From the NCBI RefSeq assembly GCF_012272825.1, contig NZ_JAAWWS010000145.1:186001-250000 (forward strand): a stretch of 64,000 bases of DNA. The letters are read 5' to 3'. A program made the translations under genes and the position numbers. Below are positions 1 to 64,000 of this stretch, piece after piece (the first letter of the stretch is position 1; every line of letters begins with the position of its first letter). Source of the stretch: Wenzhouxiangella sp. XN79A (GTDB taxonomy: Bacteria; Pseudomonadota; Gammaproteobacteria; Xanthomonadales; Wenzhouxiangellaceae). Under the pieces are notes generated by a model. The model did no database searches, was not told where the DNA came from, and saw nothing but the letters and a program-made list of their open reading frames with translations.

Positions 1-1
1 C

Positions 2-253
2 GATGTTCTGATCCACGGGCCGGCCGGAGTGGCCGATCCGGCGCCGATCGCCGCGGCCCGCCGGGCCGGATGCGCGCGACTGTGCCTGTCGGCCGAGCCC
101 GAGGCCGAGGAGGCGTGGCTGCGTGCGCCGCTGAACGAGTCGCGCCTGATCGGCGCGCTGCTCGCGTTGCGCTTCAGGCGGTCGGGCGTTCGCTTGCCCG
201 ACGCACCGTGTCGACCAGCACCTGCACATGCTCCGGATCGACGTCCGGCGTGA
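2..253 (+). CDS. Possible 3' end of a receiver-like protein (partial)
   Basis: The window opens inside an open frame starting at base 2 with no visible start. It encodes about 83 residues and stops at 251-253. The stretch reading CLSAEPEAEEAWLRAPLNES followed by a hydrophobic LIGALLAL helix looks like the last beta-alpha units of a CheY-type receiver (L-S-A ... P ... L...L), which suggests the C-terminus of a hybrid kinase or response regulator. This is a weak pattern match. The last 80 bases lie antisense over the 3' end of hemE, so the true stop or even the coding status is uncertain. Other frames here look like shadows. Confidence 0.3.
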   Translation, partial: DVLIHGPAGVADPAPIAAARRAGCARLCLSAEPEAEEAWLRAPLNESRLIGALLALRFRRSGVRLPDAPCRPAPAHAPDRRPA

Positions 254-1247
254 TGCCGTGGCCCAGGTTGAACACGTGGCCGGGGCCGTCGCCGAAGTCG
301 GCCAGCACCTTCTCGGTCTCCGCGGCGATCACGTCGGGCCGGGTGGTCAGCACGGTGGGGTCGAGATTGCCCTGGAGCGCGACCCGGTCGCCGACCCGCG
401 CCCGGGCGTCGGCCAGCGAGGTCGTCCAGTCCACGCCCAGGGCGGTGCAGCCGGTGTCGGCCAGCGCTTCGAGCTGGCTGCCGCAGCCCTTGGCGAACAG
501 GATGATCGGCGTGGCCGGGCACTCGGCCCGAACCCGCTCGACGATCCGCGCCATGCTGTTCAGCGAGAAGCGCCGGAACAGCTCCGGCGACAGCGCGCCG
601 CCCCAGCTGTCGAACACCATCAAGGCATCGGCGCCGGCGGCGACCTGGGCGACCAGGTAGTCGGCGGTGGATTCGGCCAGGTGGGTCATCAGTCGCTCGG
701 CGGCCTCCGGGTGCTGCAGCAGCAGCCGCTTGGCCCGGGAAAAGGTCTTGCTGCTGCCGCCCTCGATCATGTAGGTGGCCACGGTCCACGGGCTGCCGGC
801 GAAGCCGATCAGCGGCGTGCTGGCCGGCAGTTCGCGACGGATCATCCGGACCGCGTCCATGACGTAGCCGGTGGCGTCGTTCGGGTCCGGGCGCGGCAGC
901 TTGTCGATCGCGGCCACCGAGTCCAGCGGCCGGTGGAAGCGCGGCCCTTCGCCGGTGACGAAGTGCAGCCCCAGGCCCATTTCGTGCGGCAGGATCAGAA
1001 TGTCGGAAAACAGGATCGCGGCATCGAAATCGTAGCGGCGGATCGGCTGCAGGGTGACTTCGCAGGCCAGCTCCGGGGTGCCGGCCAGGGTCAGGAAGTC
1101 GCCGGCCCTGGCGCGCACGGCGCGGTACTCGGGCAGGTAGCGCCCGGCCTGGCGCATCAGCCAGATCGGGGTGCGGTCGACCGGTTCGCGGCGCAGGGCC
1201 TTCAGGAACCGGCTGTCGTGGCGGGGCGAGTGGGTCGATTCGGTCAT
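174..1247 (-). CDS. hemE: Uroporphyrinogen decarboxylase
   Basis: HemE removes the four acetate carboxyls of uroporphyrinogen III to give coproporphyrinogen III, a cytoplasmic cofactor-free step of haem synthesis. The 357 residues match the usual length of about 350. The N-terminal signature PIWLMRQAGRYLPEYR lies near residues 27-42 and carries the substrate-binding arginines. The second signature, GFAGSPWTVATYMIEG, lies in the middle of the protein. The start codon overlaps the end of aroB by four bases (ATGA), so translation is probably coupled. It is the last gene of a leftward aroK-aroB-hemE operon. The start, just before the STHSPRHDSRFL region, is typical of the family. Confidence 0.97.
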   Translation of the reverse strand: MTESTHSPRHDSRFLKALRREPVDRTPIWLMRQAGRYLPEYRAVRARAGDFLTLAGTPELACEVTLQPIRRYDFDAAILFSDILILPHEMGLGLHFVTGEGPRFHRPLDSVAAIDKLPRPDPNDATGYVMDAVRMIRRELPASTPLIGFAGSPWTVATYMIEGGSSKTFSRAKRLLLQHPEAAERLMTHLAESTADYLVAQVAAGADALMVFDSWGGALSPELFRRFSLNSMARIVERVRAECPATPIILFAKGCGSQLEALADTGCTALGVDWTTSLADARARVGDRVALQGNLDPTVLTTRPDVIAAETEKVLADFGDGPGHVFNLGHGITPDVDPEHVQVLVDTVRRASERPTA

Positions 1248-2311
1248 GCGTGAAGGACCTCCAGGATCCGTTCGGGGGCAACGTCGTCGCGCACCCGGGC
1301 CTGGCCGAGCGCGTCGAGCAGGACCAGGCGCACCCGGCCGTCGCGGTTCTTCTTGTCCAGCCGCATCCGGGCCGCCAGCGCCTCGGGCGCGACGTCGTCG
1401 GGGCGCCGGGTCGGGAGCTCCAACCGCTGGAGCAGCGCAATCAGTCGCTCGGCATCGGCTTCGGCGAGATCGCCGAGCCGGGCGCCGAGGCGGACCGCCT
1501 GGGCCATGCCGACGGCCACCGCCTCGCCGTGCAGGAAGCGGGTGTAGCCGGTTTCGGCCTCCAGCGCATGGCCGAAGGTGTGGCCGAAGTTCAGCAGCGC
1601 GCGCTGGCCGGCCTCGCGTTCGTCGGCGGCCACGACCTCGACCTTGTGCCGGGCCGCGCGCAGGATCGCCCGGGTCAGCGGCTCGGCCTGGCGATCGAGC
1701 AGTGCCGGTGCTTCGGCCTCGAGCGCATCGAGGAAGTCGGCATCGCGGATCGCGCCGTACTTGACCACCTCGGCCAGCCCGGCGCGGAATTCGCGGCCGT
1801 CGAGCGTGGCCAGCGTGGTCGGATCGATCAGCACCCGCGCCGGCTGGTGGAAGGCGCCGACCAGGTTCTTGCCGGCCGGCAGGTTGACCCCGGTCTTGCC
1901 GCCGATCGAGGCGTCGACCTGGGCCAGCAGCGTGGTCGGTACCTGGACGACCCGGATGCCGCGCATGTAGCTGGCCGCGGCAAAGCCGGCCAGGTCACCG
2001 ATCACCCCGCCGCCGAGCGCGATCACGGTCGCGTCGCGCTGGGCGCCGCGTTCGACCAGCGCGTCGATCACCCGCTGCCAGTTCGCCAGCGTCTTGGCCG
2101 GCTCGCCCGGCGGCAGGATCAGTGTGCCGGGGCGGTGGGCGGCCAGCGTGCGTTCGACGCGTTCGAGGTAGTGCGCCGCGACGTGTCGATCGGTGACGAT
2201 CAGTACCTCGCCGCCGACCGCGCCGGCGAAGGCCTCGCGATCGTCCAGCAGGCCGGGCCGGCATTCGATGGTGCAGGTGCCGCCGGCGTGGTCGAGTTCA
2301 AGAGTGGACAT
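1244..2311 (-). CDS. aroB: 3-dehydroquinate synthase
   Basis: AroB converts DAHP to 3-dehydroquinate, the second step of the shikimate pathway, using NAD and a divalent metal in the cytoplasm. The protein is 355 residues, normal for the family. The nucleotide-binding segment GGGVIGDLAGFAAASYMRGI and the following QVPTTLLAQVDASIGGKTG are diagnostic. Metal ligands are recognisable in EVVKYG, the HTFGHALE helix and HGEAVAVGM. The gene overlaps aroK by 14 bases upstream and hemE by four downstream, so the three form one tightly packed leftward operon. aroK-aroB adjacency is widespread in proteobacteria. Confidence 0.97.
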   Translation of the reverse strand: MSTLELDHAGGTCTIECRPGLLDDREAFAGAVGGEVLIVTDRHVAAHYLERVERTLAAHRPGTLILPPGEPAKTLANWQRVIDALVERGAQRDATVIALGGGVIGDLAGFAAASYMRGIRVVQVPTTLLAQVDASIGGKTGVNLPAGKNLVGAFHQPARVLIDPTTLATLDGREFRAGLAEVVKYGAIRDADFLDALEAEAPALLDRQAEPLTRAILRAARHKVEVVAADEREAGQRALLNFGHTFGHALEAETGYTRFLHGEAVAVGMAQAVRLGARLGDLAEADAERLIALLQRLELPTRRPDDVAPEALAARMRLDKKNRDGRVRLVLLDALGQARVRDDVAPERILEVLHA

Positions 2312-2834
2312 CGTTTTCCGCCCAGTGGTCCTTCAGGGTCTGTTCCAGTGCCTTGGCCATGCGTGGCAGCGGCAGGTTGCGCGATTCGAACACGACATCG
2401 GCCAGCCCGGCGTAGATCGGGTTGCGCTGTTCGGCCATTCGCTCCAGGCGCTCGCGGCGGTCCGGCGTGGCCAGCAGCGGTCGCCGGCGATCGCGTTCCA
2501 GCCGCTTGATCTGCTGGGCCACGCTGGCATCGAGCCAGACCACGAGCCCGTGGGCGCGCAGCAGTTTCCGGTTGTCCTCGCGCAGCACCGAACCGCCGCC
2601 GGTGGCCACGACCCGACCGCGGCCTTCGGCCACCTCGGCCAGCAGCGCGTGCTCGCGCTCGCGGAAGCCGGCTTCGCCTTCGATCTCGAAGATCATGGCC
2701 ACCTCGACGCCGCAGCGCCGTTCGAGTTCCTCGTCGAGATCGATGAACTCGCGGTCGAGCGCGGCCGCCAGGCGCCGGCCCAGCGTTGTCTTGCCCGAGC
2801 CCATCGGACCGATCAGGAAGATGTTGTCGGGCAT
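2298..2834 (-). CDS. aroK: Shikimate kinase
   Basis: AroK phosphorylates shikimate at the 3-hydroxyl with ATP, step five of the shikimate pathway. The Walker A loop GPMGSGKTT is at residues 9-17, the shikimate-binding FIDLDEE follows near residue 33, and ATGGGSV near residue 78 contacts substrate. From the ATG at 2834 the product is 178 residues, the normal size. The frame is open far upstream, but that extension has no kinase-like sequence and lies antisense to the divergent glycosylase and exosortase genes, so I reject it. It is the first gene of the aroK-aroB-hemE operon and is transcribed away from the gene at 2889. Confidence 0.97.
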   Translation of the reverse strand: MPDNIFLIGPMGSGKTTLGRRLAAALDREFIDLDEELERRCGVEVAMIFEIEGEAGFREREHALLAEVAEGRGRVVATGGGSVLREDNRKLLRAHGLVVWLDASVAQQIKRLERDRRRPLLATPDRRERLERMAEQRNPIYAGLADVVFESRNLPLPRMAKALEQTLKDHWAENDVHS

Positions 2835-2876
2835 GGGACGGGTAAGGAAAAGGAATGGGCCGGATGATCGGAATGC

Positions 2877-2882
2877 TACAGT
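2877..2882 (+). promoter_or_regulatory. -10 hexamer giving a possible leaderless mRNA
   Basis: TACAGT (five of six to TATAAT) ends six bases before the ATG of the glycosylase gene at 2889. There is no room for a Shine-Dalgarno sequence between the expected transcription start and the ATG. No convincing -35 is visible. The same arrangement is seen at 18250 and 49260. Confidence 0.4.
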
Positions 2883-2888
2883 ACTTCG

Positions 2889-3434
2889 ATGCCCGGCACG
2901 CCGACGCTCGCCGATGACCTGCTGCAGGGCCTGGCCCCGGTGGCCGGCCCCGACGCGCGTGTGCTGATCCTCGGCAGCATGCCCGGCGTCCGGTCGCTGG
3001 ACGAGGCCCGCTACTACGCCCATCCGCGCAACGCGTTCTGGACGATCCTCGGCGCATGGACCGGCGTTGCGCCGGAGGCGGCCTATGCCGAACGGATCGA
3101 CGCGCTGCGCGCTCACGGTATCGCGCTGTGGGACGTGATCGGCCGCTGTCGTCGCTCCGGCAGCCTCGACAGCCGGATCGACCCGGCTTCGATCGAAGCC
3201 AACGACCTGGCCGGCCTGTTGCTTGCCTGCCCGCGGATCGAGCGGGTGCTGCTCAACGGCGGGCGCGCCGCGCAGGACTACCAGCGCCGGGTGCTGCCGA
3301 CGCTGGACGCGGCGGCGCGCGCGCTGCCGCGATTCCGCCTGCCGTCGACCTCGCCGGCCCACGCCTCGGTGTCGCTGGCGGCCAAGCGCAGCGCCTGGGA
3401 CGAGGCGCTGCGGCCGGTGCTGGGGGCGGGCTGA
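2889..3434 (+). CDS. Family 6 uracil-DNA glycosylase superfamily protein (hypoxanthine-DNA glycosylase)
   Basis: Single-domain glycosylase of the UDG superfamily, most like the family 6 enzymes that excise hypoxanthine (deaminated adenine) from DNA. The 181-residue protein carries LILGSMPGVRSL near residues 33-44, followed by YYAHPRNAFW, whose Asn is the expected active-site polar residue of this family. The C-terminal LPSTSPAHA is the second substrate-pocket motif (SxSPAxA). Mug/TDG enzymes lack the YYAHPRNxFW block, so family 6 fits better than family 2. It stands alone, divergent from aroK. The ATG lies six bases behind a -10-like TACAGT, so the mRNA may be leaderless. Confidence 0.88.
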   Translation: MPGTPTLADDLLQGLAPVAGPDARVLILGSMPGVRSLDEARYYAHPRNAFWTILGAWTGVAPEAAYAERIDALRAHGIALWDVIGRCRRSGSLDSRIDPASIEANDLAGLLLACPRIERVLLNGGRAAQDYQRRVLPTLDAAARALPRFRLPSTSPAHASVSLAAKRSAWDEALRPVLGAG

Positions 3435-3500
3435 GGACGTCGGCACGGGCACGCGGTTGCGGGTACCATATCGGTCCCGTTTTCGACCGGAAGGCCGCTC

Positions 3501-4037
3501 ATGGTCCGCTTCTTCATCCTGTTCATCGTGCTGCTGGTCTCGCTGTTCACCATCGAGGTCCTGCAGCCCGTCCAGGAACACGTGATCCTGCCGTTCACCG
3601 CAGGCCTGGCCTGGATTTCGGTCAACCTGATCGAACTGTTCGACTCCGGCGTGGCCTCGATGGGCAAGGTCATCCGCGACCTCGAGACCGGCTTCGCGGT
3701 CAGCATCGAGCCGGGCTGCAACGGCGTCGAGGCGCTGATCATCCTGTTCGCCGCGATCTTCGCGTTTCCGGCGCCGCTGAAGAACAAGCTGATCGGGTTC
3801 GCGATCGGTTTCGTCGCCATCCAGGGGCTGAACCTGGTCCGCATCATCAGCCTGTTCTACATGGGCCAGTGGAACATGACCTGGTTCAACTGGTTCCACC
3901 TCTACCTCTGGCAGGCGCTGATCATCCTCGATGCGCTGGTGGTCTGGCTGATCTGGCTGCGCATGCTGCCGCCGCCGGACAAGGGCGGGCCGCCGTCGGC
4001 GAAGGACGGACCCGACGCCGACCCCGCCACGGCCTGA
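3501..4037 (+). CDS. xrtH: Exosortase H (XrtH)
   Basis: Integral-membrane cysteine transpeptidase-like enzyme of the exosortase/archaeosortase superfamily. These enzymes cleave C-terminal sorting tails of exported proteins, and XrtH is assigned to IPTLxxWG-CTERM substrates. The 178-residue protein has about five membrane segments. The catalytic triad is visible: Cys73 in EPGCNGVEALII, Arg114 in NLVRII and His133 in NWFHLYLWQ. The short length without extra domains is typical of XrtH. A Shine-Dalgarno-like GGAAGG lies about eight bases before the ATG, and a -10-like TACCAT lies near 3465. No protein encoded in this window ends in an IPTLxxWG-type tail, so the targets must be elsewhere. Confidence 0.9.
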   Translation: MVRFFILFIVLLVSLFTIEVLQPVQEHVILPFTAGLAWISVNLIELFDSGVASMGKVIRDLETGFAVSIEPGCNGVEALIILFAAIFAFPAPLKNKLIGFAIGFVAIQGLNLVRIISLFYMGQWNMTWFNWFHLYLWQALIILDALVVWLIWLRMLPPPDKGGPPSAKDGPDADPATA

Positions 4038-4038
4038 C

Positions 4039-4914
4039 GTGGGCGGTCGCCTGCTGATCGCCGGTTGCGGCGATCTCGGGGTCCGGCTGGCCGGCCGGCT
4101 CGGCGCGGGCTGGCAGGTCACCGGCCTGCGCCGGTCGGTCGATCGGCTGCCCGGCACGCTGGTGCCGTTCGCGGCCGACCTTGCCGAGCCGGCCACGCTG
4201 GACCGGCTGCCGCGCGACTGGAACGCGGTGATCTACACCGCCACGCCCGGTGCGCGGGACGAGGCGGCCTACCGCCGGACCTACCTCGATGGCTTCCGTC
4301 ACCTGGTCGATCACGTACGCGCCGACCGGCTCATCTTCGTCTCCAGTACCGCGGTCTACGGCCAGGATGGCGGCGAGTGGGTCGACGAGGACGCCGAGAC
4401 CGCGCCGCAACGATTCAACGGGCAGGTGCTGCTCCAGGCCGAATCGCTGGCCCGCGCGGCCGGCGGCTGCGTGCTGCGGTTTTCCGGCATCTACGGACCG
4501 GGGCGCGATGCGCTGATCCGGCGGGTTCGCTCCGGGCGGGTGGCCTGCCGCCGCGAACCACCGATCTGGACCAACCGGATCCACGCCGACGACTGCGCGG
4601 CTGCGCTCGATCACCTGTTGCACCTAGCCCAGCCCGACCCGGTCTACCTGGCCAGCGACGACGCGCCGACGCCGCGCTGGGACGTGCTGAGCTGGCTGGC
4701 CGAGCGACTGGGCGCGCCGGGGCCGACGCCCGATCCGTCTTCCGATCCGGCTTCCGATCCGTCTTCCGATCCGTCTTCCGATCCGTCTTCCGATCCCGGC
4801 GCGCCGGGCGGGCAGGGCAAGCGCGTCTCGGCCGCGCGCCTGAAGGCGACGGGCTTTGCGGTACAGTACCCGGACTTCCGCGCCGGCTACGAGGCCCTGT
4901 TGGCATGCGACTGA
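4039..4914 (+). CDS. Atypical NAD(P)-dependent SDR epimerase/dehydratase (YeeZ-like)
   Basis: Rossmann-fold protein of the extended/atypical SDR group. The dinucleotide loop LLIAGCGDLGVRLAGRL is at residues 5-21, and VSSTAVYGQ is the usual Ser/Tyr strand, but the classical YxxxK pair is not clear. This resembles the E. coli YeeZ subgroup, whose substrate is unknown. The start is a GTG two bases after the xrtH stop, implying coupled translation. A Pro/Ser/Asp-rich insert (repeated SSDP) encoded by a 12-bp tandem repeat sits near residues 231-252, just before the C-terminal part. The 3' end overlaps pdxH by ten bases. Function beyond oxidoreductase is not supported. Confidence 0.8.
   Translation: MGGRLLIAGCGDLGVRLAGRLGAGWQVTGLRRSVDRLPGTLVPFAADLAEPATLDRLPRDWNAVIYTATPGARDEAAYRRTYLDGFRHLVDHVRADRLIFVSSTAVYGQDGGEWVDEDAETAPQRFNGQVLLQAESLARAAGGCVLRFSGIYGPGRDALIRRVRSGRVACRREPPIWTNRIHADDCAAALDHLLHLAQPDPVYLASDDAPTPRWDVLSWLAERLGAPGPTPDPSSDPASDPSSDPSSDPSSDPGAPGGQGKRVSAARLKATGFAVQYPDFRAGYEALLACD
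4732..4797 (+). repeat. 12-bp tandem repeat inside the SDR gene
   Basis: Five consecutive copies of GATCCGTCTTCC (the second has GATCCGGC) run from 4732 to 4791, followed by a partial unit. They encode a repeating Asp-Pro-Ser-Ser linker. The unit is a multiple of three, so copy-number change would alter linker length without frameshifting. Confidence 0.9.
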
Positions 4915-5489
4915 ATGACCGGATCCTGAAGCGCTTCGATGACGGCTTCGGCCGCGCCCGCGAGGCCGGCCTGCTCGAACCGAATGCGATGACCCTGGCC
5001 ACGGCCGATGCCGAGGGCCGGCCGGCCGCGCGCACGGTACTGCTCAAAGGTCATGACCAGGACGGCTTCGTGTTCTACACCAACCGCGGCAGCCGCAAGG
5101 GCCGGATGCTGGCCGAGAACCCGAACGTCAGCCTGGTGATCTGGTGGCGCGAACACGAAGAGCAGGTCCTGATCGACGGCGTCGCCCACCCGGTGTCCGA
5201 CGCCGAGGCCGACGACTACTTCGCCTCGCGCCCGCGCGGCAGCCGGATCGGCGCCTGGGCCTCGCTCCAGTCCAGCGAACTCGAATCGCGCCAGCAGCTG
5301 CTCGACCGCGTCGCCGCGATCGAGGCCGAATACGAAGGGCACGATATCCCTCGCCCGCCGCACTGGTCGGGCTTCCGCGTCGATCCCCACCGCGTCGAAT
5401 TCTGGTACGGCCGCGAATACCGCCTGCACGAGCGCATCTGCTTCACCGCCACCGACGGCGAATGGCGGGAGACGTTGCTGTATCCCTAG
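4905..5489 (+). CDS. pdxH: Pyridoxamine 5'-phosphate oxidase
   Basis: FMN-dependent oxidase making pyridoxal 5'-phosphate from PNP or PMP. From the ATG at 4905 the product is 194 residues, slightly short at the N-terminus compared with about 210-218 for enterobacterial PdxH, but complete in the conserved core. Recognisable blocks are ARTVLLKGHDQDGFVFYTN (FMN/PLP binding), the GSRIGAWAS loop and, near the C-terminus, WSGFRVDPHRVEFWYG with RLHERI. The gene overlaps the SDR stop by ten bases, so it probably lies in one transcript with xrtH and the SDR. The long upstream open frame in the same phase is antisense-like shadow of the SDR gene. Confidence 0.96.
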   Translation: MRLNDRILKRFDDGFGRAREAGLLEPNAMTLATADAEGRPAARTVLLKGHDQDGFVFYTNRGSRKGRMLAENPNVSLVIWWREHEEQVLIDGVAHPVSDAEADDYFASRPRGSRIGAWASLQSSELESRQQLLDRVAAIEAEYEGHDIPRPPHWSGFRVDPHRVEFWYGREYRLHERICFTATDGEWRETLLYP

Positions 5490-5558
5490 GCGCGAGGGGA
5501 TAGGGGCGAGGGGCGAGTGTGTTCGTGCCCCGACCGCGCCGGCTCGAGTGGCCTCGTC

Positions 5559-6188
5559 CTAGTCCCTCGTCCCTGATTCCTCGCCTTCGACCGGCGTCTT
5601 GCGGCGGGCGAGGTCGCGGACGACCCAGCGTTCGATCAGCTCCTTCTGCGGGGAGGCCTTCGGGTCGCGCGGGGCGTACAGGCCGGCGACTTCGCGCTGG
5701 CGCTGGGCTTCGTAGAGGATGACGGCGGCGGCCACCGAGACGTTCAGCGACTGCGTCATGCCGGCCATCGGGACGATGACCTCGCCGTCGCACAGGGCCA
5801 GCGCCTCGTCGCTGACGCCGAACTTCTCGGTGCCGAGGACCAGCGCCGTGGGCCGGGTGTAGTCGACCGACCGGAAGTCCACCGCGCGCTCGGAGAAGTG
5901 GGCCGCGTAGCAGGCGAATCCCGCGGCCTTGAGCGCGCCCAGTGCGGTCGCCGTGTCCGGGTGGCGCTCGAGGTCGATCCAGCGCTGGGCGCCCTGGCTG
6001 GTGGTATTGATCGACGGCAGGCCGTGGCTGCCGGGCACGGCATGGGCACGCTGGATGCCGACCGCGTCGCAGGTCCGGAGCACCGCGGCGAGATTGTGCG
6101 GCTTGTGGACCCGCTCCATGAACACCGTCAGGTCGTGCTGGCGGCTGCAGGCGGTGGCCTCGATGCGTTGTCTTCGTTCAGGCGTCAT
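5559..6188 (-). CDS. trmH: tRNA (guanosine(18)-2'-O)-methyltransferase
   Basis: SPOUT-class methyltransferase that 2'-O-methylates G18 in the tRNA D-loop using SAM. All three SPOUT motifs are present: NLAAVLRTCDAVG (motif 1, with the catalytic Arg), LVLGTEKFGVSDEAL (motif 2) and PMAGMTQSLNVSVAAA (motif 3, knot and SAM binding). The start MTPERRQRIEA at 6188 gives 209 residues, near the usual 210-230. The frame runs open upstream but has no homologous sequence there. The C-terminal extension (KELIERWVVRDLARRK) is typical of TrmH rather than RlmB. It lies tail-to-tail with pdxH. Confidence 0.93.
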   Translation of the reverse strand: MTPERRQRIEATACSRQHDLTVFMERVHKPHNLAAVLRTCDAVGIQRAHAVPGSHGLPSINTTSQGAQRWIDLERHPDTATALGALKAAGFACYAAHFSERAVDFRSVDYTRPTALVLGTEKFGVSDEALALCDGEVIVPMAGMTQSLNVSVAAAVILYEAQRQREVAGLYAPRDPKASPQKELIERWVVRDLARRKTPVEGEESGTRD

Positions 6189-6272
6189 GCCCGAATGGTA
6201 GCCTTGTCGGGTGATCCACGGGCCCTTGCCGGGTTTGCCCGTCCTCGTTGCTGCCTCGAACGGACCTCGACC

Positions 6273-6716
6273 ATGGCCGATTTTCTCCAGACCCTGCGCG
6301 ATATCCTGCACAGCCGGGAGCCGGACGATGCCCCCCAGGCGCTGCCGCGCGCCGCGGCAGTGCTGCTGCTGGAGATGGCGGTGACCGACGAGGGTGGCGA
6401 CGCCGCAGAGCGCGCGATCATCGAACGCGCGATCGCCAAGCATTTCGAATTGCCCGACGGCGAACTGACCGACCTGATCGCCGAGGCCGAGCGGCTGCGC
6501 GACGACGCGGTCTCGCTGCACGAGTTCACCCATCAGCTGCGCGCGGCGCTGGACGCCGAGCGGCGCGCCGACCTGGTCGAATGGCTGTGGCGGGTGGCCT
6601 TTGCCGACGGTCGGCTCGGCCATCACGAGGAGCACCTGGTGCGGAGACTGGCCGACCTGCTCGGCGTGCCGCACCGCGAGTTCATCCGGCGCAAGCACGC
6701 CGCGTCGCCGGAGTGA
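6273..6716 (+). CDS. TerB-family protein
   Basis: 147-residue helical protein of the TerB/TerB-like family. LLLEMAVTDEGGDAAERAII (near residues 32-51) and WRVAFADGRLGHHEEHLVRRLADLLG (second half) are the paired acidic helix-turn modules typical of TerB. In tellurite-resistance loci TerB binds metal at membranes, but stand-alone copies like this are common housekeeping genes of unknown function. No ter cluster partner is nearby. The ATG at 6273 lies about 85 bases from the divergent trmH start. Confidence 0.8.
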   Translation: MADFLQTLRDILHSREPDDAPQALPRAAAVLLLEMAVTDEGGDAAERAIIERAIAKHFELPDGELTDLIAEAERLRDDAVSLHEFTHQLRAALDAERRADLVEWLWRVAFADGRLGHHEEHLVRRLADLLGVPHREFIRRKHAASPE

Positions 6717-6732
6717 GCGCGGCGCGGCGGTT

Positions 6733-7197
6733 TCAGTCGGTGTAGAACTGCTGCCGGAACGAGAAGGTGAACGGCGGGCCGACCCGGCCCTCGGGCTGGA
6801 CCTCGATCGAGAAATTCATCCATTCCTCGTCGGTCACCCGGAAGGTGCCGAGGTAGTAGATCGCCTCCTGGTCGCGGACTTCGCGCAGCTCGATGCTGCG
6901 GCGCTGATTGGTCAGGTTGGTCGCGCTGGCGGTGACCGTGGCCGGCACGGCCCGGTTGTCCTCGGTGTGCAGGACCGTGACGTTGAGCATCGCCCGGGTG
7001 CCCGCACGCTGGATGCCGTAGGCCCGGGCGACCTCCGGGGTCAGCAGGTTGGTGTTCAGCGCGTTGTAGTGGACTTCGTAGGGGCCGAAGCGCTCGGCCT
7101 GCTGGGCCGGTGCGGCACCGGCGGCCAGCAGCAATGCCGCGGCGACGGCCCGCAGCAGTGCGCGGACGGGGGCTCGTGGAACGTACAGGCTGTGCAT
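6733..7197 (-). CDS. DUF4426 domain-containing periplasmic protein
   Basis: 154 residues with a clear signal peptide (hydrophobic ALLRAVAAALLLAAGAAPAQQ, residues 13-33, AQQ-like cleavage). The mature part matches DUF4426: FGPYEVHYNALNTNLLTPEV, an AYGIQR turn and RAMLNVTVLH. It is predicted to be a small beta-sandwich exported to the periplasm; function unknown. It is convergent with the TerB-like gene and lies downstream of yggT/proC/yggS in the same direction with a 120-base gap, a neighbourhood in which DUF4426 genes are often found in Gammaproteobacteria. Confidence 0.82.
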   Translation of the reverse strand: MHSLYVPRAPVRALLRAVAAALLLAAGAAPAQQAERFGPYEVHYNALNTNLLTPEVARAYGIQRAGTRAMLNVTVLHTEDNRAVPATVTASATNLTNQRRSIELREVRDQEAIYYLGTFRVTDEEWMNFSIEVQPEGRVGPPFTFSFRQQFYTD

Positions 7198-7318
7198 GAC
7201 GGACTCCTCGAATGTGAAACCGGTCGTGGGCGTCGCGGCGCACCGGCCGGGGTCGGTCCGACGCGGCGCCGGGCGTCGTTCGATGCTACTCCCCGGGCCG
7301 GCCGCGAAGCAAGGCGGT

Positions 7319-7864
7319 TCAGCGCAGGCCGATCAGGATCATCAGGAACTGGATGCCGATCAGCGCGACCAGCGGCGACAGGTCCAGGCCGCCCAGCGAC
7401 GGCAGCACCCGGCGGATCGGCGCGAGAACCGGGCGGGTCAGCTGGTAGATCAGCGGAATGATCGGGTGACGCAGGCCGCCGCCGACCCAGGACAGGATGA
7501 CCTCGGCCAGGATCAGCACCAGGTACATGGTCAGCAGCAGCCGGATCAGCCGCAGGACCGAGACGACCAGCAGCTCGGGAACCGGCAGCGAATAGCCGTT
7601 CAGGGTCAGCACCAGGAAGACCGCCAGGGCCTGCAGGACCAGCATCCAGATCACCGCGGCGGTGTTGAAGCGGCCGAAGCGTGGAACCACGCGGCTCAGC
7701 GGCCCGACCAGCGGCTCGGTGACCTTCAGCAGGACCTGGCTGATCGGATTGTAGTAGTCGGCACCGACCGCCTCGAGCAGCACGCGCAGCAGCAGGGCAG
7801 CCAGGTACAGGCTGAACAGCGTCTCGACGAGAAACGCGAAGGCATTGTTGACCGAACCGCCCAT
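7319..7864 (-). CDS. yggT: YggT family membrane protein
   Basis: 181-residue integral membrane protein with two YggT repeats. Each has a hydrophobic segment followed by YYNPISQVLLKVTEPLVGPL (first copy) or HPIIPLIYQLTRPVLAPIRR (second copy). In E. coli the orthologue sits in the yggS-yggT operon and has been linked to osmotic tolerance; the molecular role is not established. Its start codon overlaps the proC stop by one base (TGATG), so the two are coupled within yggS-proC-yggT. Confidence 0.92.
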   Translation of the reverse strand: MGGSVNNAFAFLVETLFSLYLAALLLRVLLEAVGADYYNPISQVLLKVTEPLVGPLSRVVPRFGRFNTAAVIWMLVLQALAVFLVLTLNGYSLPVPELLVVSVLRLIRLLLTMYLVLILAEVILSWVGGGLRHPIIPLIYQLTRPVLAPIRRVLPSLGGLDLSPLVALIGIQFLMILIGLR

Positions 7865-8700
7865 CAGGAGTCCTTTCCGAGTTCCCGGCCGCGCCGGATG
7901 GCCGCATCGACCGCATTGAAGACCAGCCGGTCCAGCCCGTCGGCGGCGAACCGGTCCAGCGCCGCGGCGGTGGTTCCGCCCGGTGAGGTGACCCGTTCGC
8001 GCAGCGTCGCGGCATCGTCGGTGCCCGTTGCCATCATCGCACCGGCCCCGGCGGCCGTGTGGTCGGCCAGCGTCCGGGCCGCACGGCGCGGAAGCCCGGC
8101 CGCTTCGCCAGCCTCGGCCAGCGCCTCGGCCAGCGCGAAGAAATAGGCCGGTCCCGAGCCCGAAACGGCGGTGACGACGTCCATCAGCGCTTCGTCCTCG
8201 ACCTCGACGACCACACCGACCGCCTCGAAGATCGATCGGCCCGTCGCGCGCTGGGCGTCGCTGCAGGCCGGCACCGCGTACAGCCCGGTGGCACCGCGAC
8301 CGAGCAGCGCCGGCGTGTTCGGCATCGCCCGGACCACCGGACGGGGCGCGCCCAGTTCACGCTGCAGGCGTGCCGTCGGGATGCCGGCGGCGACGCTGAC
8401 GACCAGCGCGTGATCGGCCAGCAGGCCGGCCAGCTCGCGCAGCACCGGATCGATGACCTGCGGCTTGACCGCGAGCACCACCACGTCGGCGCCGGCCACC
8501 ACGTCGGCATTGTCTTCGGCCACCTCGAGCGGGCCCAGCGAGCGCACCCGGTCGCGGGCCTCGTGGCCGGGGTCGGCCGCGCGCAGGCGTTCGGCCGGGT
8601 GCCCGCCGTCGAGCAGGCCGCCGATCAGCGCCCGGGCCATGTTGCCGGCGCCGATGAATGCGATGACGGGGTGGGGTCCGGAGGAAGCGCGCGCGGTCAT
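7864..8700 (-). CDS. proC: Pyrroline-5-carboxylate reductase
   Basis: ProC reduces delta1-pyrroline-5-carboxylate to proline with NAD(P)H. The 278-residue protein starts with a Rossmann loop (VIAFIGAGNMARALIGGLL). It has VLAVKPQ near residue 78 and the C-terminal signature region SGPAYFFALAEALAEAG, AAGLPRRAARTLA and VTSPGGTTAAALD, which bind substrate. I start it at the ATG at 8700. A longer upstream open frame overlaps yggS antiparallel codon phases and is not ProC-like. It overlaps yggS by four bases and yggT by one. Confidence 0.96.
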   Translation of the reverse strand: MTARASSGPHPVIAFIGAGNMARALIGGLLDGGHPAERLRAADPGHEARDRVRSLGPLEVAEDNADVVAGADVVVLAVKPQVIDPVLRELAGLLADHALVVSVAAGIPTARLQRELGAPRPVVRAMPNTPALLGRGATGLYAVPACSDAQRATGRSIFEAVGVVVEVEDEALMDVVTAVSGSGPAYFFALAEALAEAGEAAGLPRRAARTLADHTAAGAGAMMATGTDDAATLRERVTSPGGTTAAALDRFAADGLDRLVFNAVDAAIRRGRELGKDS

Positions 8701-9434
8701 GACGTCGATTCTACGGCACCGTCGGCAGCGGGCCGTGGTGGGCGCGGACCGAACAGCGCGGTGCCGACCCGGACCAGTGTGGCGCCCTCGGCGATCGCCG
8801 CCTCCAGATCGTCCGACATGCCCATCGACAGGGTGTCGAGGCGAGGATGGTGCCGGGCCAACGCCTCGAAGCACTCGCGCAAGCAGGCAAAGGCCGGCCG
8901 CATGGCCTCGGCATCGTCGCGCGGCGCGGGAATCGCCATCAGTCCGCGCAGCACCAGCGCATCGTGTCCGGCCACCCGGTCGGCCAGCGCGTCCAGCTCG
9001 TCGGGGCGGCAGCCGGCTTTCTGCGCCTCTGCGTCGACATTGACCTGGATCAGCACGTTCAGCGGGCCGCGCTCGGACGGGCGCTGGTCGGCCAGCCGGC
9101 GAGCGATCTTCGCCCGGTCGATGCTGTGCACCCAGTCGAAGCGTTCGGCGATCCGACGGGTCTTGTTCGACTGGATCGGGCCGATGAAATGCCACGCCGG
9201 GGCCGGCTCGAGCGCGGCCAGCGCAGCCTGTTTGGCGCAGGCTTCATCGACGTAGTTCTCGCCGAAGGCGCGCTGGCCCAGCGCGTGCAGCGCGGCGACC
9301 TCGTCGGCGCCGCGGGTCTTGCTGACCGCCAGCAGGGCGACCTCGCCGGGGTCGCGTCCGGCCGTCGCGCAGGCCGACGCCAGGCGTTCGCGGAGCGCGT
9401 CGTATCGGGTCTGGATGAGGGAATGTTCGGGCAT
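8697..9434 (-). CDS. yggS: YggS/PROSC family PLP homeostasis protein
   Basis: Single-domain alanine-racemase-fold protein that binds pyridoxal phosphate and maintains vitamin B6 balance, with no known catalysis. The 245-residue product has LLAVSKTRGADEV with the PLP lysine near residue 38, FGENYVDEA, WHFIGPIQSNKTRRI, and SMGMSDDLEAAIAEGATLVRVGTALFG, which binds the phosphate. The start MPEHSLIQTRYD at 9434 is conventional. It is the first gene of the leftward yggS-proC-yggT operon and is divergent from pilT with about 100 bases between the starts, an arrangement conserved in many Gammaproteobacteria. Confidence 0.96.
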   Translation of the reverse strand: MPEHSLIQTRYDALRERLASACATAGRDPGEVALLAVSKTRGADEVAALHALGQRAFGENYVDEACAKQAALAALEPAPAWHFIGPIQSNKTRRIAERFDWVHSIDRAKIARRLADQRPSERGPLNVLIQVNVDAEAQKAGCRPDELDALADRVAGHDALVLRGLMAIPAPRDDAEAMRPAFACLRECFEALARHHPRLDTLSMGMSDDLEAAIAEGATLVRVGTALFGPRPPRPAADGAVESTS

Positions 9435-9463
9435 TTGGTCGTGGCGTAAGGCTGGGGTATGAT
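9435..9463 (+). promoter_or_regulatory. Candidate sigma-70 promoter for pilT
   Basis: TTGGTC (9435-9440), a 17-base spacer and TATGAT (9458-9463) lie in the yggS/pilT divergent gap, about 70 bases before the pilT ATG. The -10 matches consensus in five of six positions and the -35 in four of six. Confidence 0.5.
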
Positions 9464-9534
9464 CGGGAGCCTGTGCAATCGTGTACCACCGGACGGGCAG
9501 CGGCCCACCGGCCAACGACAACCCGGGGCTTGTC

Positions 9535-10572
9535 ATGGATATTACCGAACTGCTCGCTTTCACCGTCAAGAACAACGCCTCCGACCTGCACCTTTCGGCC
9601 GGCCTGCCGCCGATGATCCGGGTCGACGGCGATATCCACCGGATCAACGTTCCGGCGATCGAGGCCAAGGAAATGGCCGACCTGATCTATTCGGTCATGA
9701 ACGATCATCAGCGGCGCGATTTCGAAGCCGAGCTGGAAGTCGACTTTTCCTACAAGGTGCCGGGCCTGGCGCGTTTCCGCGTCAACGCCTACCACCAGGA
9801 CCGCGGCACCGGCGCGGCCTTCCGCGTGATCCCCAACGAGATCTGGACGCTGGAAGACCTGCAGGCGCCGTCGTCGTTCCGCGACATCATCGACGTTCCG
9901 CGCGGGCTGATCCTGGTCACCGGCCCGACCGGGTCGGGCAAGTCGACCACGCTGGCGGCAATGGTCGATCACCTGAACAAGAACGTGGCCGGCCACATCC
10001 TGACCATCGAGGACCCGATCGAATTCGTCCATTCCTCGAAGAAGTGCCTGATCAACCAGCGCGAAGTGCACAAGGACACCAAGGGCTTCAACCAGGCCCT
10101 TCGATCGGCGCTGCGTGAGGATCCCGACATCATCCTCGTCGGCGAGTTGCGCGACACCGAAACCGTCCGCCTGGCGCTGACCGCCGCCGAGACCGGCCAC
10201 CTGGTCTTCGGCACCCTGCATACCTCGTCGGCGGCCAAGACCATCGACCGCATCATCGACGTGTTCCCCGGCGATGAAAAGGAGATGGTGCGCTCGATGC
10301 TGTCGGAATCGCTGCGCGCGGTGATTTCGCAGACCCTGCTCAAGCGGGTCGGCGGCGGCCGGGTGGCCGCGCACGAGATCATGATCGCCACGCCGGCCAT
10401 CCGCAACCTGATCCGCGAAGACAAGGTCGCCCAGATGTATTCGGCCATCCAGACCGGCCAGAACGTCGGCATGGCCACGCTCGACCAGAGCCTCACCGAA
10501 CTGGTCCAGCGCGGCCTGGTGGCCAAGCCCGAGGCACGCCGCAAGGCGGTCGACAAGCAGGCGTTCGCCTGA
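9535..10572 (+). CDS. pilT: Type IV pilus retraction ATPase PilT
   Basis: Hexameric AAA-type secretion ATPase that depolymerises type IV pili and powers twitching. The 345-residue protein has the N-terminal PAS-like domain (ASDLHLSAGLPPMIRVDG, residues 16-32), Walker A GPTGSGKSTT with Lys136, the Asp box TIEDPIEF, Walker B ILVGELRD and the His box GHLVFGTLHTSSA. The AIRNLIRE motif near the C-terminus is specific for PilT and required for retraction. The ATG at 9535 is preferred; an upstream in-frame GTG would add 18 non-conserved residues. pilU follows after 33 bases. Confidence 0.97.
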   Translation: MDITELLAFTVKNNASDLHLSAGLPPMIRVDGDIHRINVPAIEAKEMADLIYSVMNDHQRRDFEAELEVDFSYKVPGLARFRVNAYHQDRGTGAAFRVIPNEIWTLEDLQAPSSFRDIIDVPRGLILVTGPTGSGKSTTLAAMVDHLNKNVAGHILTIEDPIEFVHSSKKCLINQREVHKDTKGFNQALRSALREDPDIILVGELRDTETVRLALTAAETGHLVFGTLHTSSAAKTIDRIIDVFPGDEKEMVRSMLSESLRAVISQTLLKRVGGGRVAAHEIMIATPAIRNLIREDKVAQMYSAIQTGQNVGMATLDQSLTELVQRGLVAKPEARRKAVDKQAFA

Positions 10573-10605
10573 GCGGCGGCGCCGCCCCCAACGACGGAGT
10601 TCACC

Positions 10606-11730
10606 ATGAGCGTGATCGACACCTGGCTGAAGACGCTCCACGAGGAAAAGGGGTCCGACCTCTTCGTCACCGTGGGTGCCCCGCCGTGCATCAAGGTGCA
10701 CGGCAAGATCAAACCGGTCACCCGCGAGCCCTTGAGCAAGGAAGCGGCCACCAGCATCGTGCTCGGCACGATGAACGAAGACCAGGTCGAGGAGTTCAAG
10801 CGCGAGCGAGAGCTGCAGTACGCGATCTCGATCGAAGGCTTCGCGCGGTTCCGGATGAGCGCGTTCTACCAGCGCGGATCGATCGGCGTGGTCTGCCGCC
10901 GGATCGAGACCCGCATCCCCAGCTTCGAGGAACTGGACCTGCCGCCCAGCCTGGCTGACGTGGCCATGACCAAGCGCGGCATCATCGTCATGGTCGGCGC
11001 GACCGGGACCGGCAAGTCGACCACGCTGGCGGCGATGATCGGTCATCGCAACGAGAACTCCAGCGGTCACATCATCTCGATCGAGGATCCGATCGAGTAC
11101 GTCCATCGCCACCGGCGCTGTATCGTGACCCAGCGCGAGGTGGGCATCGATACCGACTCGTTCGAGGTGGCGCTGCGCAACACCCTGCGCCAGGCACCGG
11201 ACGTGATCCTGATCGGCGAGGTCCGGACCCGCGAGGCGATGGAGCACGCCATCACCTTCGCCGAGACGGGCCATCTCTGCCTGACCACGCTGCATGCCAA
11301 CAACGCCAACCAGGCGATGGATCGCATCCTGCACTTCTTCCCGGAAGATCGCCACCAGCAGGTGTTGCTCGACCTGAGCTTCAACCTCAAGGCGGTCATC
11401 GCGCAGCAGCTGATTCCGTCGATCGACGGCAGTCGCCGCCACGTCGCGCTGGAGATCCTGCTCAACAGCCCGCTGGTCCAGGAAAAGATCCGCAAGGGCA
11501 AGATCGACGAACTCAAGCAACTGATGAAGGATTCCACGCACCACGGCATGGTGACCTTCGACCAGAGCCTGCTGAGCCTGTACCAGGAAGGCCTGATCTC
11601 CTACGACGAGGCGGTGCGCCATGCCGATTCGGCCAATGAAGTGCGGTTGGCCGTCAAGCTCAGCGAGGGTGGCGATGCCGAGTCGCTGTCCCATCGCCTG
11701 CGCGACGTGGACCTGCTCGACCATGATTGA
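10606..11730 (+). CDS. pilU: PilT-dependent retraction ATPase PilU
   Basis: PilT paralogue that boosts retraction force together with PilT. The 374-residue protein has GSDLFVTVGAPPCIKVHGKI at the N-terminus, Walker A GATGTGKSTT, SIEDPIEYVH, Walker B ILIGEVRT and GHLCLTTLHANNANQA. The extended C-terminus after the ATPase core (ending VDLLDHD) and the lack of the AIRNLIRE retraction motif distinguish it from PilT. pilT-pilU adjacency matches Pseudomonas and Xanthomonas. The pilin and assembly genes (pilABCD, pilMNOPQ) are not in this window. Confidence 0.95.
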   Translation: MSVIDTWLKTLHEEKGSDLFVTVGAPPCIKVHGKIKPVTREPLSKEAATSIVLGTMNEDQVEEFKRERELQYAISIEGFARFRMSAFYQRGSIGVVCRRIETRIPSFEELDLPPSLADVAMTKRGIIVMVGATGTGKSTTLAAMIGHRNENSSGHIISIEDPIEYVHRHRRCIVTQREVGIDTDSFEVALRNTLRQAPDVILIGEVRTREAMEHAITFAETGHLCLTTLHANNANQAMDRILHFFPEDRHQQVLLDLSFNLKAVIAQQLIPSIDGSRRHVALEILLNSPLVQEKIRKGKIDELKQLMKDSTHHGMVTFDQSLLSLYQEGLISYDEAVRHADSANEVRLAVKLSEGGDAESLSHRLRDVDLLDHD

Positions 11731-11755
11731 CGGGGCGGAAAACGGGCGCCGGTTC

Positions 11756-11789
11756 CTTAACGACGGCTTAACCGGGCCTGGCCTATTCT
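11756..11789 (+). promoter_or_regulatory. PmrA-like direct-repeat box plus -10
   Basis: CTTAAC at 11756-11761 and CTTAAC at 11767-11772 are spaced by five bases (an 11-bp period), the layout bound by OmpR-family regulators of the PmrA/QseB type (YTTAAK-N5-YTTAAK). Eleven bases downstream lies TATTCT (11784-11789), the distance usual for an activator overlapping the -35. The segment from the second half-site through the start of the -10 is nearly identical to 62428-62446. The response regulator gene that begins at 11934 is the obvious candidate binder. Confidence 0.55.
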
Positions 11790-11795
11790 TCCGCT

Positions 11796-11896
11796 GTAGT
11801 CGTCGAAGCATTCCTGTCGCACGACGGGTCTGACGCTGCTAGTGATTACGGAAACGGGGCATTCTTCGGCCCGGGCTGTCTGCCCGGGCTTTTTTA
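11796..11896 (+). ncRNA. Candidate short terminated transcript or attenuated leader
   Basis: Transcription from the box/-10 at 11756-11789 should begin near 11796. It would meet an intrinsic terminator ending near 11896, giving about 100 nt with no plausible ORF. Internal pairing is possible (CGTCG at 11801-11805 with CGACG at 11822-11826). It could be a small regulatory RNA or an attenuator in the leader of the two-component system. No known RNA family was recognised. Confidence 0.35.
11869..11896 (+). terminator. Intrinsic terminator upstream of the response regulator
   Basis: GCCCGGGC (11869-11876), loop TGTCT, then GCCCGGGC (11882-11889) followed by seven consecutive bases that include six T. 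It is a strong Rho-independent terminator 38 bases before the regulator ATG. It ends the pilTU transcript and/or the short transcript started at about 11796. Confidence 0.85.
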
Positions 11897-11933
11897 TGCG
11901 GGCACGACCCGTGCGTCTCCAGGAGCGCCTGCC

Positions 11934-12620
11934 ATGCGGATTCTGATCATCGAGGACAATCGCGATATCGCCGCCAACCTCGGCGATTACCTCAGCGATC
12001 GCGGTCACGAAGTCGATTACGCCTTCGACGGCGTCACCGGGCTCCGGCTGGCGCTGTCCCATGAATTCGACGCCATGGTGCTCGACCTGCAGCTTCCGGG
12101 CATGGACGGCATCGAGTTGTGTCGTCGCCTGCGCGAGGAAGGCCGCAAGGAAACCCCGGTGCTGATGCTGACCGCACGAGATCAGCTCGACGACAAGCTG
12201 GCCGGGTTCGAGTCGGGCGCCGACGATTACCTGGTCAAGCCGTTCGAGCTGCGCGAGGTCGAGGCCCGGCTCGAGGTGCTGGCCCGGCGCGGCCAGCGGA
12301 TCGCGCCGCGCGAACTCGATGTCGGCGACCTGCATTTCGACCTGCAGACCCTCACGGTGTCGCGCGCCGGCGTCGGCATCGACCTGAACCCGATCGGCCT
12401 GAAGCTGCTGGAGAAGTTGATGACCGCCTCGCCGGCCGTGGTCACCCGGCGGGAGCTCGAGCATCATGTCTGGGGCGAGGAGCTGCCGGACAGCGACAGC
12501 CTGCGCGTGCACATCCACGGTCTGCGCGCGGCCATCGACAAGCCGTTCGACAAGCCGATGATTCGCACCCGGCACGGCATCGGATACAGCCTCGTCGACC
12601 CGGATGAACTACCGGCATAG
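11934..12620 (+). CDS. OmpR-family response regulator
   Basis: 228-residue DNA-binding response regulator. The receiver domain (1-115) has the acidic pair Glu7-Asp8, phospho-acceptor Asp51 in MVLDLQLPGMDG, Thr in LMLTARD and Lys in DDYLVKPFELRE. The C-terminal winged helix (about 125-225) carries LLEKLMTASPAVVTRRELEHHVW and RTRHGIGYSLV. The layout is of the PmrA/QseB/ColR group, and a matching YTTAAK-type direct repeat lies 160 bases upstream. The 3' end overlaps the histidine kinase gene by 17 bases, so they form a cognate pair. The exact signal and name cannot be assigned from sequence alone. Confidence 0.93.
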   Translation: MRILIIEDNRDIAANLGDYLSDRGHEVDYAFDGVTGLRLALSHEFDAMVLDLQLPGMDGIELCRRLREEGRKETPVLMLTARDQLDDKLAGFESGADDYLVKPFELREVEARLEVLARRGQRIAPRELDVGDLHFDLQTLTVSRAGVGIDLNPIGLKLLEKLMTASPAVVTRRELEHHVWGEELPDSDSLRVHIHGLRAAIDKPFDKPMIRTRHGIGYSLVDPDELPA

Positions 12621-13926
12621 GCTCAAGAGCCGGATCATCACGTCGTTCGTGCTGTTCGGCACGCTGCTCAGCGTGCTGTTCGCCGCCGCCGTGCTGCTGA
12701 TGCAGAGCCAGCTCGAGGACGCGCTGATCGCGCGCACCCTGGAGCAGGAGCTGGACCAGTACCTCACCGAATTCCGCGAGGACCCGTCCCTGGTCGAGCC
12801 GTTCTATTCGCGCATCCAGGGCTACGTCACCCGTCCCGGGCGAGCCGAGATCGTGCCCGGGGCGTTCCGCGACCTGCCGACCGGCGTCCATGACGTGCGC
12901 GACGAAGGACAGGTGTACAAGGCGGCCGTTCGCAAGGATCCGGACGTCTGGGCCTTCCTGACCTACGACGTGTCCGAGAATCGCGAGCTGGCCCGCCGCC
13001 TGCTGTGGGCACTGGGTGGGGCGGTGGTGCTGTTCTCGCTGCTGTCGCTCGCGCTCGGCATGTGGTCGGCCGGGCGGGTGATGGCGCCGGTGTCGAACCT
13101 GGCCCGTCGGCTCGAGGCGCTCGAGGGCACCGAGGGCGCGCTCGACCTGGCCCGGCACTTCCCGGACGACGAGGTGGGTCAGCTGGCCGCCGTGGTCGAC
13201 GAGTACGCGCTGAAGCTGCACGACCTGGTCGAGCGCGACAAGGCCTTCAACGCCGACGTGTCGCACGAGCTGCGCACGCCGCTGGCCGTGATCTCAGGGG
13301 CCACCGAGCTGTTGCTCGGCCAGCCGGACCTCCCGGAACGAACCCGCCAGCGCCTGCTGCGGATCGCCCGCGCTGCCCGCCAGTCGACCGATATCACCAC
13401 TGCGCTGCTGCACCTGGTCCGGGCCGAGCGCGGCTCGGGCGACGAGGCAACCAAGCAGGATGTCGGCGAAGTGGCCGACCAGCTCGTCGAGAACTACCGG
13501 CCGCTGATCGAAGGTCGCCCGGTCGAACTCGAGGCCGTGCACGAGACCCGGCTCAGCGTGATTGCCCCCGAGGCCGTGCTGGCGGTCGTGCTCGGCAACC
13601 TGCTCGGGAATGCGCTTCGCTATACGCACGAAGGGCGGGTCGAGATCCGGGTCGCCGCGGGGCTGGTCCGGATCGTCGATACCGGTCCGGGCATTCCCGA
13701 CGAGGAGCTCCCGCACGTCTTCGATCGCCACTTCCGCGGCAGCGGCGCCGGTGGCAAGGGCTCCGGGCTGGGGTTGTCGATCGTCAAGCGACTCTGCGAC
13801 CTGTACGACTGGACGATCGAATTCCGGAATCGCGAGGATCGGTCCGGCCTGATCGTCGAGGTGGCCTTCTATCCGGATCTCGATGCGATGGAGCGCGACG
13901 CGGAGGACCCGGCCGGTCGGGTATGA
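12604..13926 (+). CDS. Two-component sensor histidine kinase
   Basis: 440-residue membrane sensor kinase partnered with the overlapping regulator gene. The first membrane segment is at residues 11-33, and a periplasmic sensor of roughly 100 residues follows with no family I recognise. The second membrane segment is at about 133-155, then HAMP (about 157-205), then the dimerisation domain with phospho-His221 in FNADVSHELRTPL. The ATPase domain has the N box NLLGNALRY, G1 DTGPGIPDEE and G2 GKGSGLGLSIVKRL. All catalytic boxes are intact. The short sensor resembles those of ColS/PmrB-like kinases that sense metals or envelope stress, which is only a suggestion. Confidence 0.93.
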   Translation: MNYRHRLKSRIITSFVLFGTLLSVLFAAAVLLMQSQLEDALIARTLEQELDQYLTEFREDPSLVEPFYSRIQGYVTRPGRAEIVPGAFRDLPTGVHDVRDEGQVYKAAVRKDPDVWAFLTYDVSENRELARRLLWALGGAVVLFSLLSLALGMWSAGRVMAPVSNLARRLEALEGTEGALDLARHFPDDEVGQLAAVVDEYALKLHDLVERDKAFNADVSHELRTPLAVISGATELLLGQPDLPERTRQRLLRIARAARQSTDITTALLHLVRAERGSGDEATKQDVGEVADQLVENYRPLIEGRPVELEAVHETRLSVIAPEAVLAVVLGNLLGNALRYTHEGRVEIRVAAGLVRIVDTGPGIPDEELPHVFDRHFRGSGAGGKGSGLGLSIVKRLCDLYDWTIEFRNREDRSGLIVEVAFYPDLDAMERDAEDPAGRV

Positions 13927-13956
13927 TCGTTCGCCGATTCCCACTACGGACGTTGC

Positions 13957-14310
13957 ATGGCCATCATTCGTTGCCCCGCCTGCTCGGCACGCATGTCCTC
14001 CAAGGCCAGGGCCTGTCCCGCGTGCCACGCCGCGGTCGGCGAGCTGACCGTCGAGGAGCGCGATCGGCTGGCGATTCGCCGCTGGCGCGCGCGCGCCTAC
14101 CGGGCGCGCAATTTCACCTATCTCGCGATGACGCTGGTGGTCGCCGGCATGCTGTGGTGGTGGTTCGCCGCGCCCCAGGGCCTGGGGCTGCCTGCGCCGC
14201 TGCCGGCGGCGCTGCTGCTCGGTGTCGGCCTGGTCGCCTACCTGGCGTCCTGGGCCTGGCTGGTCTGGCTGAAGTTCTTCGGCCGCCCGGAATCGGGCGG
14301 CGGTGCCTGA
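13957..14310 (+). CDS. Zinc-ribbon membrane protein of unknown function
   Basis: 117 residues. The N-terminus has two CPAC/CPAC knuckles (Cys6, Cys9, Cys20, Cys23) typical of a rubredoxin-like zinc ribbon. A basic stretch with several Arg follows, then two hydrophobic membrane segments (about 54-70 and 80-104). I do not recognise the family. A -10-like TATGAT (13922-13927) overlaps the kinase stop, so the gene may have its own promoter, or it may be co-transcribed with the two-component system 30 bases upstream. Confidence 0.75.
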   Translation: MAIIRCPACSARMSSKARACPACHAAVGELTVEERDRLAIRRWRARAYRARNFTYLAMTLVVAGMLWWWFAAPQGLGLPAPLPAALLLGVGLVAYLASWAWLVWLKFFGRPESGGGA

Positions 14311-14317
14311 GGCGCGG

Positions 14318-14338
14318 CCCGGCCGTGCATCGGCCGGG
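14318..14338. terminator. GC-rich hairpin between convergent genes
   Basis: CCCGGCCG (14318-14325), loop TGCAT, CGGCCGGG (14331-14338). It is a perfect 8-bp stem between convergent stops but has no T-tract on either strand, so termination would be weak or Rho-assisted. Confidence 0.45.
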
Positions 14339-14355
14339 TCCGGACGGGTGGTTGC

Positions 14356-14856
14356 TCAGCGGATCCGTTCGACGTTGGTCCGCTTGTTGTAGCCCTCGAT
14401 CTGCAACGTCCAGCCGCCGAACAGGCCCGGCCGGATCAGTACCTTGGGACTTTCCATCGGCGCCATGGGGTAGCGGTCGTTGCCGGTCTGCTGCCAGACC
14501 ATGCCGTTGTCGAGCACGAACTCGGTCTTGCCGCTCCAGCCGTCGAACGGTCCGACGAGGTTGGCCTCGAACGGCTCTTCCGGCATGTCCTCGATCGGCA
14601 CCGGTCCGCTGCGCTGTTGCTGCTGCTCGGCCAGCGCCAGCGCTTCCTGTTCGGCCAGCGAGCGCATCCGGATCCACTCGTTGAGCGCCGCCAGCTCCTG
14701 GTCGGAGAGCTTGTCCAGACCGGTTGCGCGGAACTCCGCGGCGGTCATCCGCTCTTCCAGCGAGGAGAACCCGATGTTGTCCTGGGCCACGACCGGGACG
14801 GAAGCCAGCGACGCGACCAGTGCTGCGATCTTTGCGAGGGGAAAGAAGCGTTTCAC
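14356..14856 (-). CDS. Exported protein of unknown function
   Basis: 166 residues with a signal peptide (MKRFFPLAKIAALVASLASVP, cleavage after VVA). The mature part has a short helical segment rich in Glu/Gln with LSDQELAALNEWIRMRSLAEQ, then FVLDNGMVWQQTGNDRYPM and a C-terminal GWTLQIEGYNKRTNVERI. The block from the charged helix to the VWQQ motif resembles small xanthomonad periplasmic proteins that carry no functional annotation. It lies 42 bases downstream of the barrel-like gene at 14899 in the same direction and may be in one operon with it. Confidence 0.7.
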   Translation of the reverse strand: MKRFFPLAKIAALVASLASVPVVAQDNIGFSSLEERMTAAEFRATGLDKLSDQELAALNEWIRMRSLAEQEALALAEQQQQRSGPVPIEDMPEEPFEANLVGPFDGWSGKTEFVLDNGMVWQQTGNDRYPMAPMESPKVLIRPGLFGGWTLQIEGYNKRTNVERIR

Positions 14857-14898
14857 GATGGGATTCCGGACTCTCGATGCCTGCGACGAACCGGCATT

Positions 14899-15945
14899 CT
14901 ACAGGTCGTGCTTGTACCGGACGTAGGGAATTCGGCCGTAGATGCGATCGATCGATGCATCCAGCGCGGTGTCGCTGCCGTCGGCGGCGTCGGGCCGCTG
15001 GTCGAGCAGGTTGGTGACGCCGACACTGATCGATGCGTTGGCCGGCGCGCGCCACGACAGTTCGATGTCGAACGAGGAGAAGCCTTCGCCGCGGACCTGC
15101 TCGCCGAGCCAGTACGGCAGTTCGCGATACTGGCCGGTCAGGTCGGCGCGGAAGCGATTGAGCTGCCAGCCGATGCCGAGGCGGCCGGCGGTTTCGACGT
15201 CGCTGTCCAGACCGCTGGCGGGCAGTTGGCCATCGATCAGCGGCGTGAAGCCCAGACCGGCAGTGTAGTCGGCCTGGGAGCGGCGATAGCGCTCCAGCTG
15301 CAGGTCGAGCAGCAGGTCGCCGATGCGGCGGGTCTGCAGCCCGAAGCTGATGTTCATGTTGACGCCCTCGACGGTCTCGCTGACCGGAATCCGGGGGTCG
15401 AGCGCGGCCTCGACCGCGTCGATTGCCAGCGGCTGGAACCCCTGGCCCGGCAGGTCGCGTCCGGCGAAGGCGCCGGCGCCGATCTGCAGGCCCGGCGCGG
15501 CCACCCACTGCCCGCGCAACTGCACCAGGCTCCCGGCATCGGCCGGCAGCGGCTGGTCGATGATCCGGCAGTCCTCGACAAGGAACGATTCCAGTCGTCG
15601 GGTCGCCCGGCTGCAGCGGACGTGGGCGAGGCTGGCGGTGTTCAGTTCCCACGCGTTCAGCGACCACGAGAATGCCGGGCCCGGCTCGGTTGCTGCCAGC
15701 GCAGCGTCGTCGGCCGGGTTGGCCAGCATGACGCTGAGGCGGGGCCGCGGGTCCCGGGCAACGACGGGATCGAAGGCCGCCGATTCGCCACCCGCTGCCG
15801 CCGCAAGCGGCCGGGCCTCGGCGCCGGGAACGGTGAACGGCCCGGTCGAATGCGCGGCCAGCGGCGAAACGACCGTCACGGCCAGCAGCAGCGCGACTGC
15901 GGCGCAGCGAAGCGTGGTCGATCTGTGCGGTGGACGTCCCATCAT
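14899..15945 (-). CDS. Outer-membrane beta-barrel-like protein (TonB receptor C-terminal type)
   Basis: 348 residues with a signal peptide (AAVALLLAVTVVSPLAAHS). The C-terminal half alternates polar and hydrophobic residues in strand-like segments, including NISFGLQTRRIGDLLLDLQL, FRADLTGQYRELPYWL and SFDIELSWRAPANASISVGV. It then has TNLLDQRPDAADG, the pattern seen just before the end of TonB-dependent receptors. No plug domain or TonB box is visible, and the protein is less than half the usual receptor length. It could be a degenerate or plug-less barrel. The usual C-terminal aromatic residue is missing (ends KHDL), so the barrel assignment is tentative. Confidence 0.6.
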   Translation of the reverse strand: MMGRPPHRSTTLRCAAVALLLAVTVVSPLAAHSTGPFTVPGAEARPLAAAAGGESAAFDPVVARDPRPRLSVMLANPADDAALAATEPGPAFSWSLNAWELNTASLAHVRCSRATRRLESFLVEDCRIIDQPLPADAGSLVQLRGQWVAAPGLQIGAGAFAGRDLPGQGFQPLAIDAVEAALDPRIPVSETVEGVNMNISFGLQTRRIGDLLLDLQLERYRRSQADYTAGLGFTPLIDGQLPASGLDSDVETAGRLGIGWQLNRFRADLTGQYRELPYWLGEQVRGEGFSSFDIELSWRAPANASISVGVTNLLDQRPDAADGSDTALDASIDRIYGRIPYVRYKHDL

Positions 15946-16020
15946 CTGGTGTAGGACCGCCGAACCCGGCGGAAGTTTGGTCGATCCGCTCCCCGGTGCG
16001 TCGCCTATATTGCGCTCGAT

Positions 16021-16039
16021 CGATTGTAAAAATCAATCG
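16021..16039. promoter_or_regulatory. Inverted-repeat operator candidate upstream of uspA
   Basis: CGATTG (16021-16026), seven AT-rich bases, CAATCG (16034-16039). It lies just downstream of a -10-like TATATT (16006-16011), so it would straddle the transcription start. The half-sites are offset from the FNR/ANR consensus (TTGAT-N4-ATCAA) by one base on the left arm, so I do not call it an FNR box. Confidence 0.35.
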
Positions 16040-16162
16040 TTTACGCCGATTTTGCGAGGCGGTGTGGCAATACCTGCGTTCAAGTGACGGACATTCGAGT
16101 TGCAAATCGCGGAAGGCGCGGTTAGTTTTGGCGGCTTGCGTCCCGTTTCCCAAGGAAGAACC

Positions 16163-16594
16163 ATGAGCCGTTTCCTCGTCGGAATCGACGGCAGCGACTG
16201 TGGTGAGCGAGCGCTGGATATCGCGCGCGAGCACGCCCGTGCTGCCGGTGCCGAACTGCTGGTCTGCTACGTGATCAACTGGTCCCCGTTCACCTTCTCC
16301 ACGCCGCAGGAGAACGCCGAACGGCACCGTCGTCGGGAAGAAGAACTGTCCGTGGCGCGCACGAAGCTGCTCGAGCCGCGCGTGAAGTCGCTGATCGACG
16401 AAGGAATCCGCGCCGAGGGCGTGGCCCGACACGGACACCCGGCGCGCACGCTGGTGCAGCTGGCCGAAGAGCACGATGCCAGCATGATCGTGATCGGCCG
16501 GGCCGGCGATACGCCGATGAAGACGCGGATCTTCGGCGGCACCGCCGCGGCGCTGGTCCAGTCGGCACCGTGCCCGGTGCTGGTGGTGCCGTGA
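16163..16594 (+). CDS. uspA: Universal stress protein (UspA family)
   Basis: 143-residue cytoplasmic nucleotide-binding stress protein. The N-terminal VGIDGSDCGERALDIA and the C-terminal ATP-type loop IVIGRAGDTPMKTRIFGGTA, followed by LVQSAPCPVLVVP, are characteristic of ATP-binding UspA proteins (G-2x-G-9x-G(S/T) with Gly/Thr present). The ATG at 16163 follows AAGGAAG at a good Shine-Dalgarno distance. It is followed after 55 bases by the amino-acid symporter, in the same direction. A likely promoter and a palindromic operator lie 120-150 bases upstream. Confidence 0.92.
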   Translation: MSRFLVGIDGSDCGERALDIAREHARAAGAELLVCYVINWSPFTFSTPQENAERHRRREEELSVARTKLLEPRVKSLIDEGIRAEGVARHGHPARTLVQLAEEHDASMIVIGRAGDTPMKTRIFGGTAAALVQSAPCPVLVVP

Positions 16595-16649
16595 GCCGCA
16601 CCGGCTCGATCTCCGCTCCGTCCCGTCCCGTCCTGCAAGGAACCCGATC

Positions 16650-18173
16650 ATGAATCCATTTCGCTGCAGCCTCGCGCTGTTCGCGTTGCTGGCCTCGATG
16701 CCTGCATTCGCCCAGGAGGGCGTCGACAGCCTCATCGATCGCATCGTCACGCCGCTGTCCGACGGCCTCTCGGCCATGATCTTCTGGGAAATCCCGCTGC
16801 CGGGCGTCGAGCAGGGCATTCCGTTCATCGTCGCCTGGCTGGTCGTCGCCGCGCTGGTGTTCACGTTCTACTTCGGCTTCATCAACCTGCGTGCGATGAA
16901 GCACGCATTCCGGCTGGTGCGCGGCGACTACACGCCGCCCGACGCCGCCGGTGAGGTCACCCATTTCCAGGCCCTGGCGACCGCGCTGTCCGGCACGGTC
17001 GGGCTCGGCAACATCGCCGGCGTGGCGCTGGCCGTGTCGATCGGTGGCCCCGGCGCGACGTTCTGGATGGTCCTGGCCGGGCTGTTCAGCATGAGCACCA
17101 AGTTCGTCGAGTGCACCCTGGGCGTGAAGTACCGCAACGAATACGCCGACGGCACGGTTTCCGGCGGCCCGATGTACTACCTCAGCAAGGGCCTGGCCGC
17201 CGAGTACCCCCGTCTGAAGGTCTTCGGCAGGGTGCTGGCCGTGATCTTCGCGGTGTTCTGCATCGGCGGCGCACTCGGTGCCGGTGCGATGTTCCAGACC
17301 AACCAGGCGTTCAGTCAGCTGGTCAATGTCACCGGTGGCGAGAACAGCGTACTGAACGGTTTCGGCTGGCTGTTCGGGTTGGTCATCGCGGTGCTGGTCG
17401 GCCTGGTGATCATCGGCGGCATCAAGTCGATCGCCCGGGTCACCGAGAAGGTCGTGCCGTTGATGGCGGTCCTGTACGTGTCCTCCGGCCTGCTGATCAT
17501 CGGCATGAACGTCGAGCAGCTGCCGGCGGCCTTCGCGGCCATCATCCACGGCGCGTTCGACCCCGAAGGCATCTACGGCGGCTTCATCGGCGTACTGATC
17601 CTCGGCTTTCGGCGCGCGGCCTTTTCCAACGAGGCCGGGGTCGGTTCCGCGGCGATCGCTCACTCGGCCGTGCGCACCGACAAGCCGGTCACCGAAGGCC
17701 TGGTCGCGCTGTACGAGCCGTTCATCGACACCGTCGTGGTCTGCACCATCACCGCACTGGTGATCATCATCACCGGCTCGCTGGCCGAGGGCAGCAACAT
17801 CGAGGGCGTGGCGCTGACCTCGCGCGCCTTCGCCGAGGCCTTCGACTGGTTCCCGATCGTGCTGCTGGTGGCGGTGCTGATGTTCGCGTTCTCGACCACG
17901 ATCTCGTGGTCGTACTACGGGCTGAAGTCGTTCACCTACCTGTTCGGCGAAGGCCAGAGCAAGGAAGTGGTCTTCAAGCTCATCGTGCTCGGGGCGGTGG
18001 TCGTCGGTTCGTCGATCAACCTCGCCTCGGTGATGAACTTCGCCGACGCGATGATCCTGGCCATGGCGCTGCCGAACCTGATCGGGGTCTACCTGCTGGC
18101 ACCGGTGGTCAAACGCGAGCTGAAGGTCTACTGGGACGACTACAAGGCCGGGCGCCTCAAGACCTACCGCTGA
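16650..18173 (+). CDS. Alanine/glycine:cation symporter (AGCS family)
   Basis: 507-residue inner-membrane sodium (or proton)-coupled transporter for alanine or glycine, related to DagA/AlsT/YaaJ. About eleven membrane helices can be seen. The family signature lies around FQALATALSGTVGLGNIAGV, with GGPGATFWMVLAGLFSMSTK after it and FSNEAGVGSAAIAHSAV in the second half. The N-terminus has an extra signal-like segment ending AFAQEG, which occurs in several family members. AAGGAA nine bases before the ATG serves as ribosome binding site. The product names in databases vary (sodium:alanine symporter); the exact substrate is not decided by sequence. Confidence 0.94.
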   Translation: MNPFRCSLALFALLASMPAFAQEGVDSLIDRIVTPLSDGLSAMIFWEIPLPGVEQGIPFIVAWLVVAALVFTFYFGFINLRAMKHAFRLVRGDYTPPDAAGEVTHFQALATALSGTVGLGNIAGVALAVSIGGPGATFWMVLAGLFSMSTKFVECTLGVKYRNEYADGTVSGGPMYYLSKGLAAEYPRLKVFGRVLAVIFAVFCIGGALGAGAMFQTNQAFSQLVNVTGGENSVLNGFGWLFGLVIAVLVGLVIIGGIKSIARVTEKVVPLMAVLYVSSGLLIIGMNVEQLPAAFAAIIHGAFDPEGIYGGFIGVLILGFRRAAFSNEAGVGSAAIAHSAVRTDKPVTEGLVALYEPFIDTVVVCTITALVIIITGSLAEGSNIEGVALTSRAFAEAFDWFPIVLLVAVLMFAFSTTISWSYYGLKSFTYLFGEGQSKEVVFKLIVLGAVVVGSSINLASVMNFADAMILAMALPNLIGVYLLAPVVKRELKVYWDDYKAGRLKTYR

Positions 18174-18198
18174 TCGCGAGCGGCATCGCTGCCATCGG

Positions 18199-18226
18199 AC
18201 CGTCCGGGCCCCGGCCCGGGCGGTTT
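18199..18226 (+). terminator. Hairpin terminator after the symporter gene
   Basis: ACCGTCCGGG (18199-18208) pairs with CCCGGGCGGT (18215-18224) with one U-G pair and a six-base loop, followed by only TT. It is a probable weak terminator for uspA-symporter. Confidence 0.5.
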
Positions 18227-18249
18227 GCGGGTACGTTCGGTTGTACGAG

Positions 18250-18255
18250 TACAAT
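18250..18255 (+). promoter_or_regulatory. -10 hexamer giving a possible leaderless trhO mRNA
   Basis: TACAAT ends seven bases before the trhO ATG (18263). A weak -35 TTGCGG lies at 18225-18230 with a 19-base spacer. Transcription would start at or within a few bases of the ATG, leaving no Shine-Dalgarno sequence. Confidence 0.4.
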
Positions 18256-18262
18256 CTCTTCC

Positions 18263-19216
18263 ATGATCGCATCGCCCATCGACCCCGCGGAATCACAGCG
18301 TGAACCGGCGCTGCAGTTGATCGCCGGCTATGAGTTCCGTCCGCTGGACAAGCTCCAGCTGACGCGCGAGCGGGTCCGCAAGGCCTGCCAGCGATTCGAC
18401 CTGCTCGGCACCGTGCTGCTGGCCCCCGAGGGCATCAACTTCAGCCTGTCGGGTTCACCGGCGGCGCTGGATCGCTGGCTGGGCTGGCTGGCCGGGCGCC
18501 TGGGCGTCGATGCGCCGCTGGTCAACCGGCAGGCGGTGGACGCGCGCCCGTTTCGCCGGCTCAAGGTGCGGGTCAAACCCGAGATCGTCACCTTCGATCC
18601 CGCCACCCGGCCGACGCTCGAGGCCCGCGGCCGGGCCCTGGATCCGCTCGCCTTCAACGAGCTGCTGGCGCGTGACGATGTCCAGCTGGTCGACACCCGC
18701 AATCATTACGAGTACGCGATCGGCAGCTTCGACGGTGCCATCGATCCGGGCACGGCCAGCTTCACCGAGTTCAAGGACTGGGCGCGCGAACACCTCGACC
18801 GCGCGCGACCGGTGGCGATGTTCTGCACCGGCGGCATCCGCTGCGAGAAGGCCAGCCTGTGGATGGCCCGGGAGGGGTTCGACCAGGTGTTCCAGCTGCA
18901 CGGCGGCATCCTGGGCTACCTGGCGAAGGTGCCGGCCGACCAGTCGCGCTGGCGCGGCGAGTGTTTCGTGTTCGACGACCGGGTCAGCGTCGATGCCGAA
19001 ATGAAGCCGACCGGCCGCATCGTCTGCATCGGCTGCAGGCGGCCGGCCGAAGGCCTGGACCCGGTCGGCCTGCCGCCGATCGAGAACGGCCGGTGCGCCG
19101 CCTGCGGCGATGGCTTCGACGCCGCCCGGCTGGCCAGCCTGCGTGAACGCGCCCGCCAGGTCGCACTGGCCGCCGAGCGCGGCGCTTCCCATCTCGGGCC
19201 GGACGCCCAGCCATGA
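18263..19216 (+). CDS. trhO: tRNA uridine(34) hydroxylase TrhO (rhodanese-related)
   Basis: 317-residue YceA/TrhO family protein, which makes 5-hydroxyuridine at the wobble position of tRNAs in an oxygen-dependent way. The N-terminal acylphosphatase-like domain has GTVLLAPEGINFSLSG (residues 49-64). The rhodanese domain carries VDTRNHYEY and the catalytic loop MFCTGGIRCEKAS with Cys188. The C-terminal part has paired cysteines (CIGCRR and CAACGDGF) characteristic of the family. The ATG at 18263 is chosen; the long upstream frame overlaps the symporter in another phase. It overlaps the MscS gene by four bases. Confidence 0.93.
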   Translation: MIASPIDPAESQREPALQLIAGYEFRPLDKLQLTRERVRKACQRFDLLGTVLLAPEGINFSLSGSPAALDRWLGWLAGRLGVDAPLVNRQAVDARPFRRLKVRVKPEIVTFDPATRPTLEARGRALDPLAFNELLARDDVQLVDTRNHYEYAIGSFDGAIDPGTASFTEFKDWAREHLDRARPVAMFCTGGIRCEKASLWMAREGFDQVFQLHGGILGYLAKVPADQSRWRGECFVFDDRVSVDAEMKPTGRIVCIGCRRPAEGLDPVGLPPIENGRCAACGDGFDAARLASLRERARQVALAAERGASHLGPDAQP

Positions 19217-20325
19217 ACGACGAGTCGGGCGCGCTGGCCGCGATCGACATTCCGGGCTGGGTCCCGGCCCAGCTGCACCCGGGCTGGGAGTTCCTGGCCG
19301 CCTATCCGCTGGCGCTGGCCGCGGTCATCGCCCTGGTCGGGATCACCGTCGCGGTCGTCGTCCGGCTGATCCTGCTGCACAGCGTCGGTCGCCTGGTCCG
19401 TCCGCTGCCGGGGGAGCTGGCCGAACGGATGCTGCGCGTCATCGCCAACGTCGGTGCATTCCTGATCGGCTACCTGGCGCTGGTCGCCGCGATCCAGGTG
19501 CTCGGCCTGCCCGAGCGGATCGAAGCGATCGTGACCCGGATTCTCGTCACGCTGCTGATCCTGCACCTGATGCGCAGCGGCATGCGGGCGGCGCACATCG
19601 GGCTGAAGGTGCTGGCCGCGCTCCGGGATCGCTACCAGATCGTCGAAGAGCGCACCATGCCGCTGTTCGACCTGCTGGCCAACGTGCTGGTCATCGGCGC
19701 GGCGGCCTACGCGCTGTTGATGGTCTGGAACATCGACCCGACCGCCTGGCTGGCCTCGGCCGGGGTGATCGGTATCGCGGTCGGGTTCGCCGCGCGCGAG
19801 ACGCTGGCCAACCTGTTCGCCGGCTTCTTCATCATCGCCGACACCCCCTACAAGGTCGGCGATTACATCGTGTTCGACACCGGCGAGCGCGGCGAGGTGA
19901 CCAAGGTCGGCATGCGCTCCACTCGCATCCTGACCCGCGACGACGTCGAGATCATCATGCCGAACTCGGCCATGGCCAACGCCAAGGTCGTCAACGAGTC
20001 CGGTGGTCGCTGGGAGCGCTTCCGGATCCGGATCAAGGTCGGCGTGGCCTACGGGTCGGATGTCGACGAGGTCGTCGAGCTGCTCGAGAAGATCGCGTTC
20101 GAACACGATACCGTCGTCCAGGAGCCGAAACCCCGGGTCCGGATGCGCGGCTTCGGCGATTCCTCGCTGGACTTCGAACTGCTGTGCTGGGTCAAGCAAC
20201 CGGCGCTTCGCGGCCTGGTCAGCCACCAGCTGTACATGAAGATCTACAAGGAACTGAACAAGGCCGGCATCGAGATCCCGTTCCCGCAGCGCGACGTGTG
20301 GATGCGCTCGGCCGACGACGCCTGA
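19213..20325 (+). CDS. MscS-family mechanosensitive channel
   Basis: 370-residue small-conductance mechanosensitive channel homologue. N-terminal membrane segments are at about 34-56, 74-100 and 101-121, and the pore-lining TM3 is near residues 163-205 (Gly/Ala-rich, VIGIAVGFAARETLANLFAG). The following beta domain shows TPYKVGDYIVFDTGERGEV and RDDVEIIMPNSAMANAKVVN. The C-terminal cytoplasmic cage domain (FRIRIKVGVAYGSDVDEV onward) is complete. It releases osmolytes on hypo-osmotic shock in related bacteria. ATGA overlap with trhO suggests coupled translation. Confidence 0.93.
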   Translation: MNDESGALAAIDIPGWVPAQLHPGWEFLAAYPLALAAVIALVGITVAVVVRLILLHSVGRLVRPLPGELAERMLRVIANVGAFLIGYLALVAAIQVLGLPERIEAIVTRILVTLLILHLMRSGMRAAHIGLKVLAALRDRYQIVEERTMPLFDLLANVLVIGAAAYALLMVWNIDPTAWLASAGVIGIAVGFAARETLANLFAGFFIIADTPYKVGDYIVFDTGERGEVTKVGMRSTRILTRDDVEIIMPNSAMANAKVVNESGGRWERFRIRIKVGVAYGSDVDEVVELLEKIAFEHDTVVQEPKPRVRMRGFGDSSLDFELLCWVKQPALRGLVSHQLYMKIYKELNKAGIEIPFPQRDVWMRSADDA

Positions 20326-20340
20326 GGTCGCGGTCGACCA

Positions 20341-20590
20341 AGGAAAGTCAGGAACCGCGGAGTACGCGGATCGACGCAGATGACGTTCGAAGAAGAGGGG
20401 TCGCTACGCGGCGATGGCCTGACTCGAGTTGCCGATATGAGGCCCTTGGCGCTCGCCGGCGGTCGGCCGGGGGTTGTTCGCGATCTTCCCGAGTGACGCG
20501 GAGGCTGACTCGCAACTCGGATCCGCGGTCAAGCTCGCTCTTTCGATCAGCGTCATCTGCGTCATCTGCGTCATCTGCGGTAAAAGGCCG
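20341..20590. repeat. Repeat-like spacer with inverted TCATCTGCG ends
   Basis: The gap between the MscS and proS stops holds CGCAGATGACG at 20375-20385 and its inverse CGTCATCTGCG at 20551-20561. The latter is the start of three tandem GTCATCTGC units (20552-20578). CCGCGG occurs on both flanks. The layout (inverted short ends, tandem nonamer, about 200 bp interior) looks like a dispersed intergenic element rather than a gene. The reading frame through it (an Asp-Ala repeat) looks spurious. Confidence 0.5.
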
Positions 20591-20598
20591 TTCGCCGC

Positions 20599-22314
20599 TT
20601 ATCCCTTGCCGGCGAGCTTCAGCGCGAAGGCCTCGACCTCGTCCAGCTTCACCTCGCCGCCTTCGCCGCCGCGCCGGCGGTATTCGACGATGCCGGCGTC
20701 CAGTCCCTTGTCGCCGATGACCAGCGTATGCGGAATGCCGAGGAGCTCGACGTCGCCGAACATCACCCCGGGACGCAGCGGGCGGTCGTCCATCAGGACC
20801 TCGACGCCGGCGGAGGTCAGCGCCTGGTACAGCGCGTCGGCGAACTCCTTCACCCGGGCTGACTTCTGGTGGTTCAGCGGCAGGATCGCGACGGTGAACG
20901 GCGCCAGCGGCTCGGGCCAGATGATCCCGCGGTCGTCGTGGTTCTGTTCGATCGCGGCGGCGACGATGCGCGAGACGCCGATGCCGTAGCAGCCCATCCA
21001 TGGGTGCTGGCCGCGGCCGTTCTCGTCCATGACCACGGCGTTCATGGCCTCGGAGTACTTCGTGCCGAGCTGGAAGATGTGGCCGACCTCGATGCCGCGG
21101 ATCAGCGACAGCGTGCCCGAGCCGTCGGGCGCCGGGTCGCCGGCCCGGACGTTGCGCAGGTCGGCGACGTCGGGCAGTGCGACGTCGCGCTGCCAGTTGA
21201 TGCCGAAGTGGTGCTTGCCGTCTTCGTTGGCGCCGGCCGAGAAATCGCTCATCGCGGCGACCGTGCGATCGGCGACCACCGGAATCGGCAGGCCGACCGG
21301 ACCCAGGCTGCCGGGGCCGGCGCCGATGGCCGAGCGGATCGCGGCTTCATCGGCCATGACCAGCGGGCTGGCGACCTGCGGCAGTTTTTCGGCCTTGACC
21401 GCGTTCAGTTCATGATCGCCGCGCACCAGCAGGGCGACGAGGTCGAAGTCCTGGTCTTCGGCGGCTTCGACGACCAGGGTCTTGACGGTCTTCTCGATCG
21501 GGACCTCGAACTGCTCGACCAGGTCGTCGATGGTGCGCGCGTTCGGCGTATCGACGATGCGCAGCTCTTCGCTCGGCGCGGCGCGCTGGTCGTCGCACAA
21601 CGCTTCGGCCCGTTCGACGTTGGCCGCGTAGGCGCCGCCTTCGACATGGGCGATGACGTCCTCGCCCGAATCGGCCAGCACGTGGAACTCGTGGCTGGTC
21701 GCCCCGCCGATGTTGCCCGAGTCGGCCGTGACTGCCTTGAAGGTCAGGCCGAGCCGTTCGAAGATCCGGGAGTAGGTCCTGTACATGACCTGGTAGAACG
21801 CGTCGAGATCGGCTTCGTCCATGTGGAAGGAATAGCCGTCCTTCATCAGGAACTCGCGCGCGCGCATCACGCCGAAGCGCGGGCGGATCTCGTCGCGGAA
21901 CTTGGTCTGGACCTGGTAGAAGCAGATCGGCAGCTGCTTGTACGAGCGCAGCTCGGCGCGCGCGAACTCGGTGATCACCTCTTCATGGGTCGGGCCGAAG
22001 GCGTACTCGCGGCCGGCCCGGTCGGTCATCTTCAGCAGAAGCGGCCCGAAGGTGTCCCAGCGGTCGGTCTCCTTCCACAGCTCCGAGGGCTGGACCGAAG
22101 GCATCAGCAGCTCGAGGCAGCCCGAGGCATCCATTTCCTCGCGGACCACCTGCTCGACCCGGCGCAGCACCTTCAGGCCCAGCGGGGTCCAGGTGTAGAT
22201 TCCTGAAGTCAGCTTGCGGATCATGCCGGTCCGGAGCATCAGCTGGTGACTGACGACTTCGGCGTCGGCGGGAACTTCGCGCAGCGTGGCGAGGTGGAAC
22301 GCGCTGGTCTTCAT
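20599..22314 (-). CDS. proS: Prolyl-tRNA synthetase
   Basis: Bacterial-type (class IIa) ProRS, 571 residues, attaching proline to tRNA-Pro. Class II motif 1 (residues about 60-90), motif 2 ([25 protein letters not shown]) and motif 3 ([20 protein letters not shown]) are all visible. Between motifs 2 and 3 lies the INS editing domain (about 225-400), which clears Ala-tRNA-Pro. The C-terminal anticodon-binding domain includes [19 protein letters not shown]. Monocistronic; the next gene upstream (DUF4124) is 76 bases away in the same direction. Confidence 0.97.
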
Positions 22315-22390
22315 GGGTACGGTTCAACGGCACGGACAAGCGCGCAAGTCTACCAGTTAGCCGCAGCGGTTCGAGCGGCCCGGTGCGGCC

Positions 22391-22855
22391 TCAGCCGTTG
22401 TCTTCGCACCACTCCTCGAGGAAGGCGCGGGTTTCGGCGATCTGGGCCTCGCGGGCTTCGCCCTCGACCACTTCGACCGTGCCGTCGGCGCGCTCGACCT
22501 CGATCCGGCGTCGGTTCTCGAGCCAGAACAGGTTCTCCCGGGCCTGGGTGCAGCGCGCCGCAACGACTTCGGGATCGGGCTCGGCGCGCCGAGGCATCTG
22601 CGCCTCGTCGCCGGCCTCGTCGCCGGCGTCCTCGGCTTCGCTCCGCGCGTCGGCATCGGCGTCGGCCGCGGGAGCGGACGACGGGGTGATCACGCTGATC
22701 GAGGTGTCGACCGTCTCGTACGGGCGGTCCGGCGGCGGACTGGCGGTGAAATGCGTCGTGCCCTCATCGTCGGTCCACTTGTAGTAGGTCTGCCCCCATC
22801 CAGACGTCGCTGCGGCCAGCAGCAGGGCCAGGCCGGCAATCTTCAGGATGTTCAT
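22391..22855 (-). CDS. DUF4124 domain-containing exported protein
   Basis: 154 residues: signal peptide (IAGLALLLAAATSGWGQ), then the DUF4124 core YYKWTDDEGTTHFTASPPP, an acidic low-complexity linker (about 62-86, rich in Ala/Asp/Glu), and a helical C-terminal segment with two cysteines (AARCTQARENLFWLENRRRI and EWCEDNG) that may pair. DUF4124 proteins are common in Gammaproteobacteria and have no established function. The terminal part (C-x6-N-L-x3) resembles the family's usual C-terminal region. It is divergent from pssA. Confidence 0.82.
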   Translation of the reverse strand: MNILKIAGLALLLAAATSGWGQTYYKWTDDEGTTHFTASPPPDRPYETVDTSISVITPSSAPAADADADARSEAEDAGDEAGDEAQMPRRAEPDPEVVAARCTQARENLFWLENRRRIEVERADGTVEVVEGEAREAQIAETRAFLEEWCEDNG

Positions 22856-23005
22856 CTCGTACCGCCCAAGGTTGGTCAGGATATGAGTCGACAGAGTAGC
22901 GAGGTTGCGGCAGCGGATGCAAGCCGCGGCGGGTCGGTTTAGGATACCCGTCCGGGACGCGAGCTCCGCGTCCTTCGAAGCATCGACGCGAGGCCAGACT
23001 CAGGC

Positions 23006-23794
23006 GTGACTCCACCCCCGACCGACGACCCGCCCGGCGCGCCCGGCCCCCTGGCCCGCGGCGCCTACCTGCTGCCCAACGCACTGACCACGGCTGCGCT
23101 GATGGCGGGCTTCTACGCGATCATCGCCGGCATCCAGGGCCAGATCGTGCCGGCCTGCGTCGCGGTGGTCATCGCCGGCGTGCTCGACGGGCTCGATGGC
23201 CGGGTCGCGAGGCTGACCGGCACCCAGTCGGACTTCGGGGTCCAGTACGACAGTCTGTCCGACCTGGTCTCGTTCGGACTGGCGCCGTCGCTGCTGGTCT
23301 GGAGCTGGTCGCTGAGCACGCTGCAGCTGTCGGGTCCGCTGGGCGAGAAGCTCGGCTGGCTGGTGGCGTTCTTCTACACCGCCTGCGGCGCGCTGCGGCT
23401 GGCCCGGTTCAACAGCCAGGCCGGGGTCGCCGACAAGCGGTTCTTCCAGGGCCTGGCCAGTCCGGCCGCGGCCGGCACGCTGGTCTCGACGATCTGGTTC
23501 CTGGAAAGCCGCGGCGTGGCGGCCGACGCGGTGGCCTGGCCGATGCTCGTGCTGACCGTGATGCTCGGCACCCTGATGGTCTCGCGGGTGCGCTACGCCA
23601 GCTTCAAGGGCGGCGGGACGCGCGAGAAGCGGGTGCCGATCGCCTGGATCTTCCTGCTGCTGGTGCTGATCGTGCTGCTGGCGATCGACGTACCGGCGGT
23701 GCTGTTCACCATCGGCGTGCTGTATGTGGCGTCCGGCGTGGCGCTGACGCTGCACGGACGCTACCAGCAGCGCAAGCGGAGGCTGCGCCGATGA
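23006..23794 (+). CDS. pssA: CDP-diacylglycerol--serine O-phosphatidyltransferase
   Basis: Membrane enzyme making phosphatidylserine from CDP-diacylglycerol and serine, the precursor of phosphatidylethanolamine. The CDP-alcohol phosphotransferase motif is intact near residues 69-94: DGLDGRVARLTG then DFGVQYDSLSD (D-G-x2-A-R-x8-G-x3-D-x3-D). About six to eight membrane helices follow. The start is a GTG at 23006; a Pro-rich N-terminal segment precedes the first helix, as in other type II PssA. The last four bases overlap the holD-like gene, so pssA, holD-like, rimI and nitrilase form one coupled operon. Confidence 0.93.
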   Translation: MTPPPTDDPPGAPGPLARGAYLLPNALTTAALMAGFYAIIAGIQGQIVPACVAVVIAGVLDGLDGRVARLTGTQSDFGVQYDSLSDLVSFGLAPSLLVWSWSLSTLQLSGPLGEKLGWLVAFFYTACGALRLARFNSQAGVADKRFFQGLASPAAAGTLVSTIWFLESRGVAADAVAWPMLVLTVMLGTLMVSRVRYASFKGGGTREKRVPIAWIFLLLVLIVLLAIDVPAVLFTIGVLYVASGVALTLHGRYQQRKRRLRR

Positions 23795-24261
23795 GCGCGG
23801 CGCGGACCGACGCGGAGCGTCTGCGCCGCCTGCGCGCGCTGGGCGTGGAGGTCTGGCTGCGGCGCGACCGGCCGGCTCCGGACGCAGCGCTGCCGGCCGA
23901 GGACGAGTCGCATCGGGCCGCCGCCGACGTGCCGCGGATCCGGCTTGCGCCCGGCCGCGGTCGTTGGCTGCTGCTCGGCGAGGGCACCGAGCGGCCCGAC
24001 TGCCGCGCGCTGCTCGACGACCTGCGCGGCCTGCTCGGCGCCGAGGCATGCCGCTTCGGCCAGTGGTCCGACTCGCCCGAATCCGGCGTCGCGGCCGAGG
24101 ACTGGGCCGAGCGGGGCATCGAATGGGTGCTGGACTTCGGCGGGCCCGGTGCGGCCCACCCGGCGGTGCTGAACCTGCCCCGGCTCGACGAACTGACCGC
24201 GTCGGCCGAGGCGCGCAAGCGCCTCTGGCAGGCGCTCCGGCCGCTGCTGGAGACGGACTGA
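23791..24261 (+). CDS. Possible DNA polymerase III psi subunit (HolD-like)
   Basis: 156-residue protein not obvious from simple motifs, but three features suggest HolD. The N-terminus (LRRLRALGVEVWLRRDRPAP) resembles the psi opening L-x2-LGI-x2-W-x-LRRP. The C-terminus reads LPRLDELTASAEARKRLWQAL, like the E. coli psi helix near its end (L-x2-L-x3-P-x-AR-x2-LW). It also lies directly before rimI, as holD does in E. coli. A chi subunit gene (holC) is present at 31716, as psi would require. Psi links the clamp loader to SSB via chi. The sequence is divergent, so this is inference from pattern and synteny. Confidence 0.6.
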   Translation: MSAARTDAERLRRLRALGVEVWLRRDRPAPDAALPAEDESHRAAADVPRIRLAPGRGRWLLLGEGTERPDCRALLDDLRGLLGAEACRFGQWSDSPESGVAAEDWAERGIEWVLDFGGPGAAHPAVLNLPRLDELTASAEARKRLWQALRPLLETD

Positions 24262-24752
24262 TGGTGGCCGTGCTGCAGCCCCGGGTGGAACTTCGCCCGA
24301 TGCGGCGCGACGACCTGGACGCGGTCCACGAAGTCGAGGCGGCGTCCTACCCGTTCCCCTGGACGCGCGGGGTGTTCGCCGACTGCCTGAGGATGGGCTA
24401 CTGCTGCCGGGTGGCCGCGGTCGATGGCGATCTGGCCGGCTACATGATTCTCTCGGCCGGTGCCGGTGAGGCCCACCTGTTGAACCTGTGCGTGGCCCCG
24501 GCCATGCGCGGCGCCGGCATCGCCCGGGTGCTGCTCGACGGTGCGCTGGTCGAGGCGCGGCTGCTGCGCACCGGGCGGCTGTTTCTCGAAGTCCGGCCGT
24601 CGAACGCCCGCGCCGTGGAGCTCTACCGCAGGAACGGGTTCCGCACCATCGGCAAGCGGCCCGGTTACTACCCGGCCGAGGGCGGCCGCGAGGACGCGCT
24701 GGTCATGGTCCGGCACCTCGACGCCGCCCGGTCCGGCGCGCCTGCCCGATGA
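24261..24752 (+). CDS. rimI: Ribosomal-protein-S18-alanine N-acetyltransferase
   Basis: 163-residue GNAT acetyltransferase that modifies the N-terminal alanine of ribosomal protein S18. Seen in sequence: AASYPFPWTRGVF near residues 28-40, the CoA-binding loop VAPAMRGAGIARVLL, LEVRPSNARAVELYRRNGF and the C-terminal KRPGYYPAEGGREDALVM, all typical of RimI. The start overlaps the stop of the holD-like gene (TGATG) and the end overlaps the nitrilase gene by four bases. The synteny with a holD-like gene supports RimI rather than a generic GNAT. Confidence 0.92.
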   Translation: MVAVLQPRVELRPMRRDDLDAVHEVEAASYPFPWTRGVFADCLRMGYCCRVAAVDGDLAGYMILSAGAGEAHLLNLCVAPAMRGAGIARVLLDGALVEARLLRTGRLFLEVRPSNARAVELYRRNGFRTIGKRPGYYPAEGGREDALVMVRHLDAARSGAPAR

Positions 24753-25714
24753 GTGGCCCGCTGCGCGTGGCCGCGGCGCAGATCGCGCCGGTCTGGCTGG
24801 ACCGCGAGGCCACGCTGGCCCGTGTCGTCGAGGCGATCGACGAGGCTGCCGGGCTGGGCGCTGGCCTGGTGGCCTTCGGCGAGTGCCTGGTGCCCGGCTA
24901 CCCGTTCTGGGTCGACCGCACCGACGGCGCCCGGTTCGAATCGCCGGTGCAGACCGAGCTGTGGGCGCACTACGTCGACCAGGCGGTCGACCTCGACGCC
25001 GGCCAGCTCGAGCCGGTCTTCGAGGCCGCCCGACGCGGCCGGATCGGGGTGGTGCTCGGGGTGCTCGAACGACCGGCCGAGCGCGGCGAGAGCGTCTACG
25101 CCACGGCCGTTTCGATCGACTCCCGGGGCGCGCTGCGGGCTGCCCACCGCAAGCTGATGCCGACCTACGAGGAACGGCTGGTCTGGGCCACCGGCGACGG
25201 ACACGGCCTGCGCACCTGGCCGCTGGACGACTTCACCGTCGGCGCCCTGAACTGCTGGGAGAACTGGATGCCGCTGGCCCGCGCCAGCCTGCAGGCCCAG
25301 GGCGAGGACCTGCACGTGGCGATCTGGCCCGGCAATCCGCGCAACACGCTCGATATCACCCGGCACATGGCGCGCGAAGGGCGAAGCTACGTGCTCTCGG
25401 TATCGGGCCTGCTGCGGCCCGAGGACCTGACCGAGGAGGTGATCGACCGGTTGCCGCAGGCCGACGCGCTGCGGTCGGCGGCCGCCGACCTTCCGTGGGC
25501 GCGCGGCGGGTCGTGTCTTGCCGGGCCCGACGGTGAATGGGTGATCGAGCCGGTCCTCGACGAAGCCGGGCTGTTCGTCGCCGAGATCGACGCCGCGGCC
25601 GTGCGCCGCGCTCGCCAGACCTTCGATCCGGCCGGCCATTACTCCCGGCCCGACGTGTTCGAACTGCACGTCGATCGTCGCCGCCAGCGGCTGGGCCGGT
25701 TCGAGGACGAGTAA
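24749..25714 (+). CDS. Nitrilase-type carbon-nitrogen hydrolase
   Basis: 321-residue nitrilase superfamily enzyme, cytoplasmic. The catalytic triad is visible: Glu45 in FGECLVPGYPFW, Lys135 in HRKLMPTYEERLVW and Cys169 in LNCWENWMPLARAS. HRKLMPTYEERLVW and the CWENWMPLARA block are the form found in true (branch 1) nitrilases that hydrolyse organic nitriles to acids, rather than in amidases such as NitFhit or ureidopropionase. The substrate cannot be read from sequence. It is translationally coupled to rimI, an unusual neighbour for a nitrilase. Confidence 0.88.
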   Translation: MSGPLRVAAAQIAPVWLDREATLARVVEAIDEAAGLGAGLVAFGECLVPGYPFWVDRTDGARFESPVQTELWAHYVDQAVDLDAGQLEPVFEAARRGRIGVVLGVLERPAERGESVYATAVSIDSRGALRAAHRKLMPTYEERLVWATGDGHGLRTWPLDDFTVGALNCWENWMPLARASLQAQGEDLHVAIWPGNPRNTLDITRHMAREGRSYVLSVSGLLRPEDLTEEVIDRLPQADALRSAAADLPWARGGSCLAGPDGEWVIEPVLDEAGLFVAEIDAAAVRRARQTFDPAGHYSRPDVFELHVDRRRQRLGRFEDE

Positions 25715-25931
25715 GCACGGCACCGGCCCCGGTCGCTCGCCGTCGTTGCCTTGCCGGCCGGCCCGTGCCTGCCGGCGACTGTCCGGCGGTTGATCGAGGT
25801 TCCGTCGGATATCGCGTGCTGCCGCCGCTCGAAGGCCGCATGGCGTCCGACCGATCGACCGCGGCTCGCGATGGGTGCCTCGAACGTCGGTGCCTCGAAC
25901 TATCGGGAACCCTTCGCGACCCGTCCGGTGA

Positions 25932-28805
25932 TCACGGCGGCGACGTTCCGGTCGAAGCCGGCCCGCCGTTTCGACCCGGGTCTTCGGCGACCGACCGACA
26001 GGCCGCGTCGCGCTGTCCTTCCTGCGACAGCGTCGCGGTGCGGATCAGCGCATCCAGCCGCTGCCGCGCCGCGGTGGCGCTTTCCCGGCCCGTGAAACGG
26101 CTCGCGATACTGCAAAGTGCATAAGCGCGTGCATCATCGGCGGCGGCCGGCTCGGCCAGCGCTTCTTCGATGCGCTCGATCAGGGCCGAACCGGTCGCAT
26201 CGTGGTCGGCCAGCCGGAGTTGCAGGCCGAGCAAGCGCAGGGTGGTCGATGGGTGACCGACGACCTCGGCCGGGGCCCGGGCAGATTCGTCCATCCACGC
26301 CGCGGCCGTGACCCGATCGCCGCGCTCGAAGGCGATCCTGGCGATTCGCCAGCGCAGGGCCTGGGGCAGCGACTGCCAGCGCGCCGGGGATTCCATGCGG
26401 TCGAGCCGTTCGGCGGCAAGCGCGGTCGCCGCGTCCAGTGCGGCATCGTCGGCCCCGGCGAGCGCAAGGCCGGCGAGTTCGACGTCGAACATCTGGATGG
26501 CCGCCGGCGTGGTCGCGCCCCAGGCCTGCTCGAGGACTTCGCGGGCGAGGACGGCCGTTTCGGCCGCCCGCGCGCCGCGACCGAGGGCCAGCAGCGTGCG
26601 CGCCCGGGTCAGGTTGGTCAGGGCCTGTTCGATTTCGAGGCCCGGGCGCTGCTGGGCCGCGGCGGCCTCGTCGAGCAGCGCCAGTGCTTCGTCGAAGCGA
26701 CCGCGCTGACGCAGCGTGTCGCCCAGCGAATAGCGGGTCCGGGCAATCGCGGGATGGCCTTCGGGGTAGGTCTCGAGCGCCAGCTCCAGCGCGCTGCGAT
26801 CGTGCTCCAGGGCTTCGTCGAGCCGACCGAGCTGGGCAGCGACCGCGGCCAGGTTCGACAGGGTGTTGACCATGTTGGCGGCTTCTTCATTGCCCATCCG
26901 GCGCTGGATCTCGAGGCTTGCCAGCGCGGCGGCGTATGCGGCTTCGAGATCGCCCTGGTTGAAGCCCAGGATCACCCGGGCGCCCTGCAGTTCGCGCTGT
27001 GCATCGAGGGGCGGGTCGGGCATGTCGGCCAGCAGCGCTTCGGCGCGTCGGATCGCATCGTCCATGGCCTCGGGCCGGTTCAGGTTGGCATGGACGCTGG
27101 CATAGCCCGACCACAGCCGCAGGTGGAGGGCCCGAGCTTCGGGGCGGTCCGGCGGTGGCAGCAGCTCGCGCATCCGGTCCAGCGCGGCGGCCTGGGCGCG
27201 GTAGTCCTTGCGGGTGCCTTCCAGCACCGCACGCTCCAGCCACAGCCGTGCCCGCAGCAGCGGAGACAGGTCCGGGTGCGCGTCGATCAGCGCCTCGGCG
27301 CGGTCGAACTCGGCGGCGGCGTCGTCGTGCCAGCCGAGCGCGACCTGGACATCGCCCAGCGTGATCAACAGCTCCGCGCGGGTCGCCGGGTCCAGCGCCT
27401 GGTCGGTCTCGGCCTGCAGGCTGCCCTGGCGCAGCACGTCACGCATGTCCAGTTCGTTGCCGCCGGCCTGCCAGGGATCGGCGGCCACCAGCATCGTCAG
27501 CAGGAACTCCTTGATGGTTTCGGCCCGGTCCGCCTCACGGATAGCGGCGGCGGCCTCGTGCTGCGCGCGAACTGCCTGCCAGGTCGCGATCGTTGCGCCG
27601 GCGGTCAGCGACACGATCGCCAGCCCGCCGGCCAGCGCCAGCCCGCGATTGCGACGCAGCCACTTGGCGACGCGGTCGGCGGTTCCGGCCGGCCGTGCGC
27701 GGACCGGGCGCTGGGCCTGCCAGGCGTCGAGGTCGCGCTCGAAGGCTTCGGCCGAGTGATAGCGCTGCTCGGGATCTTCGGCAGTGGCGGTGATGCAGAT
27801 CGCGTCGAGGTCGCCGCGCAGACGGCGTGCCGGGCAGTGCCGGTCGGGGTGCTCCGAGGGTCGGCCCGGTGACGGCTCGAGCGGCTGGCCGAGCAGGGCT
27901 CGGGTCGCGGCGCTGGCCGAGCGCGGCGGCCGGCCGGTCAGCAGTCGGTACATCAGCATGCCGAGACCGTGGATGTCGGTGGCCACGGACGGCGACACGC
28001 CGGCCAGCTGTTCCGGCGCGGCCCAGCCCGGCGAACAGTGCAGGCGGGCGCGGGTGCGGTCGGCCTCGTCGCGATCGAGCAGTCGGGCGATGCCGAAGTC
28101 GACCAGCCGCGCCCGGCCGTCGGTATCGACCAGGACGTTGCTTGGCTTCAGGTCGGCATGGACGATCAGCCGGGCGTGGGCATGGGCGACGGCGGCGGCG
28201 ACCTGGCGCAGCAGCTCGATGCGCAGCTCGAGCGAGGCGGCGTTGCGGTCGCACCAGACATCGATCGGCTCACCATCGACGTACTCCATGACCAGGTAGG
28301 GCCAGCCTTCGTCGCTGACCCCGCCGTCGAGCAGGTGCACGATTCCCGGATGGGCCAGGCCGGCCAGCAGGCGCAGCTCGTGTTCCAGCGACCGGCGGTT
28401 TCTGCGGCCCGACTCGGCAGTGCCGAGGGCCGCATGGAGCACCTTCAGTGCGACCCGGCGCTGGTACTGGCCGTCGTTGCGTTCGGCGAGCACCACGGTG
28501 GCCATGCCGCCGCGCTGAAGTTCGCGGGTCACGCGCCAGTGACCGATCCGGATCCCGGTCCAGTCGGCCGGTGGCGGCGTGGCATCGTCGGCAAGCAGTT
28601 CGCCGGCCAGCATATGGCCCACGGTGCGGTCGATGAACGAGGGTTCCGGCGCGTCGTGCGCGCGCAGCAACCGATCGAGCAGGCGGCCGGCCTCCGGGCT
28701 GAGCTGCTCGCCGTCCAGGATCCGTGCCCGCTCGGCGGCGGGCCGCTCGGCGAGGCGGTCGAACCACTCGGCCGCTTCGCGCCATGTCGCTTCGGTCAAG
28801 GCCAT
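25932..28805 (-). CDS. Ser/Thr protein kinase with C-terminal TPR-like region
   Basis: 957-residue Hanks-type kinase. Kinase domain about 85-370: Gly loop GGMATVVLAE, Lys121 in RVALKVLH, catalytic loop VHADLKPSNVLVD (Asp218, Asn223), DFG in LVDFGIARL, and AAPEQL near 270. The usual HRD is HAD, making it a non-RD kinase, which implies it is not controlled by activation-loop phosphorylation in the classical way. One membrane helix follows (about 395-415), then a long helical region of TPR-like repeats to the C-terminus. The domain order (kinase, TM, TPR) is widespread in Myxococcota and xanthomonads. No partner gene is adjacent. Confidence 0.9.
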   Translation of the reverse strand: MALTEATWREAAEWFDRLAERPAAERARILDGEQLSPEAGRLLDRLLRAHDAPEPSFIDRTVGHMLAGELLADDATPPPADWTGIRIGHWRVTRELQRGGMATVVLAERNDGQYQRRVALKVLHAALGTAESGRRNRRSLEHELRLLAGLAHPGIVHLLDGGVSDEGWPYLVMEYVDGEPIDVWCDRNAASLELRIELLRQVAAAVAHAHARLIVHADLKPSNVLVDTDGRARLVDFGIARLLDRDEADRTRARLHCSPGWAAPEQLAGVSPSVATDIHGLGMLMYRLLTGRPPRSASAATRALLGQPLEPSPGRPSEHPDRHCPARRLRGDLDAICITATAEDPEQRYHSAEAFERDLDAWQAQRPVRARPAGTADRVAKWLRRNRGLALAGGLAIVSLTAGATIATWQAVRAQHEAAAAIREADRAETIKEFLLTMLVAADPWQAGGNELDMRDVLRQGSLQAETDQALDPATRAELLITLGDVQVALGWHDDAAAEFDRAEALIDAHPDLSPLLRARLWLERAVLEGTRKDYRAQAAALDRMRELLPPPDRPEARALHLRLWSGYASVHANLNRPEAMDDAIRRAEALLADMPDPPLDAQRELQGARVILGFNQGDLEAAYAAALASLEIQRRMGNEEAANMVNTLSNLAAVAAQLGRLDEALEHDRSALELALETYPEGHPAIARTRYSLGDTLRQRGRFDEALALLDEAAAAQQRPGLEIEQALTNLTRARTLLALGRGARAAETAVLAREVLEQAWGATTPAAIQMFDVELAGLALAGADDAALDAATALAAERLDRMESPARWQSLPQALRWRIARIAFERGDRVTAAAWMDESARAPAEVVGHPSTTLRLLGLQLRLADHDATGSALIERIEEALAEPAAADDARAYALCSIASRFTGRESATAARQRLDALIRTATLSQEGQRDAACRSVAEDPGRNGGPASTGTSPP

Positions 28806-28845
28806 TCGGGACGCTCTCCGAAGAATCGGTCGTGTGCTCGGACGA

Positions 28846-31608
28846 TCAGACCAGGGCGCGCAGTTTCTCCACCTGGGCCTCCAGCTCGGCGGCGTTCGCC
28901 GAATGCTCGGCCAGCCGCTGGCGTTCCTTGTCGACCACCTCGGCCGGTGCGTTGTCGACGAAACGCGGATTGGCCAGCTTCTTCTCGGCGACCTGCCGGC
29001 CGTTGCGCTCGCGCTCGAGCTGTTTTTCCAGCCGGGCGATTTCCTCGCCGAGATCGACCAGGCCGGCCAGCGGGATCAGCAGCCGCATTTCGCCGGCCAG
29101 CTGCACCGCGCAGTCGGCGGTATCGCGCTCGGCGGCCACGCGCTCGATCGACTCGAGCCGGGCCAGCCGCCGGATCAGGCCGTCGAAGCGGTCCAGTCGT
29201 TCGAGGTCGGCATCGGTCGCGTTCTGGACCATCAGCGGCATCGGCTTGCCCGGCGCCAGGCCCAGTTCGGTCCGCGCCGAGCGAATCCCGGACACGACCT
29301 GCTTGAGCCACTCGGCGTCGGCTTCGGCGGCGGCGTCGGTCGGGCCGGGTTCGGGCCAGGCGGCGCCGACCAGGAACGGCGTGTCGATCGCCAGCGGCTG
29401 CTTGAGCTTCTGCCAGATTTCCTCGGTGACGAACGGCACGAAGGGGTGCAGCAGCCGGAGCAGGGCGTCGAGCACTTCGGCCAGCGTCCGCCGGGTGCCG
29501 GCGGCGACGGCCGGGTCGGCGTCCCCGGCCAGCGCCGGCTTGGCCAACTCCAGGTACCAGTCGCAGAACTGGTGCCAGGTGAATTCGTACAGGGCCTGGG
29601 CGGCCAGGTCGAAGCGGTAGTCGGCCAGCGCCCGATCGACGGCCTCGATCGTGCGCGCCAGCGACGAGCGGATCCAGCGTGAAATCACGTCGTCGGCCGG
29701 CGCCTGGTGCAGCGTCTCCTCGCCGATGTTCATGAACACGAAGCGCGAGGCGTTCCAGAGCTTGTTGATGAAGTTGCGGTAGCCCTCGCACCTGGACAGA
29801 TCGAACTTGATGTCGCGGCCGTGGCCGGCCAGCGCGGTGAAGGTGAACCGCAGGGCATCGGCGCCGAAGGCCGGGATGCCGTCCGGAAACTCCTCGCGGG
29901 TGTGTTTCTCGATCGCGGCCTTCATCTGCGGCTGCATCAGTGCGGCGGTGCGCTTGGCCACCAGGTCGTCGAGCGCGATGCCGTCGATCAGGTCGATCGG
30001 GTCGAGCACGTTGCCCCTGGACTTCGACATCTTCTGGCCGTCGCGATCGCGGATCAGGCCGGTGATGTAGACCTGCTCGAACGGCACCTTGCCGGTGAAA
30101 TGGCCGGTCATCATGATCATCCGGGCGACCCAGAAGAAGATGATGTCGAAGCCGGTGACCAGGACCGAGCTCGGCAGATAGCGGTCGTAGCCTTCCGACT
30201 TCATCCGCTCGGTGTCCGGCCAGCCCAGCGTGGAGTGTGCCCACAGCGCCGAGGAGAACCAGGTCTCGAGCACGTCCGGATCCTGCTGCAGCGGCGTGCC
30301 GTCGGCGATGCCGTGCTTTTCGCGGACCTCCGTTTCGCTGCGGCCGACGTAGACGTTGCCGGCTTCGTCGTGCCAGGCCGGAATCCGGTGGCCCCACCAC
30401 AGCTGGCGGCTGATGCACCAGTCCTGCAGGTTCTCCATCCAGTGCCGGTAGGTGTTGATCCAGTTGCCGGGCACGAACTCGACGTCGCCGTTCTCGACGG
30501 TCTCGAGCCCGAGCTTGCCCAGCGAATCCATCTTCACGAACCACTGGTCGGTCAGGTAGGGCTCGATGACCTGGCCGGAGCGATCGCCGCGCGGCACGAC
30601 CATCGCGTGGGGTTTCTCTTCGACCAGCAGGCCGTCGGTCTTGAGATCGTCGACGATGCGCTTGCGCGCGGCAAAGCGATCCAGGCCGCGATAGGCCTCC
30701 GGCGCGTTGTCGTTGATCCGGGCCTCGGGCGTGAAGATGTTGATCGGCTCGAAGCCGTGCCGGGCGCCGACCTCCCAGTCGTTGAAGTCGTGGGCCGGCG
30801 TGATCTTGACGCAGCCGGTGCCGAACTCGGGGTCGACGTAGTCGTCGGCCACGACCGGGATCTCGCGGTCGGTCAGCGGCAGCCTGACCGTCCTGCCGAC
30901 CAGGTCGGTGTAGCGCTCGTCGTCGGGGTGGACCGCCACGCAGACGTCGCCGAGCAGCGTCTCGGGCCGGGTGGTCGCGACCACCACGTCGCCGTTGCCG
31001 TCGCTGCGCGGATAGCGGATCGACCACAGTCGGCCCTGTTCGTCGCTGTTGACGACCTCGAGGTCGGAGATCGCGGTCCTGAGCACCGGGTCCCAGTTGA
31101 CCAGCCGCGGGCCGCGGTAGATCAGGCCTTCATCGTGCAGCCGAACGAAGGTCTCGACGACCGCTTCGGACAGGTCGTCGTCCATCGTGAAGCGCTCGCG
31201 CGACCAGTCGGCCGACGCGCCGAGCCGGCGCATCTGGCGGGTGATCGTCGAGCCCGATTCCTGCTTCCATTGCCAGACCCGGTCGATGAACTGCTGCCGG
31301 GTGTAGTCGTCGCGTTTGCCGCCTTCGGCTTCGATCTGGCGAGTGACGACCATTTCGGTCGCGATGCCGGCGTGGTCGACGCCGACCTGCCACAGCGTGT
31401 CGAAGCCCTTCATCCGGTGGGCGCGGACCAGGCAGTCCATCAGGGTGTGCTGGAACGCATGCCCCATGTGCAGCGTGCCGGTGACGTTCGGTGGCGGCAG
31501 CAGGATGGTGTAGGGCGTGCCCTTGCCTGCGGGCCGGAAACAATCGGCGTCCTCCCAGGCGGGATACCAGCGGGATTCGATGCGGTCGGGGTCGTAGGTC
31601 TTGTCCAT
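28846..31608 (-). CDS. valS: Valyl-tRNA synthetase
   Basis: Class Ia synthetase of 920 residues, normal for bacteria. The HIGH-type motif is in [16 protein letters not shown] near residues 34-49, and [12 protein letters not shown] near residue 520 is the KMSKS loop. The inserted CP1 editing domain (about 190-330) includes DEFGTGCVK-type sequence ([19 protein letters not shown]). A C-terminal coiled coil (about 855-920) with alternating charged heptads ends in [12 protein letters not shown]. The start [16 protein letters not shown] at 31608 is preferred over an in-frame extension. It belongs to the leftward pepA-holC-valS cluster, conserved in Gammaproteobacteria. Confidence 0.97.
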
Positions 31609-31715
31609 GGCGTAGGGTGGGTCGCGCGCGCGGCCTGTCCGGTTCGGTAGCGGGAGAACCACAATGGTACTGCGAGCGGCCGTCCGTCGGGCCGTCGGGC
31701 CGATGTCGATCGAGA

Positions 31716-32117
31716 TCAGCTCAGGACATGGTGGTGCAGGTCGGCGCCGGCGGCCTTCCAGTCCTTCCAGCGCTGGCGCAGGCGCGGGCGCGCGTCCTCG
31801 TCGGCCGGGACCAGTTCGAGCACCCGGTCGTAGCGGCCCTGCGGCAGCGGGGCGGTCGGATCGAGGTTGATCAGCAGCGCGGCGGCATCGGGGGCGCGTT
31901 CGACCAGCCGGATCGGCGCGGCCCGGTCGTCGATGCCGTGCGGCAGGAAACGACCGGCCGGCTTGCGCCAGAGCCGGTCGTCGAGTTCGGCCAGCGCGCC
32001 GCGGGGCGCGACCAGCACGATGTCGGTCAGTGTCGGCCAGGCCTTGCCGACCAGGACAGCGGCCACCTCCAGCGGGTCCTGGAAGCGGCCGGCCAGCTCG
32101 TAGAAGTCGACGCGCAT
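31716..32117 (-). CDS. holC: DNA polymerase III chi subunit
   Basis: 133-residue chi subunit of the clamp-loader complex; with psi it tethers the polymerase to SSB. The fold and motif pattern match: [18 protein letters not shown] at the start, [21 protein letters not shown] in the middle (the SSB-interacting region), the segment [20 protein letters not shown], and [20 protein letters not shown] at the C-terminus. It lies between pepA and valS in the same direction, the standard holC neighbourhood. Confidence 0.92.
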
Positions 32118-32133
32118 CGAGCCGCCGTGCCGA

Positions 32134-33621
32134 TCAGCCGGCGCGGTCGATCAGCCAGCGAACCAGCAGTCCGACCGGGCGGCCGGTCGCGCTTTCCGGC
32201 TTGCCCCATTGCCAGGCCGAGCCGGCGATGTCGATGTGCGCCCAGCGGGTGTCCTCGACGAAGCGCGACAGGAAACAGCCGGCAGTGATCGAGCCGGCCG
32301 GCATGCCGCCGATGTTCTTCATGTCGGCGAACGGTGTTTCGATCTGCTTCTGGTACTCGTCCCACAGCGGCAGGCGCCAGCCGCGGTCCGAGGCCTCGAG
32401 GCCGGCGGTGAGCAATTCTTCGGCCAGTTCGTCGTCCCGGGTCATGATGCCGCTGGCGTGATGGCCCAGCGCGACCACGCAGGCGCCGGTCAGAGTCGCG
32501 ATGTCGACCATCGCTGCCGGCTTGCTGTTGCGCTCGGTCCAGGTCAGCGCGTCGGCCAGGATCATCCGGCCCTCGGCGTCGGTGTTGTGGACTTCGATGG
32601 TCTTGCCCGCCATCGAGGTGATCACGTCGCCGGGACGATAGGCGCCGGCATCGGGCATGTTCTCGACCGCCGCGACCACGCCGTCGACGTTCAGCGGCAG
32701 CTTCATCCGGGCCACGGCCTCGAGCGCGCCGATCGTGGCCGCCGCGCCGCCCATGTCGAACTTCATCTGTTCCATCAGCTCGCGCGGCTTCAGCGAGATG
32801 CCGCCGGTGTCGAAGGTCACGCCCTTGCCGACCAGCGCATACGGCGCGCCGCTGCCGCCGGTCCAGCGCAGCCGGATCAGCCGCGGCCGGTTGACGCTGC
32901 CCTTGCCGACGGCCATCAATGCGTTCATGCCCAGCTCGATCATCGCGTCTTCTTCGAGCACTTCGACCTCGAGCCCGTCGATCTCCTCGGCCAGCTGCGT
33001 GGCGCGCTCGGCCAGGTAGGCCGGAGTGCAGATGTTCGGCGGCAGGTCGGCCAGGTCGCGCGCGGTCCGGACGCCGGCGTTGACCGCGTCGGCCCGGGTC
33101 AGCAGGGCATCGATGCCGTCGATGGCCGGCAGGGTCACCGATTCGGTCGGCGGTGCGTCGTCGTCGCGCGGGGTCCGGGTCGCGGTATAGACGTAATCGC
33201 CGTGGTCCATGCCGATCGCGGCCTGGAAGGTCTTCCAGGCATCGTCGCGGCCGGGCACCTCGAGCAGCGGCAGCAGGCAGTGGGCGCTGCGCGCCCGACT
33301 GGCCCGGACCGCCTGACCGGCCGCACGGGTGATCGCGGCATAGACATGCTCCGTCCACTTGCCGGGCTTGCCGAGGCCGACGATCAGCAGGCGCCGTGCG
33401 CGCAGCCCGTCCGGTTCGTGCAGCATCAGGCTGCGGCCGGCGGAGGTCGGCAGCTCGCCGGCTTCGCGCAGGCGTTCGAGCAGCCCGCCGGTGGCCTCGT
33501 TCAGGGAACCGGCCCAGCCGGGCAGCGCCGCGGCGTGCATCAGGCCGATCACCAGGCAGTCGGTGTCGACGGAAACCGGATCGGCATCGATCGGGGAAAG
33601 CGAAATACGGGACTGAGTCAT
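32134..33621 (-). CDS. pepA: Leucyl aminopeptidase
   Basis: M17 cytosol aminopeptidase, 495 residues, a hexameric two-metal enzyme removing N-terminal residues; in E. coli it also binds DNA at cer sites with XerCD. The catalytic C-terminal domain has VGKGVTFDTGGISLKP, KFDMGGAAA and the signature NTDAEGRMILADAL near residues 350-363, with the expected Lys, Asp and Glu metal ligands. The N-terminal domain is a shorter, divergent macro-like fold. The start MTQSRISLSPID at 33621 is chosen because the upstream extension is non-conserved. It is divergent from lptF, as in E. coli. Confidence 0.96.
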   Translation of the reverse strand: MTQSRISLSPIDADPVSVDTDCLVIGLMHAAALPGWAGSLNEATGGLLERLREAGELPTSAGRSLMLHEPDGLRARRLLIVGLGKPGKWTEHVYAAITRAAGQAVRASRARSAHCLLPLLEVPGRDDAWKTFQAAIGMDHGDYVYTATRTPRDDDAPPTESVTLPAIDGIDALLTRADAVNAGVRTARDLADLPPNICTPAYLAERATQLAEEIDGLEVEVLEEDAMIELGMNALMAVGKGSVNRPRLIRLRWTGGSGAPYALVGKGVTFDTGGISLKPRELMEQMKFDMGGAAATIGALEAVARMKLPLNVDGVVAAVENMPDAGAYRPGDVITSMAGKTIEVHNTDAEGRMILADALTWTERNSKPAAMVDIATLTGACVVALGHHASGIMTRDDELAEELLTAGLEASDRGWRLPLWDEYQKQIETPFADMKNIGGMPAGSITAGCFLSRFVEDTRWAHIDIAGSAWQWGKPESATGRPVGLLVRWLIDRAG

Positions 33622-33725
33622 ACAGAACTTCCTTGTGGCGTCAGGGGCGCGCGGGCGGGCCGGCCGGCATGGGGCCGCGGTCCGGCATCGGTCTGTACCG
33701 GTGTCGCGCGATCGGGCATCGGTGC

Positions 33726-33731
33726 ATTGTA
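33726..33731 (-). promoter_or_regulatory. Candidate -10 for pepA
   Basis: On the minus strand the sequence reads GGGTACAATGC, an extended -10-like TACAAT about 105 bases before the pepA start. No good -35 is visible. It lies in the divergent pepA/lptF gap. Confidence 0.35.
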
Positions 33732-33831
33732 CCCTTGAGGCTGCATTCCGCAGCCGGTCGCCGAGGCCGCATCCGATGTCTCCGAGGTTTTCCAATCCTG
33801 CTGGCGCCGCGCAGCGGCCGGACGCGGTCCC

Positions 33832-34896
33832 ATGAACGGCGCGGTGCTGACCCGGTATCTCGTCCGGCAGACGGCCGGCGCGGCGCTGGCCACGCTGCTG
33901 GTGCTGCTCGGCGTGACGCTGGCGCTGTTCCTGGCCGAACTGCTCGGCGAGGTGGCCGATGGCCGGGCCGCGTCGCGTTCGGTGTTCCTGCTGCTGGCGC
34001 TTCGGGTTCCGGAGGCCGTTCATCTGGTCGCGCCGCTGGCGCTGATGCTCGGCGTGCTGATGACGCTGGGCCAGCTGGCCTCGGGCGGCGAGCTGAGCGT
34101 GATGCGCGCGGCCGGGCTCGCGCCGCTGCGGCTGGCCCTGCCGCTGCTCGGTCTGGCCGTGCTGTGGTCGGCGGCGGTGCTTGCGGTGAGCGGCTGGATT
34201 GCGCCGTGGACGGCGCGCGAAAGTGCCGCGCTCGATGCCCGCCTGGCCGAGGACATCCTGCTGTCGGGGCTGCGTCCGGGCCAGTTCCAGCGGCTCGGTG
34301 GTGGTGCATTGAACGTATTCGTCGGCGAGATCGACAGCGAAACGGCAACGCTGCGTGATGTCTTCATCCAGCGCAGCGACGATGAGCGAACCGAGATCCT
34401 GCGCGCGCCGCGCGGCGCGTTGAGCGTGGACCCGGAACGCGGGTTGCGCCTGCTGACGCTGTTCGACGGCGTCCACATCAGCCATGCCGACGACGGCGCC
34501 GGCCTGCCGCTGCGGGTGGTCCGCTTCGCGCGCAACGAATTCGACGTGCCGGTGCCGGTGGACCCCGACGCGACCGATCCGGTTCGTTCGCGCGAGTCGG
34601 CGGCCCTGCTGCGCGGCGGCTCGATCGAGGAACGTCGCGAACTGCACTGGCGCGCCGCCCCGGCGCTGGCCGGCCTGCTGCTGACCCTGCTGGTGCTGCC
34701 GGCCGCGTTGGCATCACCACGCGGCGGGCGCTTCGGCGTGATCGTGCCGGCGCTGGTGGTCTACCTCGTCTACACCAATGGATTGAACCTGGTGCTCGGT
34801 CGCGACGACCTCGATCCGGCCGGCGCCTGGGTGGTCCATGGCCTGGTCGCATTGCCGGCCGTGCTGGCCCTGATCGCCTGGCAGAGGCGCTGGTGA
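33832..34896 (+). CDS. lptF: LPS export ABC transporter permease LptF
   Basis: 354-residue inner-membrane permease that, with LptG and the LptB ATPase, extracts lipopolysaccharide toward the LptC-A-D bridge. It has the LptF/LptG family layout: three N-terminal membrane helices (about 14-36, 54-78, 98-121), a periplasmic beta-jellyroll (about 130-275) and three C-terminal helices. The cytoplasmic coupling helix is in TLGQLASGGELSVMRAAG. It overlaps lptG by four bases. It is divergent from pepA, the conserved arrangement. Confidence 0.95.
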   Translation: MNGAVLTRYLVRQTAGAALATLLVLLGVTLALFLAELLGEVADGRAASRSVFLLLALRVPEAVHLVAPLALMLGVLMTLGQLASGGELSVMRAAGLAPLRLALPLLGLAVLWSAAVLAVSGWIAPWTARESAALDARLAEDILLSGLRPGQFQRLGGGALNVFVGEIDSETATLRDVFIQRSDDERTEILRAPRGALSVDPERGLRLLTLFDGVHISHADDGAGLPLRVVRFARNEFDVPVPVDPDATDPVRSRESAALLRGGSIEERRELHWRAAPALAGLLLTLLVLPAALASPRGGRFGVIVPALVVYLVYTNGLNLVLGRDDLDPAGAWVVHGLVALPAVLALIAWQRRW

Positions 34897-35963
34897 TGCC
34901 GGGCCGGCTGACGCGCTACCTGCTGGCCCGAACCGTGCTCGGCGTGCTCGGCGTTTCGCTGTTGCTGGTCGGCTTGTACGCCGGCATCGACGTGGTCCGC
35001 GAGGCCGGCGATCTGCAGCGCGATTACGACGTGCCGGAAATGCTGGTGTTCGTCGCGCGGACTCTTCCGACGCGGGTCTACGACATCTTCCCGTTCGCGG
35101 CGCTGATCGGCGTGCTGGTCGGGCTCGGTCAACTGGCGGCGCAGCGCGAGCTGGTGGCGATGCGCGCGGCCGGCATGGACCGGGCCGGCATCGCGCTGCG
35201 CGCCGCCGGCGCGGCCCTGGCGCTGGCGCTGGCGGTGATGGCAATGGCCGAATTCATGGTGCCCAGGCTCGATGCGGTGGCGCGGATCGACCGGGAGCAG
35301 GCCCGCACCGGCAGTGTCGGCAGCACCGAAGGCGCCGGGCTCTGGCTGCGGGACGGTTCACGGATGATCCACGTCGGCCTGCTGCTCTGGACGCCGGAGG
35401 CCCGCGCCGATTTCGCCGACCTGAACGTCTACATCGCCGCGGCCGACGGTCGTCCGGTCACGCTGGTCCGGGCCGAGGGCGGCACCCACGACGGTCGCTC
35501 GTGGCGGCTGGAGCGCGGTACCCGGCTGGACCTGGATACGGGCCGGGTCGAGCCGTTCGAGCAGACTGTGTTGCCATCGGCGCTGAATCCCGACGTGTTC
35601 GACGCACTGGCGACCCGCCCGCGACTGCTGCCGATCGACGACATCCTTCGCATCCGCAGCTACCTTGAGGCCAATGCGCTCGACGCCGGCGCCTATGAAG
35701 AAGCGTTCTGGCGGCGCGTGCTCTACCCGATCAACCTGCTTGCAATGGTGCTGATCGGCTTGCCGCTGCTGTTCCGACCGGGCCGCCAGGCCTCGACCGC
35801 GGTCAACGTGTTCGTCGGCGTTGCGCTGGGGGTCGGGTTCGTCGTCGTTCAGCGGATCAGCCTCGGACTGGCACCGGTGCTGCCGGTTCCGCTCGGTGTG
35901 ACGCACGCCCTGCCGGCGCTGCTGTTCGGCGGTGCGGCTTACGCGCTGCTGCGGCGCGGTTGA
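34893..35963 (+). CDS. lptG: LPS export ABC transporter permease LptG
   Basis: 356-residue partner of LptF. Same layout: N-terminal helices (about 12-33, 55-79, 99-120), with the coupling helix LGQLAAQRELVAMRAAGMD, then a periplasmic jellyroll and C-terminal helices starting near INLLAMVLIGLPLLF. The N-terminal GRLTRYLLARTVLGVLG is typical of LptG. Its start overlaps the lptF stop (ATGA). The end overlaps the convergent RDD gene by 25 bases. No other lpt gene is in the window. Confidence 0.95.
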   Translation: MMPGRLTRYLLARTVLGVLGVSLLLVGLYAGIDVVREAGDLQRDYDVPEMLVFVARTLPTRVYDIFPFAALIGVLVGLGQLAAQRELVAMRAAGMDRAGIALRAAGAALALALAVMAMAEFMVPRLDAVARIDREQARTGSVGSTEGAGLWLRDGSRMIHVGLLLWTPEARADFADLNVYIAAADGRPVTLVRAEGGTHDGRSWRLERGTRLDLDTGRVEPFEQTVLPSALNPDVFDALATRPRLLPIDDILRIRSYLEANALDAGAYEEAFWRRVLYPINLLAMVLIGLPLLFRPGRQASTAVNVFVGVALGVGFVVVQRISLGLAPVLPVPLGVTHALPALLFGGAAYALLRRG

Positions 35964-36379
35964 TCGGTGATCAACACCAGCCGGGTGCCGCTGGCGCGAT
36001 CGTGCCAGGTGGCGCCATCGGCGCGAAACAGCGCGCTCCAGAAACCGGCGCCGAGCGCGGCGATGGACACCATGCCGACCGCGAAGCGCGTTGCCAGCGC
36101 AGCGAACGCCGGCGGTGAGGTCGGCGCGTCGAGACGGATCTTCCACGCCCGCATGCCGACGGTCTGGCGGCCCATGCGCCAGCATCCGCCGAAGTAGGCG
36201 AAGGCCACCAGCACCAGGAAGAGCTGGAAGCCGAGCTGCCCGCTATCGACCGCGTCACCGGTCGGAATCACCACCAGGGCGGCTGCGATCATCCACAGTC
36301 CGGCCAGGATGAGGCCGTCGTAGATCAACGCGAACAGGCGTCGTGACAGTGGACAGGGTCGGGGGTCGAACTCGGACAT
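35939..36379 (-). CDS. RDD-family membrane protein
   Basis: About 146 residues from the ATG at 36379 (longer in-frame starts exist at 36391 and 36409; none has a good Shine-Dalgarno sequence). Family motif near the N-terminus: CPLSRRLFALIYDGLILAGL with the RR...D triad, and three hydrophobic segments. QTVGMRAWKIRLDAP after the second helix is the usual RDD-domain cytosolic motif. RDD proteins are small membrane proteins; a transport role has been suggested for some. It is convergent with lptG with a 25-base overlap. Confidence 0.82.
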   Translation of the reverse strand: MSEFDPRPCPLSRRLFALIYDGLILAGLWMIAAALVVIPTGDAVDSGQLGFQLFLVLVAFAYFGGCWRMGRQTVGMRAWKIRLDAPTSPPAFAALATRFAVGMVSIAALGAGFWSALFRADGATWHDRASGTRLVLITDQPRRSSA

Positions 36380-36396
36380 GACGATCGGCATGCGGT

Positions 36397-36449
36397 TTGG
36401 AACAACCAATCGATTGTGGCATAGTAGACGATTGGCCTGTCATGACAGG
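36397..36449 (+). promoter_or_regulatory. Promoter with 14-bp operator palindrome upstream of the TonB-type operon
   Basis: TTGGAA (36397-36402), 17 bases, CATAGT (36420-36425). A perfect palindrome CCTGTCATGACAGG lies at 36436-36449, where transcription would begin. A repressor binding there would block initiation. The palindrome does not match a Fur box. The binder is unknown. Confidence 0.45.
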
Positions 36450-36481
36450 TCATCCCGAACCCGGGTCGAATCACAGCGTCG

Positions 36482-36512
36482 GCTTTGCAAAGCGCCGGCG
36501 GCACGGTATTCT
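36482..36512 (+). promoter_or_regulatory. Second promoter candidate upstream of the TonB-type operon
   Basis: TTGCAA (36485-36490), 16 bases, TATTCT (36507-36512). The -35 is embedded in a 12-bp palindrome GCTTTGCAAAGC (36482-36493). The leader from here to the first gene (36693) is about 180 bases and has no convincing ORF; the gap 36380-36692 otherwise holds nothing I recognise. Confidence 0.35.
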
Positions 36513-36692
36513 TGAACCCGAGGCGCTTGAACCGGCAACGGCTCTCGCTGCAGACAAGGGTCGGCTCGAGCCCCGGAGGGCGCGGGTCCCGACACGAAAA
36601 CGAAGGGGTCGTGTTGAAACCATGACCCGAGGCGGGGCATGATGCGCGCCGCCCTCCGACGAATCCGAACCATGAAAAGCGGAAAATCCACT

Positions 36693-37466
36693 ATGTCGAA
36701 ACATCAACTTCTCCGTCGCGCGCTGCCCGCGGCGCTGGCCGGCGGCGTCGCGCTGACGCTGGGTCTGACGGCCAACGCCCAGGTGCTCGAACGCAGCATC
36801 GATACCGAGAACCAGATCACTCGCAACGCGGCTCAGGTGCAGGCCCAGATCAATCAGGTGGCCGACCAGACCGACGATATCGTTGCCGAGTACCGCGGCC
36901 TGCTCAACGAGATCGAGAGCCTGCGGATCTACAACGATCAGCTGCAACGGGTCGTCAACAACCAGGAAGAGGAGATCGTCCAGATCAACGACGACCTGGC
37001 CAACCTCGAGGCGACCAACCGCGACGTCGTGCCGTTGATGATCGAAATGGCCGAAACGCTGCCGCGCCTGATCCAGGCCGATGTGCCGTTCCGGCTCGAT
37101 GAGCGCCTCGGGCGTGCCGAGTTCCTGGTCGATGCGCTGGATCTTGCCGACGTGACCACCTCGGAGAAGTATCGCCGCATCCTCGAGGCCTATCTCGACG
37201 AAATCGAGCTGGGTCGGACAACCGAAGGCTACAGTGGCCAGCTGCCGAGCGGCCAGGAAGTCAACTTCCTGCGCGTCGGTCGAACGCTGTTGTTCTACCA
37301 GTCGCTCGACGGGACCCTGACCGGCTGGTGGAATCCGAACAGCCGCGAGTTCGAACAGCTCGGCGACCAGTACCGCCTGCCCGTCAGCGACGGCCTGGCG
37401 ATCGCGCAGAACCAGGTTGCACCGGATCTGGTGCGTCTGCCCGTGCCCGCACCGGAGAGTGAATGA
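36693..37466 (+). CDS. DUF3450 family exported coiled-coil protein
   Basis: About 257 residues from the ATG at 36693, with GGAAAA as ribosome binding site (an ATG at 36672 would add seven residues). Signal peptide MSKHQLLRRALPAALAGGVA... ending in TANAQ. A long coiled coil (about 25-120) follows, then a DUF3450 C-terminal domain with FLVDALDLADVTTSEKYRRI and LLFYQSLDGTLTGWWNP. DUF3450 genes precede TtpC/ExbB/ExbD/TonB operons in Vibrio and relatives, so this is probably a periplasmic accessory of the energy-transducing complex. It overlaps the ttpC-like gene by four bases. Confidence 0.85.
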   Translation: MSKHQLLRRALPAALAGGVALTLGLTANAQVLERSIDTENQITRNAAQVQAQINQVADQTDDIVAEYRGLLNEIESLRIYNDQLQRVVNNQEEEIVQINDDLANLEATNRDVVPLMIEMAETLPRLIQADVPFRLDERLGRAEFLVDALDLADVTTSEKYRRILEAYLDEIELGRTTEGYSGQLPSGQEVNFLRVGRTLLFYQSLDGTLTGWWNPNSREFEQLGDQYRLPVSDGLAIAQNQVAPDLVRLPVPAPESE

Positions 37467-38821
37467 TGAATCGTCTGATCCTTGTTATCGCCAGCGCCTG
37501 GCTGCTGGTTCCGGGTAGCGGATTCGCGCAGGAAACCCTCGACGACCTGCTGCGCGAGGTCGAACAGGCGGCTTCGCAGGAAGCCCGAATCGATCAGCAG
37601 CGCCTGCAGGAATTCCGCTCGGAGCGGAATCGCCAGCAGCAGCTGCTGGAAGAAGCGCGCGCCGAACTGCGTGCCCAGCAGCAGCGTTCGGATCGGCTGA
37701 ACGCGGAGTTCGACGACAACGAACGTGAGCTGGCCGATCTCGAAACCACGCTGGCCGAACGTCAGGGCAACCTCGGCGAGCTGTTCGGCGTGGTCCGGCA
37801 GGTCGCCGGCGATTTCGCCTCGACACTGGACGACTCGATGACCTCGGCCCAGTACCCGGGCCGCTCGCAGTTCCTGTCCGACCTCGCGCAGCGCGATCGC
37901 CTGCCGCGGGTCGAGGAGTTGCGCGAGATGTGGCTTGCGATCGCTCGCGAAATCCGCAACTCCGGACAGACCGTCGAGTTCACGGCCGATGTCGTCAACG
38001 CCGACGGCGACCTGGAATCGGGCCGCTCGGTGGCTCGTCTCGGCGTGTTCAACGCGGTGTCGAACGGCAGGTTCCTGCGCTGGGATTCGACCCGCGAGGC
38101 GCTGATCGAGCTGCCGCGCCAGCCGGCCGGTCGCTTCCAGGCGATGGCCGCGGACTTCCAGAACGCCGCGCCCGGCACGGTCGAGGAAATGGCCGTCGAC
38201 TTCACCCGCGGTACCATCCTGGCCTCGGTGGTTCGTGCGCCGAACCTTCGTGAACGCGTACGTCAGGGTGGCACCGTCGGCATGGTCATCATCGTGATGG
38301 GTGTCTTCGGTGTGCTGTTCGCGCTGTGGAAGGGCACCATGCTGTTCCTCCGCGGGAATGCGATCAAGCGCCAGGCCAAGCGCTCCAGCGCCGACAAGGG
38401 CAATGCCCTGGGCCGGGTGCTGGCCGTCTACGAAGACAACCCGGACGCCGATGTCGAAACCCTGGAACTCAAGCTCGACGAAGCCATCCTGCGCGAAACC
38501 GCGCCGCTGGAATCGGGGCTGCCGCTGATCAAGGTGCTGTACGTCGTCGCGCCGCTGGTCGGTCTGCTCGGTACCGTGGTCGGCATGATCGTGACCTTCC
38601 AGCAGATCACGCTGTTCGGTACCGGCGATCCGAGGATGATGGCCAGCGGTATTTCGATGGCACTGATCACCACCGTGCTCGGCCTGGTCGTGGCGATTCC
38701 GCTGACCCTGATCCACAGCGTCCTGCAGTCGCGCGCACGGCAGCTGATCCAGATTCTCGAAGAACAGGCCGCCGGCATCATCGCGCGGACCGCGGAAGAG
38801 CGCCATGGTCACTCTGTATAA
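37463..38821 (+). CDS. ttpC: TtpC-like MotA/TolQ/ExbB proton channel with coiled-coil N-terminus
   Basis: 452-residue member of the ExbB/TolQ family with a large extra N-terminus, as in TtpC of Vibrio TonB2 systems. Signal peptide about 1-22, coiled coil about 25-110, then the ExbB-like part. The first membrane segment is GTVGMVIIVMGVFGVLFALW (about 273-292), followed by LYVVAPLVGLLGTVVGMIV and GISMALITTVLGLVVAIPL. The last two are the conserved ExbB helices. TtpC is needed with ExbB2/ExbD2/TonB2 for iron-siderophore uptake in Vibrio. Its gene overlaps the following exbB by 17 bases. Confidence 0.88.
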   Translation: MMNRLILVIASAWLLVPGSGFAQETLDDLLREVEQAASQEARIDQQRLQEFRSERNRQQQLLEEARAELRAQQQRSDRLNAEFDDNERELADLETTLAERQGNLGELFGVVRQVAGDFASTLDDSMTSAQYPGRSQFLSDLAQRDRLPRVEELREMWLAIAREIRNSGQTVEFTADVVNADGDLESGRSVARLGVFNAVSNGRFLRWDSTREALIELPRQPAGRFQAMAADFQNAAPGTVEEMAVDFTRGTILASVVRAPNLRERVRQGGTVGMVIIVMGVFGVLFALWKGTMLFLRGNAIKRQAKRSSADKGNALGRVLAVYEDNPDADVETLELKLDEAILRETAPLESGLPLIKVLYVVAPLVGLLGTVVGMIVTFQQITLFGTGDPRMMASGISMALITTVLGLVVAIPLTLIHSVLQSRARQLIQILEEQAAGIIARTAEERHGHSV

Positions 38822-39329
38822 CCTTCTCGAATCGATCCGCGGCTTCATCGAGATCGGCGGGAACGTCCTGTGGGCGATCATGGCCGTTCTGCTGGTGATG
38901 TGGACGCTGATCATCGAGCGCTACTGGTACCTCTTCCGGGTGCTGCCGGCCGAGCGTCGTGAGCTCATCGACCGCTGGCAGGCCAGGAGCGACCATCGCT
39001 CCTGGCATGCCCATCGCGTCAAGGAAGAGATGATCAGTCAGTTGCGGGGTCAGCTCGAGAAGAACGTGCGCACGATCCAGACCCTGGTCGCGATCTGCCC
39101 GCTGCTCGGGCTGCTGGGCACGGTGACCGGCATGGTCGCGGTCTTCGACGTCATGGCGTTCTTCGGCACAGGCAACGCCCGGGCCATGGCCGCCGGTGTG
39201 TCGAAGGCGACCATCCCGACGATGGCCGGAATGGTGGCCGCCCTGTCCGGGGTCTATTTCGCTTCGCATCTCGACCGCAAGGCCGACATCGAGGCCGAAA
39301 AGCTCGAAGACATCCTGCAGCACGACTGA
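38805..39329 (+). CDS. exbB: ExbB-type proton channel subunit
   Basis: 174-residue ExbB/TolQ family protein forming the proton-driven stator with ExbD. Three membrane segments: about 19-43 (NVLWAIMAVLLVMWTLIIER), about 93-115 (TLVAICPLLGLLGTVTGMVA) and about 136-153 (TIPTMAGMVAALSGVYF). The LLGLLGTVTGM helix carries the family's conserved Gly and Thr. It overlaps ttpC and is followed by exbD after 24 bases. Confidence 0.92.
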   Translation: MVTLYNLLESIRGFIEIGGNVLWAIMAVLLVMWTLIIERYWYLFRVLPAERRELIDRWQARSDHRSWHAHRVKEEMISQLRGQLEKNVRTIQTLVAICPLLGLLGTVTGMVAVFDVMAFFGTGNARAMAAGVSKATIPTMAGMVAALSGVYFASHLDRKADIEAEKLEDILQHD

Positions 39330-39353
39330 GACTGAATCGAGGACCCATCTTCA

Positions 39354-39761
39354 ATGGCACGCAGACACGCTGCAAAGGACGAGCCGGAGATCAACATCAC
39401 GCCGATGCTGGACATCGTGTTCATCATGCTGATCTTCTTCATCGTTACCACCACCTTCGTCCGCGAGACCGGCGTCGAGGTCGAGAAGCCGACGGCCATC
39501 ACCTCGGAAGCACGACCGCAGGGTAATGTCCTGATCGGAATCGACAGCAATGACCAGATCTGGATGAACGGCAGTCAGATCGAGTTGAGCGACGTGCGCA
39601 CCCTGGTGTCCCGCGCACGAGACGAGAACCCGGAGGGCTCGGTCATCCTGATTTCAGACAAGGGTGCTCGCACCGGGACCCTGGTCGACATCATGGACCA
39701 GGTCCAGGCCGCCGGCGTTTCCCGCATGGCAATTTCCGCCGAACAGACCGGCGGGGGGTAG
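39354..39761 (+). CDS. exbD: ExbD-type proton channel subunit
   Basis: 135-residue ExbD/TolR protein with a single N-terminal membrane helix. The essential Asp lies in the segment INITPMLDIVFIMLIFFIVT (residues about 13-32), and a periplasmic domain follows. It works with ExbB to convert the proton gradient into TonB motion. tonB follows four bases after the stop. Confidence 0.94.
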   Translation: MARRHAAKDEPEINITPMLDIVFIMLIFFIVTTTFVRETGVEVEKPTAITSEARPQGNVLIGIDSNDQIWMNGSQIELSDVRTLVSRARDENPEGSVILISDKGARTGTLVDIMDQVQAAGVSRMAISAEQTGGG

Positions 39762-39765
39762 GAAC

Positions 39766-40398
39766 ATGGGTACAGGATTTCGTTACGTCATCTCCGTGCT
39801 GTTGGCCGTGATCGTCACGCTGGCGGCGTTCTACATGATGCATCGATTGATTTCGGGCGCCGGTGGGCAGCGCGAGGAAATCGAGCCGCCGCCGGGCATT
39901 CGCTTCGGGCCCGTCGAGATCGAGGAGAACCTGACCAAGGAAGAGCGCCGGCGACCCGAGCCGCCGCCGCCGCCGGATGAGCCGCCGCCGCCGCCCGATC
40001 TCGAGATCGCCCAGGTCGAGCAGCAGGCCGTGAACATGCCCGAGCTCGAGATGCCGGATCTGAACTTCTCGCCGACCGGCGGAAACCCCGTGCTCAACAG
40101 TTTCAACACCAACCGGAACGCCGAGGGTGACGTGGTGCCGCTGGTTCGGATCCAGCCGCAATATCCCCGGGATGCGGCGATGAACCAGATCGAAGGCTGG
40201 GTTCGCGTCCAGTTCACGATCACCGAGACCGGAACCGTGACCAACCCGCGCGTGATCGACGCCGAGCCACCGCGCGTGTTCGACCGGGCCGCGCTTCGCG
40301 CCATCCTGCGCTGGAAATTCAAGCCGAGGATCGTCGACGGCGTGGCCGTGTCACGCTCCGCAACCCAGCAGATCGATTTCAATCTGGACGGATCATGA
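39766..40398 (+). CDS. tonB: TonB family energy transducer
   Basis: 210-residue TonB protein. N-terminal membrane anchor about 6-25 (VISVLLAVIVTLAAFYM), then a proline-rich periplasmic linker (runs such as EPPPPPDEPPPPPD, about 66-79). The C-terminal TonB domain carries IQPQYPRDAAMNQIEGWVRV, NPRVIDAEPPRVFDRAAL and LRWKFKP, which contacts TonB boxes of receptors. Short relative to E. coli TonB, as is typical of TonB2. The start overlaps no gene; the 3' end overlaps the TPR gene by four bases. Confidence 0.93.
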   Translation: MGTGFRYVISVLLAVIVTLAAFYMMHRLISGAGGQREEIEPPPGIRFGPVEIEENLTKEERRRPEPPPPPDEPPPPPDLEIAQVEQQAVNMPELEMPDLNFSPTGGNPVLNSFNTNRNAEGDVVPLVRIQPQYPRDAAMNQIEGWVRVQFTITETGTVTNPRVIDAEPPRVFDRAALRAILRWKFKPRIVDGVAVSRSATQQIDFNLDGS

Positions 40399-41687
40399 TT
40401 CGCACGAACTCTTCTCTGACCCTTGCCGCGGCGCTGACTGCGGCGTTTGCGGCCAGTCTGGCAGCGCCGACCGCAGTGTTCGCCCAGGCCGAAGGAACGG
40501 TGACCTGCGGAGTCGAACGCGAGGTCGATCCGGGGCTGTTGTCCGAGCCGGTCTATCGGCGGCTCAACGACATCTTCGAGAAATTCGGCGAGGACCTGTT
40601 CGCCGAGGCCTACAACGACCTGGCCGAAATGCGCGAGCGTCGGCTGTCCGATTACGAAAAGGCATCGGTCGAGCAGGCCATGGGCTTTGCAGCCGCGCAG
40701 CAGGAGGATTACCAGCGCGCGATCCGGCATTTCAATGAAGCGATCCGGATCAATTCGATGCCGAACGACCAGCACTTCGAGATGATCCTGCAGGTCGCCC
40801 AGCTCTACAACGCCATCGAGCAGTACGACGAGGCCCTGGAGCAGCTCGATCTCTGGTTCTGCGTGTCCACCGAGGATGCCAAGAAGCAGGCCGACGTCTG
40901 GCTTCTGAAGGCCAACCTGCACATGCAGCGTGACGAGTTCCGGCAGGCGCTGGAATCCATCGACACGGCGATCGAGCTTCGCGAGGATCCGCCGGAGAGC
41001 TGGTACCGCGTCAAGCTCGGCATGCACATGGAGCTCGAGGAATGGCCGCCGGCCGTCGACGTGCTGAAGATCCTGATCGCGATGAACCCGGACCGAAAGG
41101 CCTACTGGATTCAGCTGTCGGGTATCCAGATCGAGCTCGATAACGAAGAGGAGGCCATGGCCGCCCTGCGCCTGGCCTGGCGCAAGGGTCTGCTCGACAA
41201 GGGTAGTGAATTCATTCAGTTGGCTGGCCTGCTGCAGGAGCTGGACTCGCCGCGTCAAGCGGCCTCGGTGCTCCAGGACGGGCTGGAACGCGGCATTGTC
41301 GATGCGACCACGCAGAACTGGGAAATGACCGCGGGCGCCTGGTACGAAGCGCGCGAGATGGACCAGGCGCTGGCGGCCTACGACCGCGCCGGCGAGCTTT
41401 CCGATAGCGGGAAGATCGACTTCCAGCGCGCCTCGATCCTGGTCAACCGTGAAGACTGGGATGAAGCGCTGGCCGCTGCGAACCGGGCGCTGGAAAAAGG
41501 CGACCTGACCGACTCGCAAGCAGGCAATGCACACATCCTCGTGGGCATGTCGCATTTCAATCTCGGCGATTACGATGAGGCCGAACAGGCCTTTAATCGT
41601 GCGTCGGACTATGGCAGACTCCGAGCAGCGGCGCAGGAGTGGATCAACCACATCAACCAGACACGCCAGCGGATAGCAAGCCGTTAA
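40395..41687 (+). CDS. TPR-repeat exported protein of the TonB operon
   Basis: 430 residues: signal peptide about 1-30 (ending VFAQAEGTV), then TPR-like helical repeats through most of the protein, e.g. ASVEQAMGFAAAQQEDYQRA and AQLYNAIEQYDEALEQLDLW. In Vibrio TonB2 operons a TPR gene follows tonB2, and this one matches in position and general shape. It is probably periplasmic and may help assemble or link the complex. There is no terminator-like structure before the next gene; an 88-base gap follows. Confidence 0.85.
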   Translation: MIRTNSSLTLAAALTAAFAASLAAPTAVFAQAEGTVTCGVEREVDPGLLSEPVYRRLNDIFEKFGEDLFAEAYNDLAEMRERRLSDYEKASVEQAMGFAAAQQEDYQRAIRHFNEAIRINSMPNDQHFEMILQVAQLYNAIEQYDEALEQLDLWFCVSTEDAKKQADVWLLKANLHMQRDEFRQALESIDTAIELREDPPESWYRVKLGMHMELEEWPPAVDVLKILIAMNPDRKAYWIQLSGIQIELDNEEEAMAALRLAWRKGLLDKGSEFIQLAGLLQELDSPRQAASVLQDGLERGIVDATTQNWEMTAGAWYEAREMDQALAAYDRAGELSDSGKIDFQRASILVNREDWDEALAAANRALEKGDLTDSQAGNAHILVGMSHFNLGDYDEAEQAFNRASDYGRLRAAAQEWINHINQTRQRIASR

Positions 41688-41775
41688 CAGGATGCGGATC
41701 ATCGAAACGCCGGAACGACAACGTCCGATGAACGCACTAACTGACCTTCGACATCGCTGACCGGGGAGGAAGACG

Positions 41776-42450
41776 ATGCAGAACAATACCGAGAGCACCT
41801 TGGACCAACAGGTCGGCGACGACGCTGGATCGGCAGGCACTGTTTCTCCGCCCGAGCCCGCTCCAGAGAAGAAGACTTCCAGGAAGAAGGCGTCCAAGAA
41901 GAAGGCTTCCAAGAAGAAGGCCTCCAAGAAGAAGGCGTCCAAGAAGAAGGCCTCCAAGAAGAAGGCGTCCAAGAAGAAGGCCTCCAAGAAGAAGGCCTCC
42001 AAGAAGAAGGCCTCCAAGAAGAAGGCCTCCAAGAAGAAGGCCTCCAAGAAGAAGGCCTCCAAGAAGAAGGCCTCCAAGAAGAAGGCCTCCAAGAAGAAGG
42101 CCTCCAAGAAGAAGGCCTCCAAGAAGAAGGCCTCCAAGAAGAAGGCTTCCAGGAAGAAGGCCTCCAAGAAGAAGGCCTCCAAGAAGAAGGCCTCCAAGAA
42201 GAAGGCCTCCAAGAAGAAGGCCTCCAAGAAGAAGGCCTCCAAGAAGAAGGCCTCCAAGAAGAAGGCCTCCAAGAAGAAGGCCTCCAAGAAGAAGGCCTCC
42301 AAGAAGAAGGCCTCCAAGAAGAAGGCCTCCAAGAAGAAGGCCTCCAAGAAAAAGGCCTCCAAGAAAAAGGCCTCCAAGAAAAAGGCCTCCAAGAAAAAGG
42401 CCTCCAAAAAGAAGGCGACCAGAAAAAAGGCCGGAAAAAAAAAGCGCTGA
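41776..42450 (+). CDS. Lys-rich pentapeptide-repeat protein (histone H1/AlgP-like)
   Basis: 224-residue protein. Residues 1-31 are an ordinary acidic/neutral start (MQNNTESTLDQQVGDDAGSA, then a PPEPAPE linker). From about residue 36 it is a continuous array of 36 pentads, almost all KKKAS, ending KKKAT-RKKAG-KKKR. It resembles AlgP/histone H1-like bacterial C-terminal arms, which bind DNA or RNA electrostatically, but it has no globular domain in this frame. The stop lies one codon past an A9 tract holding A AAA AAG, and a good helical frame continues in -1. The antisense large frames are shadows of this repeat. The function is not known. Confidence 0.85.
   Translation: MQNNTESTLDQQVGDDAGSAGTVSPPEPAPEKKTSRKKASKKKASKKKASKKKASKKKASKKKASKKKASKKKASKKKASKKKASKKKASKKKASKKKASKKKASKKKASKKKASKKKASKKKASRKKASKKKASKKKASKKKASKKKASKKKASKKKASKKKASKKKASKKKASKKKASKKKASKKKASKKKASKKKASKKKASKKKASKKKATRKKAGKKKR
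41881..42420 (+). repeat. 36 tandem copies of a 15-bp repeat (KKKAS)
   Basis: Thirty-six consecutive 15-bp units, consensus AAGAAGAAGGCCTCC, run in phase from 41881 to 42420. The first and the 19th encode RKKAS, the last KKKAT. Copies differ mostly at the third base of the Ala codon and, near the 3' end, by AAG to AAA. Such near-identical in-frame repeats are prone to copy-number change. Confidence 0.97.
42435..42444 (+). promoter_or_regulatory. Slippery A9 tract with A AAA AAG heptamer
   Basis: Nine A residues (42435-42443) followed by G. In the frame of the Lys-repeat gene the codons are GGA AAA AAA AAG CGC TGA, so A AAA AAG (42438-42444) sits in the same phase as the dnaX frameshift heptamer, one codon before the TGA at 42448. 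A five-base stem with the stop codon in its loop (42443-42447 with 42451-42455) follows immediately. A -1 shift opens the next 64 codons. Confidence 0.6.
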
Positions 42451-42638
42451 GCGCTGATCCGTGGGCCCGGCTGGCCGAGGCGGCTGAAATGATCCGGGAC
42501 GCGGCAAGCCAGATCGCCGCGCAGGAAGCGGCTGCCAGCCGCCGAGCGCTGGATGACATTGTCGGCGCAACGCGGTCGAAACTCGTCGACCTCGAGGAAA
42601 TGGCCGAGAAGGGCATTGCCCGGATCACCGGCAAGTAG
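42441..42638 (+). CDS. Helical phasin-like tail in the -1 frame behind the Lys-repeat gene
   Basis: After a -1 shift at the A9 tract, translation reads 64 residues from ALSADPWARLAEAAEMIRDA to KGIARITGK, ending TAG at 42636-42638. It is Ala/Glu/Arg-rich, shows heptad-like hydrophobic spacing, has no proline after residue 6, and resembles helical phasin-type segments. The frame's only internal ATG (42489, with GAGG eight bases upstream) would give a separate 49-residue protein, but the helical sequence begins well before it. It may be a fused C-terminal domain made by frameshift, transcriptional slippage or an assembly indel. I cannot tell which. Confidence 0.5.
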   Translation, partial: KALSADPWARLAEAAEMIRDAASQIAAQEAAASRRALDDIVGATRSKLVDLEEMAEKGIARITGK

Positions 42639-42660
42639 CTCATTGCACGGGCCGCCGGCG

Positions 42661-43554
42661 ATGGATGATCCGGGTGAGCTGATCGACCGCTTCATCGACG
42701 CCGCCTGGGCCGAAGACGGCCTGGCGCCGAAATCCCTCGACGCCTATCGAAACGACCTGACCGGGTTTGCCCGGTCGGGTCTTTTCGTGAGCGCCGGGCG
42801 CTTGATCGTCGTCGAACGACGCACGCTGATGGACCTGTTCGCGCAGCGATTGCGTGGCGGCACGCAGGTCAGCAGCCTGCGCCGACAGCTCAGCGCGCTG
42901 CGGCGCTTCTGCGCCTGGCTGCGGCGTGAGGGGCGAATGAACGACGATCCGCTGGCCCATTTCGAGCCGCCGCGTTCTCCGATGCGATTGCCCGGTGTGC
43001 TCAGCGAGAACGAAGTGGTTGCCCTGATGCGCTCGCCGGACGTGGATACAGCACTGGGGCTGCGCGACCGAGCGATGCTCGAGGTGCTCTACGCCAGCGG
43101 GCTGCGCGTCAGCGAGCTGGCCGGTCTGGAGCGGGCCAACGTGAACCTGCGACAGGGCGTGGTCCGGGTGACCGGAAAGGGCGGCAAGGATCGGCTCGTT
43201 CCGCTGGGCGATTCGGCCTGTGAATGGTTGACTCGCTGGATGGACGGGCCGCGCAGGGACTGGGCCGACGACTCGGACGATGCTGTGTTCGTATCCCGGC
43301 GCGGTCGTCGCTTGTCGAGGCAGGGCATCTGGCAGCGCATCCGTGGTCAGGCCCTGGCGCTGGGCTTCGGCTCGCGATTGACCCCCCACAAGCTGCGCCA
43401 TTCGTTCGCCACCCACATGCTCGATCACGGCGCCGACCTGCGAGTGGTCCAGATGCTGCTCGGTCACGCCGACCTGGCGACGACCCAGATCTACACCCAC
43501 GTGGCCCAGGCTCGACTCAAGGACCTGCATCATCGGCACCACCCGCGCGGTTAG
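42661..43554 (+). CDS. xerD: Site-specific tyrosine recombinase XerD
   Basis: 297-residue tyrosine recombinase that resolves chromosome dimers at dif with XerC. N-terminal SAM-like domain about 1-105, catalytic domain 110-297. Active residues visible: Arg in [12 protein letters not shown], Lys in [14 protein letters not shown], HxxR in [12 protein letters not shown], then [16 protein letters not shown] with the nucleophilic Tyr. The length equals E. coli XerD (298), and dsbC follows as in E. coli xerD-dsbC, which supports XerD over XerC. The ATG at 42661 lies 22 bases behind the phasin-like tail stop; a longer frame upstream is non-conserved. Confidence 0.94.
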
Positions 43555-43786
43555 CGGTCCCGGTCACGATGCGTTCACTGCCGTGCATCGCCGCGAGCGG
43601 GCCGCACCGGGTGGCCCCGTCTTCCACGGCCGAAGCGCGATCCACGCAGACCTGCGGTGAGATTCCGTAGACTACGCCGATTCCGTTTCGGGCCGGAACT
43701 TCCAGTCGATCTTCCGTTCCAAGCGACCGTTCCCGCCGGTTCCGAAGCGTTCCGGTGCATTCAAGAAACCACGACCGAGGACTGCC

Positions 43787-44527
43787 GTGAACATCCGACC
43801 CCTTTCGACCCTGCTGGCCGTCGGCGCGCTTGTGCTGACCACGATGCCGGCTGATGCCCAGGACTATCAGGTCGTGCGCGACCGACTGGAAAGCCTGACC
43901 GGGCCCGAGACCGAAATCACCATTGCCGAGTCGGCGATCCCGGGCGTGCTCCAGGTTCGGCTGGGCGGCGATATCGTCTACATGAGCGAAGACGGGCGGT
44001 ATCTGATGCAGGGTCGTCTGCTCGACCTGGAGTCGCGGACCGACCTGACCAATGCCGCCAAGACCGAGATCCGCAAGGACCTGGTCCAGGCCATCGACAC
44101 CGAGCAACTGATCCGGTTCGGCCCGGACAACCCCGAATATGAACTGCTGGTCTTCACCGACGTCGACTGCGGCTATTGCCGCCGGCTGCATCAGCAGATC
44201 AGCGAGTACACCGAAGCCGGCATCCGGATCAACTATCTGGCGTTTCCGCGGGCCGGGGCCGGATCGGAAACCTTCCGCAAGATGGATGCCGTCTGGTGCA
44301 GTGATGACCAGCATGCGGCGATGGACGAGGCCAAGGCCGGCGGCAGTCCGACCGCCGAGGCCTGCCAGTCGCCGGTGGCCGAGCAGTACCGCCTGGGCCA
44401 GGCGCTGGGCGTGACCGGCACGCCGGCGCTGCTGACCATGGACGGCGACCTGATCCCCGGCTACGTTCCGGCCGACGATCTGCGCGGCCGACTGGAACAG
44501 CTGGCCGCGCAGCACAGCGCCGACTGA
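43787..44527 (+). CDS. dsbC: Disulfide isomerase DsbC
   Basis: 246-residue periplasmic thioredoxin-fold isomerase. Signal peptide about 1-24 (TMPADAQ). N-terminal dimerisation domain about 25-85 with GGDIVYMSEDGRYLMQGRLL. The active site is CGYC at Cys128-Cys131 in FTDVDCGYCRRLHQ. The cis-Pro is in GVTGTPALLTMDG. It shuffles wrong disulfides in exported proteins and is kept reduced by DsbD. The two other cysteines (VWCSDD and AEACQS) may be structural. The 231-base gap before it holds no recognised gene. Confidence 0.94.
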   Translation: MNIRPLSTLLAVGALVLTTMPADAQDYQVVRDRLESLTGPETEITIAESAIPGVLQVRLGGDIVYMSEDGRYLMQGRLLDLESRTDLTNAAKTEIRKDLVQAIDTEQLIRFGPDNPEYELLVFTDVDCGYCRRLHQQISEYTEAGIRINYLAFPRAGAGSETFRKMDAVWCSDDQHAAMDEAKAGGSPTAEACQSPVAEQYRLGQALGVTGTPALLTMDGDLIPGYVPADDLRGRLEQLAAQHSAD

Positions 44528-44652
44528 AGGTCCGATCCATCCGGATTCCACGTCCGACCGGCCATCGGTCGGGCGTAGTGCTGTCGCGTTCCGACCGACC
44601 GATGAAGGACAGCGACCGCCTTCACGCCGCCCGTTCGGCCAGGCCGGGTCCG

Positions 44653-44658
44653 TATAAT
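44653..44658 (+). promoter_or_regulatory. -10 for purL
   Basis: TATAAT, a perfect consensus, lies 29 bases before the purL ATG (44688). No -35 matches well at 16-18 bases upstream. Confidence 0.5.
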
Positions 44659-44687
44659 GCGGGCCGTCCAGTCAGCGGGCCGCCGCG

Positions 44688-47600
44688 ATGAAGTTTCTGC
44701 TCGGCCGGGGTGGTCTTCCCCGGTTCAAGACCGCCGCACTTTCCGATCAACTCGTTCGCCGAATCGGGCGCCCCGTCCGGATCGACAGCCGCGAGTTCCT
44801 GATGCTCGATCTGGAGCCGGCTGCATGGGCCGAACGGTCCGAGGCCCTTCTCCAGGTGCTCGATGCCGAGCCGATGCCTTCCGGGATGCCGGACGCGACC
44901 CACCTGTTCGTGGTGCCGCGCCGCGGTGTGGTCAGCCCCTGGGCCAGCAAGGCCGGCGACATCCTCACCCGCTGCCACGTCGACGGCGTCCGAAGAGTCG
45001 AGCGCGGGACCTGGCTGCAGATCGAGGGAATCGAGCCCGATGAACTCGACGAGGAAACCCGGCAGCTCTTCTACGATCGGATGACCGAGGCGGCGGTCGA
45101 TGATCTTTCCGCGCTGGCGGACTGGTTCGAGCCGCTGGCGCCCGAGCCGCTGGGTCGGCTGGCGCTCGGCGACGATCCCGCCGCCGCCCTGGCGCGGGCC
45201 AACGACGAGATGGGCCTGGCGCTGAACGCCGACGAGATCGATTACCTGGTCGAGGCCTATGCGGCACTCGGCCGCGATCCGACCGATGCCGAGCTGATGA
45301 TGTTCGCGCAGGCCAATTCCGAGCACTGCCGGCACAAGATCTTCAACGCCGACTGGGTCGTCGATGGCGAGCCGCTCGGCGATTCGCTGTTCGGCATGAT
45401 CCGCACCACCCACCGCGAAACGCCCGACGGCGTGCTGGTCGCCTATGACGACAATGCGGCCGTCCTGCGTGGTTTCGACGGCGAGCTGTTCAGCCCCGGC
45501 ATCGATGATCCGGTCTGGCGGGTCGAGGCGCTGCCGCTGCATATTCAGATCAAGGTCGAGACGCATAACCATCCGACCGCGATCTCGCCCGAGCCGGGTG
45601 CCGCAACCGGGTCCGGCGGCGAAATCCGCGACGAGGCCGCGACCGGTCGCGGCGGTCGGCCGGTCGCGGGCCTGACCGGTTTCAGCGTGTCCGACCTGCG
45701 GATTCCGGACGCGCTCAGGCCCTGGGAGACCGCGCCGCCGCCGCCGTCGAGGCTGGCCACGGCGCTGGAAATCATGATCGAGGCGCCGATCGGCGCGGCC
45801 CGCTACAACAACGAATTCGGCCGACCGAACCTCGGCGGCTATTTCCGCACGTTTTCCGCCGAGATCGACGGTCGGCTGTGGGGCTACCACAAGCCGATCA
45901 TGATCGCCGGCGGCTCCGGCACCATTGCCGAGGGCCAGACCGGGAAGAAGCCGCTGGACGAGGGCTACCGGGTGATCGTGCTCGGCGGTCCGGCGATGCT
46001 GATCGGGCTCGGCGGCGGCGCGGCCTCCAGTGTCCATTCCGGCCAGTCCAGCGAGGCGCTGGATTTCGCCTCGGTCCAGCGCGCCAACCCCGAGATGGAG
46101 CGCCGCTGCCAGGAAGTCATCGACCGCTGCTGGTCGCTGGGCGCCGACAATCCGATCGCGTCGATCCACGACGTCGGTGCCGGCGGCCTGTCCAACGCCA
46201 TTCCCGAGCTGCTGGACGACGGCGGGGTCGGCGCCGAGCTGCAGCTGCGCGCGATTCCGGCCGCCGATCGTTCGCTGTCGCCGATGGCCATCTGGTGCAA
46301 CGAATCGCAGGAGCGCTACGTGCTGGCCGTGGCCGAGGACGACCTGGACCGCTTCCGCGCGATCTGCGAGCGCGAGCGCTGCCCGTTCGCCGACCTCGGG
46401 CCGGCGACGGCCGGTCATCGGCTGCATGTGGCCGACGCCGAGCACGGCGACGCCCCGGTCGACCTGGATCTCGATGTCCTGCTCGGCAAGACCCCCGCGC
46501 TGACCATGGACGTCTCGCGTGCTGCCGTTCCGGTCGACGACCGGGGTACCGAGGGCCTGGAGCCCGATGCAGCGCTCGACGCCGTGCTCGCCGTGCCCGC
46601 CGTGGCCAGCAAGCAGTTCCTGATCACCATCGGCGACCGGACGGTCGGCGGCCTGAGCGCCCGCGACCAGATGATCGGGCCGTGGCAAGTGCCGGTCGCC
46701 GACTGCGCGCTGACCCTGACCGACTATGCACACTACACCGGCACCGCGATGGCCATGGGCGAACGCAGCCCGCTGGCGGTCTGGGATGCCCCGGCCTCGG
46801 GCCGGATGGCGGTGGCCGAGGCCTTGACCAACCTGGCCGGCGTTGCACTGAGCGGTCGCCGTTCGATCAAGCTGTCGGCCAACTGGATGGCGGCCAGCGG
46901 TGCACCGGGCCAGGACGCCGCGCTGCGCGAAACCGTCGAGGCCGTCGCGTTGGCATTCTGCCGGTCGCTGGAACTGGCCATCCCGGTCGGCAAGGACTCG
47001 CTGTCGATGCAGACCCGCTGGCGCGATGCCGACGGCGATCAGGTGATGATCGCGCCGGTCTCGCTGATCGTCTCGGCCTTCGCGCCGGTCGACGATGTCC
47101 GCCGCGCGGTCACGCCCGAACTCCAGCTCGACGCCGGGCCGAGCGAACTGTTGCTGCTGGCCCTGCCCGGCATGCGGCTCGGCGGATCGGCGCTGGCCCA
47201 GGCCACCGGCCGTGCGTTGGGCGCGGTGCCGGACGTCGATTCGGTCGACGACTTCGCCGCGCTGTTCGACGCCGTCCAGCAGCTGCTGGCCGAAGGCCGG
47301 ATCCTGGCCCTGCACGATCGCTCCGACGGTGGCCTGCTGGTCAGCGTGCTCGAAATGGCACTTGCCGGGCACGCCGGGGTGGCCCTGGACCTGTCCGACG
47401 ACGTCGATCCGATCGCTGCGCTGTTCAACGAGGAGATCGGCCTGGTCGTCCAGGCGCGGGCCGCCGACCGGACCGCGATCGAGCAGCGACTGGCCGATGC
47501 CGGGCTGGCCCATGCGCTGACCGTGCTCGGCCGGGTGACCGGCGACGATCGGCTGCGCGTTGCACGGGCCGGTGCGACCTGCATCGACCGTCCGCTGGCC

Positions 47601-48527
47601 GAGCTGCACAGGGCCTGGGCATCGACCAGCTGGCGCGTCCAGCGGTTGCGCGACCATCCCGACTGCGCCGACGAGGAATTCGGGCAGCTGGCCGACTGGT
47701 CGCGGCCGGGGCTTGCGCCGGTCGTCACCTTCGACGCCGCTCCGCCGCCGGTCGTCGGAACGGCGCGTCCGCGGGTGGCGATCCTGCGCGAGCAGGGCGT
47801 CAACGGCCAGCGCGAAATGGCGCGGGCCTTCCACGTCGCGGGGTTCGAGGCCGTCGACGTGCACATGAGCGACCTCGAGCACGGTCGCCAGGTGCTCGAC
47901 GGCTTTCACGGGCTGGCCGTGTGCGGCGGGTTCTCGTTCGGCGACGTGCTCGGCGCCGGCAACGGCTGGGCGCGATCGATCCGCTTCAGCCGCCGTCTCG
48001 GTGACCAGTTCCGGTCCTTCTTCGACCGGCCCGACACCTTCACGCTCGGCGTCTGCAACGGGTGCCAGATGCTGTCTGCGCTGGCTTCGATGATTCCGGG
48101 CGCGGCCCACTGGCCGCAATTCGTCCACAACCGCTCGCGCCAGTTCGAGGCTCGCCTGAGCCTGGTCGAAATCGTCGAATCGCCGTCGATCCTGCTGGCC
48201 GGGATGGCCGGTAGCCGCCTGCCGGTGGCCACGGCCCACGGTGAAGGCCGCGCCGTGTTCGCCGATGACCGGGCCCGCTCCTCGGCGCGCGTCGCGGTGC
48301 GCTACGTCGATGGCTACGGCCGTCCGGCCGAGCGCTATCCCGACAATCCGAACGGCTCGCCCGCCGGGATCACCGGCCTGACCAGCGACGACGGCCGCGC
48401 GACCATTCTGATGCCGCACCCGGAACGGCTGCTGCGCGCGGTCAACTATTCCTGGGCCCCGACCGAGTGGGGCGAGTGGTCGCCGTGGATGCGGATGTTC
48501 GAAAACGCGCGCCGATGGGTAGACTAG
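44688..48527 (+). CDS. purL: Phosphoribosylformylglycinamidine synthase
   Basis: 1279-residue single-chain FGAM synthase of de novo purine synthesis, converting FGAR, glutamine and ATP to FGAM. The N-terminal region is followed by two AIR-synthase-like halves with QANSEHCRHKIFNADWVV, VETHNHPTAISPEPGAATGS and ASSVHSGQSSEALDFASVQR. The C-terminal glutamine amidotransferase has PRVAILREQGVNGQREMA and the nucleophile Cys in TLGVCNGCQMLSAL. All domains are intact. Monocistronic or leading into the next gene 33 bases later. Confidence 0.97.
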   Translation: MKFLLGRGGLPRFKTAALSDQLVRRIGRPVRIDSREFLMLDLEPAAWAERSEALLQVLDAEPMPSGMPDATHLFVVPRRGVVSPWASKAGDILTRCHVDGVRRVERGTWLQIEGIEPDELDEETRQLFYDRMTEAAVDDLSALADWFEPLAPEPLGRLALGDDPAAALARANDEMGLALNADEIDYLVEAYAALGRDPTDAELMMFAQANSEHCRHKIFNADWVVDGEPLGDSLFGMIRTTHRETPDGVLVAYDDNAAVLRGFDGELFSPGIDDPVWRVEALPLHIQIKVETHNHPTAISPEPGAATGSGGEIRDEAATGRGGRPVAGLTGFSVSDLRIPDALRPWETAPPPPSRLATALEIMIEAPIGAARYNNEFGRPNLGGYFRTFSAEIDGRLWGYHKPIMIAGGSGTIAEGQTGKKPLDEGYRVIVLGGPAMLIGLGGGAASSVHSGQSSEALDFASVQRANPEMERRCQEVIDRCWSLGADNPIASIHDVGAGGLSNAIPELLDDGGVGAELQLRAIPAADRSLSPMAIWCNESQERYVLAVAEDDLDRFRAICERERCPFADLGPATAGHRLHVADAEHGDAPVDLDLDVLLGKTPALTMDVSRAAVPVDDRGTEGLEPDAALDAVLAVPAVASKQFLITIGDRTVGGLSARDQMIGPWQVPVADCALTLTDYAHYTGTAMAMGERSPLAVWDAPASGRMAVAEALTNLAGVALSGRRSIKLSANWMAASGAPGQDAALRETVEAVALAFCRSLELAIPVGKDSLSMQTRWRDADGDQVMIAPVSLIVSAFAPVDDVRRAVTPELQLDAGPSELLLLALPGMRLGGSALAQATGRALGAVPDVDSVDDFAALFDAVQQLLAEGRILALHDRSDGGLLVSVLEMALAGHAGVALDLSDDVDPIAALFNEEIGLVVQARAADRTAIEQRLADAGLAHALTVLGRVTGDDRLRVARAGATCIDRPLAELHRAWASTSWRVQRLRDHPDCADEEFGQLADWSRPGLAPVVTFDAAPPPVVGTARPRVAILREQGVNGQREMARAFHVAGFEAVDVHMSDLEHGRQVLDGFHGLAVCGGFSFGDVLGAGNGWARSIRFSRRLGDQFRSFFDRPDTFTLGVCNGCQMLSALASMIPGAAHWPQFVHNRSRQFEARLSLVEIVESPSILLAGMAGSRLPVATAHGEGRAVFADDRARSSARVAVRYVDGYGRPAERYPDNPNGSPAGITGLTSDDGRATILMPHPERLLRAVNYSWAPTEWGEWSPWMRMFENARRWVD

Positions 48528-48560
48528 TGTGCCCCGAGCCCGACTTCCAGTGATGATCCG

Positions 48561-49193
48561 ATGAGCGAACCGCAGCGACCGGAATCGAACGAGCCGTCGA
48601 ACGACGACGAGATCTCGATCAGCGACAACCCGATCAAGGAGATGTTCCTGCTGGCGATCCTGTACCTGCCGCTGGGCTTCTTCCTGTGGTTCTACCTGGC
48701 CTCGGCGCTGATGTGGTTCCCGGCCCGGCTGACCGACTGGGCGCTGACCGGTCTGTTCCCGGAGATCTTCCGCGACGTCGTGCAGTTCGGCTACCGGCTC
48801 GAGATCCAGCTGCAGTTCGTTCGCCCGGAGGGGCGGATCGCGCTGGCCGATCGCGAAATCATGATCTACGCCTGGGGCATGGCGCTGCTGTTCGGGCTGA
48901 TCATGGCCACGCCGATGTCGATCAAGCGGCGGCTGGCCCAACTCGGGATCGGCTACGTGGTGGTCTCCTTCGTGACCGCCTGGGGTGCGTTCTGGGACGC
49001 GATGAAGGAAGTGGCGTTCAAGGTCCAGCCCGAAGGTGTGGCCGCGATCGCCCAGACGGCGGTGTCGCCGACGATGATCGCGCTGTTCTACCAGCTCGGC
49101 TACCTGATGCTGCCGGCCGTCGTTCCGCTGGCCACCTGGATCCTGATGAACCGGCCGTTCCTCGAAGACGTCGTGTTCACCCGCAAGCGCTGA
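48561..49193 (+). CDS. Membrane protein, possibly exosortase-H-associated
   Basis: 210 residues. A Ser/Glu/Asp-rich cytoplasmic N-terminus (about 1-28) is followed by a helix (about 31-53, LAILYLPLGFFLWFYLASAL), a loop of about 60 residues, and three helices (about 105-122, 130-145, 170-196). The set of motifs NPIKEMFLLAILYLPLGFF and MIYAWGMALLFGLIMATP reminds me of the short membrane proteins found beside xrtH in other Gammaproteobacteria, but this is recollection of a pattern and not a match I could check. xrtH itself is 45 kb away here. purL lies upstream and gspE downstream, with no functional link evident. Confidence 0.5.
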   Translation: MSEPQRPESNEPSNDDEISISDNPIKEMFLLAILYLPLGFFLWFYLASALMWFPARLTDWALTGLFPEIFRDVVQFGYRLEIQLQFVRPEGRIALADREIMIYAWGMALLFGLIMATPMSIKRRLAQLGIGYVVVSFVTAWGAFWDAMKEVAFKVQPEGVAAIAQTAVSPTMIALFYQLGYLMLPAVVPLATWILMNRPFLEDVVFTRKR

Positions 49194-49259
49194 GCCCCGG
49201 CCCGGGGAACCCGCCGACACGGCGGCTGTCCATTGCAGGCGACCGCTGAAGGGTATCCG

Positions 49260-49265
49260 TATAAT
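49260..49265 (+). promoter_or_regulatory. -10 for the gsp operon, near-leaderless
   Basis: TATAAT ends six bases before the gspE ATG (49272), so the transcript would start at or very near the ATG. GAAGGG lies about 20 bases before the ATG, too far to serve as ribosome binding site. No -35 with a 16-18 base spacer is convincing. Confidence 0.5.
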
Positions 49266-49271
49266 CCCGCC

Positions 49272-51023
49272 ATGGAACACGCTCTGACCGCAACCGGCGA
49301 AACCGACCTGCTGCCCCAGGTCGGCGATCATCTCGAGGATCGCGCAGCCGAACTGTGCTCGCTTCTGATCGAACAGGGTCGCCTGCGGTCGGAGGACCTG
49401 GCCCGCGCCCGCGCCTACCGCGAACAGCACGGCGGCAACCTGCTGACCCTGCTGGTCCGGCTGGGCCTGGTCTCGGAGCGCGACCTGGCCTCGGCCCAGT
49501 CCGATCTGCTCGGGGTCCCGCTGGTTTCCGAGAAGGACTACCCGGAACAGGCACCGGAGATCGAGTCGATCTCGGTCCGGTTCATGAAGCAGCAACACCT
49601 GGTGCCGATCCGGGTCGACGACGGCACGCTGCAGGTGGTCATGGCCGATCCGCAGAACCCGGCCATGCTCAAGGCGCTGCGCATGGCGACCGGGCTGACG
49701 GTCGAGCCCAGCGTCGGCATCACCTCGGAAATCGACAACGCGATCGAACGCTACTTCGGTGGCGGACGCAGCGCGATGGGCCAGATCGCCGAGGGGCTCG
49801 GTTCGGACGTCGAGAGCGACGACGAGGAAAACGTCGAGCACCTTCGCGACCTGGCCTCCGAAGCGCCGGTCATCCGGCTGGTCAACCTGATCCTGGGCCG
49901 GGCGGTCGAAGCGCGGGCCTCCGACATCCACATCGAGCCGTTCGAGAACCGGCTCAAGGTCCGCTACCGCATCGACGGCGTGCTTCAGGAAGTCGAAGCG
50001 CCGCCGGCGCGTTCGACCGCGGCGGTGATCTCGCGCGTCAAGATCATGGCCAAGCTCAACATCGCCGAGCGTCGCCTGCCGCAGGACGGCCGCATCATGC
50101 ACCGCGTCTCGGGCAAGGAGCTGGATCTGCGCGTCTCGACCGTGCCGACCTCGCACGGCGAGAGCGTGGTCATGCGAATTCTCGACCGCGAGGCGGTGAC
50201 GCTGGATTTCGGTGCGCTGGGCTTCGCCGAGGACACCCGCGACCGGTTCATCCGCCAGCTCGAGATGCCGCACGGCATCATCCTGGTGACGGGACCGACC
50301 GGCTCGGGCAAGACCACCACCTTGTACACGGCGCTCAGCCAGCTCAACGCGCCGTCGCGCAAGATCATCACCGTCGAAGACCCGGTCGAGTACCAGCTCG
50401 AGGGCGTCAACCAGATCCAGGCCAAGTCGTCGATCGGCCTGAATTTCGCCGCGGCGCTCCGCGCGATCGTCCGCCAGGACCCGGACGTGATCATGATCGG
50501 CGAGATGCGCGACCTGGAAACCGCCAAGATCGCGATCCAGTCGGCCTTGACCGGGCACCTGGTGCTGTCGACGCTGCACACCAACGATGCCGCCGGCGGC
50601 GTCACCCGGATGCTCGACATGGGCGTGGAGGACTACCTGCTGACCTCCACGGTCAACGCGATCATGGCCCAGCGCCTGGTCCGCCGGCTCGATCCCGCGA
50701 CCCGCGAGCCGTTCGAAGTGCTGCCGGAGATGGTCGAAGAACTGGGCCTGCGCGCGCTGACCGACGCCGACCCGATCACCCTGTATCGCCCCGGCAGCTC
50801 CGAGGTCAATCCGACCGGCTACAAGGGCCGCTCCAGCATCATCGAGCTGCTCCAGATGTCCGACGAGATCCGTCGCATGGTCATGAAGCAGGCTACCGCC
50901 GGCGAGATCGAACGGCAGGCCGTGGCCGAGGGCATGCGCACGATGTACGCCGACGGCATGCTCAAGGCGCTGAACGGCACGACCAGCGTCGAGGAAGTCC
51001 TGCGCGTCACCCAGGAAGCCTGA
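49272..51023 (+). CDS. gspE: Type II secretion ATPase GspE
   Basis: 583-residue cytoplasmic ATPase powering the type II secretion pseudopilus. N-terminal domain about 1-150; the ATPase core has DIHIEPFENRLKVRYRIDGV, Walker A GPTGSGKTTT, TVEDPVEYQLEGVNQIQ, Walker B DVIMIGEMRD and GHLVLSTLHTNDA. The C-terminal tetracysteine zinc motif of ordinary GspE (two CxxC pairs) is absent: the sequence reads RRLDPATREPFEVLPEM and RPGSSEVNPTGYKGRSS with no Cys. Otherwise complete. First gene of the xps-order operon. The in-frame upstream extension is rejected because the ATG at 49272 follows a -10. Confidence 0.95.
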   Translation: MEHALTATGETDLLPQVGDHLEDRAAELCSLLIEQGRLRSEDLARARAYREQHGGNLLTLLVRLGLVSERDLASAQSDLLGVPLVSEKDYPEQAPEIESISVRFMKQQHLVPIRVDDGTLQVVMADPQNPAMLKALRMATGLTVEPSVGITSEIDNAIERYFGGGRSAMGQIAEGLGSDVESDDEENVEHLRDLASEAPVIRLVNLILGRAVEARASDIHIEPFENRLKVRYRIDGVLQEVEAPPARSTAAVISRVKIMAKLNIAERRLPQDGRIMHRVSGKELDLRVSTVPTSHGESVVMRILDREAVTLDFGALGFAEDTRDRFIRQLEMPHGIILVTGPTGSGKTTTLYTALSQLNAPSRKIITVEDPVEYQLEGVNQIQAKSSIGLNFAAALRAIVRQDPDVIMIGEMRDLETAKIAIQSALTGHLVLSTLHTNDAAGGVTRMLDMGVEDYLLTSTVNAIMAQRLVRRLDPATREPFEVLPEMVEELGLRALTDADPITLYRPGSSEVNPTGYKGRSSIIELLQMSDEIRRMVMKQATAGEIERQAVAEGMRTMYADGMLKALNGTTSVEEVLRVTQEA

Positions 51024-51030
51024 GCGCACC

Positions 51031-52242
51031 GTGCCGATCTTCGAATACAAGGCCGTCACGCCCGCCGGCGAAACCCTGACCGGCGAGATGGAAGCGCCCA
51101 CCGCCGACCTGGTCGTGGCGCACATTCAGGAAACCGGCAACATTCCGGTCCAGGCCAAGGAAGTCGGCGCCGGCTTCCGGCTCGAGACCCTGTTCCGCGG
51201 CCGCCAGGGCCTGACCCAGCGCGAAATCGGCGACCTGACCGGCCAGCTGGCCACGCTGCTCGGCGCCGGCCTGCCGCTGGACCGCTCGCTCGGCATCCTG
51301 GTCGAGCTGGCCGAGAACGAGCGGGTCGAGCGGATGCTGTCGAAGATCCGCGACCGGGTCCGCGAGGGGATCTCGTTGTCCGAGGCGCTGGAAGAACGCC
51401 ACGGCGTGTTCTCGCGCTTCTACATCAACATGGTCCGGGCCGGCGAGCTGGGCGGTGCGCTGGACCAGACCCTGGCGCGGATGTCGGAATACCTCGAGCG
51501 GGCCAAGGAACTCAAGGACGGCGTGGTCTCGGCGCTGATCTACCCGGCGTTGCTGGTGATCCTGGCGATCGCCTCGCTGATGCTGCTGATGATCTACGTG
51601 ATCCCGCAGTTCACGCCGATGTTCGAGGACTTCGGCGCCGACCTGCCGCTGATGACCAAGGTCGTCGTGGCCATCGGCGAACTGCTTCGTGGCTACTGGT
51701 GGGCGCTGGCCGGCGGTTTCGCGCTGGTCGTGCTGTGGTTCCGCGGCCAGATGGCGCGGCCCGCTTCGCGGCTGCGCTGGGACGCCCGCTTCCTGAAGAT
51801 GAAGTGGATCGGCGACGTGATCGCCAGGATCGAGATGGCCCGGCTGGCCCGGACCACCGGCACGCTGCTGATCAACGGCGTACCGCTGCTGTCGGCGATC
51901 TCGATCGCGCGTAACGTCATGGGCAATACCGTGCTGCGCGAGGACGTCGGCGTGGCGGCCAAGAAGGTCAAGACCGGTGCCCCGCTGGCCCGCGCGCTGA
52001 ACGAGAGCGGCAATTTTCCGCGCCTGGCGCTGCAGATGATCAACGTCGGCGAGGAAACCGGTCAACTCGACGAGATGTTGCTGAAGGTCGCCGATACCTA
52101 CGACCGCGAGGTCAAGACCACGATCGACCGGCTGATGGCGCTGCTGGTGCCGGCCCTGACCCTGGGCCTGGCCGCGGTGATCGGCTTCATCGTCATGTCG
52201 GTGCTCATGGCGATCCTGAGCATCAACGAACTGGTCGGCTGA
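51031..52242 (+). CDS. gspF: Type II secretion inner membrane platform protein GspF
   Basis: 403-residue polytopic protein at the centre of the type II secretion platform. Start GTG at 51031, seven bases after gspE. The N-terminus MPIFEYKAVTPAGETLTGEM is standard, followed by two homologous GspF cytoplasmic domains (TQREIGDLTGQLATLLGAGL and ARLARTTGTLLINGVPLLSA) with three membrane helices (about 170-195, 220-242, 375-400). Confidence 0.95.
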   Translation: MPIFEYKAVTPAGETLTGEMEAPTADLVVAHIQETGNIPVQAKEVGAGFRLETLFRGRQGLTQREIGDLTGQLATLLGAGLPLDRSLGILVELAENERVERMLSKIRDRVREGISLSEALEERHGVFSRFYINMVRAGELGGALDQTLARMSEYLERAKELKDGVVSALIYPALLVILAIASLMLLMIYVIPQFTPMFEDFGADLPLMTKVVVAIGELLRGYWWALAGGFALVVLWFRGQMARPASRLRWDARFLKMKWIGDVIARIEMARLARTTGTLLINGVPLLSAISIARNVMGNTVLREDVGVAAKKVKTGAPLARALNESGNFPRLALQMINVGEETGQLDEMLLKVADTYDREVKTTIDRLMALLVPALTLGLAAVIGFIVMSVLMAILSINELVG

Positions 52243-52343
52243 CCCTGTTCTCATCGCGCCGGCGGCGAGCCGGGGCGGGCAGTACCTTTCGTGCGGGAAT
52301 CTTCACGTCCCCGTGCGGTCGAATCGAATCGGATAAGGAGCGA

Positions 52344-52769
52344 ATGATGATGAACACCATCCAACCGAAGAGCGTCGGCGGCTTCTCGCTGATCGAACTG
52401 CTGGTCGTCCTGGTCATTCTCGGCATGATCGCGGGCCTGGTCGTGCCGAACATCATGGGCCGCAGCGAAGACGCCAAGGCCCGCACGGCGGTGGCCGAAA
52501 TCCAGCGGCTGTCGATGGCCGTCGACGAGTTCTACCTCGATACCGGTCGCGCGCCGCGCGAGCTGCGCGAACTGGTCGAGGAGCCCAGCGGCGTGTCGAA
52601 CTGGAACGGCCCGTACGTGAACAATTCCAATCTGAACGACCCCTGGCAGAATGCGTATCAGTACCGGTATCCGGGCGAGCACCGGGACTTCGACCTGTTC
52701 TCCTACGGCGCCGATGGCTCGCCGGGCGGCGAGGGCGCGGCGAAGGACGTGGCCAACTGGGAACAGTGA
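52344..52769 (+). CDS. gspG: Type II secretion major pseudopilin GspG
   Basis: 141-residue major pseudopilin. Prepilin peptidase site G^FSLIELLVVLVILGMI after a short positively charged leader (MMMNTIQPKSVGG). The C-terminal globular domain has DPWQNAYQYRYPGEHRDFDLFSYGADG, the calcium-binding GspG motif. Three consecutive ATG codons begin the frame at 52344; the last two would also serve. Confidence 0.95.
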   Translation: MMMNTIQPKSVGGFSLIELLVVLVILGMIAGLVVPNIMGRSEDAKARTAVAEIQRLSMAVDEFYLDTGRAPRELRELVEEPSGVSNWNGPYVNNSNLNDPWQNAYQYRYPGEHRDFDLFSYGADGSPGGEGAAKDVANWEQ

Positions 52770-52816
52770 GCAGCCGGGGTCGCCGCAACTCGAACCCGTT
52801 CGAGAGGGCGACCTCG

Positions 52817-53269
52817 ATGCGCGTGCGTGCGGCCGGTTTCAGCCTCATCGAACTGATGGTGGTGATGATGCTGGTGGTGGCGCTGTTCGGGCTGGTCGGA
52901 ACCTCGATCAGCCGCTCCCTGAAGGGCGCCGAGCTGCGCAACGAAGCCCGCGAGATCATCGCCGGCATGCGCCGGACCCGCGGTCAGGCGATCGTCCAGC
53001 GCACCGAGGCGGTGTTCCGGGTCGACGCCGATGCGCGCACCTGGCAGGCGGCCGGCCGTGAGCCCGAAGCCCTGCCCGAAGGGCTGGACATCACGCTGAC
53101 CACGGCGCGCTCCGAGCTGACCGGCGAAAACGCCGGCGGCATCCGCTTCTATCCCGACGGCGCCTCGACCGGCGGCAGCGTGCTGCTGAGCGTCGAGGAC
53201 CGCAAGTGGTACATCACGGTCGGCTGGCTGACCGGCGAGATCAGCCAGGACCCGCCGGAGGACACATGA
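52817..53269 (+). CDS. gspH: Type II secretion minor pseudopilin GspH
   Basis: About 150 residues from the ATG at 52817, which has a strong GAGAGGG Shine-Dalgarno nine bases upstream and gives the short leader MRVRAAG before the cleavage site G^FSLIELMVVMMLV. A GTG at 52766 overlapping the gspG stop would add 17 residues and make an unusually long leader, so I prefer the ATG. The C-terminal part shows the GspH pattern GGIRFYPDGASTGGSVLLSV. It overlaps gspI by four bases. Confidence 0.9.
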   Translation: MRVRAAGFSLIELMVVMMLVVALFGLVGTSISRSLKGAELRNEAREIIAGMRRTRGQAIVQRTEAVFRVDADARTWQAAGREPEALPEGLDITLTTARSELTGENAGGIRFYPDGASTGGSVLLSVEDRKWYITVGWLTGEISQDPPEDT

Positions 53270-53721
53270 ATCCTCGCCGTCGTTCATTCGCGCCGTCGAT
53301 CCGCCGCAGCGGCGGCTTCACCCTGATCGAGGTGATGGCCGCGTTCGCCATCTTCGCCGTGCTGTTCGGCGTGATGCTGCAGATCCTGTCGACGTCGATG
53401 AGCAACACCCGGCGCTCGAGCGACTTCACCCAGGCCGCCCTGCTGGCCCAGAGCCAGCTGGACATGATCGGCATCGAAGCGCTGCCCGAACCGGGCCGCT
53501 ACGGCGGCGACTACGACGATCGCTATTCCTGGGAAATGGAGATCGAGCCCTACCTGATCCAGGACGAGCGAGCGGTGAACTACGAGGAACTGCCGATCGA
53601 CCTCTACCACATCGTGCTGACCGTCTCCTGGGGCTCGGGCCGCGGTGAGCGCTCGGCGCGCTTCGAGACCCTGCGCGCGGTCGATCGCTTCTTCGCCGAG
53701 CGTCAGGAGATGATGCCGTGA
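53266..53721 (+). CDS. gspI: Type II secretion minor pseudopilin GspI
   Basis: 151-residue minor pseudopilin. Leader of about 17 residues ending in RRSGG before FTLIEVMAAFAIFAVLFGVM. It forms the tip complex with GspJ and GspK. The start overlaps gspH (ATGA) and the end overlaps gspJ. Confidence 0.9.
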   Translation: MNPRRRSFAPSIRRSGGFTLIEVMAAFAIFAVLFGVMLQILSTSMSNTRRSSDFTQAALLAQSQLDMIGIEALPEPGRYGGDYDDRYSWEMEIEPYLIQDERAVNYEELPIDLYHIVLTVSWGSGRGERSARFETLRAVDRFFAERQEMMP

Positions 53722-54431
53722 CCGGTCTGCCCCTGCCCGACCGCAGTCGCGGCTTCACGCTGATCGAGCTGCTGCTGGCCACGGCCCTGATCGCCCTGAT
53801 CATGGCGATGGCCTACGGCGGCTTCCGCGCCGGCGTGCGCGCGACCCACTCGGGCGAGCAGCTGATCGAGGAGTCGAACCGACTGCGGGTCGTGCACGAG
53901 TTCCTGCGCACCCGGCTGGCGCTGGCCCAGCCGCTGATCATCGAGGACGTCGACGGCGAGGCGATCCGCTTCGAGGGCGATCCGGACCGGGTCCGCTTCG
54001 TCGCGCCGCTGCCGGGCTATCTGAGCTACGGCGGGCCGTACGTGCAGGAATTCCGCGTCGAGCGCGGCCGCGAGGGCGTGGATCTGGTGTTCGCCTACGC
54101 GATGCTCAACGGCTACGAGCCCGGTGATCTCGACGCCGAACCGCCGGTCACGCTGCTCGAGAACGTCGGGCGCCTGAACCTGGAGTACCTCGGCTTCGAG
54201 GATAACGGCGAGAACGTGTACTGGGACTCGGCCTGGCAGGAGCCCGATCGCATGCCGCTGGCGATCGCGCTGGCGCTGGACATGGAGCGCGACAACGGCC
54301 TGCGCTTTCCGCCGCTCAACACCCCGCTGAAAGTCGACAGCGCCAGCATCGCCCAGCCGCGGCTGCAGGGTTCGGACAGCATCCTGTCGCCGGTCAACCG
54401 CCACCTCCAGCGCACCCAGGATCGGCAATGA
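53718..54431 (+). CDS. gspJ: Type II secretion minor pseudopilin GspJ
   Basis: 237-residue minor pseudopilin. Leader to SRG^FTLIELLLATALIALIM, then the globular domain with YLGFEDNGENVYWDSAWQEP (the GspJ W-P motif) and MPLAIALALDME. Part of the GspI-J-K tip. It overlaps both neighbours by four bases. Confidence 0.92.
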   Translation: MTGLPLPDRSRGFTLIELLLATALIALIMAMAYGGFRAGVRATHSGEQLIEESNRLRVVHEFLRTRLALAQPLIIEDVDGEAIRFEGDPDRVRFVAPLPGYLSYGGPYVQEFRVERGREGVDLVFAYAMLNGYEPGDLDAEPPVTLLENVGRLNLEYLGFEDNGENVYWDSAWQEPDRMPLAIALALDMERDNGLRFPPLNTPLKVDSASIAQPRLQGSDSILSPVNRHLQRTQDRQ

Positions 54432-55366
54432 GCCGGGGCCCGTATCCGGTCCGCTCGAACCGCGGCATCGCGCTGATCGTGGTGCTGTGGATGCTGGTGC
54501 TGCTGACCGTGGTCATCGGGACCTTCTCGGTGCTGGCCCGGACCGAGAGCCTGCAGTCGCGGTTCCTGTTCGACACCACCGATGCGCGCTACGCGGCCGA
54601 GGCCGGCATCCATCGCGCCGTCGTCGAGCTGCGCAATCCGGACCTGGAGACCCGCTGGGTGGCCGACGGCCGTGCCTACGTCTTCGATTTCGGCGGGGCC
54701 GAGGTGGAAGTGAAGATCACCGACGAGACCGGCCTGATCGACGTCAACGCCGCGGCCCAGGCCCAGCCGGAGTTGCTGCTGAACCTGTTCGAGTCGGTCG
54801 GCGTCGAGGCGCAGTCGGCGCAGATGCTGACCGACGCGATCCAGGACTGGGTCGACCCCGATGACCTGAGCCGCCCGCTCGGCGCCGAGCTCGACGAATA
54901 CCGATCGGCCGGCTATCCCTACGGGCCGGCCAACGCACCGTTCGCCTCGGTCGACGAACTGCAGCAGGTCATCGGCATGAGTTGGGAACTTTTCCGCGCC
55001 GTCGAGGCCAGTCTTACCATTCACTCGGGCCGCGCGAACTTCAACCCGGCCTTTGCTCCGCTGAGCGTTCTGCGGACGCTGCCCGACATGGACACGGAGA
55101 CGGCGCAGTTGTTTATCGAGGAACGCTCGCAGTATCATCCCGGCGATGCCATGCAGCTGATGCTGCCGGACGGAACGCCGGTCAACCAGCGCGGCGGCGG
55201 ACTCACGCACACGGTCGAATCCCGGGCGACCCTCGAGGGGGGCACCTGGAGTCGGATCACGGCCACGATCCGGCTCGGCACCGACAGCCGAGGCCGGCCC
55301 TTCCGCGTGGTGCGCTGGTCGGAAAACGAGACCGAGCCGGCCGCAGCGACGCCGCCGCAGACCTGA
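54428..55366 (+). CDS. gspK: Type II secretion minor pseudopilin GspK
   Basis: 312-residue pseudopilus tip protein. The prepilin site follows RSNRG and the helix IALIVVLWMLVLLTVVIGTF lacks the usual glutamate at +5, as is normal for GspK. The large alpha-helical domain includes LIDVNAAAQAQPELLLNLF, an aspartate-rich DWVDPDD loop, and NAPFASVDELQQVIGM. Confidence 0.92.
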   Translation: MSRGPYPVRSNRGIALIVVLWMLVLLTVVIGTFSVLARTESLQSRFLFDTTDARYAAEAGIHRAVVELRNPDLETRWVADGRAYVFDFGGAEVEVKITDETGLIDVNAAAQAQPELLLNLFESVGVEAQSAQMLTDAIQDWVDPDDLSRPLGAELDEYRSAGYPYGPANAPFASVDELQQVIGMSWELFRAVEASLTIHSGRANFNPAFAPLSVLRTLPDMDTETAQLFIEERSQYHPGDAMQLMLPDGTPVNQRGGGLTHTVESRATLEGGTWSRITATIRLGTDSRGRPFRVVRWSENETEPAAATPPQT

Positions 55367-55385
55367 GCCGGACCCAGGACACACG

Positions 55386-56555
55386 ATGATCCAGAACCTT
55401 GCCGACAACCTGCAGGACGCCGTCCGCCGCCGCTACCGGGCGACGCCGCTGCCGGCGTTCTTCGCCTGGTGGGGCGGTGAGCTGGCGCCGCTGGTGCCGG
55501 CGACGCTGCGGCGACGCTGGATGCCGCCGAAGCCGCAGCTGTGGATCGTGCCGGCCGAGACCGGCGGGGGCGACCTGCGCATCCTTCGGGTCGGCGATTC
55601 ACCCGCGGTAGCCGACGTGTTCGGCGCCGGCGAAGACCTCGACCTGCTGCGCGACCGCTGGCGTGACCTGCAGGCCGGCTTCGAGGACGGTCGCCCGGAG
55701 GTCCGGCTGTGCCTGCACGAGGACGATGTGCTGGCGCTGCCGATCGAACTGCCGGCAGCGATCGAGAGCAACCTGGCCCAGGCGCTGAAGTTCCAGATCG
55801 ACCAGGTCTCGCCGTTCAGCCCGGACCAGGTCTATTTCGACCACCGGGTGGCCGCGCACGACCACGAACACGGCCGGCTGCAGGTCGAGTTGCGCATGGT
55901 GCCGCGCGAGACGGTCGACGGCCTGCTCGAGCGGCTGCGCGCGGTCGGCGTGGTCATCCACCGCGTCGATACGCTCCGGCCCGGCGACGAGGCCGAACCG
56001 GAGGGCTTCAACCTGCTGCCCGACGAGCGCAGGCCCCACTACGTGCATGCCCGGGCCCGATTCAACCTGGTGCTCGCCGGCCTGCTGGTGCTGCTGGCCG
56101 GGCTGATCATGGCCCAGTCGCTGATCCTGCGCGAGCGGACGGTCAATCGATTGACCGAGGACGCCGATCGGCTGCGGACCGAAGCGCGCCAGGTCATGGC
56201 GCTGCAGCAGCGCCTCGAGGAATCGCTGCTGGCGGCCAATTTCCTGGCCGAGAAGCGCGCCGCCCAGCCGCCGGCGATCGAACTGCTGGCCGAGACCACC
56301 CGGCTGCTGCCCGACGACATCTGGCTGCAGCGCTTCCAGCTGCAGGGCCAGGAGATGACCGTGCAGGGCCTGACCAACGGATCGCAGCGCGTCATCAACC
56401 TGCTGAACGAATCCGAGCTGCTGCGCGATACCGAGATCCGCGGCAACATCACCATGGATCCGCGCTCCGGCAAGGAGCGGTTCACCACCACCTCGCAGGT
56501 GGTCCGCGCCGACGGACCCGATGCCGCGCAGGTCGAAGACGAGGGAGGCGCCTGA
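55386..56555 (+). CDS. gspL: Type II secretion protein GspL (XpsL-like)
   Basis: 389-residue inner-membrane platform protein. N-terminal cytoplasmic actin-like domain (LPIELPAAIESNLAQALKFQ and SPDQVYFDHRV), one membrane helix about 224-244, and a periplasmic PilN-type domain. Cytoplasmic GspL recruits GspE. It ends with a one-base overlap (TGATG) into gspM. Confidence 0.87.
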   Translation: MIQNLADNLQDAVRRRYRATPLPAFFAWWGGELAPLVPATLRRRWMPPKPQLWIVPAETGGGDLRILRVGDSPAVADVFGAGEDLDLLRDRWRDLQAGFEDGRPEVRLCLHEDDVLALPIELPAAIESNLAQALKFQIDQVSPFSPDQVYFDHRVAAHDHEHGRLQVELRMVPRETVDGLLERLRAVGVVIHRVDTLRPGDEAEPEGFNLLPDERRPHYVHARARFNLVLAGLLVLLAGLIMAQSLILRERTVNRLTEDADRLRTEARQVMALQQRLEESLLAANFLAEKRAAQPPAIELLAETTRLLPDDIWLQRFQLQGQEMTVQGLTNGSQRVINLLNESELLRDTEIRGNITMDPRSGKERFTTTSQVVRADGPDAAQVEDEGGA

Positions 56556-57166
56556 TGCAGCTGCTTCCCGATCGCGAACAGGGTCGCCCGCTGGCGATCG
56601 GCCTGCTGGTCATCGCCCTGATCCTGGTCTACCTGGCCGGCTTCCACTGGTTCGTGGTGCGCCAGGCCGCGCTGGGCAGCGAGATCGACCAGCTGGAGCG
56701 CCAGATCGCCCGTTTCAAGGCCACCGCCGGCCAGCGCGATGCACTGCAGGAACGGCTGCAGCAGCTCCAGCGCCAGCGCCTGGACAGCGCGCTGTTCCTG
56801 GAAGGCGGCGATTTCAACGTCGCGGCGGCCGAGCTGATCCGGCGACTGCGCGAGGAGGTCGAGCGGCGGGCCGACGATGCCAGCCTGTGCCAGGTCACCA
56901 ACACCACCCCGCAGCGACCGCGCGAGCCCGAGCGGTTCCAGGCCGTCAAGGTCAGCGTGCGCATGCAGTGTCCGCTGCCGGACTTCATCCGCGTGCTCTA
57001 CGAACTGGAGCGCTCGGTGCCGTTGATCTTCATCGACAACCTGATGATCAATCAGCGTGCGATGCTCAGCCAGGCCTCGCGGCGCGGCGGCGAGGCCTAT
57101 GGCCAGCTCGATGTCCGGTTCGAGATGTTCGGTTATCTCGATCAGCCGGGGGAGGGTTTCGAATGA
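56555..57166 (+). CDS. gspM: Type II secretion protein GspM (XpsM-like)
   Basis: 203-residue bitopic protein. N-terminal membrane helix about 13-33 (LAIGLLVIALILVYLAGF), coiled coil about 38-75, then a ferredoxin-like PilO-type periplasmic domain with CPLPDFIRVLYELERSVPLI. It pairs with GspL. The start overlaps the gspL stop. Confidence 0.85.
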   Translation: MQLLPDREQGRPLAIGLLVIALILVYLAGFHWFVVRQAALGSEIDQLERQIARFKATAGQRDALQERLQQLQRQRLDSALFLEGGDFNVAAAELIRRLREEVERRADDASLCQVTNTTPQRPREPERFQAVKVSVRMQCPLPDFIRVLYELERSVPLIFIDNLMINQRAMLSQASRRGGEAYGQLDVRFEMFGYLDQPGEGFE

Positions 57167-57921
57167 TCCGGGTCGATGCGCGCAACAACCTGTTGTCGGT
57201 GCTGCTGCTTTCGGCGATCGGCCTGCTGGCGCTGCTCGGGGGCCTGAATTTCCTGCTGCTCGGTCACGGCGATGCGGCGTCGATTCCGCCCGCAGCGGCC
57301 GGTCTGCCCGACACCGGCGAGGCCGGCGCGCCGACCCAGGAGCTCGGCGAGCTCGAGCGCTTCGCAGTCATCACCGATCGCCCGGTGTTCTTCGAGGACC
57401 GCCAGCTGCCGGTCATCGAAGACGAGGCCCTGGTCGACGAAGATGCCACGGAGGAGGCGCCGGTGGTCACGGAGATCCCGGAGCTCGAGGCCAGCGTGGC
57501 CGGCATCATCATCACCCCCGAGCTGAAGCTGGCGATGATTGCCGATGCGCGGGGCCGTGAAACCCTGGTGCTGCGCGAAGGCATGGCACTGGAAGGGGAA
57601 CTTTCGGCCTGGAAACTGACCGAAATCCGTCCACGCAGCGTACGATTCGCGACCGACGGCGGACGCAGTGCCGACCTGGAGCTCCAGGTCGAGACCGATG
57701 CCCTGGCCGCCGGCGCGCCGCCGTCGCGGCCGCCGCAGCGGGAGCAGCCGCTGCCGCAGACGGCCGACAGCGCCGATTCGCCGACCTCCGACACCGAAGC
57801 CCAGGCCGCCGCGCGAGCCCGGGCCGAGGAGATACGCCGGCGCGTGGCCGAGCGCCGCGCCCAGCTGCGCGCCGAGGCCGAGCGCCGCGCACGGGAACAA
57901 CAAGACAACGACGGTCGCTGA
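57163..57921 (+). CDS. gspN: Type II secretion protein GspN/XpsN (GspC-like role)
   Basis: 252-residue bitopic protein. N-terminal membrane helix about 11-31, periplasmic linker, and a GspC-homology-region-like domain (FAVITDRPVFFEDRQLP, about 62-80, and ITPELKLAMIADARG). The C-terminus is a charged Ala/Arg/Glu helical tail (about 205-252). In Xanthomonas XpsN replaces GspC in linking the inner-membrane platform to the secretin, and no separate gspC is present here, so the same role is inferred. Confidence 0.85.
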   Translation: MIRVDARNNLLSVLLLSAIGLLALLGGLNFLLLGHGDAASIPPAAAGLPDTGEAGAPTQELGELERFAVITDRPVFFEDRQLPVIEDEALVDEDATEEAPVVTEIPELEASVAGIIITPELKLAMIADARGRETLVLREGMALEGELSAWKLTEIRPRSVRFATDGGRSADLELQVETDALAAGAPPSRPPQREQPLPQTADSADSPTSDTEAQAAARARAEEIRRRVAERRAQLRAEAERRAREQQDNDGR

Positions 57922-57951
57922 TTTCTTCGCGCCGCGCCGTAACTACGAGAC

Positions 57952-60168
57952 ATGGAACATCGAATGCCTATCGAACGTACAGATCGACGTCGAGCACGCC
58001 CCACGCTGGCCCTGATCGGTGTCCTGCTGCTGGCCGGTTGCGCCGCGACCGACCGGCGCGATGACGTGACCGATCCGACCCGCCCGGCCGGTGCCCGCTT
58101 CGCCGAGACCGCGCCCGTCCAGGGGCCGATCGAACTCGGTCCCGAGTCGGGCGAGGAGGGCGCCGCGTTCGAGGGCACGGAGACCTATCCGGGCACCGGC
58201 GTGTTCATCAACCGCGACGCGGCCAACGCCCCGGTCCTGCCTCCGGACGGCGAGGGCGAGGTCACGCTGAACTTCGAAGGCCAGGGCATCCAGGAAGTCA
58301 TCCACGCCATCCTCGGCCACATGCTGCAGGAAAACTACGTGATCGCACCGGGGATTTCCGGCGAGGTCACGTTTTCCACCGCACGGCCGGTGACGCGCGA
58401 CCAGATCCTGCCGATCCTCGAGATGCTGCTGCGCTGGAACGGCGCCACGCTGATCTGGCGCGAGGACCGGTACCACGTGCTGCCGATCTCCGAGGCCGTG
58501 CGCGGCAACCTGACGCCGCGGATCGGATCGGAAGCCCTCGGCCGCGGCTACCAGGTGGTCGGTGTCCCGCTGGACTACATCGCGCCGAGCCAGATGGTCA
58601 CCATCCTGGAACCCTACGCGCGCGAAGACGCCGTGCTCAACGCCGACAACGCCCGCAGCCTGCTGATGCTGGCCGGCACGCCGGCGGAGCTTCGCAACTA
58701 CATCCAGGTCATCGACACCTTCGACGTCGACTGGCTGGCGGGCATGTCGGTCGGCATCTTCGAGATCAGCCGGGTCGAGGTCGCCGACCTGGCCACCGAG
58801 CTGCAGTCCCTGCTCGGCGAAGGCGAAGGCGAGGGTGGATCGCCGCTGGCCGGGATGTTCCGGATCATGCCGATGGAGCGGCTGAACTCGATCATGGTGA
58901 TCACGCCGCAGGCGCGCTACCTCGACGAGATCGAGAAGTGGATCGACCGGCTCGATCGCTCCAGCCCCGAGGCCGGCGCGCGGCTGTATGTCTATCGGGT
59001 CAAGAACCTCGACGCCGACGTGCTGGCCGGCTACCTGGCCAACGTGTTCGGCGGCGAAGGCGGCGGCAGCCAGGCCACCCAGCGGCAGGACCGGGGCGGG
59101 CTGGCGCCCGGGCTCGAGCGGGCCCAGGCCAGTTCGGTCAACGAATTCCAGACCGAGACCGGCCCGCAGGCCCGAGCGGCCAGCGGTGGCGGTGGCCGTA
59201 CCGGTGGTGGTGGAACGGTCACGCTGGGCGAGGACGGCGGCATCCGGATCACCGCTGTGCTGGAAACCAACTCGCTGTTGATCCAGGCCTCGCCGAGCGA
59301 GTACGACTCGATCCTCAACGCCATCGAGCGGCTCGACGAGCAGCCGCTTCAGGTCCTGATCGAAGCCCAGGTGCTGCAGGTGGTGCTCAACGACGCGCTG
59401 GAGTTCGGCGTCAGCTGGTTCCTGCAGAATTCGGCCTCGCCCGACCTGCCGGACGGGTTCGTCGGCTCCAACGACCTGAATTTCGGCCAGTTCGGCAACG
59501 GTTTCGGCGGCTTCCAGTCTTCGCTGACGCCGGCCGGTGGCATCGGGTCGAACTACGTGGGCGCGATCATCGACCTGCTCGACAGCGTATCGGATACGCG
59601 GACCATCTCCGCGCCGTCGCTGATGGTGCGCAACAACGCGCAGGCCACGATCAATGTCGGCTCCCAGATCCCGGTCCAGTCGCAGTCGTTCATCGGTGGG
59701 ACCGACACCGGCAGCCGGCTCGGCACCACGCAGTACATCAACACCGGAACCGTGCTCGACGTGACGCCACGCGTCAATCCCGGCGGGCTGGTCTACCTGA
59801 CGGTCAGCCAGGAAGTCTCCTCGCCCGGCGACCCCCCGACCTCCGACAACCCGAACGTTGCGATCAATACCCGCAACGTCACCACCGAAGTGGCGGTCCA
59901 GTCGGGCCAGACCATCGTGCTCGGCGGCCTGATCGCCGAGACCAACGGCATTTCGTCCAGCGGCCTGCCCGGGCTGAGCCGGATTCCGATCATCGGCGGC
60001 CTGTTCGGGCGCCGTGCGCGGACCCAGAGCCGCGAAGAGACACTGGTGCTGATCACCCCCACGGTGATCCAGAACACCGCCGAGCTCGAGGAAATCTCCC
60101 GCGAGTTCGAGAAGAAGTTCAAGGGCCTCGAGCCCATCGCCGGCGGATTCCAGGGCATCCGCGACTGA
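57952..60168 (+). CDS. gspD: Type II secretion outer membrane secretin GspD
   Basis: 738-residue lipoprotein-type secretin. Signal peptide with lipobox LLLAGC (Cys near 29). N0-N3 periplasmic domains run from about 95 to 430 (e.g. VPLDYIAPSQMVTILEPYAR in N1), with a Gly-rich insertion in N3 (SGGGGRTGGGG). The secretin channel domain is about 470-720, with TINVGSQIPVQSQ, VAVQSGQTIVLGGLIAE and LPGLSRIPIIGGLFG. An ATG at 57964 is an alternative start. It is the last gene of the operon, as in Xanthomonas. Export across the outer membrane probably serves the secreted proteins encoded next. Confidence 0.95.
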   Translation: MEHRMPIERTDRRRARPTLALIGVLLLAGCAATDRRDDVTDPTRPAGARFAETAPVQGPIELGPESGEEGAAFEGTETYPGTGVFINRDAANAPVLPPDGEGEVTLNFEGQGIQEVIHAILGHMLQENYVIAPGISGEVTFSTARPVTRDQILPILEMLLRWNGATLIWREDRYHVLPISEAVRGNLTPRIGSEALGRGYQVVGVPLDYIAPSQMVTILEPYAREDAVLNADNARSLLMLAGTPAELRNYIQVIDTFDVDWLAGMSVGIFEISRVEVADLATELQSLLGEGEGEGGSPLAGMFRIMPMERLNSIMVITPQARYLDEIEKWIDRLDRSSPEAGARLYVYRVKNLDADVLAGYLANVFGGEGGGSQATQRQDRGGLAPGLERAQASSVNEFQTETGPQARAASGGGGRTGGGGTVTLGEDGGIRITAVLETNSLLIQASPSEYDSILNAIERLDEQPLQVLIEAQVLQVVLNDALEFGVSWFLQNSASPDLPDGFVGSNDLNFGQFGNGFGGFQSSLTPAGGIGSNYVGAIIDLLDSVSDTRTISAPSLMVRNNAQATINVGSQIPVQSQSFIGGTDTGSRLGTTQYINTGTVLDVTPRVNPGGLVYLTVSQEVSSPGDPPTSDNPNVAINTRNVTTEVAVQSGQTIVLGGLIAETNGISSSGLPGLSRIPIIGGLFGRRARTQSREETLVLITPTVIQNTAELEEISREFEKKFKGLEPIAGGFQGIRD

Positions 60169-60217
60169 TCCGCCGACCCGGTTTCAATCCCATCCATCGA
60201 ATCGACTACGAGGACGT

Positions 60218-60652
60218 ATGCGCTATTCCATCCTGTTCATCCTGATCGCCGGCCTGTCGCTGGTCGGCTGTTCGCCGTCCGATCCGCCTTCCGAACCGGC
60301 CGCCGAGGCGGCGCCGAGCACTGACGAGGCCGTGTTGCAGCGCGCCCAGGGGCGCTGGAACGCGCTGATCTCCGGCGATCACGAAACCGCCTACGGCTAC
60401 TACACGCCCGGTTTCCGCGAGCAGATGCCGCTGGTCGACTTCACGATCGACATGCGCAGCCGCCCGGTCCAGTGGGTGGCCGCCGAGGCGCTTTCGTCCA
60501 GCTGCGACGGCGATCGCTGCGTGGTGGAAATCGACCTCGAATATCGGGTACCATCGGCGCCTGCCCAGATGTCGGGCATGGGGAACCGGCGACCCATCGA
60601 GGAAACCTGGATCCGCATCGACGACACTTGGTGGTTCATGCCCGGAGCGTGA
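60218..60652 (+). CDS. Lipoprotein of unknown function
   Basis: 144 residues with signal peptide and lipobox LSLVGC at Cys18, followed by a Ser/Pro/Glu linker. The globular part reads RAQGRWNALISGDHETAYGY, YTPGFREQMPLVDF and WIRIDDTWWFMPG, like an NTF2-like/DUF4878-type fold of small periplasmic lipoproteins. It lies 49 bases after gspD and may be co-transcribed; no pilotin-like features are visible, though a pilotin role is conceivable. Confidence 0.7.
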   Translation: MRYSILFILIAGLSLVGCSPSDPPSEPAAEAAPSTDEAVLQRAQGRWNALISGDHETAYGYYTPGFREQMPLVDFTIDMRSRPVQWVAAEALSSSCDGDRCVVEIDLEYRVPSAPAQMSGMGNRRPIEETWIRIDDTWWFMPGA

Positions 60653-60686
60653 GCGCCGACAGGTGGTGCGCCCCGCCTGAATTCTG

Positions 60687-60715
60687 TTGCTTTACAGTCC
60701 GGGCTTGGTTAATAT
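60687..60715 (+). promoter_or_regulatory. Strong AT-rich promoter for the exported protein at 60810
   Basis: TTGCTT (60687-60692), 17 bases, TAATAT (60710-60715). The predicted leader of about 90 bases is AT-rich against the GC-rich background and ends with AGGAG (60798-60802) seven bases before the ATG. Confidence 0.5.
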
Positions 60716-60809
60716 AGACTTGCAAAATCTGATTCTGGGTGATCGCTGCCCGAAGATGATCAGAAATTGCTCAATGCAGAGCCCTGTGTAAAAACCTAGG
60801 AGTGTTGTA

Positions 60810-62342
60810 ATGAAAAGAAAGACCTTGACGACTGCGGTACTCGCAGGTCTGACGGGCGTTGCGGGGATGGTCAGCGTTTCCAACGCTGTTAACCTGAACC
60901 CGGACGGCCTGGGTCAGGTCCTCCTGTACCCGTACTATTCCGCCCGCGGCGGCAATGACACGCTGATTTCCATTGTCAACACCACTGACAATGCCAAGTC
61001 TGTCAAAGTCCGTTTCCTGGAAGCCCTGAACTCTCGCGAAGTTCTCGACTTCAACCTCTACATGTCGGAATACGACGTGTGGGTGGCGGCGATCACCGGC
61101 AATGCTGCCGGCGGCGGCTCCCTGATCATTCCGGATTCGTCCTGCACCGTTCCGTACTTCTTCGGTCAGGGTACGTTCGCGGATGAAACCGCGCGCTTCG
61201 GCTCCGTCGACTTCGTCGACTTCGCCTACACCGGTCCGAACGACGACTCCGGCCCGCAGGGCATCGAGCGTACGGCTTCCGGTTACATCGAAGTCATCGA
61301 AATGGGCACGCTGGTCGACATCACCGAAGGTTCGGCCGCGGCTGCAACCCACGTGCTGACCAACGTTCCGGGCCCGGGCGGCGCTACCGTCGAAGTTCCG
61401 CGTCCGGCCGACTGCCAGCAGCTGGTCGATGCATGGACCGTCTTCGGTGGCACCGGTGGGTACTGGATCCAGGACGAGCTGATCGACCACGAAATGCCGT
61501 CCGGCGGCCTGTTCGGTGGCGGCAGCATCATCAACGTCGCCGAAGGCACGATGTTCAGCTACAACGCTGATGCCATCGATGCATTCTCGACCGCGATCCT
61601 GCACACCGATCCGGGTGACATCTTCCCGAACCTGAACTCGGGCGACAACGTCTCGAACGTGTTCATCAACGGTGTCGTCGATACGCAGACCTGGCTGGAA
61701 GGCGTCGAAGCCGTTTCCGCCAACGTCCTGTACGACACGGTCATGAACGAGTACGTGATCGATCCGGCCATCAACTCGCGTTCGGAGTGGGTGATCAACT
61801 TCCCGACCAAGCGTTTCTACGTTGACGGCGCGTTCGCCATCGACACCCCGCCGGTGGATCCGTTCACCGTCGCGTGGACCGGTGACGCCTGCGAGCCGGT
61901 GGCCTTCCAGTTCTGGGATCGCGAAGAAGCTCCGTCGAACCCGGTCATCCAGCCGCCGATCATCTCGCCGCCGCCGCCGACCCCGCCGGGTTCCGGTCCG
62001 TTCACCCTCTGCTACGAAACGAACGTGATTCGCTTCGATCAGACCGGTGGTGCGGTTCCGACCGAAAGTGAAATCCTGAAGGAGCCGCGTTTCGCGACGA
62101 TCCCGATGGGCGACTTCACCAGCGGTTGGCTGCGCTTCGAGTTCAACCCGGACGATCCGCCCGTGCACTTCACCCGTCCGTCCGCTGCCGGCATCCAGTA
62201 CCTGGGCCTGCCGACCATCGGTTTCTGGGTGAACACGTACTCCAACGGTCAGCTGGGCGGTGGTACCGTTCTGGCGAACTACGGTGGTACGTTCAAGCAC
62301 CGCGGTAGCCGTCGCCTGCAGATCGCTCCGCCGGCGCCGTAA
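60810..62342 (+). CDS. Abundant exported protein of unknown function
   Basis: 510 residues. Signal peptide about 1-26 (ending VSNA), then a conserved opening LNPDGLGQVLLYPYYSARGG, followed by NDTLISIVNTTDNAKSVKVR and FLEALNSREVLDFNLYMSEY. I recall such sequences in other Gammaproteobacteria without functional names. Four cysteines in the mature part could pair. A Pro-rich linker is at about 385-395, and the C-terminus ends RGSRRLQIAPPAP, with no sorting tail. Codon choice (frequent GGT, CGT, GAA) differs from neighbours and suggests very high expression. Strong promoter, Shine-Dalgarno and terminator agree. It lies right behind the T2SS operon, so it is a possible substrate. Confidence 0.75.
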   Translation: MKRKTLTTAVLAGLTGVAGMVSVSNAVNLNPDGLGQVLLYPYYSARGGNDTLISIVNTTDNAKSVKVRFLEALNSREVLDFNLYMSEYDVWVAAITGNAAGGGSLIIPDSSCTVPYFFGQGTFADETARFGSVDFVDFAYTGPNDDSGPQGIERTASGYIEVIEMGTLVDITEGSAAAATHVLTNVPGPGGATVEVPRPADCQQLVDAWTVFGGTGGYWIQDELIDHEMPSGGLFGGGSIINVAEGTMFSYNADAIDAFSTAILHTDPGDIFPNLNSGDNVSNVFINGVVDTQTWLEGVEAVSANVLYDTVMNEYVIDPAINSRSEWVINFPTKRFYVDGAFAIDTPPVDPFTVAWTGDACEPVAFQFWDREEAPSNPVIQPPIISPPPPTPPGSGPFTLCYETNVIRFDQTGGAVPTESEILKEPRFATIPMGDFTSGWLRFEFNPDDPPVHFTRPSAAGIQYLGLPTIGFWVNTYSNGQLGGGTVLANYGGTFKHRGSRRLQIAPPAP

Positions 62343-62390
62343 GTCTCGTGTATTCGACCGGTCGGCCTCCGGCCGGTCACCACGAAACAC

Positions 62391-62419
62391 AAAGGGCCGC
62401 CCTCGGGCGGCCCTTTTTT
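62391..62419 (+). terminator. Strong intrinsic terminator of the exported-protein gene
   Basis: GGGCCGCCC (62394-62402), loop TC, GGGCGGCCC (62405-62413) followed by six T. AAA before and TTT after extend the stem. It is a near-ideal Rho-independent terminator. The T tract runs directly into the regulatory box at 62417. Confidence 0.9.
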
Positions 62420-62450
62420 AAACTTTTCTTAACCGGGTCTGTCCTACATT
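62417..62450 (+). promoter_or_regulatory. PmrA-like direct-repeat box plus -10 (second copy)
   Basis: TTTAAA (62417-62422) and CTTAAC (62428-62433) are spaced by five bases. Eleven bases later comes TACATT (62445-62450). The segment CTTAACCGGG-x-CTG-x-CCTA matches 11767-11785 in 17 of 19 positions, with the same box-to--10 distance. Predicted transcription start is near 62457, before the ATG at 62515. Confidence 0.55.
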
Positions 62451-62514
62451 GGCAACCCTGGTCCCGGCCCGCAGCGGTCGGTCTGTACGTTTCGAATTCC
62501 CGAGTCTCCAATCC

Positions 62515-63585
62515 ATGAATCATTCCGAATCGAACGAACGGGTTGCGCGTTGCCTGCAGCCGGTTCGCTGTCTTTCCGCGCTCGTCCTGGCAGTGCTCGC
62601 GGGCACCGCGTTCGCTCAGTCCCAGAGCATCATCCTCGACACATCGCCGACGCCGACCACGATCGAGTTGCTCGACGGCACCGATGTACTGCTCGATCCG
62701 CTGTCCGGAAACATTACTGCCACGCCGCTGGACCCGGCGGCCTGCTCGGCGACGACCGACTGTTCCGATGTCCAGGTGTCGATTACTTCGTTCAACGTCT
62801 CGCCGTCCACGGTGACCCAGGGCCAGACCACGAACTTCGGCTGGAACGGGCGCGGTGCCTGGGAATGCCAGGGCGCGGGCCTCCCGGCCACGACCTGGAA
62901 CGGTACGAAGCTGCCGGCCGGAAACCAGGCCGTGTCGACAGCGGCGCTGTCCCCGGATACCTACACCGTGACGCTCGAATGCAGTAACGGTCCGGTGACC
63001 GACACGGCCGACGTTTCGCTGACGGTCATCCCCGGCGGAGGTGGCGGTGGCGGCGTTCCTGCGTTCTGCGTCGATGACGGCCGCGTTCCGCCCGCAGGCC
63101 TGACCCAGGACACGGCGATCATCGACGGGAGTTCAACGGTGACGCAGACCTGGCTACAGCTGTTCGGCCAGGACTTCCCGCAGGGCAACGGTCGCGATAC
63201 GGCGATTCAGCGTGATCGCTACGCGTCGCTGCAATTCGACACCGACGGGCTTGCGACCGGCGTCAGCGGGCGCGTGACCTTCGACGTTCTGCAGACCTTT
63301 GTCCCGAGCGGCCAGAAGATCGTCACGCTGAGCCAGTGTCCGGGTGATTTCACCGACCTGAACGACAACAACTGCAAGCGGTTCCTCGGCCAGGGTTCGG
63401 TCCGTTGGGCGATCAATTCCGGTGGCGGTTTCGACTGCGTCCTTCAGCCGAACACGACCTACTACCTGAACATCCTGTATACCGACAACGATGACGCGCC
63501 GTACGACGACTGGGCCTGCACAGGCGCGTCGAACCCGACGACGGCCACCCAGTGCGGCGATATCATCAACTCGCTGGTCAACTGA
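62515..63585 (+). CDS. Exported protein with Ig-like domain, unknown function
   Basis: 356 residues from the ATG at 62515 (an upstream TTG frame start at 62449 would overlap the -10 and is rejected). A long signal peptide ends near GTAFAQSQS. A region reading VSITSFNVSPSTVTQGQTTN, with ALSPDTYTVTLECSNG and ADVSLTVIPGG, looks like an Ig/PKD-type beta-sandwich. A Gly7 linker separates it from a C-terminal domain with six cysteines (VPAFCVDDGR to DDWACTGAS and TQCGDI). The box at 62417 ties its expression to the two-component system by inference. No CTERM tail. Confidence 0.75.
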   Translation: MNHSESNERVARCLQPVRCLSALVLAVLAGTAFAQSQSIILDTSPTPTTIELLDGTDVLLDPLSGNITATPLDPAACSATTDCSDVQVSITSFNVSPSTVTQGQTTNFGWNGRGAWECQGAGLPATTWNGTKLPAGNQAVSTAALSPDTYTVTLECSNGPVTDTADVSLTVIPGGGGGGGVPAFCVDDGRVPPAGLTQDTAIIDGSSTVTQTWLQLFGQDFPQGNGRDTAIQRDRYASLQFDTDGLATGVSGRVTFDVLQTFVPSGQKIVTLSQCPGDFTDLNDNNCKRFLGQGSVRWAINSGGGFDCVLQPNTTYYLNILYTDNDDAPYDDWACTGASNPTTATQCGDIINSLVN

Positions 63586-63639
63586 CCTTGCGCGGGCCGG
63601 GGAACCCGGCCTGCGTTTCGCGATCAAACCGCAGGTTTC

Positions 63640-63665
63640 TCCCGCCCGGATCCTTCCGGGCGGGA
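63640..63665. terminator. Hairpin after the exported-protein gene
   Basis: TCCCGCCCGG (63640-63649), six-base loop, CCGGGCGGGA (63656-63665). It is a perfect 10-bp stem followed by TCGTCTT, a weak T-run, between two genes in the same direction. A probable terminator. Confidence 0.6.
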
Positions 63666-63702
63666 TCGTCTTGAATCCCCGGAACTCGAAGGAGTCACCG
63701 CC

Positions 63703-64000
63703 ATGCGATCCATCGCAATTCTCGCTCTGATCCTGTCCTGCACTTCGTCGCTGGCGATCGAACGCAGCGTCGAGATCGAACTGGAAAGTCCCTTGATCGC
63801 CAGCCGCGGCGATACCGAAATTTCGATGCTCGACCTCCACGGCCGGATGATGGCCGTCCCCGAGGGCGACCGTGCCGGTGTGGTGTCGTCTCCGGAGCGG
63901 CTGGAGCAACTCATCCAGGACGTTCTCACCGTTCACTTCCTGGCCGAGCGCGGGCGCGAACAGGGCCTGGCCGATACGGTGGACTTCCAAGCCGAGTTGC
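63703..64000 (+). CDS. PpiC/SurA-like peptidyl-prolyl isomerase N-terminus (partial)
   Basis: At least 99 residues, cut by the window end. Signal peptide about 1-18 (ILALILSCTSSLA; the Cys may make it a lipoprotein). The mature start has GDTEISMLDLHGRMMAVPEG and ERLEQLIQDVLTVHFLAERG, then REQGLADTVDF, the helical pattern of the N-terminal chaperone segment of parvulin-type isomerases (SurA/PpiD-like). GAAGGAG lies 8 bases before the ATG. Such a chaperone next to secreted proteins and a T2SS would make sense for export folding. The catalytic domain lies outside the window. Confidence 0.65.
   Translation, partial: MRSIAILALILSCTSSLAIERSVEIELESPLIASRGDTEISMLDLHGRMMAVPEGDRAGVVSSPERLEQLIQDVLTVHFLAERGREQGLADTVDFQAEL

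Follow-up and report, generated by a model that had tools for sequence, protein, structure and literature searches.

A gene for a lysine-repeat protein in Wenzhouxiangella sp. XN79A ends at a run of nine adenines (A9), beyond which a conserved, predicted helical tail is encoded in the -1 frame. The same arrangement occurs in a sister species, and the changes between the two mark the tail as being under purifying selection. On balance we lean towards the view that slippage on the A9 run yields two proteins, one without the tail and one with it, through RNA polymerase and perhaps additionally through -1 slipping of the ribosome. The window analyzed here is a 64-kb part of a 279-kb contig, in a genome of 3.75 Mb (99.97% complete, 171 contigs) that we call G000; G004 denotes the sister species, and the family is Wenzhouxiangellaceae. 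The relevant features, in window coordinates, are as follows.

40395..41687, plus strand: gene for a TPR-repeat protein, directly 5' of the repeat gene; its 3' end holds the same place in G004
41776..42450, plus strand: repeat gene, a 0-frame ORF of 224 aa with SKKKA pentads, ending at TGA
42435..42443, plus strand: A9 run at the seam of repeat and tail, the proposed slippage site; 0-frame GGA AAA AAA AAG
42448..42450, plus strand: 0-frame stop TGA, one codon (CGC) past the AAG
42444..42638, plus strand: -1-frame tail of 64 codons plus TAG, a conserved domain and predicted single helix
42489..42491, plus strand: ATG within the tail, a possible independent start, absent in G004 and unconserved
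42443..42455, minus strand: weak 5-pair hairpin followed by a T run, terminator-like, matched by 11% of shuffles
42661..43554, plus strand: xerD-like tyrosine recombinase, its start at 42661 assumed from homology

The repeat protein begins with the short N-terminus MQNNTESTLDQQ, carries 38 lysine pentads that fit x(K/R)KK(A/R), 34 of them SKKKA, and closes with ...TRKKAGKKKR-stop, the seam itself reading GGA AAA AAA AAG CGC TGA. An earlier, sequence-only reading of this DNA had described the A9 run at 42435-42443, its phase, and 64 stop-free -1 codons up to the TAG at 42636-42638, and each of these was found again on inspection. That reading also stressed an A AAA AAG heptamer, which is indeed present in the phase of dnaX-type sites; the phase carries no independent weight, however, since any A9 followed by G, with a downstream frame at -1, contains an A AAA AAG so phased. 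A further statement, that one added A gives the same fusion as a -1 shift, holds in both genomes: when lengths of 8, 9, 10 and 11 A's are read through, 10 alone leads into the tail, and an A10 would restore the usual fusion and pentad (GKKKA in G000, AKKKA in G004).

The repeat ORF has no Pfam match, and its comparison with the NCBIfam histone-H1-like model NF038053 gave an E value of 0.22 and a score of 11.8 bits, where the cut-off is 80. From its sequence, the protein is H1-like in character and would probably bind nucleic acid or another polyanion. Chlamydia Hc2 is an H1-like bacterial protein with a long Lys-rich repeat. A long Lys-rich repeat joined to a helical part is likewise described for AlgP (PMC9239181), whose repeat peptides bind DNA, and for PhaF (PMC3574117), whose repeat is thought to do so. 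The present gene differs from these H1-like proteins in having SKKKA pentads rather than KPAA, in carrying its helix at the C-terminus rather than the N-terminus, and in matching no family model at cut-off. A second copy in G033 (L032) has an RRGRPPGSK stretch followed by a Lys repeat and a divergent tail; we take the RGRP stretch to be an AT-hook-like motif, which would fit nucleic-acid binding. There are further matches in G024, G026, G016 and G061 as well.

The tail is a real conserved domain, judged by its recurrence among relatives. Homologues with E values of 3e-15 to 8e-20 are found in four of the five other genomes of the genus, the exception being G002 (85% complete), and at E ≤ 0.01 the tail is present in 25 of 61 genomes, its own included. 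A profile search at E ≤ 0.001 places it in 30 of 43 family genomes. When 299 genomes sampled from the order were searched at E ≤ 1e-6, the 29 with a tail were all among the 43 family members, and all 256 genomes outside the family were without it. Carriers (10 loci) include Wenzhouxiangella sp., Wenzhouxiangella limi, Lysobacteraceae, Gammaproteobacteria and an uncultured proteobacterium. AlphaFold2 (11 sequences) predicts one helix spanning residues 6-62, with a mean pLDDT of 94.2; a hydrophobic-moment scan has no single clear peak, and comparison with Pfam, NCBIfam and PDB sequences returned weak matches only, none above a curated cut-off. The tail had been called a helical anchor; what is predicted is a long helix, with anchoring as a putative role.

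The relation between repeat and tail was inspected at 26 loci, of which 24 have a visible seam, L008 and L026 being cut by contig ends. At 22 of these 24 the tail is fused in frame to the repeat next to it, and on this comparison the tail belongs to the repeat gene. The other two seams, those of the window and of G004 (L007), have the tail in -1; the G004 seam (L007:1474-1482) reads GCA AAA AAA AAG CCC CTC TGA. G001 (L010) and G018 (L027) also have an A9 run at this point, but their tail is in frame; there, by reading the frames, a transcript with 8, 10 or 11 A's would stop early. A9 is therefore present at four visible seams, exactly nine long at each, and three of the four are from one genus. 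L017, a near-copy of L015 that stands outside the 26-locus set, is in frame; three loci from later searches (L036, L042 and L073) have the tail in frame and no A run of at least 7. The later-found loci are only partly covered, and the seams of G061, G064 and G066 are outside these counts. At L014, in the single-contig genome G022, the Lys repeat is interrupted midway by one surplus T (GCCTTCC), a +1 break that splits the frames of N-terminus and tail, the tail-adjacent repeat remaining in frame; the surplus T could be either an assembly error or real.

The possibility that the tail is a separate small protein, begun at the ATG at 42489 or at a CTG overlapping the stop, is highly improbable. 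An AGGCGG lies just 5' of the ATG, and a tail-frame CTG overlaps the 0-frame TGA in both genomes, though the frame relation forces NTG at that place. Against it, the conserved domain starts 5' of 42489, the tail homologues are fused to the repeat, and the G004 tail has no ATG, GTG or TTG before codon 63, which is the first such codon in its frame. In neither G000 nor G004 does the -1 frame 5' of the seam offer an ATG, GTG or TTG.

Between G000 and G004, the differences in the tail fall on codon positions 1, 2 and 3 as 11, 10 and 37 (p = 2e-6 against one third), with pS of 0.68 and pN of 0.17; a second alignment gave 10, 9 and 37, with pS of 0.68 and pN of 0.15. The neighbouring TPR gene, used as a yardstick for the same pair, has pS of 0.51 and pN of 0.12, and the only difference in tail length between the two genomes amounts to seven whole codons in the first alignment. 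By these measures the tail is under purifying selection between the two out-of-frame genomes. The two genomes are sisters on the XerD tree (support 90/92, below the 95 mark), so that the simplest history is a -1 shift in their common ancestor, with the tail under selection ever since. A decaying frameshift, with the tail lost and drifting, could account for the shift itself; the strong codon-position bias, and a pN far below pS between two genomes that both have the tail out of frame, make it the least probable of the explanations considered. The codon-position signal speaks against decay, but the loss of an A in both assemblies would leave an identical signal.

Such a loss, with a true run of A10 and a plain in-frame fusion as in other species, had been named as the main competitor; it is still the chief rival, weakened by the A9 of a second species rather than refuted, and we consider it unlikely. 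Homopolymers are frequent failure points of assemblies, one more A restores the usual form in both genomes, and the G022 repeat contains another frame break. The identical error would, however, be required in two separate genomes, and the G001 and G018 runs are also exactly nine long. Moreover, of 50 ORFs picked from the window, 48 match within 80 kb of G004. Of these, 44 keep a single frame across more than 85% of the ORF, although antisense artefacts, for example 42640-43542, are included among the 44. The stretches compared hold no other run of at least 7, so the comparison bears only indirectly on accuracy at long homopolymers. The remaining four of the 48 are two antisense artefacts (39831-42695 and 44622-51125), one with what looks like an over-extended start (5559-6698), and 2298-4196. 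Even if A10 has been misread in both assemblies, a slippery run would still be left at the seam.

The A9 run is the sole homopolymer of at least 7 in the 64-kb window, and likewise in 80 kb of G004. Lys(AAA) codons make up 8 of 113 lysine codons in the G000 gene, 3 of 133 in G004 and 7 of 99 in G018, so that lysine is nearly always AAG in these genes. In 5000 permutations of the lysine codons, any A9 arose in 1.5%, 0.06% and 1.06% of cases, respectively, and A9 is thus unlikely to result from codon use in these AAG-rich genes. The G001 gene is AAA-rich (60 of 105): every permutation gave some A9, at the seam position in 19%, and its A9 is expected from its codon use. A9G occurs three times in the genome of G000, twice each in G004, G018 and G005, five times in G001 and not at all in G003, and one of the occurrences in each of G000, G004 and G018 is the seam.

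Nine of the ten non-seam A9G sites in G000, G004, G018, G001 and G005 look, by eye, like minus-strand terminators in which a hairpin precedes T9 or T10. A hairpin of this kind is absent from the tenth site, L170 of G001, which sits within an open frame of 288 codons. Of the nine, three are also within mechanically open frames of 376-583 codons, so we do not claim that the terminator-like sites are intergenic. This resemblance, together with 5-pair hairpins adjoining the minus-strand T run in G000 and G004, raises the very improbable alternative of an antisense intrinsic terminator, with A9 serving as its T-tract and being slippery only by coincidence. Shuffled flanks equal those hairpins in 11% and 12% of cases, however, and no hairpin was found at the G001 or G018 seams. 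From the seam to 52242, plus-strand ORFs of 246, 1279, 210, 596 and 403 aa follow xerD, and those from 1279 to 403 aa have the order and near lengths of plus-strand ORFs in G004; the minus-strand ORFs of that stretch therefore look like artefacts, and no gene that such a terminator might serve is evident. An antisense terminator would also leave the -1 tail unexplained.

The usual family form is a polylysine repeat ending in a predicted helix of about 60 residues, which the A9 of G000 and G004 places in the -1 frame. In the slippage model that we prefer, RNA polymerase would slip on A9. Transcripts with 9 or 11 A's would then encode the short protein, closing with ...KKKR-stop or with a few different residues, and those with 10 A's the repeat-plus-helix protein. 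Ribosomes slipping by -1 at A AAA AAG would arrive at this long product too, and could contribute to its amount. In G001 and G018, where A9 is in frame, slippage would make the short form. The helix probably oligomerises the polycation or targets it, in which case packing would be tuned by how much of each form is made. Expression of two products is what we infer here. Two marks of genes that use slippage are present, namely a run of about nine or more A/T in coding sequence and, in the frame that a slip would open, sequence whose coding is conserved. Efficient slippage at nine A/T is described in a review by Atkins (PMC5009743). According to Baranov et al. 2005 (PMC1088944), nine A/T is the length at which a large share of bacterial genomes show selection against slippage. 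Ribosomes have also been documented to slide while making polylysine, in an E. coli system (PMC9207662). Set against the model, the -1 arrangement occurs in only two genomes, 20 of the 24 visible seams have no A9, the +1 shift of G022 shows that frame breaks of other origin arise in the family, there is no clear stimulatory fold, and the A9 of G001 is expected.

The sequence-only reading had put a ribosomal shift like that of dnaX first and transcriptional slippage second; the likeness to E. coli dnaX is weakened, and slippage fits better. The two share A AAA AAG in the right phase, but the shift here would give a longer product. In dnaX-type shifting, tRNA-Lys(UUU) is the sole decoder of AAG; among the 30 of 43 tRNA matches in which anticodons were read, G000 has both tRNA-Lys, CUU (L091) and UUU (L096). 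The sequence 3' of the A run in G000 folds no better than shuffles (z of 0.71 and -0.22); the G004 fold is weak (z of -1.32 and -1.61, equalled by 20 and 15 of 200 shuffles). A search of 42200-42800 against Rfam returned nothing at gathering score, and the dnaX gene of G000 itself has no A run of 6 and no AAAAAAG. The presence of both tRNA-Lys, the lack of a clear fold and a dnaX without the site lead us to favour RNA-polymerase slippage over the E. coli dnaX mechanism.

By way of comparison, Thermus thermophilus dnaX has an A9 late in its coding sequence, slippage that sets long versus short product, and two tRNA-Lys (PMC5009743, PMC1088944). Its products are reported at about 1:1 (PMC5009743, PMC1088944), and the second, AAG-reading tRNA-Lys has been suggested as the reason that Thermus uses polymerase rather than ribosome slippage (PMC5009743). 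The long product of Thermus lies in the 0 frame, as in G001 and G018, whereas in G000 and G004 it would need the proposed slip. This is the arrangement of Shigella mxiE and of IS elements with A8 or A9, in which the templated sequence gives a short product and the slipped transcript a long one (PMC1088944), although the product there is a regulator or a transposase and here a lysine-repeat protein.

Phase variation would act differently, the A tract changing length at DNA replication so that any one cell would produce a single form, short or tailed. Poly-A/T tracts are able to cause it (PMC3711429), the homopolymer lies within coding sequence, and the frame relation of repeat and tail varies between species of the genus; yet all four A9 runs are exactly nine (with one genome per species) and there is no sign of a surface protein, and we regard this explanation as improbable.

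A wider proposal can be offered only tentatively, as less probable than slippage itself: that several species maintain A9 at the seam under selection, as a device by which one H1-like gene gives tailed and tail-less polycations in a ratio set by RNA polymerase, with the tail frame at -1 in G000 and G004 and at 0 in G018 and G001. We know of few cellular bacterial genes that make two products by slippage, and among the papers listed there was no report of recoding in an SKKKA or H1-like gene of the family. If slippage does operate at this seam, a nucleoid-type polycation would join this short list, related species would differ in their default product, which would make the effect of the helix testable, and ordinary gene calling would truncate the protein in two species.

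An xerD match starts within 150 bases past the tail match on the same contig in 29 of 30 tail-bearing genomes (coordinates compared by hand), the exception being G023, which has no xerD match at E ≤ 1e-70. Within the xerD coding sequence, at 42754-42785 on the plus strand (about codons 32-42), lies a terminator-like 12-bp hairpin followed by TTTT. The hairpin falls at matching codons in G000, G004, G001 and G005, where by eye both arms of the stem have undergone changes, and is found neither in G003 nor in 21 xerD genes of other genera in which the place was located (it was not located in four more). The pattern occurs once in the G000 genome and may mark the end of the upstream operon or attenuate xerD. 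Across the repeat, a candidate acidic 'QEEGL' protein in the -1 frame, with 297 open codons including the tail, was rejected for want of an ATG, GTG or TTG 5' of the seam. Minus-strand ORFs of 954, 314 and 277 aa also cross the repeat (41860-42430), and these long open frames are probably by-products of its 15-base period.
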